Notes: generated from the letters alone by a model not told the origin. A stretch of 33,319 nucleotides of DNA from Actinobacteria bacterium HGW-Actinobacteria-1 (GCA_002841355.1 PHFB01000017.1:1-33319); one strand, 5' to 3'; shown: positions 1 through 33,319, numbered from the stretch's first letter. Program-made: numbers and translations.

Positions 1-1
1 G

Positions 2-766
2 CTCGCGCAGAAGGCGTTCTCGATCGGCGTGCGCATCGAGCACATCCAGCGCGTGGTGAACCGCGCGCAGTACGGTGCTGCGGCCGGGCATCCCGCGCTT
101 GGCGCCGCCGAATACAAGCTCTCGCATCACCTGCGCTCGGGTCGCTCGGTGTATACCTTCTGCATGTGTCCGGGCGGCGAGGTCGTGGCCGCCGCTTCCG
201 AGCCGGGCGGCGTGGTCACCAACGGCATGAGCCGCTTCGCGCGCGAGGGCGCGAACGCGAACTCTGCGTTCCTCGTGAACGTCGGCCCCGGCGACTTCGC
301 GAGCAGCGATCCGCTCGCCGGCGTGGAGTTCCAGCGCCGGTGGGAGCGTGCGGCCTTCGAGCTCGGTGGTCGCGACTTCCGCGCGCCGGCGCAGCTCCTC
401 GGCGACTTCATGCAGGGCGTGCCCTCCTCGGAAGCAGGCGCCGTGCAGCCGACGTACTCGCTCGGCGTCACCTTCACCGACTTGGCGGGATGCCTGCCGG
501 AGTTCGCGGTGGCGGCACTGCGCGAGGTGGCGCCGATCTTCGATCGCAAGATGCGTGGCTTCACCAAGCCGGATTCGCTCCTCACGGGCGTGGAGACGCG
601 CTCGTCATCGCCCGTGCGCGTGCAGCGCGACGACGCGCTCCAGTCGAACATCCGCGGCCTCTACCCGTGCGGCGAGGGTGCGGGGTACGCGGGCGGTATC
701 ATGTCGGCGGCCGTCGACGGCATGCTCTGTGCCGAGGCGGTCCTCAAACGCTATCAGGAGGCGTAG
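2..766 (+). CDS. FAD-dependent dehydrogenase, 3' part (5' truncated by window)
   Basis: The reading frame is already open at base 2 and continues through a possible GTG at 29, so this is the C-terminal part of a longer protein. The 254 visible residues resemble the C-terminal half of the uncharacterised FAD-dependent dehydrogenase family (COG2509 type). An AFSIGVRIEH segment is followed by RAQYG, then a CMCPGGEVV stretch and a GLYPCGEGAGYAGGI motif near the end. In NAD(P)/FAD oxidoreductases such a glycine-rich GEGAGYAGG segment packs against the FAD. The N-terminal dinucleotide-binding motif lies outside the window. The stop codon is followed immediately by the ATG of the SRPBCC gene, so the two are probably co-transcribed and translationally coupled. 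The substrate cannot be inferred. Family assignment is fairly sure, function is not. Confidence 0.8.
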   Translation, partial: LAQKAFSIGVRIEHIQRVVNRAQYGAAAGHPALGAAEYKLSHHLRSGRSVYTFCMCPGGEVVAAASEPGGVVTNGMSRFAREGANANSAFLVNVGPGDFASSDPLAGVEFQRRWERAAFELGGRDFRAPAQLLGDFMQGVPSSEAGAVQPTYSLGVTFTDLAGCLPEFAVAALREVAPIFDRKMRGFTKPDSLLTGVETRSSSPVRVQRDDALQSNIRGLYPCGEGAGYAGGIMSAAVDGMLCAEAVLKRYQEA

Positions 767-1210
767 ATGCAGACGCGGGCATCGATCTTCATCGCGGCGC
801 CGGTACACGAGGTGTTCGCCTTCGTGGCGGACCTGACGAACCAGCCGCGCTGGCAGACCGGCGTCATCTCGGCGACCGTTGTGGGCGGCGGGCCGATCGG
901 CGTTGGATCGCGCGTTCGCGTCGCATCTTCGTATCAGGGGCGCTCCGGCGAGGCCGAGCTGGAGGTCACCGAGTTCACGCCGGACGACCGGATCGGCTTC
1001 CGAACCTCCACGCCCGTGCGCAGCCGTGGCAGCTACGCCGTGCGTGCGGATGGCGCCGGCACCCGCGTGAGCGTGAGCGGCTCGGCGCAGCTGGAAGGTA
1101 TCGCGTCACTCGCTGGCGGTATCGCCGAGAAGATGGTCGAGCGCGAGATGATGCACAGCCTCGAGCGGCTGAAGGCGATTCTGGAGCGCCGGGAGAGCGG
1201 GGGCGCGTAG
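767..1210 (+). CDS. SRPBCC (START-like) family protein
   Basis: This 147-residue protein opens with an SRPBCC/polyketide-cyclase-like pattern: a first strand (TRASIFIAAPVHEVFAFVAD), then an NQPRWQTGV turn, alternating beta strands and a long C-terminal helix from about residue 115. SRPBCC proteins form a deep hydrophobic pocket that binds lipids or aromatic ligands; many bacterial members have no known ligand. The ATG directly abuts the stop of the upstream FAD-dependent dehydrogenase gene, and AGGAGG inside that gene's last codons (755-761) serves as ribosome binding site. A strong hairpin follows the stop. The pairing with a dehydrogenase may mean a shared substrate, but that is only inference. 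Confidence 0.8.
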   Translation: MQTRASIFIAAPVHEVFAFVADLTNQPRWQTGVISATVVGGGPIGVGSRVRVASSYQGRSGEAELEVTEFTPDDRIGFRTSTPVRSRGSYAVRADGAGTRVSVSGSAQLEGIASLAGGIAEKMVEREMMHSLERLKAILERRESGGA

Positions 1211-1230
1211 CTCTGCGGCGGCGCAATGAA

Positions 1231-1256
1231 GAAGACCCGCCATGTGGCGGGTCTTC
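1231..1256. terminator. Bidirectional hairpin terminator between convergent genes
   Basis: There is a perfect 11-bp stem (GAAGACCCGCC, loop ATGT, GGCGGGTCTTC). It lies 20 bases past the SRPBCC stop and 28 bases before the end of the convergent membrane-protein gene. The bases after the stem on the minus strand are T-rich (TTCATT), while the plus side lacks a U tract. Read as an intrinsic terminator serving both genes. Confidence 0.75.
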
Positions 1257-1284
1257 GTGTGTGCGGGGGAGTGCTGCTGTCCTT

Positions 1285-1872
1285 CTAGGCGAGCGTGCTC
1301 CGTGCGGCGAACGCGAATGCCAGCTCAGGCTTGGTCGAGTACGCACGCTCGTACGCTTCCTGCTCGCGGCGGGCCAGCCAGAAGAGCGCAGAGGCGGTGA
1401 GCATCGGGCCGATGAGCGCGAAGGTCATGATGCCCCAGACGCCAGCCTCGAACTGGTAGATGATGCCCCATGCGATGACCGCGAGGGAGGCGAGCAGCAG
1501 AAGCGCGGCGGTGAAGCGCTCGTAGTACCAGCCGAGCACGAGCGTCACGAGGACTGCTGCGAGCGGCACGACGGCACCCATGACGGCTTCGCCGGTGCCG
1601 GAGGTCCCGAACGAGTACATGCCCGCGAACGTCGCGATCGACCAGAAGACGCCGCCCACGATGACGAACGCACGGGCCACACCGCGCTCGACCGTGAGGC
1701 GCATGACGGTGTCCTTCTCGGTAACCTTCTCGGCCACCTTCGGCGCTGCGTTCTTGCGTGACTGGATGATGTCGTATGCCATGACCCCGAAGGCCAGCGG
1801 CACCCCGACAAGGAACGCCACTACGGCAACGATCTCAAAGACGATGATGAATGTCGCTACTGCGAGCCCCAT
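1285..1872 (-). CDS. Hypothetical polytopic membrane protein
   Basis: The 195-residue protein has about five predicted hydrophobic segments: roughly residues 5-32, 68-86, 93-114, 118-137 and 146-166. A charged cytoplasmic-type loop (residues 38-62) lies between the first and second, and a charged tail of about 30 residues follows. The ATG is supported by AGGAGGT eight bases upstream. I do not recognise the family; no catalytic or ligand motif is visible. It lies downstream of, and in the same direction as, the histidine kinase gene with a 153-base gap, so it could be read from that operon or from its own promoter. It ends facing the SRPBCC gene across a shared terminator hairpin. Confidence 0.75.
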   Translation of the reverse strand: MGLAVATFIIVFEIVAVVAFLVGVPLAFGVMAYDIIQSRKNAAPKVAEKVTEKDTVMRLTVERGVARAFVIVGGVFWSIATFAGMYSFGTSGTGEAVMGAVVPLAAVLVTLVLGWYYERFTAALLLLASLAVIAWGIIYQFEAGVWGIMTFALIGPMLTASALFWLARREQEAYERAYSTKPELAFAFAARSTLA

Positions 1873-2025
1873 TGCGATCGACCTCCTGGATACCTGAAGC
1901 GGAACGACCTTCCGCAGTTCCTATCAAGGAGTTTCTCCCGTGCGGGGGACCTTGAGGTTCGTGGAGGGTTGGAGTCTTGTTAGGGTTTTGTGAGTCCCGC
2001 AGAGGCGCTCAAGAGGCCCGTGTGG

Positions 2026-3789
2026 CTACGCGCGCGCGAGCGTGAACGAGAACGTCGTGCCGCCCCCGACAGCCGAGCGGACATCGATCGTTGCGCCGTG
2101 CGCCTCCACGATCTCCTTGGCAATGGCGAGGCCCAGCCCCGTGCCCGTGCCACCGGCTCGCGAGGTGTCCGCGCGGTAGAAGCGCTCGAAGACGCGGTCG
2201 ATCTGGTCCAGTTCGATGCCGGGGCCCTCATCGGTGACCGAGAGGCGAACCCTGTCGCCATCGCCATGCGCCTCGAGGTGAATGCGGGTGCCCTCCGGCG
2301 AATGCTTGAGCGCGTTATCGGTGAAGCTCAACAGCACCTGCACCACACGGTCACGGTCGGCCATCACCTTGAGCTCGCCATCGGGGATCGCCATCTCGAG
2401 CGACACGCCGGCCTGCTCGGCAAGCGTGCGCATGACTCCGGTGACGTCCGCGAAGAGGTCCTCCACGTACTCGGGCGCTGGCGAGAGCTGCAGGCTACCC
2501 GCCTCGAGCCTCGCGAGCGTGAGGAGGTCGGCAACCAGGCGTCCGAGCCGCTCCACCTCGGCCTGCATCGTCTGCAGGAACTCGTCGCGTACTTCCGGAC
2601 GGTCCTTCGCGCCGTCCAGCAGGAGCTCCAGCATGCCCTTGAGCGCCGCGATCGGCGTGCGCATCTCGTGGCTTGCATCGGCCACGAAGCGCCGCTGCGC
2701 GTCTTCCAGGCGCTGACGTTCGGTGACATCCGAGAGAAGCAGCACCGCGCCGTCAACGGCTCCAGCGGTGTCGAGCAGCGGCGTGCAGTGCAGCCGGACG
2801 GCCCGGGCATCGAGCGTCACGGTGCGCGTCGCGCTGGCACCGCCGAGACCCTCGCGAACGACTTCCAGCACCCCGGCATCGGCGATCGTGTCGGCGGCGG
2901 GCGTCCCGGTCGCCTCGGCGGGCTCTACCGAGAGCAGGCGGGCCGCTTCGGGGTTGATCACGCGTAGCAGTCCCGCCGAGTCGATCGCCACGACGCCTTC
3001 CGCCATCGACTCCACCACGGCCGCGATCTCGCGGCGGCTCTCCTCGATCGCCGAGAACGCTTCGCCAAGCGTGGCGGCCATGGAGTTGTACGACTCGGCA
3101 AGGTCCTGGATCTCCGAGGGCACGAGGTTCGTCGGGAGACGCTGCTCGAAGTCGCCGGCCGCGATGCCGGCTGCAGCGTCCGACATCGCCTGGATGCGTC
3201 TGCCGATGAGTTCCGAGAAGCCGAAGCCGAGCAGCCCCGCCACCGCGAGCGAGATCCAGAACGTGACCCAGAGCCGGTCGCGGACCGACTGGAGGATCGT
3301 CACTGACGGGTCGGCCGAGCTGGCAGTGACGACGACGCCCTGCAGGCTCCCGTCTCGGCCATGGAGCGGTTGGGCAGCCACGATCCAACCGTTGCGGCGA
3401 AGGTCGCTCGTCACGTACGACGCGTCCTCGGCCAGGCCCTTGAGCCGTGCCGACTCCAGCACCGCATCGAGCGGGGCGGCGTCGTGCGCCGACTGCATGA
3501 GGGCACCGTCCTTGTCGTACACCCAAATGCCGCCGCCGTAGATGGTGCGGTACTCGGCGACCACGTCACGCAACGCGCGCGTGCCGTCAACGCCAAGCGG
3601 GAACTCGGGCTTGAGCCGCTCGGCAAGCGCGTACGCGTTGCGCAACTCGCTCGTCTCGGTCGTTTGCGTGAGCGTGGCTTTCACGCCTGCGGACAGCGAC
3701 CCAGAGAGGATCAGGATGGCGACGACGATGACGGCGATGAAGAGCTCGGTCTGCCAGAGGCGGATCGAGCCCCGGCGACGTGCAGGCAT
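2026..3789 (-). CDS. Sensor histidine kinase, PhoR/WalK-like (HAMP-PAS-HisKA-HATPase)
   Basis: A 587-residue membrane sensor kinase. Visible order: TM1 (about 15-36), an extracytoplasmic sensor region of about 135 residues (37-172) with a short PAS/Cache-like WVYDKDGALM strand-turn, TM2 (about 173-196), HAMP (197-250), a PAS domain (about 253-355), and HisKA with phospho-acceptor His374 in DASHEMRTP. The HATPase_c domain follows, with the N box around Asn492 (DNALKHSPEG), the G1 box DEGPGI and the G2 box GTGTGLGL. The gene starts three bases after the stop of the response-regulator gene, so the two form an operon. PhoR and WalK share this architecture; the stimulus is not readable from sequence. 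The divergent cytochrome operon begins just beyond its partner, making envelope or respiratory control possible. Confidence 0.93.
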   Translation of the reverse strand: MPARRRGSIRLWQTELFIAVIVVAILILSGSLSAGVKATLTQTTETSELRNAYALAERLKPEFPLGVDGTRALRDVVAEYRTIYGGGIWVYDKDGALMQSAHDAAPLDAVLESARLKGLAEDASYVTSDLRRNGWIVAAQPLHGRDGSLQGVVVTASSADPSVTILQSVRDRLWVTFWISLAVAGLLGFGFSELIGRRIQAMSDAAAGIAAGDFEQRLPTNLVPSEIQDLAESYNSMAATLGEAFSAIEESRREIAAVVESMAEGVVAIDSAGLLRVINPEAARLLSVEPAEATGTPAADTIADAGVLEVVREGLGGASATRTVTLDARAVRLHCTPLLDTAGAVDGAVLLLSDVTERQRLEDAQRRFVADASHEMRTPIAALKGMLELLLDGAKDRPEVRDEFLQTMQAEVERLGRLVADLLTLARLEAGSLQLSPAPEYVEDLFADVTGVMRTLAEQAGVSLEMAIPDGELKVMADRDRVVQVLLSFTDNALKHSPEGTRIHLEAHGDGDRVRLSVTDEGPGIELDQIDRVFERFYRADTSRAGGTGTGLGLAIAKEIVEAHGATIDVRSAVGGGTTFSFTLARA

Positions 3790-3792
3790 CTC

Positions 3793-4467
3793 CTACTGCT
3801 CCCTGAGCCGGTAGCCGTAGCCGCGCACGGTGAGGACGTAGATGGGGTTCTTGTGGTCCGCCTCGATCTTCTCGCGGATGTTGTGGATGTGAACGTCGAC
3901 GGCACGCTCTTCGCCAACCGGCGACTCGTCCCACAGCGCCGCCAGGATCGCCTGGCGCGAGAACGCCTGGCCGGGATGACGCGCGAGGTGCAGCAGGATG
4001 CTGTACTCGGAGGTGGTGAGGTGGATCGGCTGACCGGCGAGCGTCACCTGGCGCGACAACGCGTCGATCTCAAGCTCGCCCACGCGGATCTTCTCGGCAG
4101 GCGCGCCCTCGACGCGGCGGAGGATCGCTTTCACGCGGCTGACCAGCTCGCGCGGGGAGAATGGCTTGGTGACGTAGTCGTCGGCTCCGAACTCCAGGCC
4201 GAGGATTCGGTCGATCTCATCACCGCGCGCCGAAAGCATGATGATGGGTACATCTGACTTGGAGCGAAGGTCCTTGGCGATGTCGAGCCCGGACTTGCCG
4301 GGAAGCATGACGTCAAGGATGACCAGGTCAGGCTTCACCTGGTCGAACATGAACTCCGCGCCGTAGCCGTCCCGCGCAAGGTGGACCTCGTAGCCGGCCT
4401 CGGCAAGCGCGTAATCGACGATCTTGAGAATCGACTCTTCGTCGTCCACGACCAGGATCTTCTTCAC
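3793..4467 (-). CDS. OmpR/PhoB-family response regulator
   Basis: A 224-residue two-domain regulator. The receiver domain shows the acidic pair at Asp9/Asp10, phospho-acceptor Asp52 (VILDVMLPG), switch Ser79 and Lys101 (KPFSPRELV). The C-terminal half is a winged-helix DNA-binding domain with the LTTSEYSILLHLARHPG and VDVHIHNIREKI segments typical of OmpR/PhoB proteins. The start is GTG, preceded by AGGAGG. It is first in an operon with the histidine kinase. A Pho-box-like direct repeat lies about 67 bases upstream, which would fit autoregulation. PhoP/PhoB is the closest type by architecture, but the regulon cannot be fixed from sequence alone. Confidence 0.95.
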   Translation of the reverse strand: MKKILVVDDEESILKIVDYALAEAGYEVHLARDGYGAEFMFDQVKPDLVILDVMLPGKSGLDIAKDLRSKSDVPIIMLSARGDEIDRILGLEFGADDYVTKPFSPRELVSRVKAILRRVEGAPAEKIRVGELEIDALSRQVTLAGQPIHLTTSEYSILLHLARHPGQAFSRQAILAALWDESPVGEERAVDVHIHNIREKIEADHKNPIYVLTVRGYGYRLREQ

Positions 4468-4510
4468 GACCGCTCCTCCTTGAGAGCGCGACCCATCACC
4501 AGATGAGCAT

Positions 4511-4524
4511 ACCCGACATCGGGT
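4511..4524. repeat. Small perfect inverted repeat in the regulator leader
   Basis: ACCCGA, two bases, TCGGGT form a 14-base perfect palindrome. It lies between the Pho-box-like repeat and the response-regulator start. It overlaps or flanks the likely promoter -10 of the minus-strand operon (TATGCT, complement of 4506-4511), so it could be an operator. No regulator is identified. Confidence 0.35.
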
Positions 4525-4533
4525 AAAAGCCCG

Positions 4534-4550
4534 CTAACACAACCTTAACA
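4534..4550. promoter_or_regulatory. Pho-box-like direct repeat (CTAACA-N5-TTAACA)
   Basis: CTAACA (4534-4539) and TTAACA (4545-4550) are separated by five bases. Gram-positive PhoP binding sites are built from TTAACA-like hexamers with about five-base spacing. On the minus strand the pair ends 22 bases upstream of a -10-like TATGCT (complement of 4506-4511), about where an activator that replaces a poor -35 would sit. It lies between the divergent regulator operon and the cytochrome operon, so it could act on either. Only two hexamers are present, where strong PhoP sites usually have more. Confidence 0.4.
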
Positions 4551-4663
4551 GGACGGGAATACCGCACGAATGGTCCAGGTCAGGGCCGCTGATAGTGTCA
4601 GGTCGTTCGGAGGATGTGCAGCCAACAGGGTGCGAACAAGGTGGTGTGAGAGCCATAGACGCG

Positions 4664-5365
4664 ATGCATGGATCCAGCATGGCAGGTTCCCGGAAACGAA
4701 TGCGGTTGCGAGCCGGGAGCTCGGTCTTCCTGGCGGCGCTGGCGGTGTTCATGCTCGCCGGCATCTTCTTTGCCCCGAGCGCGTTCGCGGGGCAGTCTTC
4801 GACAGGTGAGCTTGCGTTCTACCCCTGCACGAAGTGTCACCCGGTAACGCTTGATGCCGGTGGCAACCCGGTGCCGCCACTACCCAACGGTTTCAAGAAG
4901 CACACGATCACGCTTGAGGTACACGACACGCTCGGCAAGGACGAGAAGGCGTGCCTGCAGTGCCACGACGATCCGTCGCGCAACCCCGGTATGCTCATCG
5001 CGCCGGACGGCTCGCTCATCGACATCACCGGCGACGTCTCCCGTGTGTGCCAACGCTGCCATTTCGAGAAGTACCGCGAGTGGCAGGAGGGCGTTCACGG
5101 CAAGAACCTCCCCAAGTGCACCGCTGCCGGTTGTCACGACCCGCACACGCCTTCCTGGATCTACGTCGCGGCGCTGCCGCCGTTCCTCGGCACCGGTCTG
5201 GAAGTGCATGCAGTGGCCGAGCACGAGCCGTTCAAGCCGCTCGCCGGTCCGCCGGTCTATCCTCCCGTCTACACGCCACTCTCGCTCGTCATCGTGGCTT
5301 CGATCGGTGCTGTAATCGGCGCAGGCACGCTCGCCCTGCTGATCATGGGAAGGTCCAAGCGATGA
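4664..5365 (+). CDS. Tail-anchored tetraheme-type cytochrome c, first gene of the respiratory cluster
   Basis: With the ATG at 4664 the protein has 233 residues; ATG 4679 and 4700 and GTG 4595 are also in frame, and no start has a strong ribosome site. There is a Sec-type signal (about residues 18-42, ending near SAFAG). Heme sites follow at CTKCH (55-59), CLQCH (97-101), CQRCH (129-133) and a longer-spaced CTAAGCH (152-158, CX4CH, known from tetraheme cytochromes c3). A C-terminal hydrophobic helix (about 202-228) and a basic tail anchor it with the heme domain outside. Its TGA overlaps the ATG of the ferredoxin gene (ATGA), indicating translational coupling. In related NrfD-type complexes such a cytochrome exchanges electrons with the iron-sulfur subunit; that role here is inferred. 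Confidence 0.88.
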   Translation: MHGSSMAGSRKRMRLRAGSSVFLAALAVFMLAGIFFAPSAFAGQSSTGELAFYPCTKCHPVTLDAGGNPVPPLPNGFKKHTITLEVHDTLGKDEKACLQCHDDPSRNPGMLIAPDGSLIDITGDVSRVCQRCHFEKYREWQEGVHGKNLPKCTAAGCHDPHTPSWIYVAALPPFLGTGLEVHAVAEHEPFKPLAGPPVYPPVYTPLSLVIVASIGAVIGAGTLALLIMGRSKR

Positions 5366-6261
5366 CCAAGAAGAACGACCCCATTCCCGCCGACGCCACA
5401 GCGCCCGAGGGCCTCACGCTCTCACGCCGGAGCTTCATCGAAGGGCTTGGCGCCACCGCGGGCATCCTCGCTGCGGGCTCGGTCCCGGCATTCCTCTCGG
5501 CGACCGCAGGCTCTGCGACCGCTTCCGAGGCGGCCGTTGAGGGAGACTCGCTCGCGCCGATCATCGAGGAAGACCAGGCGGTCAATTACCCCGGCAAGCC
5601 GGTGAAGTACGCAGATCCCGCGGGTGACCAGAAGTGGGCGATGGTCATCGACGTGAAGGCCTGTATCGGCTGCCGTCGCTGCGTCTACGCATGCGTGAAG
5701 GAGAACAACATCGGCCGGAACTCCGGCTTCACCTACATCCAGGTGCTTGAGATGGAGCCCGGGAAGATCGACCTCGAGAAGGCCGACCCGCACTACACCG
5801 AAGGCGGCGACCCGGATAAGTGGTACCTGCCGGTGCAGTGCATGCAGTGTGCGAAGCCTACGTGCGTGTACGGCTGCCCGGTCATCGCCACCTGGAAAGA
5901 GCCGGACGGCATCGTCGTCATCGACTACGACAAGTGCATCGCGTGCCGCAACTGCCTGGTCACCTGCCCGTACGACGCCCGCCACTTCAACTGGGTCGAG
6001 CCCGAGGTGCCCGCTGCTGAGCGCAACCCGCTCGTTCCGGTCGAGGAGAAGGCCGGCGTCGTGGAGAAGTGCACGTTCTGCATCCAGCGGACGCGCAACG
6101 GCCAGACGACAGCGTGCGTGGAGGCCTGCCCGGTCGGGGCGCGCAAGTTCGGCGACCTGAACGATCCAGAGAGCGAAGTCTCCATCCTGCTCAAGACCCG
6201 CCGTGTCTGGCGTTTGAAGGAAGAGACCGGCAACGAACCGATGATCTGGTATGTGGGGTGA
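5362..6261 (+). CDS. Tat-exported four-cluster ferredoxin subunit (DsrO/HmcB/PsrB-like)
   Basis: This 299-residue protein opens with a twin-arginine signal (SRRSFIEG at about 21-28, followed by a long Ala/Gly-rich hydrophobic stretch). Four cysteine clusters then form the arrangement of DMSO-reductase-type electron-transfer subunits: CIGCRRCVYAC, CMQCAKPTCVYGC, CIACRNCLVTC and CTFCIQRTRNGQTTACVEAC. That gives 16 cysteines, enough for four [4Fe-4S] clusters. A Tat signal places it on the outer face of the membrane, where such subunits dock on NrfD proteins. It overlaps the upstream cytochrome gene by four bases and is followed after six bases by the NrfD gene. It probably passes electrons between the NrfD quinone site and the cytochromes. 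Direction of flow is not deducible. Confidence 0.93.
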   Translation: MTKKNDPIPADATAPEGLTLSRRSFIEGLGATAGILAAGSVPAFLSATAGSATASEAAVEGDSLAPIIEEDQAVNYPGKPVKYADPAGDQKWAMVIDVKACIGCRRCVYACVKENNIGRNSGFTYIQVLEMEPGKIDLEKADPHYTEGGDPDKWYLPVQCMQCAKPTCVYGCPVIATWKEPDGIVVIDYDKCIACRNCLVTCPYDARHFNWVEPEVPAAERNPLVPVEEKAGVVEKCTFCIQRTRNGQTTACVEACPVGARKFGDLNDPESEVSILLKTRRVWRLKEETGNEPMIWYVG

Positions 6262-6267
6262 TGCGAC

Positions 6268-7521
6268 ATGGCTAAGAAGCTGATCACCACCACCGCACCC
6301 GGCGTCTACCGCTTCATCGGCGTTGATTTCAACATCGGCGCGCTCAAGTCGGCCGGCAAGCGCTACTGGATGTTCGTAGCGCTCCTCGGCATCATCATCA
6401 CCCTCGGCATCGTTGCGTGGGGGACGGCGCTCGCCAATGGCGGCTCCGTGATGGCGATGCGCGACAACTACCCGTGGGGACTGTGGTTCACCAACTACAT
6501 GTACTACGTCGGTCTCTCGGCGGGTGGCCTCATCGTCTACGCGAGCGTCCACCTCTTCGGTGCCGAGCAGTTCAAGCCGCTGTCGCGTCTCGCCGTACTG
6601 CAGGCAGGCGTGCTCGTGATGCTTGCGCTTCTCGGCATCATCACCGACATGGAACGCCCGTGGCGAGCGGTGTACATGTTGCTCACGCCCAATGGCACGT
6701 CGCCGTTCGTGTACACGGGCAGCGCGGCGAACATCTACATGATCATCTGCTTCGTGGACCTATGGGTGCTCATCACAGGGTTCGGCGGGAAGAAGCTCGC
6801 CCAGCGCATGACGCTCATTGCGCTCCCGTTCGCGATCTACCTGCACACCACTACAGCGTTCGTGCTCTCGCTCAACAAGTCGCGTGAGCTGTGGAACTCG
6901 GCCGTCATGGTGCCGATCTTCCTGACCTCGGCCACCGCCTCCGGTATCGCGCTCCTGCTGATCTGCGCGTACATCATGCAGAGCATCGGGGTGTTCAAGT
7001 TCGCATCGAGCATGTTCCGGAGCCTGGCAACCCTGCTGGCGACGGTCATCATCATCGACCTGTTCCTGCTGCTGGTAGAGATCCTGAGCGTGTTCTGGCC
7101 GACCTCGGCTAAGCCGGGGCATGTGGTGCGCCTTGAGCACTTCTTCACCGGCGAGTACGCCTGGGCGTTCATCCCGGTGCTGATCCTGGGAATCGGCGCG
7201 TTCGTGCTCCTTGCCGGACGCAAGACGCGGCATCTGCCCGCCATCCAGATCACGGCCTCGGCGATGTACGTCGTCGCCATCTTCTTCAAGCGGTACTCGC
7301 TCATGGCGATGGGCTTCTCCACGAACACGCTGGGTCAATACTCGTCGCCGTACTTCCCGAGCCTCGTCGAAGTGCTCATCGCGCTTGGCCTGCTCTCGGT
7401 CGGTCTGATGATCATGACGCTCAGTGCCAAGGTACTTCCGCTGCAGGTGCCCGAGGACGAGCACGACGAGGAACCCGCTGCGCTTGGCGCCGGCGCGGAA
7501 CCCGTCGTCGAGGCAGGGTGA
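6268..7521 (+). CDS. NrfD/PsrC-like quinol-interacting membrane subunit
   Basis: The 417-residue protein has about nine or ten hydrophobic segments and the NrfD-family feel of DsrP, HmcC and QrcD: an N-terminal segment before the first helix, PWGLWFTNYMYYVGLSAGG in the second helix region (about 71-89), and ITDMERPWRA (about 125-134), a conserved loop in this family. NrfD-type subunits carry no cofactor and oxidise or reduce menaquinone next to an external ferredoxin subunit. The ATG at 6268 has a GGGGTGATG ribosome site and lies six bases after the ferredoxin stop. No molybdopterin or other catalytic subunit is encoded beside it, so the cytochromes downstream are the likely redox partners. 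Confidence 0.92.
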   Translation: MAKKLITTTAPGVYRFIGVDFNIGALKSAGKRYWMFVALLGIIITLGIVAWGTALANGGSVMAMRDNYPWGLWFTNYMYYVGLSAGGLIVYASVHLFGAEQFKPLSRLAVLQAGVLVMLALLGIITDMERPWRAVYMLLTPNGTSPFVYTGSAANIYMIICFVDLWVLITGFGGKKLAQRMTLIALPFAIYLHTTTAFVLSLNKSRELWNSAVMVPIFLTSATASGIALLLICAYIMQSIGVFKFASSMFRSLATLLATVIIIDLFLLLVEILSVFWPTSAKPGHVVRLEHFFTGEYAWAFIPVLILGIGAFVLLAGRKTRHLPAIQITASAMYVVAIFFKRYSLMAMGFSTNTLGQYSSPYFPSLVEVLIALGLLSVGLMIMTLSAKVLPLQVPEDEHDEEPAALGAGAEPVVEAG

Positions 7522-7528
7522 GTCCTCA

Positions 7529-8539
7529 GTGAGCGCACGCGAGGCGTGGTCACGGTCGCGACTATCGCGCATCGCCATGATCGCCGGCGTTCTGGTGGTG
7601 CTCGTGAGCGCCGTCGCGGTGATCGTGCCGCTCGTGCAGACATCAACGCCCGAGTTCTTCTCACGCTACCACCTGCTCAATCGGCGGTACGTGAACCTGG
7701 GCAACTCGGCACACGAGGGCATCGGCTGTCGCGCGTGCCATGAGACCGATGCGCTCAGAAACGGCGTCGCGCTCATCGGCGATTACTACGCGAGCTTCGT
7801 GAAGACCGGCCCCACGCCGCAGTACTTCACGTTCTCGCCGCCGCGCAACGAAGCGTGCCTGAACTGCCACCGCGACGACTGGAGCTCGGATGCCACGCGC
7901 ACGGCGCGTATCCCGCATCCCGCTCACGAGCGCGTCTCCACCGAGACGCGCACCTGCGTCGAGTGCCACAAGTGGACGGCGCACTTCGAGACGTACATGG
8001 ACAAGCACAAGCAGATGCCGTTCTCGGGCGTTTGCGTCGCGTATGGCTGCCATGTGGGCACCAAGACGACCGAGCAGTGCTTCGACTGCCACCACGTGTT
8101 GCACGAGAGCGCCGACCAGTGGAAGACAGCGCATGTGGCCGTCGTCCAGAAGGTGGGTCAGAACGGGTGCCTCGAGTCGTGCCACACCGTCGCGCAGTGC
8201 CAGCAGTGCCACACGACGGGCACGGTACCCAAGTTCACCGGGCTCACGATCGAGATCGGCATGAAGTCGATCGAGGCGTTGCATGTGAAGCCAGACTGGA
8301 CGAAGACGTATCACGGCGCCGAGGCGCTCAAGTCGCGCGAGCGGTGTCTGTTGTGCCATCAGTCGGAGGGCGAGTGCCAGGAGTGTCACCTGCAGCGACC
8401 TGAGTTCCACGGGTCAACAGACACATGGATCGGCAGACACAAGAACTTCACGAAGCGCGTTGACGATCCGCGATGCCTTGAGTGTCACGAAAAAGCCTCC
8501 TGCACGGACTGTCACGACCAGTTCAAGGAGATGAAGTAG
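7529..8539 (+). CDS. Membrane-anchored undecaheme-type cytochrome c
   Basis: The chosen start is GTG 7529, seven bases after the NrfD stop; upstream in-frame codons lie inside the NrfD gene. The 336-residue protein has one N-terminal hydrophobic helix (about 14-37) without a clear cleavage site, so it is probably anchored with its heme domain outside. I count nine CXXCH sites (CRACH, CLNCH, CVECH, CFDCH, CQQCH, CLLCH, CQECH, CLECH, CTDCH). There is also one CX4CH (CVAYGCH) and one CX3CH (CLESCH), giving up to 11 hemes. The last CX4CH shares the C-x-A-x-G-C-H pattern with the first cytochrome of the cluster. Many extra histidines could be sixth ligands. The gene directly abuts the next cytochrome gene. 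Role inferred: electron wire in the periplasm or cell wall. Confidence 0.9.
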   Translation: MSAREAWSRSRLSRIAMIAGVLVVLVSAVAVIVPLVQTSTPEFFSRYHLLNRRYVNLGNSAHEGIGCRACHETDALRNGVALIGDYYASFVKTGPTPQYFTFSPPRNEACLNCHRDDWSSDATRTARIPHPAHERVSTETRTCVECHKWTAHFETYMDKHKQMPFSGVCVAYGCHVGTKTTEQCFDCHHVLHESADQWKTAHVAVVQKVGQNGCLESCHTVAQCQQCHTTGTVPKFTGLTIEIGMKSIEALHVKPDWTKTYHGAEALKSRERCLLCHQSEGECQECHLQRPEFHGSTDTWIGRHKNFTKRVDDPRCLECHEKASCTDCHDQFKEMK

Positions 8540-9310
8540 GTGCGTCGTCGCCCGCTCATGTGGGCGCTCGCCGGCCTCGCGATCGTGGTGATCGTAGCGG
8601 TCGGATTGCCCGTGTTCTCCGTGCTGCAGCCCGACTACTACCGCCGCTATCCGGCGCTCGGGCCGAGGATGGATCACTGGACGACGTCGACACACTCCCG
8701 GATCGCGTGCGGAGCGTGTCATATCGAGCCGGGCGTGCAGGGCTTCGTGTCATTCTCGGTTCGCGCGATCCCGGCGTTCTACTCCCAGCTGATATCGGGT
8801 CCTGATACGACCAACCTGCTCCAGTCGCCCTCCCGGGCCGCATGCCAGAAGTGCCACACCACATACCGGGCAGTCGCGCCAAGCGGCGACCTGCTCATTC
8901 CACACAAGGCGCATGTCGAGGTCCTCAAGATGGAGTGCACCGCATGCCACAAAGACCTCGTGCACTCGCTCAACAAGGACGGCTTCAACCGGCCGACGAT
9001 GCAGACTTGCCTCACGTGCCATGACGGCGACAAGGCGACCGCCGATTGCGTGAAGTGCCATACCCGCAAGGAGACGCCGGCCACCCACAAGCAGGCGAAT
9101 TGGCTCCAGGTGCACGGCACGGCAGCCGCGTCACAGGATTGCGCGCAATGCCACGACTGGACGCCCGGCTACTGCGCCGAGTGCCACGAGAAGCGGCCCG
9201 CGTCGCATATCGGCAACTGGAAGAAGGCCCATGCCGCGCCAGCCAGAGAACGCGGTGACGGCTGCCTGGTGTGTCATGGCGGCGAGGAGTTCTGCAAGAC
9301 ATGCCACTAA
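8540..9310 (+). CDS. Membrane-anchored nonaheme cytochrome c, paralogue 1
   Basis: It starts with GTG immediately after the stop of the undecaheme gene. The 256 residues comprise an N-terminal anchor helix (about 8-28) and nine CXXCH sites: CGACH, CQKCH, CTACH, CLTCH, CVKCH, CAQCH, CAECH, CLVCH and CKTCH. The last heme-ligand histidine is the final residue before the stop. The heme spacing and shared segments (SGDLLIPHKAHVEVLKM, CLTCHDGDKA) show it is a close paralogue of the next gene. The first part (PDYYRRYPALGPRMDHWTTSTHSRIACGACH) resembles NapC/NirT-like quinol-cytochrome anchors in overall layout. The next gene begins inside its last codons. It is assigned to the electron-transfer chain of this operon by context. 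Confidence 0.9.
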   Translation: MRRRPLMWALAGLAIVVIVAVGLPVFSVLQPDYYRRYPALGPRMDHWTTSTHSRIACGACHIEPGVQGFVSFSVRAIPAFYSQLISGPDTTNLLQSPSRAACQKCHTTYRAVAPSGDLLIPHKAHVEVLKMECTACHKDLVHSLNKDGFNRPTMQTCLTCHDGDKATADCVKCHTRKETPATHKQANWLQVHGTAAASQDCAQCHDWTPGYCAECHEKRPASHIGNWKKAHAAPARERGDGCLVCHGGEEFCKTCH

Positions 9311-10149
9311 GAGCTGACAAGAAGCCGCTTCTGGATCCGCGCCGCCGGCGCACGCTGCTGCGCGCGGGCCTTGTCGTACTGGCCATCCTCGTTCTGCTGG
9401 TCCTGCCTGGCTATCTCGCCAGCCGTCCGGGGTTCTTCTCGAAGTACCCAGTCCTGGCCGAGAAGTACGGCCCCTGGTCGAAGTCCACACATGCCGAGGC
9501 GGGCTGCGAGACGTGCCACGTCCCGCCCACGTTCGCGGCGCGCACGGCGTATCGCGTGCGGATGATCGGGACGTCGTACGCCTCCCTCGTTTCGCGCTCA
9601 AAAGCGCCGGACGTCTTCAAGACGCCCACGAACGACGCCTGCCTTGTCTGCCATAGCGACCTTCGGTCGGTGTCGCCCGCCGGCGATTTGCAGATTCCGC
9701 ATCGGGCGCACGTGACCGTGCTCAAGATGAAGTGCGTCGAGTGCCATGACTTCCTAGTGCACGAGGTGAGTCCTGAAGGGAAGCACACGCCGCCGATGGT
9801 GGGGTGCCTGACCTGCCATGACGGCGACAAGGCCAAGAATGCCTGTACCGCCTGCCACACCGAGAAGGCGGCACCCGAGACGCACAGCAAGGCCGACTGG
9901 CTGGTCCTGCACGGCGGCCATCGTGACGACGCGGAGTGTGCGACGTGCCACAAGTGGAAGGCGGACTGGTGCGCCGATTGTCACGCACAGCGCCCGCCCT
10001 CGCACGTCACAGACTGGCGCGCGACACACGGCGCCGCCATCGCGAAGCATCGCAGCTGCGAAGCGTGTCACGAGGCGCCATTCTGCGTTCGCTGCCACGG
10101 CGAGGTGCCTTCGCTCAACTTCAATGCGGCGCTCAAGGTCGTGAAGTAG
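9301..10149 (+). CDS. Membrane-anchored nonaheme cytochrome c, paralogue 2
   Basis: ATG 9301 lies within the final CXXCH codons of the preceding gene, a 10-base overlap, with GAGGAG 11 bases upstream. The product has 282 residues, an N-terminal basic segment, an anchor helix (about 20-41) and nine CXXCH sites: CETCH, CLVCH, CVECH, CLTCH, CTACH, CATCH, CADCH, CEACH and CVRCH. Conserved blocks such as AGDLQIPHRAHVTVLKMKC and CLTCHDGDKA match the upstream paralogue at equivalent places, so the pair arose by tandem duplication. It differs by a longer N terminus and a 17-residue C-terminal extension past the last heme. Probably a second anchored carrier in the same chain. Confidence 0.9.
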   Translation: MPLRADKKPLLDPRRRRTLLRAGLVVLAILVLLVLPGYLASRPGFFSKYPVLAEKYGPWSKSTHAEAGCETCHVPPTFAARTAYRVRMIGTSYASLVSRSKAPDVFKTPTNDACLVCHSDLRSVSPAGDLQIPHRAHVTVLKMKCVECHDFLVHEVSPEGKHTPPMVGCLTCHDGDKAKNACTACHTEKAAPETHSKADWLVLHGGHRDDAECATCHKWKADWCADCHAQRPPSHVTDWRATHGAAIAKHRSCEACHEAPFCVRCHGEVPSLNFNAALKVVK

Positions 10150-11115
10150 ATGGTCGCTGTTGGTCGCAAACGCCTGCTCATCGCCGCTGCGATCGTGCTC
10201 GGCGTTCTGCTGCTGGCCGTCGCGCTCGATCTTGGCACGGCATCGCCGGGTGCGTGCACCGCATGTCACGAGATGACGTCGCGAGCGGGGTCGTGGGAGC
10301 GCTCGGCACACGTCACCGTTGCCTGCGTGAAGTGCCACGAAGCGCCGCACGCCTGGTATGCCCTTCCCGCTCGTCTCGTCGACCGGGGGAAGCTCTTCGC
10401 GCGGGATATCGGCGCGCACATCTCGGGCGACTACCCCGCGCAGGTCGAGACCCGCTCGGCAGATGTGGCGCCGGTGGCCGACGCCGTCTGCCTGCAGTGC
10501 CACAGTCCGAACCGGACGGCCACCTCGGGATACCGGATCCTCATCGATCACGCCGAGCACGCTAAGCGCAACGGCTCATGCGTGTCGTGCCATGTGCGAA
10601 CTGCACATCCCGAGGAAACGCGCGGAACCGCGCTCACCCTCATGGCGCAGTGCTTCACGTGCCATGGAACCGCCGAGAAGCCAGACGCCTCCGCGAAATG
10701 CGCCGTCTGCCACCCGTCAGGGTACGAGCTGGTGCCCGCCTCGCATGCGGGAGCGGAATGGAAGGATGGACGCCACGGGGACATCGCTCTGGCGGACGTG
10801 AAGCTCTGCAGCATGTGCCATGAGAAGCGGCTGTGCGATGACTGTCACGGCGTCGAGATGCCGCATCCCACCGGCTGGACCGAGGGTCCCACAAGCCATG
10901 CCGCGGTCGCCAAGGTCGACACCAAGGTCTGCTCGCGCTGCCACAGCGGCAAGCCCGACATGTGCACGATGTGCCACCACGCCGAGTACGATCCCAAGCA
11001 GGGCGCGTGGCTCGATCAGCATGGGAAACAGGTGGACAAGGGCGGCGCCGCGCACTGCATCACCTGCCACGGACCGCTCTACTGCGTGAATTGCCACATC
11101 CGCGCCGAGAAGTAG
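10150..11115 (+). CDS. Membrane-anchored dodecaheme cytochrome c, NapC-like N terminus
   Basis: The ATG directly follows the preceding stop. The 321-residue product has an anchor helix (about 8-27) followed by a NapC/NirT-like beginning: ACTACHEM, then SWERSAHVTVACVKCHEAP with the typical first two hemes close to the membrane. Ten more CXXCH sites follow (CLQCH, CVSCH, CFTCH, CAVCH, CSMCH, CDDCH, CSRCH, CTMCH, CITCH, CVNCH), so 12 in all, with no catalytic CXXCK-type site. NapC-type modules take electrons from menaquinol and pass them to soluble partners, so this protein could be an independent quinol entry point or the terminal wire. It is the last gene of the cluster; no clear terminator follows before tRNA-Val. 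Confidence 0.9.
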   Translation: MVAVGRKRLLIAAAIVLGVLLLAVALDLGTASPGACTACHEMTSRAGSWERSAHVTVACVKCHEAPHAWYALPARLVDRGKLFARDIGAHISGDYPAQVETRSADVAPVADAVCLQCHSPNRTATSGYRILIDHAEHAKRNGSCVSCHVRTAHPEETRGTALTLMAQCFTCHGTAEKPDASAKCAVCHPSGYELVPASHAGAEWKDGRHGDIALADVKLCSMCHEKRLCDDCHGVEMPHPTGWTEGPTSHAAVAKVDTKVCSRCHSGKPDMCTMCHHAEYDPKQGAWLDQHGKQVDKGGAAHCITCHGPLYCVNCHIRAEK

Positions 11116-11131
11116 CGTCGCAAGCTTCGAC

Positions 11132-11160
11132 TTCGACGAACCAGCCTGGTGCGGTATCAT
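11132..11160 (+). promoter_or_regulatory. Possible promoter of tRNA-Val
   Basis: TTCGAC (11132-11137) and TATCAT (11155-11160) are 17 bases apart, 22 bases before the tRNA. The -10 is good, the -35 is weak. It lies directly after the cytochrome operon. Confidence 0.4.
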
Positions 11161-11182
11161 GTGGCACTACGCGACGCGAGAT

Positions 11183-11257
11183 GGGCGATTAACTCAGCGG
11201 GAGAGTGCCTCCTTTACACGGAGGAAGTCGGGGGTTCGAATCCCTCATCGCCCACCA
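11183..11257 (+). tRNA. tRNA-Val (anticodon TAC)
   Basis: The acceptor stem pairs GGGCGAT with ATCGCCC perfectly. The anticodon stem CCTCC/GGAGG encloses the loop TTTACAC, giving anticodon TAC (valine). The T loop is GGGGGTTCGAATCCCTC, and CCA is encoded (11255-11257). It stands 67 bases after the cytochrome operon and 23 bases before the next coding region. Confidence 0.97.
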
Positions 11258-11280
11258 CCGCGACCCGACGGAGGTGTGAC

Positions 11281-11985
11281 GTGCTGCCGATAGTGTTGGG
11301 ACTTCTCGGCTTCGTCATCTTCGTGCTCCTCGCGTCCCTCCGCGACCGCATCGGCTGGGGCTACCTGCTTTCAAGCCGGGTGGACGATGTCGCCGAGGCG
11401 CGTCTCATGGAATCGCTGCTCGGCATGCCTGTGGTGTACTTCTTCGCTGCGCTGTCGGCGGGGATTGGCGTGGTCGTGTCGATGCATTGGGCGGCCGCCA
11501 TCGCACGCGCCGCCGTTGGCATCGCGCTGGCCACCTTCCTGCTCGGCACGATGTGGGACATGCGTCGCCGCCGAGGAACGCTTGCGGTCTATATTCAGCT
11601 CCGACGTGAGGAGCTGAGCTATCACCCCACGGGCGATGTCATCGAGATCCCGAAACTCATGTTCGTGACGCTCAACGAGCCGAGTCCCGTGATCTGGCTG
11701 CTTGGCGCTGCCGCACTCATCGTGAGAGCGGTTGCCGAGTTCCCGCACGAGGGCTGGTGGGGTGTCCTTCCGCTGGTCGCTCTTGCAGCGGTCGCCGTCT
11801 ACGCCTGGAACCGCCAGCGTCACAGTGTGTGGGAGCCGCTGGCGCGGCAGCTTCGGAAGGCATCGTTCAAAGACGGCGGACACCTTCTCGTGCACCTGCA
11901 GGATGCGCTTGATGCGGACCCCGAAGTGATACTCGTGCGCCGCGCGGCAGACGCCATGGTCGCTCGCATTGTGAGCGGCGTCTAG
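11281..11985 (+). CDS. Hypothetical membrane protein
   Basis: Start GTG 11281 is chosen because GGAGGT lies five bases upstream; longer in-frame starts run into the tRNA. The 234-residue protein has four or five hydrophobic segments: about 2-19, 50-66 and 70-91 early, then 137-152 and 162-178. Between them is a basic stretch (MRRRRGTLAVYIQLRREEL) and a soluble loop. The last 50 residues are soluble with a leucine-rich helix (GGHLLVHLQDALD). No motif is recognised. Its closeness to tRNA-Val suggests co-transcription with it. No function is proposed. Confidence 0.75.
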   Translation: MLPIVLGLLGFVIFVLLASLRDRIGWGYLLSSRVDDVAEARLMESLLGMPVVYFFAALSAGIGVVVSMHWAAAIARAAVGIALATFLLGTMWDMRRRRGTLAVYIQLRREELSYHPTGDVIEIPKLMFVTLNEPSPVIWLLGAAALIVRAVAEFPHEGWWGVLPLVALAAVAVYAWNRQRHSVWEPLARQLRKASFKDGGHLLVHLQDALDADPEVILVRRAADAMVARIVSGV

Positions 11986-12016
11986 GCCCGCTACCTGGTC
12001 GAATCGCGAAGACAGC

Positions 12017-12045
12017 CTCAGCAGAACTCAGGCTTCCTCAGGCTT
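12017..12045. repeat. Three CTCAG repeats at exact 10-base intervals
   Basis: CTCAG occurs at 12017, 12027 and 12037. The last two copies extend to CTCAGGCTT (12027-12035 and 12037-12045). A matching inverted copy (CCTGAGTT, 12084-12091) pairs with AACTCAGG at 12025-12032. The array sits just upstream of the 130-residue gene, one helical turn apart, as in operator arrays. Confidence 0.5.
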
Positions 12046-12106
12046 AGAGGAGGTCGCCTTGAGCCGACGAATCTCGTGGGCACCCTGAGTTTTGCGGAGG
12101 TAGCAC

Positions 12107-12499
12107 ATGATCGAGAGCTCGGCTCGTAAATCATCCGACGAATCGCTTGGCATGCGGGTCTTTGAGGTCAGCAAGCAGCGCGCGGTCGAACGGTGCATCT
12201 CACGGTGGCGCAACGGCCTGAGGGCCGATTGGATGCTGCTCTCCCAGGACGACATCGCTAATCTGCGGTGGATCGCCGGTGAGGTGTGGGCGGCCAAAAC
12301 GCGCGAAGAGTGGGACAGCCTGCACTTCAGCAAGGTCGACCTGCAGCACACCCGCGTCGTTGTTGCGCATGCCGACCGTCTGCGCCGCCACCGCGTCAAC
12401 CACGCCCAGACGCTCAACGCAGTAGTCGACATCCTGCACACCGCGCGGGAGGCGACCTACGCCGCCGAGCGCGGCGGCGAGGACCAGCTTCCCTGCTAA
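12107..12499 (+). CDS. Hypothetical soluble protein
   Basis: 130 residues, ATG with GGAGGT seven bases upstream. The protein is rich in charged and aromatic residues (WMLLSQDDIANLRWIAGEVW, EEWDSLHF), predicted mostly helical, with no signal peptide or membrane segment. I do not recognise the family. A CTCAG repeat array lies directly upstream and an inverted repeat follows the stop, so it looks like a separate transcription unit. No function is proposed. Confidence 0.65.
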   Translation: MIESSARKSSDESLGMRVFEVSKQRAVERCISRWRNGLRADWMLLSQDDIANLRWIAGEVWAAKTREEWDSLHFSKVDLQHTRVVVAHADRLRRHRVNHAQTLNAVVDILHTAREATYAAERGGEDQLPC

Positions 12500-12510
12500 C
12501 GCCGAGGCGC

Positions 12511-12539
12511 TGAGCCGCTGCTCATTGTGATGCGGCTCA
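12511..12539. terminator. Possible hairpin terminator after the 130-residue gene
   Basis: TGAGCCGC (12511-12518) pairs with GCGGCTCA (12532-12539) over a 13-base loop, 12 bases after the stop. There is no U tract, so this could equally be a leader hairpin of the surface-protein gene. A second small hairpin (CACCC/GGGTG, 12585-12597) follows. Confidence 0.4.
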
Positions 12540-12622
12540 TACTGCGTCGCGCTACTCCGGCCGACAATGCATCCACGGGGGTTACACCCTACGGGTGATC
12601 ATCGTTGGGAGGCGGTGCGACC

Positions 12623-14590
12623 ATGTCGTTCTCGTTCAGATCGAAACTGCGGCCGCTTGTAGCGGTCGTGGTGCTCGGAATGCTGTTCTCGGTTGTCTGT
12701 GCGCCGTTCGCTCAGGCGTGCACTCCACCTGAGGCACCGTTCAACATCGAGCTCAGCGCGACGTTCGCTGAAGGTACCGGATCGCTCGACATCGCGATCG
12801 GTCCGGGGTACCTCTACGCTGCCGATGCCGCAGGACTCTCGATCTACGACGTTGCGGATCCCGGCATGCCAGCTCTTACTGGATCGATCGGCCTACCCTC
12901 TCCCGGAATCGCCGTCGGCTTCGAGCAGGCGACTGGCCTGGTGTACGTACTTGGGGAGAGCCACGTTGTGTACTGCGTCGATGTCAGCGATCCCTCGGCA
13001 CCGGTCGTAGCCGGCTCCTTCGACCCCGCCGAGCCGACCCATGGTCTTGCTGTAGCTGGATCCAGGGTCTTCCTGGCCGCGAACAGCGGGTTGCGTATCG
13101 TCGACTTCGCGACGCCGGCATCGCCCGTGGAGCTGAATGGTTTCGATACCTCGGCGCCGGCGTACGCGGTGGAGGTTGTGGGCGATACGGCGTACGTCGC
13201 AACGCACTACACCGATCTCGCGCCGACGACGTACGTTCCGACGTGCTACGACACCACCGTCTTCGCCCTCGACGTCAGCGGAGTCACGCCAACGCAGTCT
13301 GATTCGCACGTCGTTCCGTACGGCGTGCCCAGCCTTGCGTCATCTGGTGACGGCTCGCTGCTCTTCGTCGCGTGCGATACGGGAGACGGCTCGTACCTGA
13401 AGGTGTTCGATATCTCCGACCCGTCGTACCTGTGCTTCGTCACAGCGCTTGACGCTGGCGAGGGGGGCGGTCTCGACGTTGCCTCCCTGGGGACGAGTGC
13501 CTTCGTCTCAGGCAGCCTCGCCACGCGGATGTTCGATGCGAGCCAGGTCGACCTCACGTACATGTCCGGATACAACCCGGTAGGAACCGTGAAGCTTGCT
13601 GCAATCGATGGCTGGCTCTTCGCCACCACCGCCGAGGGTGCGCTTCTGAGCTTCCAGCTCACCGATACATCAAGCCGATCGTTTGGTGCGAACCGCTACG
13701 ATACGGCGGTTGATGTCTGCCGCAGTTTCGCGAGCGCCCCATACGTGGTCGTGACGACCGGGATGAACTACCCGGACGCACTTGCCGGCGCGACGCTGGC
13801 GTATGCACTCGACGCCCCGATACTGCTCGCGGGCGGCAATGGTCTCTCGGCAGCAGCGCTTGCGGAGGTCGAGCGCCTTGGCGCCGATCATGCGATTCTG
13901 CTTGGTGGCAAGAACGTCGTTCCCGACGCGGTGAAATCGCAGCTTGCTGGTGTCGGGGTCCCGCTTGCGAACATCGAGCGCATAGGTGGCGTCGACCGGT
14001 ACGACACAGCTCGGCTCGTGGCCGTTCGGGTGCGCGCCGTGCTCGGCGGCGGGCCGGTGAGCACCGCATTCATCGCAACCGGCGCGAACTTCCCGGATGC
14101 GCTCGCGGCAGCAGGTGTGGCCGCCAAGCTCGGCGCGCCGGTCCTGCTCGTGAAGCCGACATCGGTGCCGGCAGCGACCGCTTCGGCGCTCACAGCGCTT
14201 GGTGTGACCGATACGATTGTGCTGGGATCCTCGGCCGCCGTGTCCGACCCGGTGATGGCATCGCTACCTTCGCCGCAGCGCATCGGTGGCGATGACCGCT
14301 ACGAGACCGCGCGGATGGTCGCCGACTGGTCCATCGACGGCTCCGGCGCCGGTTTCGTGCCGCAGGAGGTCGTCGTGGCAACGGGGCAGACGTTCCCCGA
14401 CGCGTTGGCGTCTGGCGTCTACGCGGCTATGAGCGACGCCCCCACGGTGCTGGTGAACGGGGACGTTCCCGATCCCACCAATGGCTTCGTCACCACACGG
14501 AAGGCGCAGATCGAGCGGTTCACGGTTATCGGCAGTACGGCGGCGGTCTCCACAGATGTGGAGCGGGTGCTTGTCGGGCTGCTGCGCTAG
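12623..14590 (+). CDS. Secreted beta-propeller protein with three CWB2 cell-wall-binding repeats
   Basis: ATG 12623 is chosen for GGGAGG ten bases upstream and a good signal peptide (about residues 1-32, ending FAQA). Residues about 45-345 contain LVIVD-like propeller repeats, short strands with patterns such as YLYAADAAGLSIYDVADP and VVYCVDVSDPSAPVVAGSF. Three CWB2 (cell wall binding repeat 2) domains follow, starting near residues 353, 452 and 552. Each has an RxGGxDRYxTA-like opening (FGANRYDTAVDV, IGGVDRYDTARLV, IGGDDRYETARMV), an ATGxNFPDALA core and a VLGxxxAVS segment. In clostridial relatives CWB2 triplets bind anionic cell-wall polymer. The same propeller-plus-CWB2 combination recurs in the giant protein at 18674. 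The propeller's ligand is unknown. Confidence 0.92.
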   Translation: MSFSFRSKLRPLVAVVVLGMLFSVVCAPFAQACTPPEAPFNIELSATFAEGTGSLDIAIGPGYLYAADAAGLSIYDVADPGMPALTGSIGLPSPGIAVGFEQATGLVYVLGESHVVYCVDVSDPSAPVVAGSFDPAEPTHGLAVAGSRVFLAANSGLRIVDFATPASPVELNGFDTSAPAYAVEVVGDTAYVATHYTDLAPTTYVPTCYDTTVFALDVSGVTPTQSDSHVVPYGVPSLASSGDGSLLFVACDTGDGSYLKVFDISDPSYLCFVTALDAGEGGGLDVASLGTSAFVSGSLATRMFDASQVDLTYMSGYNPVGTVKLAAIDGWLFATTAEGALLSFQLTDTSSRSFGANRYDTAVDVCRSFASAPYVVVTTGMNYPDALAGATLAYALDAPILLAGGNGLSAAALAEVERLGADHAILLGGKNVVPDAVKSQLAGVGVPLANIERIGGVDRYDTARLVAVRVRAVLGGGPVSTAFIATGANFPDALAAAGVAAKLGAPVLLVKPTSVPAATASALTALGVTDTIVLGSSAAVSDPVMASLPSPQRIGGDDRYETARMVADWSIDGSGAGFVPQEVVVATGQTFPDALASGVYAAMSDAPTVLVNGDVPDPTNGFVTTRKAQIERFTVIGSTAAVSTDVERVLVGLLR

Positions 14591-14612
14591 GCCGATCTTG
14601 CGCAGAAGAAGA

Positions 14613-14634
14613 GCGGGGCCCCTCGGGGCCCCGC
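14613..14634. terminator. Bidirectional terminator between convergent genes
   Basis: A 9-bp GC stem (GCGGGGCCC / GGGCCCCGC) with a CTCG loop lies between the CWB2 gene and the convergent transporter gene. On the plus strand it is followed by CTGGTTTT. On the minus strand it is followed by TCTTCTTC. Confidence 0.8.
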
Positions 14635-14648
14635 CTGGTTTTGCGAGA

Positions 14649-15575
14649 CTACTTCTCAGTTGGCACCCTCGGAAGCGACTCGACTTCGATGTAGATGTTA
14701 CGCACCTGCGGGAACTCGGCTTCGATGGCGCTCTCGATCCGATGAACGGAGCGGTGCACCGTCTCAGCGTGGACGCCTGCTTTGAATTGCACTCCGACGT
14801 TCACGATCATGTCGTGGCTTCCCATGTACATCGTGAGCACGTCACCGGCGCGGTCCACCGACTCGTCAGCGTCGACGATCTCGCGGATGCGCTTCACCGT
14901 TGCTGCATCGGCGCCCTCGCCGAGCAGCAATCCCTGCGTTTCGACCGCAAGCAGCCACGCCACGCCCATGAGGATGAGGCCGATGATCACCGACGCCCCG
15001 CCGTCGAAGTACGGGTTCTCGAGCAGGTGGCCGAGCAATACGCCGAGGAACGCCACGATCAGTCCGAGCATGGCCGCACTGTCTTCGAAGACGACCGTGT
15101 ACAGGCTCGGGTCCTTGGAGGCTCGGATGAACGCCCACACCGGCTGCTTGCCACGGGCCTTGTTGAACTCGCGCATGGCAACGAAGAACGAGGTGCCCTC
15201 GATGACAAACGCGATCGCAAGGACCACATAGTTCCACAGCGGGTTCTCGAGCGGGCTCGGGTGCTGGATGTGGATGATGCCTTCGTACACCGACATGCCG
15301 CCACCGATGCCGAAGATGCTCATCGCGACGATGAGGCTCCAGAAGTAGAGCGACTTCCCGTAACCGAATGGGTGCTCGTCATCCGCGGGCCTCTTGGCCT
15401 GCTTGAGACCCAGCAGCAACAGCGCGCCGTTGCCGGTGTCCACGAGCGAGTGGATACCTTCGGCGATCATCGCTGATGAGCCGGTGATCGTGGCGGCGAT
15501 GAACTTGATGGTGGCGACGGCAAGGTTGCCGATCACGGCCGCGATGACCGCGGTCTTGGATTCTCCGGACGACAT
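14649..15575 (-). CDS. Cation diffusion facilitator (ZnT9-like subgroup)
   Basis: Start ATG 15575 is preferred over in-frame ATG 15611 because AAGGAGG lies eight bases upstream. The 308-residue protein has six predicted helices and a C-terminal cytoplasmic domain of about 80 residues, as in CDF exporters. Metal-site motifs: HSLVDTGNG in TM2 (H-x3-D rather than the D-x3-D of YiiP) and FEDSAAMLG in TM5 (E/D pair). EHPFGYGKSLYFW after TM2 is the family signature. H-x3-D and the ED pair are typical of the ZnT9-type subgroup. It should exchange a divalent metal (Zn, Co, Mn or Fe) for protons, and selectivity is unknown. A -10-like TATGAT lies on the minus strand (15611-15616). Confidence 0.93.
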   Translation of the reverse strand: MSSGESKTAVIAAVIGNLAVATIKFIAATITGSSAMIAEGIHSLVDTGNGALLLLGLKQAKRPADDEHPFGYGKSLYFWSLIVAMSIFGIGGGMSVYEGIIHIQHPSPLENPLWNYVVLAIAFVIEGTSFFVAMREFNKARGKQPVWAFIRASKDPSLYTVVFEDSAAMLGLIVAFLGVLLGHLLENPYFDGGASVIIGLILMGVAWLLAVETQGLLLGEGADAATVKRIREIVDADESVDRAGDVLTMYMGSHDMIVNVGVQFKAGVHAETVHRSVHRIESAIEAEFPQVRNIYIEVESLPRVPTEK

Positions 15576-15675
15576 GCTGCAAACCTCCTTGGTCGGTGCA
15601 ACGCTCGACAATCATACCGTTCGGGCGGAGTATTGCGAGAGTCATGGATTCACGGCACCAGGAGCGCTCACCGGC

Positions 15676-16104
15676 ATGAGGGCAACGCTGCGCATCCTCA
15701 CACTTCTTGCATTGACGGCTCTGCTGTCGGGTTGCATCGCGGCCACCGCGCCCAGGGTCACGCTCGCCGGGCAGAGCATCCAGCCGTATCTGGCCGACAC
15801 GATGCGTAAGCGTGCCGAGGGGCTGCAGGGCTTCGATGGTCTCGCGAGCGGGGAGGGGATGGTGTTCGTCTATCCCGACGTCGAGGTCCGCACCTTCGGC
15901 ATGAAGGGCGTCGGTTTCCCGATAGATGTCGTCTTCATCGGACTCGATGGCAGGGTCAGCGGGATTACCTCGCTCGAACCCGGTGACCCGCGCAAGATCG
16001 ACAGTCCCGGTCCCTCGCGTTTCGTCGTCGAGCTGCCGAAGGGGTGGGCTGCCGAGCACGGCATCGTCATCGGCTCCGAGTTCACCTACGACGAAGGTCG
16101 CTAG
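15676..16104 (+). CDS. DUF192 lipoprotein
   Basis: ATG 15676 gives 142 residues; AGGAG lies about 11 bases upstream. The N terminus is a lipoprotein signal with lipobox LLSGC (Cys20). The rest is one DUF192 domain: GEGMVFVYPDVEVRTFGMKGVGFPIDVVFI matches the usual 'GMLFVF ... FWMKNT.. PLDI.FID' layout, here with FGMKGVGFPID. DUF192 proteins are small secreted beta-barrel-like proteins of unknown function. It is divergent from the transporter. Its stop overlaps the stop of the convergent acetyltransferase gene on a CTAG. Confidence 0.88.
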   Translation: MRATLRILTLLALTALLSGCIAATAPRVTLAGQSIQPYLADTMRKRAEGLQGFDGLASGEGMVFVYPDVEVRTFGMKGVGFPIDVVFIGLDGRVSGITSLEPGDPRKIDSPGPSRFVVELPKGWAAEHGIVIGSEFTYDEGR

Positions 16105-16565
16105 TCGCGGGTCTTCTCCAGGAACACCAGCGTCACCCGTTCGCTTGCCTCGGCACGTCTGAATTCGGTGTAGCCGAGCGATGCGTACAGACCGAGCGTC
16201 TCGGCGCTCAAGTGACCGGTGAACAGCTCGAAGCGACGGGCATCCGGGAAGCGCTCTTCGATGGCCGAGGCAAGCGCCCTTCCGATGCCGCGTCCCTGCG
16301 ACTCGGGTTCGACCGCGAGGCGACCCACAAGGCACGAGTCGCCCTCCATCACCCCGAGCACGGTGCCGACAATGCGGTCGCCGTCGAGCGCCTTGAGGAT
16401 GATGTGATCCGAGAAGCGCGAACGGAACGCCTCGGCGGTCTCCAGGAGTGGAGGCAGCGAATGGTCGCCGTACTGCCCGGCAACTGCCGTGAAGGCGCAC
16501 TTGATGAGCGCGAGCAGCGCATCAGCGTCTGCGACGGTCGCCACCTCGATGCGAACGGGGCTCAC
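16101..16565 (-). CDS. GNAT family N-acetyltransferase
   Basis: GTG 16565 overlaps the upstream stop (GTGA), so 154 residues are read. The acetyl-CoA motif is clear: GRLAVEPESQGRGIGRALA (Q90-G-R-G-I-G95), followed by the usual RFELFTG strand and GLYASLGYTE helix-turn of GNAT enzymes. The substrate is unknown; RimI- or small-molecule-type acetyltransferases share this fold. Translation is coupled to the membrane protein gene upstream. Its stop codon overlaps that of the convergent DUF192 gene. Confidence 0.9.
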   Translation of the reverse strand: MSPVRIEVATVADADALLALIKCAFTAVAGQYGDHSLPPLLETAEAFRSRFSDHIILKALDGDRIVGTVLGVMEGDSCLVGRLAVEPESQGRGIGRALASAIEERFPDARRFELFTGHLSAETLGLYASLGYTEFRRAEASERVTLVFLEKTRD

Positions 16566-17305
16566 GCGGTGACTTCCACGTGCGCGCTCGGGTCGAATGG
16601 GTTGGTGCGCACGGCGAGCGAGAAGAGGTACGGGTAGTTCGTCTTGAGATGCTGCAGGTGGGCGAGCCACTGCACCGCGAGCGCCGCGTACGCCCGCTTG
16701 ATGTCGCCTGAGAGGTGCGCGAGGTCCGAGGCAGGAAGCGACGCGAGATCGTCCCGGTGGGCGAGCTCGTCGGCCAGGTGGAAGACCGCCCAGAGCGTAT
16801 CGGTGAACGACTGGTGCTCGAGCAGGTTCTGGTTCTCAAGCAGGCGCAGCAGGAATGGCCGCTGCGCGACGAGGTAGTCACGTAGAGCGACGAGGTCGCC
16901 ACGTGTCGCATCCACTTTGAAGTCGTGTGCCGCGATGGCCGTCCGTGCGTCGGTGAACTGGCGGCCCGTCCACCCCGGCGCAGGGATCATCTCGTCTCGG
17001 ACGGTGTCGGCGATCGAGTCGAACGCTGCCAGCAACCCCAGGAGATCCGTGCCTGTCTCGGCGAAGAACGCTCCGATGACCATGTTGAGCTTGTGGAGCA
17101 GGTCCGCCCGGGAGCGTCGCTCCAGCAGCTCGTTCAGGATCACCGTCACGAGCAGGACCTGTATCGGCAGAAACGCGATATCGCCGAGTAGGTAGATGAA
17201 GATGTGATAGCTGTCGCGGAAGATCAGGAAATGCACCACGTACAGCGCCGTCGATGCTGCCAGCAGCGACGCGCTGAGGACAAGACGCCAGCGTTTGTCG
17301 TTCAT
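16562..17305 (-). CDS. Hypothetical membrane-anchored helical protein
   Basis: ATG 17305 with GGGAG five bases upstream gives 247 residues; longer in-frame versions lack support. There are two N-terminal hydrophobic helices (about 9-29 and 38-60), then a soluble, mostly helical domain. Notable stretches are LNELLERRSRADLLHKLNMVIGAFFAETGTDLLGLL, a likely coiled helix, and LENQNLLEHQSFTDTLWAVFHLADELAHRDDL, with several His/Glu residues that could be a metal-binding bundle, though this is not certain. I do not recognise the family by name. It is coupled to the acetyltransferase by a four-base GTGA overlap. Confidence 0.78.
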   Translation of the reverse strand: MNDKRWRLVLSASLLAASTALYVVHFLIFRDSYHIFIYLLGDIAFLPIQVLLVTVILNELLERRSRADLLHKLNMVIGAFFAETGTDLLGLLAAFDSIADTVRDEMIPAPGWTGRQFTDARTAIAAHDFKVDATRGDLVALRDYLVAQRPFLLRLLENQNLLEHQSFTDTLWAVFHLADELAHRDDLASLPASDLAHLSGDIKRAYAALAVQWLAHLQHLKTNYPYLFSLAVRTNPFDPSAHVEVTA

Positions 17306-17367
17306 GGGGGCTCCCAGGATCGGATGTCTCTCGCCATCGTACACATGCAGGTGCGTGAGGGTATACA

Positions 17368-17379
17368 TGCACCAGTGCA
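17368..17379. repeat. Palindrome in the divergent region before the monoheme cytochrome gene
   Basis: TGCAC, CA, GTGCA is a perfect 12-base palindrome. ACATGCA also occurs twice nearby (17342-17348 and 17365-17371), beside a -10-like TATACA (17362-17367). The arrangement suggests an operator in the 96-base region between two divergent genes. Confidence 0.35.
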
Positions 17380-17401
17380 ACGACTGAAGACGGAGGCCGG
17401 A

Positions 17402-17719
17402 ATGTCGAGAACGTACCGCACGGTTGCCACGCTCACGGCGCTGCTCCTCGTTGGGGTGATTCTTCCCGGCTGCAGCAGCCAGGGCACAGCGAGTCCGCCC
17501 GAGAGCACAGGCGCGGTTCCCGGCAGCGGCGGCGTTCTCGACGGCGCATCCCTCGTCGAGACGAAGTGCACTACCTGCCACACAAGGGAGCGTATCGACG
17601 CGGCAAGTAAGGACCTGACCGGATGGCAGACGACCATCAACAGGATGATCACGTCGCACGGCGCCCAGATCACCACCGAGGAGCAGTCGGCGATCGCGAT
17701 CTACCTCGCCGGGAAGTGA
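17402..17719 (+). CDS. Small monoheme cytochrome c lipoprotein
   Basis: ATG 17402, with GGAGG five bases upstream, gives 105 residues. The N terminus is a lipoprotein signal with lipobox LPGC (Cys24). It is followed by a low-complexity linker rich in Ser, Pro and Gly. One CTTCH heme site (56-60) follows, then an INRMITSHGAQIT segment whose methionine is a plausible sixth ligand. This is the layout of a small class I cytochrome c tethered to the membrane outer face. It is separated from the multiheme cluster by 6 kb but could still exchange electrons with it. Confidence 0.88.
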   Translation: MSRTYRTVATLTALLLVGVILPGCSSQGTASPPESTGAVPGSGGVLDGASLVETKCTTCHTRERIDAASKDLTGWQTTINRMITSHGAQITTEEQSAIAIYLAGK

Positions 17720-17799
17720 TTCGCGCCGGGGTTGCTTGCGTGACGGGTCGCTCCGAATCATAATCGGCGGGCATTGCCACACCCTCTCCGGGAGCATAC

Positions 17800-18669
17800 G
17801 TGCCCGACTCGCCCGCGCTGAACGTGCCTTCGATCGACGTCAGGCAGTACGACTTGCCGCTGACGTCGCTCCGTGTCGGCGTTGCGGGAGACGGGCCCCC
17901 GGTCATCATGGTGCCGGCCACCATATCGCTTATCGAGGACTGGTCTACGCTGATCCAGTTCATCGGCACCAAGTACACCGCGCACTTCTTCGAGCTTCCC
18001 GGCCATGGCGGTAGCACGCCGTTCGAGGGCGGCTACTCTGCCGAGAAGGTCGCCGAGACCGTCGGCCATCTCGCCGATGCGATCGGTGCCGAGCGGTTCA
18101 CGTTGCTCGGCTTCTCGTTCGGCGGATTGCTCACGCTCAAGGCGCTCAAGCAGCACGCCGACCGAGTGGATCGCGTCGTGCTGTTCGCGCCGTTCGTGAC
18201 GAGCCGCGCGCTGCGCCACTCGCCCGCGAAGCTGGCGCTGCTCAGGAGCACGATCGTGGCGCTTCGACCCGAACTCGCGCGCCGGGGAATGCTGTCGCTG
18301 CTCAAGAATCCCTCTACCGTCTCGCTCATCGACTGGTACATGCGATCGGTGGGCAAGTTCGAGACCGCCGCGGACCTGAGCGCCAGGCTCTCGAGCTTCT
18401 CGGCCTCCACGCTCGACGTGCTGCTGTCGCAAGTCGAGCACATCCTCTCGGCGCAAGACAAAGACATCGCGGGCCCCTTCGAGGCGCCGTGCATGTTCGG
18501 CATGTCGGTGAACGACCCGATGCTCGACTTCGGCGTGACTGCCGAATTCGTGCACGCGCAATTCCCCGACGTGCACGAGGTGCGCTGGGACTGGCCGTAC
18601 CACGCAACCCCCCGGCCGCTCACCGTCGAGGAGTACGCTGCGGACTTCAGCGAACTCCTGGAGTGGTAG
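17800..18669 (+). CDS. Alpha/beta-hydrolase fold protein
   Basis: GTG 17800 with GGGAG six bases upstream gives 289 residues. The fold signature is clear: strand-turn HFFELPGHGGSTPF, nucleophile elbow GFSFGG with Ser106, a likely acid in SVNDPMLDF, and a C-terminal His in WPYHATPRP. A lid-like helical insert (about 145-195) covers the middle. No signal peptide is visible. The family covers lipases, esterases and haloalkane or ester hydrolases, and the substrate cannot be read. It ends only four bases before the end of the convergent giant gene. Confidence 0.88.
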   Translation: MPDSPALNVPSIDVRQYDLPLTSLRVGVAGDGPPVIMVPATISLIEDWSTLIQFIGTKYTAHFFELPGHGGSTPFEGGYSAEKVAETVGHLADAIGAERFTLLGFSFGGLLTLKALKQHADRVDRVVLFAPFVTSRALRHSPAKLALLRSTIVALRPELARRGMLSLLKNPSTVSLIDWYMRSVGKFETAADLSARLSSFSASTLDVLLSQVEHILSAQDKDIAGPFEAPCMFGMSVNDPMLDFGVTAEFVHAQFPDVHEVRWDWPYHATPRPLTVEEYAADFSELLEW

Positions 18670-18673
18670 GGCG

Positions 18674-21600
18674 CTACTCCACGAGCGTCTGTATCTGGTT
18701 GTAGACCGCGGTCGAGAGCGCCGTTGGCCCGCCGAAGACCTGCACCGTGCTGATGTCATCGACGTGCGATTCGATCGCGCTCCGGCAGGGCGTCGAGAGC
18801 GTCGTGGTCGCGGTCAGCAGTAGCACGCCGCCGTGCGCGCCGCACGCAGCTCCGCCGCCGAGCGCATCCGGGAAGTTCAGCCCGGTCGCAATGCCGAGGA
18901 ACTCCCACGTCGCCCACCCCTGGTTGACGCCGTAGGCCGCGACGGCCGCAGCGGTCGCGTAGCGGTCGGCACCGAAGACGCGAACCGGCGTGTTGACGCC
19001 GGAAACCGCGTCGAGCGCGCTCTTCACGCCTTCGCTTACGGCCTTGTCGCTGCCCGCGATCACCACGTCGGTGATGCCGAGCGAGACGATGGCGCTCTGC
19101 GTAGCCGCCGGAAGCCGCGTCGTCTCGACGAGGAGCACCGGCGAGGCCGTCGCATACGCGAGCGGCGAGGACGCGAGCGCATCGGCGAAGTTGTCGCCGC
19201 GCGCGATGAACGCGCGCTTGCTGAAGCTCGGGCCTTCGTGTGCCGCAATCTGCTGTGCGACGCGAGCGGCGGTCTCGTAGCGATTCGAGCCTTCCAGGCG
19301 CACCGGCGTGTTCATGCCGGGAATCGCGTCGATCGCGTTCTTCACCGCGTCCGTTACGGCCGCCGTACTGCCGATGATGAAGCAGTCGGTAGCGCCGCAG
19401 CGGATGATCTCATCTCGGATGACGGATGGCAGCGTGTTGGGATCGGTGAGCAGCAGCGGGCAACCGTACGATCCGGCGAGCCCGGCTGCGCCGAGTGCGT
19501 CCGGGAACTTCGCGCCGGTGGCGACCACCACGTAGTCGCACGTGCCCGCGGGGAAGTTCGCGGCACTCACCAGAGCGGCAGTCTGATAGCGGTTGTCGCC
19601 GGCGATGCGGTCCATCTCGGTGGTGAGGTCGAGCACGATCGTGTCGCTCGTCTCAAGCATGTTGCCGGCCTGGTCGGTGAACCGGGCCCAGACGGTGGCG
19701 GTACCTTCGACGGCGGGTAGCGAGAGCGCCTTGGTGCTCGCGTACGCCTCGGATGTCGTCCAGGTGCTCTTCCCGTTCACCGAGAACCGCATGGTGAGCG
19801 GCCCGGCGTCGGTCACCGCGTTCGTGACGGTCACGTTCGCAGAGGTGCTGGACGCGTCGCCGCCGTTGATGGAGATCGACCCGGAAGGTGGCGTCGTGTC
19901 GAGGATGATCGAATCGTTCAGGATCGTGGTGTGTCCGACGGCGTCGGTGTACTCCACGTGCACCGTCTTGTCGCCGTCGCTCCCGGGGAGCGTGACCGCA
20001 TACGATGTCGCGTAGGCGACGCTTGCGCCCCACGTGTCGCCCCCGTCGGTGCTGACGCGCATCGTGATGGCCGAGAGGTCGGTCACCGACGAGTTGGCGG
20101 TCACGCCGACCTGGTTTGTCGCGGATGCACCGCTGTTGATGCTCATCGTTCCGCTTGGGGCCGAAGTGTCTCGGCGCAGGGCGAACGTCGAGGTCTCGCT
20201 CCACAAACCGAGCGCGTTGCGTGCCCGAATGTGGAAGTAGGAGACAGTGTCTCCAGCCAGGGCGTACGAGGCGGTCGTCGTCGTGCCGTCTGACAGGTAA
20301 TCGGGCTCGCCGTCGGGGTCGTAGTCGAGACCCCACGAGTAGCCGTCAATCGCGCTTACGGAGTCCGTCGCCACCCACGAGAGAATCGCTGGTGATATCG
20401 AGTACCAGGTGGTCTGGCTCGGGTGTGTGCTGCTGGAGATCGTCGGTGCGCTCGGAGCGGACGCGTCGTACACGAACGTGGCCGACGCCCGGTTCGCGTG
20501 GTTCACGTTGCCCGCCGAGTCGCGTAGCCATACGTACAGGGTGTGCGTGCCCTCGGAGCTGGCGGTGATGCTTGAGATGCTCGACGGCGGTCCGGCTACA
20601 AGCGTGCCATCCGTCGCGGAGGTCGGGGCCGCGTCGAGCTTGTAGTAGCAGGCATCGAGTGGCGCGTACGCCTGTGCAGGGTTCGTCCAGTTGGCGCTGA
20701 AGCTGTTCGTGCTGCTCGAGGTCGGCGTGACGGACAGACCCGTTGGCGCAGTGGGAGCGTTCGAGTCGACCCGGTAGAGCATGTGCGTGGTGTCGCCCCA
20801 GTTCCCCGCAGTGTCGACCGGCCGTACGTGCAGGTAGTGTGCGCCATCACCAACACCTGTTCGCGTTACCGATGTTGCCGTGGTCGTCACCGCCGAGGGC
20901 AGTACGGTGCTTGCGGTGTCATCCCAGCCGTGTGCGTACCCGACAATGCCCGAGAGGTCCGCGTAGTCGCTCCAGGAAGCCGTGACGGTGGTCGCCGGAT
21001 ACCACGACGCGGGGTTGCTATGCGTCGTGCTCGTCGGCGGCGTCACGCGAGGGCTGGTCGTGTCGATGCGCACGATGCGCGCACCGGATGTGCCGAGGTG
21101 CGCAAGCGTGTCTCCGGCTGCAAACTCCACGACGTTCTCGGTGGCGGAGTCGCCGCGGAAATCCAGGCGGGTGGCGGTCAGCGTTTGCGACGTATCAGTG
21201 CCAGCCGGGTAGCTCCGCTGGGCGCTGAACCAGTCGCTCCAGCTTCCACCGCCGTCCGAGGACCACCGGTATGCGGGCTCCGTCATCTGCCAGACCCTGA
21301 GGCCGCTGTCGTTGTTGAACGTCACGATGTTCCTGCCGAGCATACCCACAGCGCTCGTGAGGCCACCTGCGCCTCCGTCAAGAACGTGGATAAGCGCCGG
21401 CGCCGATGGCGTACCGACGTCGATCACGGCTACGTTGCTGCCGTCGACTGTCGCGCACAGGCGGTCGCCACTCACTCTGAGCGACGTCGGGATTCCGCCA
21501 AAGAGGCCGTCGATGCGGTCGTGCGTCACTGCCACCCACTCGTCGGGAACGCGAGCGACGTTGTAGACCATGAGCATGCCGTCCCCGTCGCCCAGGTAGA

Positions 21601-24600
21601 GCAGATCGCCCTGGAAGGCCATCAGCGTATTCGCGCTGATCAGCGGACCTTCGGCCGCTTTCGGCTCCGTTGGTTCACGGAGGTCGACGCTCCAGAGGGA
21701 ACCCTCGGAACATGCCACATACAGCAGCCCATTGTGGAATGCCATGTCGCAGATGTTCGGCAGCTCGAGTCTGCCGAGGACGTTCATTCGCGCCTCGGGA
21801 CTGGTCGCGTCGAGTACGAACAGATCGGTTGCCGTTGCGGCGAAAGCGAGCGCACCTCTTGCAGTCGAACCAGCGGCCACGAACCGTACGTCGCCGAGGC
21901 TCCCGGTTGTCGCACCGTAACGCGGTGCGAGCGGATCCTGAATGTCGGCGGTACCGACTCCTGCAGTGCCGAGAGCGGCAAACAGCCACTGTCCATCCGG
22001 GTTGACGGCGATGTCGACGATTGAGGAGTCGAAGTCGACGATTGCAGTCTCGGCAGGTGCGGAGGGCGATGCGACATCTATGGCGTACAACGACGTATCC
22101 CAGCCGCCATAGATGGTTGTGCCGTACTCGGCGCAGAGGGTCGACTTGAGATGCTCCGGCAGGGTGCCTGCCACGATCGGCGCCACCCCGAGTCCGGACC
22201 TGGCATCACGGACATCGATGCTGACATCAGGCGTGAGGTCCGAGACCCACGCCGAAGGGGATGTGAGCCCGAAGGTTGGCGCGCTCAGATCGACGCCGCA
22301 CCATGCGTCGGCGCTTTCCGGCGCCGCTTCGACATTCCCGCTGGTATCCACGGCGCGGGTGTAGAACTCGTAGCGGCCCTCGTCGGGCGTGGAGACCGCA
22401 AACGTTCCGCTCGTAAGCGTTCCGACTACGGAGCGACTTTGATCTTGTGTCCACGACCCGAAGCCGCTGCCGGTGTCCACGCGCTTCCAGAGCTGGACCG
22501 ACGCGAGACCGACGTAGTCGGTGGCCACGAACGACACGTTTCGCGACAGGCTGCCGCTCCAGGGCACACCCGACACACTCGCGGTTGACGCAGGTGGGAC
22601 CACGTCCACGACGCGGATCCAGTCGACCTTCGACTCAGAATAGAGTGCGCTTGCCGGTCCGCCTGTCCATCCCGACACGCGCCACACGACGCTGATCTTC
22701 ACGTGCGATGGGTCTATCCCTGCGGGAACCGACACACGGTAGAGGCTCCAAGTGGCGCCATCGGCGCCGGTTCCCGTGCCGATCCGGGCGTCGGTCACAC
22801 CTGAGCTGCTTGCCTGGTACAGGTAGGTTGTCACGGCGGGAGCACTGCCGTCATCGAAGCGCAGCGCCGTTCCGCAGAGCCACCCGGGATTCACCGATCC
22901 CAGATACCCAGCCGAGCAGTCCTTGAGAGAGAGGTCGATGAAGCTCGTTCCGGTGAGGTTCACGAACGATCCCGTCGACAGGAGGTTCTCGGCGGTGTAG
23001 GTCTGCGATGTCGTGGTCTGGGTGAGCTGCATCTTGCCCCAGACCGACTGCGCGGCGTGGTAGCGGTCGGTCGTCACTATCTGGCACACCGTCGATGTCG
23101 TGAAGCCGGACCCCGTCGAGCTTGTGGTGGTGTTCGTGTTCGCCCAGAACGTGGGAATCCCACCGGCAGTGCCAAATTCGAAGTCGCCGTTGAGCGGCAG
23201 ATCGTAGACCGCGGCATTGATGCCGACGTTGTACACGCCGGAGGTAGCCGTGTTCCCGACAGTATCCGAGATACGGAACCGCACCTTGTTCAAGGTGATC
23301 GAGTTCTGCAGGAACGGTATCTTCGCCGCGCTCACTGTCTGCGTCGCCGAGGTGCCGTTCGTGCCGGTGCATGCTGCGGCTGACCAGGAACTCCACGAGC
23401 TGCCGCCGTCTTTGGAGTACTGGTATTGCGCCGACGCGACCTGGAGGCCTGCGCCTCCGTCAGTGATTCGCACCGTGCAGTCGGGCTCGAGTGTGTTCGT
23501 GACTGTCACCGAGGGGGAGAAGTCGGTCCACGGAGTAGGCGTCGCAGTATCCACGCCCACCACGTACTGGGGGCTCTCGCCCGTCACACCGCCCATGTCG
23601 GACACGCGGAACTGGATGCGATTTGCGCTCATGCTGGAGACGAAGGGGAGGCTCGCCTTGGAGACTGTCTGGGGCGCCGTCGTGCCATCGGAGCCCGTAC
23701 AGGACGCGGCCGCCCATGCACTCCAGCTTGTGCCACCGTTCGTGCTGTACCGGTATTGGGCGGTGGAGATATCGAGCCCGTTGTCCGCGTCGAAGACCTG
23801 CAGGCTGCAGGTGGGGCTTGTGGTGTTGGTCAGCAACGGCGCGAAACTCGACCAACCGCCCGGACCGGCATTGCCTTGCGAGGTCCATTTCACGCTTGAA
23901 CTCAGGTCCGGCCACGAGGAAGGATTCCCTTGTGTCGCCGTCGCTGGCCACAGGTACGTGGTTCCGCTCGGCACGGGGACGAACGCGATTGCCATGCCCA
24001 TCGTCTTCGCGGAGCCAGCGGCTATGCCCAGTTTCGCGAACGGGATCTGCCATTCACAGTGGTCGGCGGTGCCACCCTGGAGCGTGCTCATCCCGGTCCA
24101 GTTGGACTGTCCTACCCATGTCCACGTCGATCCGTTTCCGGCGTATTCATCGACGGTTCCCCGCAGCATGCCCGTGCCCACGAGAAACGCGCGGTCATCG
24201 GTTTGCGGCGCAGCGCCGCCGTTGTTGTCCTTGTCCACGAGCAGCCACAGGTAGCCATTCGGCGTGCTCGCGTGCACGACGCCGACGTACAGGTTGTGCC
24301 CGTCTTGATGCAGGTTGACCTGCGAGTCCGTCCCGATCCACGGGTCCCAGTACCATGACCGGTAGTACTCGGTCACCGATCCCGCCGGGATCACGCCGTC
24401 ACACGGCACGGCCACGTCGTACGGCGCGTCGGTCTGCATCAGGTGTGCGACCGTCCCAGGTGCGCCCGGTGTGCCGTTCCGCTCTTCGCCATAGCCGGCC
24501 AAACCTCCACTGACGTCCACGGTGCCTGCGATCGGCACCTCGCGATCCGCCGTGATAGTGACAGTTCCCCCGTCGCCGCCGTCGCCCCCGATGCTGAACG

Positions 24601-25321
24601 CACCGTCCTGGCTCGAGCCGTTGCCGCCCTTCGCCGAGATGCCCGAGTTCTGCTGGTAGCGACCCGCGGTCAGCTGGAGCGTTCCCCCGTCGCCCCCGTT
24701 GTAGCCGGTGCCTGCCCAGGCATGGCCGCCGTTCGCCGTGATCGTCCCGGCGAAGTTGACGGTGATCCTGGGCGCGTGAACACGCACCGATCCGGCTGCA
24801 CCGCCGTCACCGTAGAGGAAGTAGCTGATACCCCCGTTCGCATAGAGCCCGCCAGCCGGAATCGCAACGTCGCGCGTCGCGGTCACCGTGATGCTCCCCC
24901 CGGTCCTGCCGTCCCAGGGGAAGACGGAGGTGCCGTCTCGGCCGTTCGCGAGGACGCTGCCCTCATTCACCGTGAGCGTGGTGCACTCGATCGCGATGGT
25001 CGCGCCGGTACCGTCAGGGCCGCGGCCGGTTCCCTGGATGCTCCCGCCCGTTCGCAGGGTTATGGTCGGTGACTTGAGCGTGAGCGATCCACTAGCGCCC
25101 ACGTACACGATGCCGCCATCATGCACTGTCACGCTGGTCGTGTAGGTGCAGACGCCGTCGAGCGTCACGCTCTCCCCGGCACCGACGTCGAGCGTTGTCG
25201 CGCTGTTCGTGAGTCCTGCCGCCGGTGTCGGCGCGAACGTCGCCATTGTCGAGAGCATCGACATCGCGATGATCACGCGAAGCAGTCGATCGGCGTGGAC
25301 GAGGGGACGGTTCATGTGCAC
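18674..25321 (-). CDS. Giant mosaic surface protein with beta-helix, DOMON-like, Ig/Fn3-like, propeller and CWB2 domains
   Basis: 2,215 residues from GTG 25321, or 2,213 from ATG 25315; GGGAG lies five or eleven bases upstream, so the choice is open. A signal peptide covers about 1-36. Visible blocks: a Gly-rich right-handed beta-helix-like region with GGDGGTV repeats (about 40-310), a DOMON-like domain (about 315-500), and two or three Ig-like repeats with a YSTNGGTSWSAW motif (about 500-700). These are followed by a carbohydrate-binding-like beta-sandwich (about 705-930) and further Ig-like and YSSDGGGSW units. LVIVD-type propeller repeats lie at about 1065-1345 and Fn3/Ig-like repeats to about 1890. 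Three CWB2 domains (about 1900-2215) end the protein. CWB2 anchors it on the cell wall; the rest suggests adhesion or polysaccharide binding. Read as one gene; no frameshift was found. Confidence 0.9.
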   Translation of the reverse strand: MHMNRPLVHADRLLRVIIAMSMLSTMATFAPTPAAGLTNSATTLDVGAGESVTLDGVCTYTTSVTVHDGGIVYVGASGSLTLKSPTITLRTGGSIQGTGRGPDGTGATIAIECTTLTVNEGSVLANGRDGTSVFPWDGRTGGSITVTATRDVAIPAGGLYANGGISYFLYGDGGAAGSVRVHAPRITVNFAGTITANGGHAWAGTGYNGGDGGTLQLTAGRYQQNSGISAKGGNGSSQDGAFSIGGDGGDGGTVTITADREVPIAGTVDVSGGLAGYGEERNGTPGAPGTVAHLMQTDAPYDVAVPCDGVIPAGSVTEYYRSWYWDPWIGTDSQVNLHQDGHNLYVGVVHASTPNGYLWLLVDKDNNGGAAPQTDDRAFLVGTGMLRGTVDEYAGNGSTWTWVGQSNWTGMSTLQGGTADHCEWQIPFAKLGIAAGSAKTMGMAIAFVPVPSGTTYLWPATATQGNPSSWPDLSSSVKWTSQGNAGPGGWSSFAPLLTNTTSPTCSLQVFDADNGLDISTAQYRYSTNGGTSWSAWAAASCTGSDGTTAPQTVSKASLPFVSSMSANRIQFRVSDMGGVTGESPQYVVGVDTATPTPWTDFSPSVTVTNTLEPDCTVRITDGGAGLQVASAQYQYSKDGGSSWSSWSAAACTGTNGTSATQTVSAAKIPFLQNSITLNKVRFRISDTVGNTATSGVYNVGINAAVYDLPLNGDFEFGTAGGIPTFWANTNTTTSSTGSGFTTSTVCQIVTTDRYHAAQSVWGKMQLTQTTTSQTYTAENLLSTGSFVNLTGTSFIDLSLKDCSAGYLGSVNPGWLCGTALRFDDGSAPAVTTYLYQASSSGVTDARIGTGTGADGATWSLYRVSVPAGIDPSHVKISVVWRVSGWTGGPASALYSESKVDWIRVVDVVPPASTASVSGVPWSGSLSRNVSFVATDYVGLASVQLWKRVDTGSGFGSWTQDQSRSVVGTLTSGTFAVSTPDEGRYEFYTRAVDTSGNVEAAPESADAWCGVDLSAPTFGLTSPSAWVSDLTPDVSIDVRDARSGLGVAPIVAGTLPEHLKSTLCAEYGTTIYGGWDTSLYAIDVASPSAPAETAIVDFDSSIVDIAVNPDGQWLFAALGTAGVGTADIQDPLAPRYGATTGSLGDVRFVAAGSTARGALAFAATATDLFVLDATSPEARMNVLGRLELPNICDMAFHNGLLYVACSEGSLWSVDLREPTEPKAAEGPLISANTLMAFQGDLLYLGDGDGMLMVYNVARVPDEWVAVTHDRIDGLFGGIPTSLRVSGDRLCATVDGSNVAVIDVGTPSAPALIHVLDGGAGGLTSAVGMLGRNIVTFNNDSGLRVWQMTEPAYRWSSDGGGSWSDWFSAQRSYPAGTDTSQTLTATRLDFRGDSATENVVEFAAGDTLAHLGTSGARIVRIDTTSPRVTPPTSTTHSNPASWYPATTVTASWSDYADLSGIVGYAHGWDDTASTVLPSAVTTTATSVTRTGVGDGAHYLHVRPVDTAGNWGDTTHMLYRVDSNAPTAPTGLSVTPTSSSTNSFSANWTNPAQAYAPLDACYYKLDAAPTSATDGTLVAGPPSSISSITASSEGTHTLYVWLRDSAGNVNHANRASATFVYDASAPSAPTISSSTHPSQTTWYSISPAILSWVATDSVSAIDGYSWGLDYDPDGEPDYLSDGTTTTASYALAGDTVSYFHIRARNALGLWSETSTFALRRDTSAPSGTMSINSGASATNQVGVTANSSVTDLSAITMRVSTDGGDTWGASVAYATSYAVTLPGSDGDKTVHVEYTDAVGHTTILNDSIILDTTPPSGSISINGGDASSTSANVTVTNAVTDAGPLTMRFSVNGKSTWTTSEAYASTKALSLPAVEGTATVWARFTDQAGNMLETSDTIVLDLTTEMDRIAGDNRYQTAALVSAANFPAGTCDYVVVATGAKFPDALGAAGLAGSYGCPLLLTDPNTLPSVIRDEIIRCGATDCFIIGSTAAVTDAVKNAIDAIPGMNTPVRLEGSNRYETAARVAQQIAAHEGPSFSKRAFIARGDNFADALASSPLAYATASPVLLVETTRLPAATQSAIVSLGITDVVIAGSDKAVSEGVKSALDAVSGVNTPVRVFGADRYATAAAVAAYGVNQGWATWEFLGIATGLNFPDALGGGAACGAHGGVLLLTATTTLSTPCRSAIESHVDDISTVQVFGGPTALSTAVYNQIQTLVE

Positions 25322-25388
25322 ACCAACTCCCGGACCAGCAGTCCGCGGAGAGGACAGGCATACTCGTGAGCGCTACCGATGCAAGCGG

Positions 25389-25412
25389 CGCCTGGCTCCC
25401 CCGAACCAGGCG
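25389..25412. repeat. Hairpin-forming repeat in the divergent leader region
   Basis: CGCCTGG (25389-25395) pairs with CCAGGCG (25406-25412) over a 10-base loop within the 240-base region between the giant gene and the solenoid gene. A second repeat (CGATAC/GTATCG, 25480-25495) is nearby. No known riboswitch family could be matched. Confidence 0.4.
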
Positions 25413-25561
25413 AACATGCGTTATGCGATTCACTATACCCGCGACACCCGGCGTAGGGAGGTATGTGGTGCCAGACGGACGATACGCGGGTATCGGTGGC
25501 TGTCCTCGGCGGCGGAATCGGGTATCGTCTACTCTTGAGGAACACCACCGAGGGAGGAACC

Positions 25562-26125
25562 ATGAGCGACGACATCATCACGCCGGCCTCCGAGGCTGAC
25601 GACGACCGCTTCGAGGACCTGATGGGCGAGGACCTCGTGATCTCCAAGATCGAAGCCGACAATCTCGCGCTCAGCACAAGCGCGGTCGGCACGGCCACTG
25701 TGGTAGACGCCTCCATCACCGGTTCCGCAGCCGGTGCGGTGCTGGCGAGCGGCGACGTGTCGCTCTCTATGGCCGGTGCCGGCGCAGTCGGCGCACAGGG
25801 CGATGTCTCGCTCGAGCGCAGCGGCTCGGGCATGATCCTTGCCGCTGGCAACGTCTCCATCACGCAGGGCGGTGCCGAGACGATCGTCTCCGCCGGCTCG
25901 GTGAGCATCGACAGCGGCGGCGCGGGCATCGTTGTGGCACGCGAGGTCGCGATCAAGGACGGCTGGGTGGGCGTTGTTGCCGGCAGCAACGTCGAGATCG
26001 CCGAGGGCGTCGAGATCATGTTCGGCACACGGGAGGCCATCTTCCTGGGTGCGGCGTTCGGTGCCGTCTTCGGCCTGGTCGTTGGCCTTTTCGCCCTCTT
26101 TCGCGGCGGGTACGACGAGGAGTAG
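25562..26125 (+). CDS. Membrane-anchored beta-solenoid protein with 16-residue repeats
   Basis: ATG 25562, with GGGAGG four bases upstream, gives 187 residues. An acidic N terminus (1-30) is followed by a repeat region (about 48-155). There the core GDVSL/GNVSI/GSVSI recurs at residues 64, 80, 96 and 112, exactly 16 apart, then REVAI and SNVEI at 15-residue steps. A hydrophobic helix (about 158-181) and a short acidic tail end it, so the solenoid is tethered by a C-terminal membrane segment. The regular repeat recalls bactofilin-type beta-helices, which polymerise on membranes, but the sequence is not a bactofilin I can name. No signal peptide is present, so the repeat domain may be cytoplasmic. 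Confidence 0.8.
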   Translation: MSDDIITPASEADDDRFEDLMGEDLVISKIEADNLALSTSAVGTATVVDASITGSAAGAVLASGDVSLSMAGAGAVGAQGDVSLERSGSGMILAAGNVSITQGGAETIVSAGSVSIDSGGAGIVVAREVAIKDGWVGVVAGSNVEIAEGVEIMFGTREAIFLGAAFGAVFGLVVGLFALFRGGYDEE

Positions 26126-26140
26126 CACCGGAGGCTGCCG

Positions 26141-27103
26141 ATGAGCCGCATTCGCGTCGGCACCTGTTCGTGGACCGACAAGACGATGATCGAGGCGTGG
26201 TATCCGCACGCCGTCTCGTCTGCCGAGGCACGCCTGCGCTACTACGCAGAGCGCTACGACACTGTTGAGGCGGACTCGCCGTTCTACGCTATCCCGCGAC
26301 CCGTTGTGGCCGAGAACTGGGCGAAGCGCACTCCAGAGCAGTTCGTCTTCCACGTGAAGGCGTTCGGCCTCATGACGAAGCACGCAGTCGATGAGCGCCG
26401 TCTGCCGCCCGAGCTGCGCGAGCTGGTCACGGATGTCGATGAACGGGGCCGGGTGAAGCACCCCTCGGCAGAGCTCGTGGAGGCTTCCTTCGACTGCTTC
26501 AACGAGTTCATCGAGCCGCTGCGCGACGCGGGAAAGCTCGGCGGCGTGCTCATGCAGTTCCCGCCGTACGTCGCCGCGACCGATCACGCGCGCATGCACG
26601 AGCACCTCGGCTACATCGAGTACGCGGCCGAGAAGCTCGGCGATGCGCGCATGCTCGTCGAGTTCCGGCATCCGTCATGGGTGACCGGCCCGCGGGAGGC
26701 CGAGACGATGAAGTTCCTCTCGGACAGGGGGTTCGCCTACGTGAGCGTGGACGCTCCGCAGTTCCCCGATCACTCCACGATGCCGCCGGTGACCGCCGCC
26801 ACCTCGGATTGGTCGTACGTACGGCTGCATGGGCGCAACCGCGAGACGTACTTCGGCAAGAGCGTGAGCGCGGCCGATCGCTTCGACTACCTCTACACCG
26901 CCGAGGAGCTTGCCGAGTGGGCGCCACGCGTGCGCGAACTTGCGAGCGAGAGCGACACGACCTGGGTGATGTTCAACAACTGCAAGTACGACTACGCGCC
27001 AAGAAACGCCCGTGAGATGGCAGAGATCCTCGGGGACGTGGCGACGCCGTACGGTGACGACGGACTTGCGGTGCCGGAGGGTCAGCTCGACCTCGGCGTC
27101 TAG
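26141..27103 (+). CDS. DUF72 family protein
   Basis: ATG 26141 with GGAGG six bases upstream gives 320 residues. The N terminus RIRVGTCSWTDKTMIEAWYP, then YYAERYDTVEADSPFYAIP and FVFHVKAFGLMTKH, match DUF72 (YecE-like) proteins, which have a TIM-barrel-like fold resembling endonuclease IV. The later VRLHGRNRETYFG segment is also typical. Biochemical function is unknown. It lies 15 bases after the solenoid gene and may be co-transcribed. Its stop overlaps the TetR gene stop on a CTAG. Confidence 0.92.
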   Translation: MSRIRVGTCSWTDKTMIEAWYPHAVSSAEARLRYYAERYDTVEADSPFYAIPRPVVAENWAKRTPEQFVFHVKAFGLMTKHAVDERRLPPELRELVTDVDERGRVKHPSAELVEASFDCFNEFIEPLRDAGKLGGVLMQFPPYVAATDHARMHEHLGYIEYAAEKLGDARMLVEFRHPSWVTGPREAETMKFLSDRGFAYVSVDAPQFPDHSTMPPVTAATSDWSYVRLHGRNRETYFGKSVSAADRFDYLYTAEELAEWAPRVRELASESDTTWVMFNNCKYDYAPRNAREMAEILGDVATPYGDDGLAVPEGQLDLGV

Positions 27104-27711
27104 GCGCGCGCGCCCACCCAGGAATCCACGAACTGCTCGGCGAGTTCCATCGCCTGCGCCTCGACGCGCTCCATGCCAACGTCAGCAGGAGCGCCGAACA
27201 GTCGACCCGAGAGCGCAAGCGACACGACGCCGTGCAGTCCCGCCCAGTTGATGCGCGCCGCACGCTTGGCGTCGAGGGTCGCGGGCAGTGCGCCGGCCTT
27301 GATGGCATCCTCGATGAGTTGCTCGCTGTCGCGCAGCGTGCGTGGCTGGACCGAGCCGGTCTCGGAATCAAGCGGCCGGATCGAGTCATGCTGGAACATG
27401 AGCTGGTACATGCCCTTGTGCTCGAGCGCCCAACGCACATAGCCACGCGCTCGATTACGGATGCGTTCAACGCCCACACCGGTGCCGGCCGCTTCCTTCA
27501 TCGCCTCGGAGAACCAGCCGAACGCGCGAACGACGGTCTGGTCGAGCAGGTCGTCTTTGTTCTCGAAGTAGAGGTAGATGGTGGTGGCGCTGTACTCTAT
27601 GCGACGAGCGACTCCGCGCATGGTGACGCCGTCGGGGCCCTGCTCTTCGATGATGGCGGCGGTGGCCAGGAGTATCTTCTCGGCCAACTCGGGGTTGGAT
27701 GGACGCACCAT
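27100..27711 (-). CDS. TetR/AcrR family transcriptional regulator
   Basis: ATG 27711 gives 203 residues; GAGGAG lies a few bases upstream and longer in-frame starts have no support. The N-terminal helix-turn-helix is clear: GVTMRGVARRIEYSATTIYLYFENKDDLLD (about 28-57). The C-terminal ligand domain (about 80-200) contains ALEHKGMYQLMFQHD and WAGLHGVVSLALSG, as in the TetR_C_33 type. It is divergent from the flavodoxin-domain gene (146 bases apart), the usual position for a repressor of that gene. The inducer is unknown. Confidence 0.93.
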   Translation of the reverse strand: MVRPSNPELAEKILLATAAIIEEQGPDGVTMRGVARRIEYSATTIYLYFENKDDLLDQTVVRAFGWFSEAMKEAAGTGVGVERIRNRARGYVRWALEHKGMYQLMFQHDSIRPLDSETGSVQPRTLRDSEQLIEDAIKAGALPATLDAKRAARINWAGLHGVVSLALSGRLFGAPADVGMERVEAQAMELAEQFVDSWVGARA

Positions 27712-27857
27712 TGTGGGCTCCTCTCGCCGATAGGTTTCACCAGATAACTTAACACCCACGACAACCGCATGCACGTCCGTTCGTCGCGCCGCGCGCAGGA
27801 AACCGGTCATCCGTCACGAACCAAGGGGAGGAATGACTGAGGGGCCGGGGGGCCGCT

Positions 27858-28363
27858 GTGAGCTGGGTGCTCGTCGTGTTCGATACCAAGTTCGGCGCTA
27901 CGCGCGAGATCGCCGAGGAGATCGGCCGGTCGCTGCGCGGTGTCGGCTTGCCCGCAGACGTCGAGGCCGTCACGGCGGGTCCCGACCTCTCCAAGTATAC
28001 GGCGGTCGTACTCGGGGCGCCGGTCTTCGGCGGCAAGCTCGAGCCGCCGCTCTGCGACTGGGTGCACAAGAACCTCGAGAAGCTCGAGAACATGCCCACG
28101 GCCGTCTTCGTCGTGGGCGCCTCGGCGCGAGACGACACCGCCGAGACCCGCGCGGCGCTCGACCGCGTGATGGACTCGGCGCTCTGCGGCTCCGAGTGTC
28201 TGGGAGCCGGTTTGCCAAGAGGCCGCTTCGCCGGTCGCATCGATGCCGACAAGCTTCCGGCACCCATGCGATTCATGATGCACATGGCGAAGCTGCCCGC
28301 TGGCGATTGGGTGGACCTGGACGAGGTCCACGCCTGGGCGATCAGCATCGCGAGCCGTCTGAT

Positions 28364-28367
<4 letters not shown>
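27858..28367 (+). CDS. Flavodoxin-domain protein (HemG-like)
   Basis: GTG 27858 gives 169 residues; the nearby ATG 27833 is in a different frame. The FMN phosphate loop is TKFGATREIA (Thr10 to Ala19), followed by a central strand VLGAPVFGGKLEPPL and a VGASARDD turn. This is the flavodoxin layout of menaquinone-dependent protoporphyrinogen oxidase HemG and similar proteins. HemG itself oxidises protoporphyrinogen IX to protoporphyrin IX, which would be notable in a genome needing so much heme. The assignment to HemG is not certain, and other flavodoxin-like oxidoreductases look alike. It is divergent from the TetR gene and ends on a CTAG overlap with the ABC ATPase gene. Confidence 0.82.
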
Positions 28368-29069
<702 letters not shown>

Positions 29070-29077
<8 letters not shown>

Positions 29078-30209
29078 CCTGGATCACCTCGATCGGGTCG
29101 AGCGCGGACGTTTTGCGGATCGGGATGATGCTTGAGAGCAGCGCGACGACGATGCCCACAGTCGCCGAGAAGACGATGAACCCGGGCTTCGGCGTGATGG
29201 AGAACGACGCGCCCGCGAATGAGAATCCCCAGAGCAGGAAGAACCCGAGCGCGAGGCCCGAGAGCGTCCCGCCAACGCCGAGCAGCGCGGCCTGCCACAG
29301 GAAGATGCGTCCGGCAGCGCTGTCGGACATGCCCATCGCTTTCAGGATGCCGATCTGCCGCGTCTTCTGCACGGCCGAGATGGCGAGCGTGGACGCGATG
29401 CCAAGCGCGACCGCGATGAGGACGAACGCCTGGATCATGTATGAGGACGAGCCCTGGCTCTGGAGCGCGGTGAGCAGGTCGGCGTTTTGTGCCTGCCACT
29501 CCACGACGCGGAGGTTCGGGAGCTGCTGCCGCCACGCGGCCGCCACCGTCGCCGAATCGAACGGCTGACGCAGTTGCGTCTCAAGCGCCGCGTATTCGTC
29601 TGTACGCCAGCCGAGGAGTGAACGTGGCACCTCGGCATTCACGAACGCCTGGCGGGCGTTCACGGCCGCGCTGCCGAGGTCAAAGACGCCGGTGATCGTG
29701 AGTGTGCGCGTCTTGTTGCCGGTGAATGTGATCCTGATGCTGTCGCCGGGGGAGAGCGTGAACTTCTCGGCGAAGTCTTTGCCTACGAGGATGTCGCTGC
29801 GACCAAGCCGGGCCGAGCCCGCGGTGATGCGGCCTGAGATGTTGGAGATCGCGTCGAGCGACTTGAGGTCACCGCCCTTGAGCGCGAGCGGCGTGCTCTC
29901 GTTGCCGTCGCTGTACAGGCCGTTCACGCTGAGCGTGGGCGCGACCGCGCCGGGCTTCACGCGGGCGTCGCTCTCGGCCACCTTGCGTACGCGCGCATCG
30001 ACCACGAACGGCTCGCCCTCATCGAGGGCGGTGATCGTCACCTGCGATGTGGAGCCGATCGTCTGCTGCACGAGCGAATCCTGCAGGCTCGTGATGAGCG
30101 AGCCCACGAAGATCTGCACCGCGATGCCAACGGCGATGCCCGAGATGATGAGCGCGGATTGCACGCGCGAGGTCTTGAGGAAACGGAGCGCGATCCGAAG
30201 CGGCAGCAT
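29070..30209 (-). CDS. ABC transporter permease (MacB/FtsX-like)
   Basis: The 379-residue protein begins right after the cobalamin gene (no gap) and overlaps the ATPase gene by eight bases. TM1 lies at about 17-38, followed by a large extracytoplasmic MacB-PCD-like domain (about 40-250). Three C-terminal helices close it (about 255-280, 300-330, 340-370), the FtsX topology. The usual FtsX-type ILKAMGMS coupling helix follows TM2, before the last two TMs. Substrate unknown; macrolide, peptide and lipoprotein transporters share this form. Confidence 0.92.
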
Positions 30210-30863
30210 CTACGCCCCCGCTTCAAGGTCGCCGAGCAGCACCGCGATGTCCGGCACCTCGGCCTCGCTCCAGCCGGAGTGACCGTGTGAGAACGCCGGA
30301 CCACCCACCCAGACGTCGCAGTCGGGGAGCGCCGCGTGGAGCGCGTCGACGTACTCGCGCAGGCGCACGCGATGGAAGTGTGTTGATGCCGAGAGAACGA
30401 CGGCGTCCGCCGTGAGCTCCCGGGCTGCGCTCACCAGCTCGTCTTGAGGCAGGGCGGCCCCAAGGAAGTGCACCGTATAACCCGCAAGCTCGAAGCGGTC
30501 TGCGATCATTCGCAGGCCGAGGTCGTGGTACTCCTCGGCGGGGGCGGCGAGCACGATCGTCTTGCCAAGCGGGGCTGCCGTGCGTGCAGCGACCTCGGCG
30601 TAGAGCGACTCGACGATGGTCCGCACGACCGCGGTCGTGAAGTGCTCCTCCCAGACCTCTTCGTCGCCGGCTTGCCACCGGGCGCCCGTGAGACGCATCA
30701 GCGGCACGAGCACGAGCGCGTAGAGCTGCGGGATCGTGAGCGAGCCCGACGTGACGGCCGCGTGCGCGGCTGCGATCGCGCCGACACGGTCGCGTTCCCG
30801 GATGAGCCGGTCGAGCTCAAGTAGCAGGGTTTCGGCACGGCTGTCGGCATTCTCGGCGGGCAT
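30210..30863 (-). CDS. Stand-alone cobalamin-binding protein with CarH-type light-sensor motif
   Basis: 217 residues, ATG 30863 with GGAG four bases upstream. It consists of a helical B12-binding cap (about 10-95) and a Rossmann-like B12 domain (about 100-215). Trp63 followed after nine residues by Glu73-His74 (RWQAGDEEVWEEHF) is the W-x9-EH signature of adenosylcobalamin photoreceptors such as CarH. The lower-ligand motif is E111-Y-H113-D-L-G116, that is ExHxxG instead of DxHxxG. The HTH domain of CarH/LitR is absent. It is the first gene of an operon with a MacB-like ABC transporter, with no gap to the next gene. It may sense light or cobalamin for that operon, or belong to a corrinoid protein family. 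Confidence 0.82.
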   Translation of the reverse strand: MPAENADSRAETLLLELDRLIRERDRVGAIAAAHAAVTSGSLTIPQLYALVLVPLMRLTGARWQAGDEEVWEEHFTTAVVRTIVESLYAEVAARTAAPLGKTIVLAAPAEEYHDLGLRMIADRFELAGYTVHFLGAALPQDELVSAARELTADAVVLSASTHFHRVRLREYVDALHAALPDCDVWVGGPAFSHGHSGWSEAEVPDIAVLLGDLEAGA

Positions 30864-30943
30864 GCGACTCCTCTCGGAAGCTGTCAGGAGATTCCTACCC
30901 GAGCACCGGTCTCATCATACCCGCGGCGCTGACAGATTGCCTG

Positions 30944-30972
30944 TGGACAGCAGCCCTGGTCGCTGGTAACAT
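30944..30972 (+). promoter_or_regulatory. Promoter of tRNA-Asp
   Basis: TGGACA (30944-30949) and TAACAT (30967-30972) are separated by 17 bases, close to the consensus. Expected start near 30979; the tRNA begins at 31007. Confidence 0.6.
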
Positions 30973-31006
30973 TCCGCGTGCTGTCCGCAAAGCGGATGCC
31001 ACCCTC

Positions 31007-31083
<77 letters not shown>

Positions 31084-31095
31084 TACGAATCTTGC

Positions 31096-31125
31096 AGGTC
31101 GAGAGGCATACACGCCGCTCGGCCT
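31096..31125 (+). terminator. Possible weak hairpin after tRNA-Asp
   Basis: AGGTCGAG pairs with CTCGGCCT (one G-T pair) across a 14-base loop, followed by GTTGTGTTGG. It could end the tRNA transcript, but the T tract is poor. Confidence 0.3.
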
Positions 31126-31245
31126 GTTGTGTTGGGGGCGGGTCCGTCTTCTGGCGTGAAGGCGTCGCAGCGTCGTATCCTGGCACCGGAGAGGCAACCG
31201 GCAGTGTGCGAACCGCTGCAGACCGCCAGCGAACCGGAGACTTCA

Positions 31246-33319
31246 ATGACTGTCAGGCGTCCGAGCAGCACGATCGCCCGTGTCGTCCTCGTGGTCCTTC
31301 TCGGCATCGCGCTCATTCCGTTCACGCATGCCCCCGCGTCTCTCGCGATTGGCCGCTCCCAGGCTTCGGGGACGGCCGCCCTGCCGGCGAGCGCGACCTC
31401 GAGCTCCGAGCCGCCCTCGGTCATGGCTCCCGGCGACTACGTGGAAGGCGAGTTGCTCGTCCTCTTCGAGCCGGGCGCGTCTGTGGCGCTCCGGTCTGCG
31501 GTCAACGGGCTTCAGGGCTCCGTGAAGGCGCGGTCGTTCCGACTGCTGCCGAGCCTTGAGCTCGTGCGCCTGAAGCCGGGCAGGAGCGTTGCGGAGGCGG
31601 CGCGGGCGTACGAAGCGATGCCGGGCGTCGTGTATGCCGAGCCGAACGCCATCCTGCACGCATCGGTTCTTCCGAACGACCCTAGGTTCGCCCAGCTCTG
31701 GGGGCTCAAAAGCACGATCACGGGATCGGACGCGGATATCGACGCGCCCGAGGCGTGGGATGTCACGACCGGGTCGAAGGACGTGGTCGTAGCGGTGATC
31801 GACTCGGGTATTGCCTACACGCACGAGGACCTTGCCGCCAACATGTGGGTCAACCCGGGAGAGGTGCCCGGCAACGGGATCGACGACGACGGCAACGGCT
31901 ACGTCGATGACGTGCACGGGTGGAACACCATCGCCAACAACGGGAACCCGATGGACGACAACGACCATGGGACGCATTGCGCGGGCACCATAGGCGGGGT
32001 CGGGAACAACGGCATCGGCGTGACCGGCGTGGACTGGAACGTGTCGCTCATGGCGGTCAAGTTCCTCGATTCGACCGGCAACGGCACGAGCGTCGATCTC
32101 ATCGAAGCCGTGGAGTATGCGGATGCGGCAGGCGCCCGTGTTGCGAACTGCTCGTTCGGGACCTACGACTACGTCACCCCGATCTACGACGCGTTCGCGG
32201 CGACCGACATGCTGTTCGTCTGCTCGGCTGGGAACGACTCGCTCAACATGACGACGATCGGGGTCAACTACAACTACCCTGCATGCTTCAACTTGCCGCA
32301 GGTCATTTCAGTGGGCGCGTCGGACCTGTACGACACGATGGCGTACTACTCCAACTACTCCTCTACGACGGTGGACGTCTTCGCCCCGGGCTCGGTCATA
32401 CTGAGCACGGTTCCGGCTGGATACGGGCTGATGTCGGGCACGTCGATGGCATCCCCGCACGTGGCGGGGATCGCGGCGCTCCTGCTGGCGCGTAAACCCG
32501 GGCTGAGCGCGGTGCAGCTCAAGTCGGCGATCATGGGCAGCGTCGACGTGAAGAGCGCGCTCACCGGTCTCTGCGTCACGGGCGGTCGGGTGAACGCGCG
32601 AGGGGCACTCGACTCGATATCGAGCGCGCCCGTTGCGGGTGCGGACGCCGGTGCGTGCGACGAGGACGTGTACGCGACCGTTGGCGTTCTCGGCAATGAC
32701 ACCGACGCTGACGGCGACCCGCTCACCGCCGAGCTTGCGACCGGTCCGGCGCACGGGGTCCTCGAGCTGGCGGCCTCGGGCGCAGCGACCTACACGCCGG
32801 ACGCGAACTGGAGCGGCACGGACGCGTTCACCTATCGCGCGTTCGACGGCGATCTCTACTCGCAGCCCGCGACTGTCACCATCACCGTCACGCCGGTGAA
32901 TGACGCACCGAGCTTCACCAAGGGCGGCGATGTCACCGTCGACGAGAACTCGGGCGCGTACTCGGCCGGGTGGGCGAGCGGCGTCACGCCGGGCCCGCTC
33001 GAGGCCGAGGAGGTCGCCTTTGAGGTGAGCGCGGAGAACGACACGCTCTTCTCGGCGGAACCGACGGTGAGCCCCGAGGGCGTGCTCTCATTCACGCCGA
33101 GGAAGGACACACACGGCTCGGCGCTGGTCTCGGTGACGCTGCGGGATGCGGGCGGGCTTACAAGCGCGACCGAAACGTTCACCATCGAGGTCACCGCTCT
33201 TGAGGCGACATTCGTCTCGATCGAAGGTGCCGATCGCTACGCGACCGCCGTCGAGGCCTCGAAGAAGGCGTACCCGACCGGCCTCGATCCCGCAGGCGCC
33301 AAGACCGTCGTCATCGCGA
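31246..33319 (+). CDS. Secreted subtilisin-like (S8) protease with C-terminal beta-sandwich and CWB2 start (3' truncated)
   Basis: Open from ATG 31246 to the window end (691 codons visible), with GGAG upstream. A signal peptide (about 10-35) is followed by a Ser/Ala-rich stretch and an inhibitor-I9/fervidolysin-like propeptide (about 63-140, ending VVYAEPNAILHAS). The catalytic domain shows Asp186 in AVIDSGI, His241 in DHGTHCAG, the oxyanion Asn330 in SAGND and Ser400 in GTSMASPHVAG. All the key subtilase residues are therefore intact. After about 440 comes a cadherin/VCBS-like unit (VLGNDTDADGDPL ... TPDANWSGTDAFTY), then a second beta-sandwich (about 550-650). EGADRYATAVEASKKAYP opens a CWB2 domain just before the edge. 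So it is a cell-wall-attached protease; the true C terminus lies outside the window. Confidence 0.92.
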   Translation, partial: MTVRRPSSTIARVVLVVLLGIALIPFTHAPASLAIGRSQASGTAALPASATSSSEPPSVMAPGDYVEGELLVLFEPGASVALRSAVNGLQGSVKARSFRLLPSLELVRLKPGRSVAEAARAYEAMPGVVYAEPNAILHASVLPNDPRFAQLWGLKSTITGSDADIDAPEAWDVTTGSKDVVVAVIDSGIAYTHEDLAANMWVNPGEVPGNGIDDDGNGYVDDVHGWNTIANNGNPMDDNDHGTHCAGTIGGVGNNGIGVTGVDWNVSLMAVKFLDSTGNGTSVDLIEAVEYADAAGARVANCSFGTYDYVTPIYDAFAATDMLFVCSAGNDSLNMTTIGVNYNYPACFNLPQVISVGASDLYDTMAYYSNYSSTTVDVFAPGSVILSTVPAGYGLMSGTSMASPHVAGIAALLLARKPGLSAVQLKSAIMGSVDVKSALTGLCVTGGRVNARGALDSISSAPVAGADAGACDEDVYATVGVLGNDTDADGDPLTAELATGPAHGVLELAASGAATYTPDANWSGTDAFTYRAFDGDLYSQPATVTITVTPVNDAPSFTKGGDVTVDENSGAYSAGWASGVTPGPLEAEEVAFEVSAENDTLFSAEPTVSPEGVLSFTPRKDTHGSALVSVTLRDAGGLTSATETFTIEVTALEATFVSIEGADRYATAVEASKKAYPTGLDPAGAKTVVIA

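Follow-up and report, generated by a model that had tools for sequence, protein, structure and literature searches.

Seven packed genes (A to G) in an actinobacterial genome probably encode a menaquinol:cytochrome c oxidoreductase together with a dedicated bank of electron-carrying cytochromes. The genes lie on a single 33319-base contig, analysed over its whole length and called the window here, from a source genome of 2.44 Mb that is 98 % complete. The genome appears to belong to the order Anaerosomatales (lineage OPB41) or to stand very near it, and the close named homologues all come from uncultured Actinobacteria or Coriobacteriia genomes.

A packed cluster with 45 haem sites

The initial annotation had described seven packed genes with about 45 haem sites, running from a cytochrome through a ferredoxin and an NrfD subunit to four anchored cytochromes. 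We find this same order and count 45 sites, with all genes on the plus strand (Table 1). Two gene pairs overlap (A/B by 4 nt, E/F by 10 nt) and two abut (D/E and F/G), as had been noted, and the remaining gaps are 6 nt (B/C) and 7 nt (C/D). This tight packing makes a single transcript likely, and a simple scan found no internal sigma-70-like promoter within A to G. Downstream of G are a tRNA-Val gene and unrelated genes. No catalytic subunit is encoded in A to G or on either flank, so the description of the cluster as lacking one stands.

Table 1. Features of the cluster and of its upstream neighbours (positions in the window)
Feature	Position	Strand	Assignment	Basis or remark
Gene A	4664..5365 (start possibly 4700)	+	Secreted 4-haem c-type cytochrome, C-terminal membrane helix	CbcS/DsrJ-like position
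Gene B	5362..6261	+	Tat-exported ferredoxin, four [4Fe-4S] clusters	Fer4 domains
Gene C	6268..7521	+	NrfD/PsrC-family quinone-binding membrane subunit, 10 helices	Pfam NrfD
Gene D	7529..8539	+	N-anchored 11-haem cytochrome, NapC/NirT-related	NrfH haem 1 lost
Gene E	8540..9310	+	N-anchored 9-haem cytochrome	Paralogue of F and D
Gene F	9301..10149	+	N-anchored 9-haem cytochrome	Paralogue of E
Gene G	10150..11115	+	N-anchored 12-haem cytochrome	NrfH-type haem-1 quinol signature (CTACHEM, Asp86)
OmpR-type response regulator	3793..4467	-	Probable regulator, divergent	Pfam; adjoins the cluster in many relatives
PAS/HAMP sensor histidine kinase	2026..3789	-	Partner of the response regulator	Pfam and neighbourhoods in relatives

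Of the 45 sites, 42 are CXXCH motifs and 41 are carried by D to G. Gene A has three CXXCH and one CX4CH, gene D has nine CXXCH, one CX3CH and one CX4CH, and E, F and G have 9, 9 and 12 motifs respectively. The rest of the window contains only two CXXCH in all six frames, and shuffling the residues of each cytochrome yields a mean of 0.01-0.14 CXXCH compared to 3-12 observed. Order-wide alignments show every haem Cys and every proximal His of the cluster cytochromes to be invariant, and the order of A to F is kept; the motifs are therefore not due to chance.

The ligands of these haems point to electron carriers. In gene A the haem ligands and four distal His are invariant among 19 aligned sequences. 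Set against the number of haems, the number of invariant His outside the motifs is 4 of 4 in A, 11 of 11 in D, 8 of 9 in both E and F, and 11 of 12 in G. No Cys outside the haem motifs and no CXXCK were found in the cluster cytochromes. These bis-His ligand counts, without CXXCK or spare Cys, suggest that the proteins carry electrons and are not enzymes. Multihaem reductases can nevertheless pass for carriers, and in each of E, F and G a single haem lacks an invariant distal His. We consider it highly improbable that a nitrite, sulfite or tetrathionate reductase is hidden among D to G, given that nearly every haem has its invariant distal His and that the haem of G without one is probably haem 1 of NrfH.

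The A-B-C core and its counterparts

Gene B encodes 299 residues with four Cys clusters (16 Cys in total) whose Cys are in register among 17 aligned sequences. Its top NCBIfam model is DsrO at 181.3 bits, below the cut-off of 200. Gene C matches Pfam NrfD at 113.4 bits (cut-off 25.8, 2.2e-32), and its top NCBIfam model is DsrP at 141.6 bits, below the cut-off of 350. Hydropathy gives C 10 helices, where NrfD/PsrC proteins have 8-10, and B fits the iron-sulfur partner of such proteins, which has up to four clusters. Arg342 in helix 8 of C is invariant and matches Arg395 of ActC, an Arg found family-wide. Gene A has predicted helices at residues 15-44 and 200-230. This NrfD, iron-sulfur and cytochrome content, together with the presence of MqnA in the source genome, supports the menaquinol-linked core that had been proposed earlier.

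Geobacter Cbc4 (cbcSTU), by its published description, has the composition and gene order of A-B-C: a 4-haem cytochrome, a 4Fe-4S protein and an NrfD-type subunit. Cbc4 is described as a menaquinol:ferricytochrome c oxidoreductase and has been tied to extracellular electron transfer (PMC11434368, PMC10989804). It has no catalytic subunit, like the cluster, but it ends after three genes, whereas the cluster adds four anchored cytochromes with 41 haems. The DsrJOP part of DsrMKJOP shares the cytochrome, iron-sulfur protein and NrfD order as well, although gene A, with its C-terminal anchor, has 4 haems compared to 3 in DsrJ. Membership in DsrMKJOP itself was rejected, with DsrO and DsrP scores below their cut-offs and DsrM and DsrK absent from the flanking genes.

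Judged by its predicted products, the core is of a kind already known, a CbcSTU/DsrJOP-like module, and the cluster is an apparent enlargement of this module type by four NrfH-derived cytochromes. The earlier suggestion that the combination is unusual and perhaps undescribed thus has to be narrowed: it does not hold for the core, while no description of the full seven-gene arrangement was found in the literature searched, which under-represents subscription journals. Complexes of this type, which had been said to have one cytochrome normally, do not always do so, given that Nrf has NrfA and NrfB (PMC8076601) and CbcMNOPQR at least two. The latter, Geobacter Cbc6, includes one cytochrome of 10 haems and one of 5 (PMC10989804). 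Like the cluster it is a quinone-linked membrane complex with several multihaem cytochromes; compared by description only, it has fewer haems and another gene order.

Other known complexes were tried and rejected. The cluster has no QrcB Mo-like subunit, and scores for QrcC (150.5, cut-off 400) and QrcD (58.6, cut-off 570) argue against Qrc. HmcB (92.1, cut-off 420) and HmcC (66.3, cut-off 550) do the same for Hmc and Nhc, which have a 16- or 9-haem cytochrome; no 16-haem protein is encoded in the cluster. Membership in Hmc or Qrc was therefore rejected; identity with a variant of either is what the initial annotation had named as counting against its reading. Alternative complex III has two NrfD-like subunits and the ActB fusion, while gene C is the sole NrfD of the source genome and B is a 299-residue iron-sulfur protein.

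Ancestry and conservation of the cytochrome bank

Genes D to G are mutually paralogous (profile E-values of 5e-37 for D-E, 3e-83 for E-F and 1e-32 for D-G), and in profile searches of solved structures the useful matches of D and G are to NrfH only. By these matches D to G are predicted descendants of the NapC/NirT/NrfH lineage, with 9-12 haems compared to 4 in NrfH. The first NrfH haem is absent from D and E in profile alignments and F aligns with E throughout; haem 1 is lost in all three. The NrfH haem-1 signature (CXXCHxM plus Asp), which G shares with the NrfH/NapC/CymA quinol dehydrogenases, is kept within D to G in G only. Gene G matches NrfH 2j7a_C with a profile value of 1.4e-10, and in this alignment its Met42 and Asp86 correspond to Met49 and Asp89, the residues that mark the quinol haem of NrfH. 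Both residues are near-invariant in the alignments of relatives. The score of G against NCBIfam NrfH is 54.2 bits, below the cut-off of 134.2. AlphaFold models of D and G built from order-wide alignments were too poor for use (pLDDT 51-52), and for this reason no fold search was made with them.

A search of 69 genomes of the order found NrfD (gene C) homologues with 63-94 % identity in 30 of them, spread over at least 13 families. The NrfD proteins of other class members have about 30-36 % identity and are of different NrfD types. The order A-B-C-D-E-F with haem counts of 4/0/0/11/9/9 is kept wherever contigs span the cluster, which places the architecture in about 30 Anaerosomatales genomes and in a single genome from a different class of the same phylum. 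In the relatives, gene G closes the operon or adjoins the cluster, often on the opposite strand. The genome of the other class (G577) has the full set, with F and G separated by an additional 6-haem protein, whereas 35 further genomes from that class were searched and lack the cluster. Quinones were not detectable in the two cultured Anaerosomatales (PMC9686372), which counts against a menaquinol-linked role, although no sign was seen that these two organisms have the cluster. The 2022 paper describing the first cultured members of the order names cytochrome clusters and does not mention NrfD (PMC9686372).

In the NrfD tree the sequences of the order form one group, joined next by G577 and then by an NrfA-type operon; these joins are supported, the deeper ones being less sure because the branches are long. 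The NrfA-type sister operon is found in the genomes G073 and G141, which belong to the same order; there A'-B-C is followed, in the position of D to G, by an NrfA-like protein of 660-690 residues with Pfam Cytochrom_C552 and the CXXCK motif of the nitrite reductase NrfA. It is comparable to NrfABCD nitrite reduction in that it has an NrfA-like enzyme, whereas the cluster in the window has no NrfA. Nitrite reduction uses up quinol electrons. The pairing of the core with a nitrite-reductase-like enzyme in the sister operon therefore favours quinol oxidation.

Proposed electron flow and possible partners

For the cluster we infer the direction of electron flow, the assembly into one complex and the acceptor. 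The NrfD subunit C would bind menaquinol on the outer side of the membrane, and electrons would travel from C through B, by way of its four clusters, and on to the 4-haem cytochrome A. Cytochrome A would in turn feed D, E, F and G as membrane-anchored bis-His carriers, with the NrfH quinol site of G as a possible second entry point. D to G may then pass electrons on to interchangeable partners outside the membrane, either secreted giant cytochromes, the cbb3 oxidase where present, or both.

The direction is not fixed by the sequence because the similar Qrc and Nhc reduce quinone. Electrons from periplasmic formate dehydrogenase or other donors could accordingly run from D to G through A, B and C to menaquinone, in the way that Qrc uses a cytochrome to reduce menaquinone (PMC6303296). 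The genome has a Tat-exported selenocysteine formate dehydrogenase that adjoins a 20-haem and a 6-haem cytochrome, which speaks for such a scheme. We nevertheless regard reverse flow as rather unlikely, since a QrcB-like subunit is lacking, the QrcC and QrcD scores are far below their cut-offs, the sister operon carries an electron consumer and G has the signature of a quinol-oxidising NrfH.

Oxidation of menaquinol, the direction that we prefer, can be set beside the distribution of menaquinone genes, which are found in 23 of the 30 genomes with the cluster compared to 19 of the 37 without (p=0.04, in a test that ignores phylogeny). This count and the COX1 count below cover 67 genomes of the order, the two with the NrfA-type operon being set aside. 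One relative has MqnA adjoining the cluster. Against this direction, neither MqnA nor MenD scores over the cut-off in 7 of the 30 cluster-bearing genomes, 4 of which are at least 98 % complete; the MenD model (TIGR00173) is informative for four genomes only, and its low scores are probably due to other TPP enzymes.

Outside the cluster, the source genome has 586 matches to the CXXCH pattern compared to 177 for a control pattern. A partial inventory of its secreted multihaem proteins contains proteins of 10-23 haems, and among the secreted giant cytochromes (1000-2100 residues, 10-19 motifs) some have MtrC/MtrF-like domains. With 45 haems in the cluster, such a wealth of large secreted cytochromes and Fe(III) reduction by a cultured relative (PMC9686372), D to G could be taken to form a wire through the cell wall, and a wire to the cell surface is what the initial annotation had envisaged. 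We find this very unlikely. Each of D to G has a single N-terminal anchor, and a cell-wall domain was found in none of them; all four begin at the membrane, so that an end-to-end stack spanning a thick wall is improbable and other carriers would be needed. None of the CWB2 proteins encoded in the window has a haem.

The acceptor could also be internal, because the source genome has a cbb3 oxidase (contig C5) that includes a fused multi-haem subunit, and a search for PF00033, the bc-type cytochrome b, found none in it. The operon might then act in place of complex III, feeding the oxidase without a bc complex for oxygen respiration or removal. The single NrfD of the genome agrees with this, and COX1 is commoner with the cluster (11 of 30 genomes) than without (4 of 37; p=0.018, ignoring shared descent, and p=0.048 when limited to genomes at least 90 % complete). 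However, COX1 is absent from 19 of the 30 cluster-bearing genomes and oxygen is therefore not the general acceptor, which leads us to rate a complex III role as quite unlikely.

A broader version of the menaquinol oxidoreductase that we favour is conceivable but doubtful. Menaquinol would enter at two points, the NrfD subunit and the NrfH-like 12-haem G, and a branched 45-haem relay would serve as a complex III substitute for both an internal oxidase and extracellular acceptors in Gram-positives without a bc complex.

The NrfD, iron-sulfur and cytochrome core appears to be re-used in the same place with either an NrfA-like enzyme or a bank of wire cytochromes, suggesting modularity. Little is known of the step at which electrons exit the quinone pool when Gram-positives respire through multihaem cytochromes. 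The operon, from uncultured, anaerobic subsurface Actinobacteria (OPB41/Anaerosomatales), provides a candidate for this step that is conserved across the order.

A sister operon and menaquinone genes

A sister operon occurs in two genomes from the window's own order, Anaerosomatales; it combines a 3-haem cytochrome, an FeS protein, an NrfD at 40% and a CXXCK-bearing NrfA-like protein 660-690 residues long. Four genomes (G010, G034, G053 and G055) carry the cluster and have neither MqnA nor MenD above the cut-off; their completeness is 98-100%.

Features discussed in this section (L, loci; C, contigs of the own genome)
Feature	Position	Strand	Remark
Sister operon, copy 1	L061:9449-14087	-	
Sister operon, copy 2	L062:3624-8259	-	
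Membrane protein, 195 residues	window 1285-1872	-	
CWB2 cell-wall binding repeat protein, 655 residues	window 12623-14590	+	
CWB2 cell-wall binding repeat protein, 2213 residues	window 18674-25315	-	
cbb3 oxidase genes	L101:10225-14413		own genome C5
Formate dehydrogenase locus	L109:388-10741		own genome C23:131000-150900
Truncated G-like cytochrome, 8 haems	L108:9310-9921	-	end of contig C28

Non-haem genes of the window

Neither CWB2-repeat protein of the window has a haem motif. The membrane protein, which has no Pfam match, adjoins the histidine kinase/response regulator pair in most relatives.

Respiratory and multihaem proteins of the own genome

The CcoO of the cbb3 oxidase, 645 residues long with 5 CXXCH, is a fusion with several cytochrome c domains, and no bc-type cytochrome b was found in this genome. 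The formate dehydrogenase is a Tat-exported selenocysteine enzyme (in-frame TGA, ARIUH) with an FeS subunit. A 6-haem cytochrome accompanies it and a 20-haem cytochrome is close by; a second PF00384 match with TGA is found at C23:2167. The region that holds the truncated G-like cytochrome (G is the 12-haem cytochrome of the cluster) also contains apparent ResB/ResC genes for cytochrome c maturation. The secreted multihaem proteins encoded at the loci L105, L106, L107 and L108 are giants: they are 1084 to at least 2115 residues long, carry 10-19 CXXCH motifs each and are candidates for surface electron transfer.
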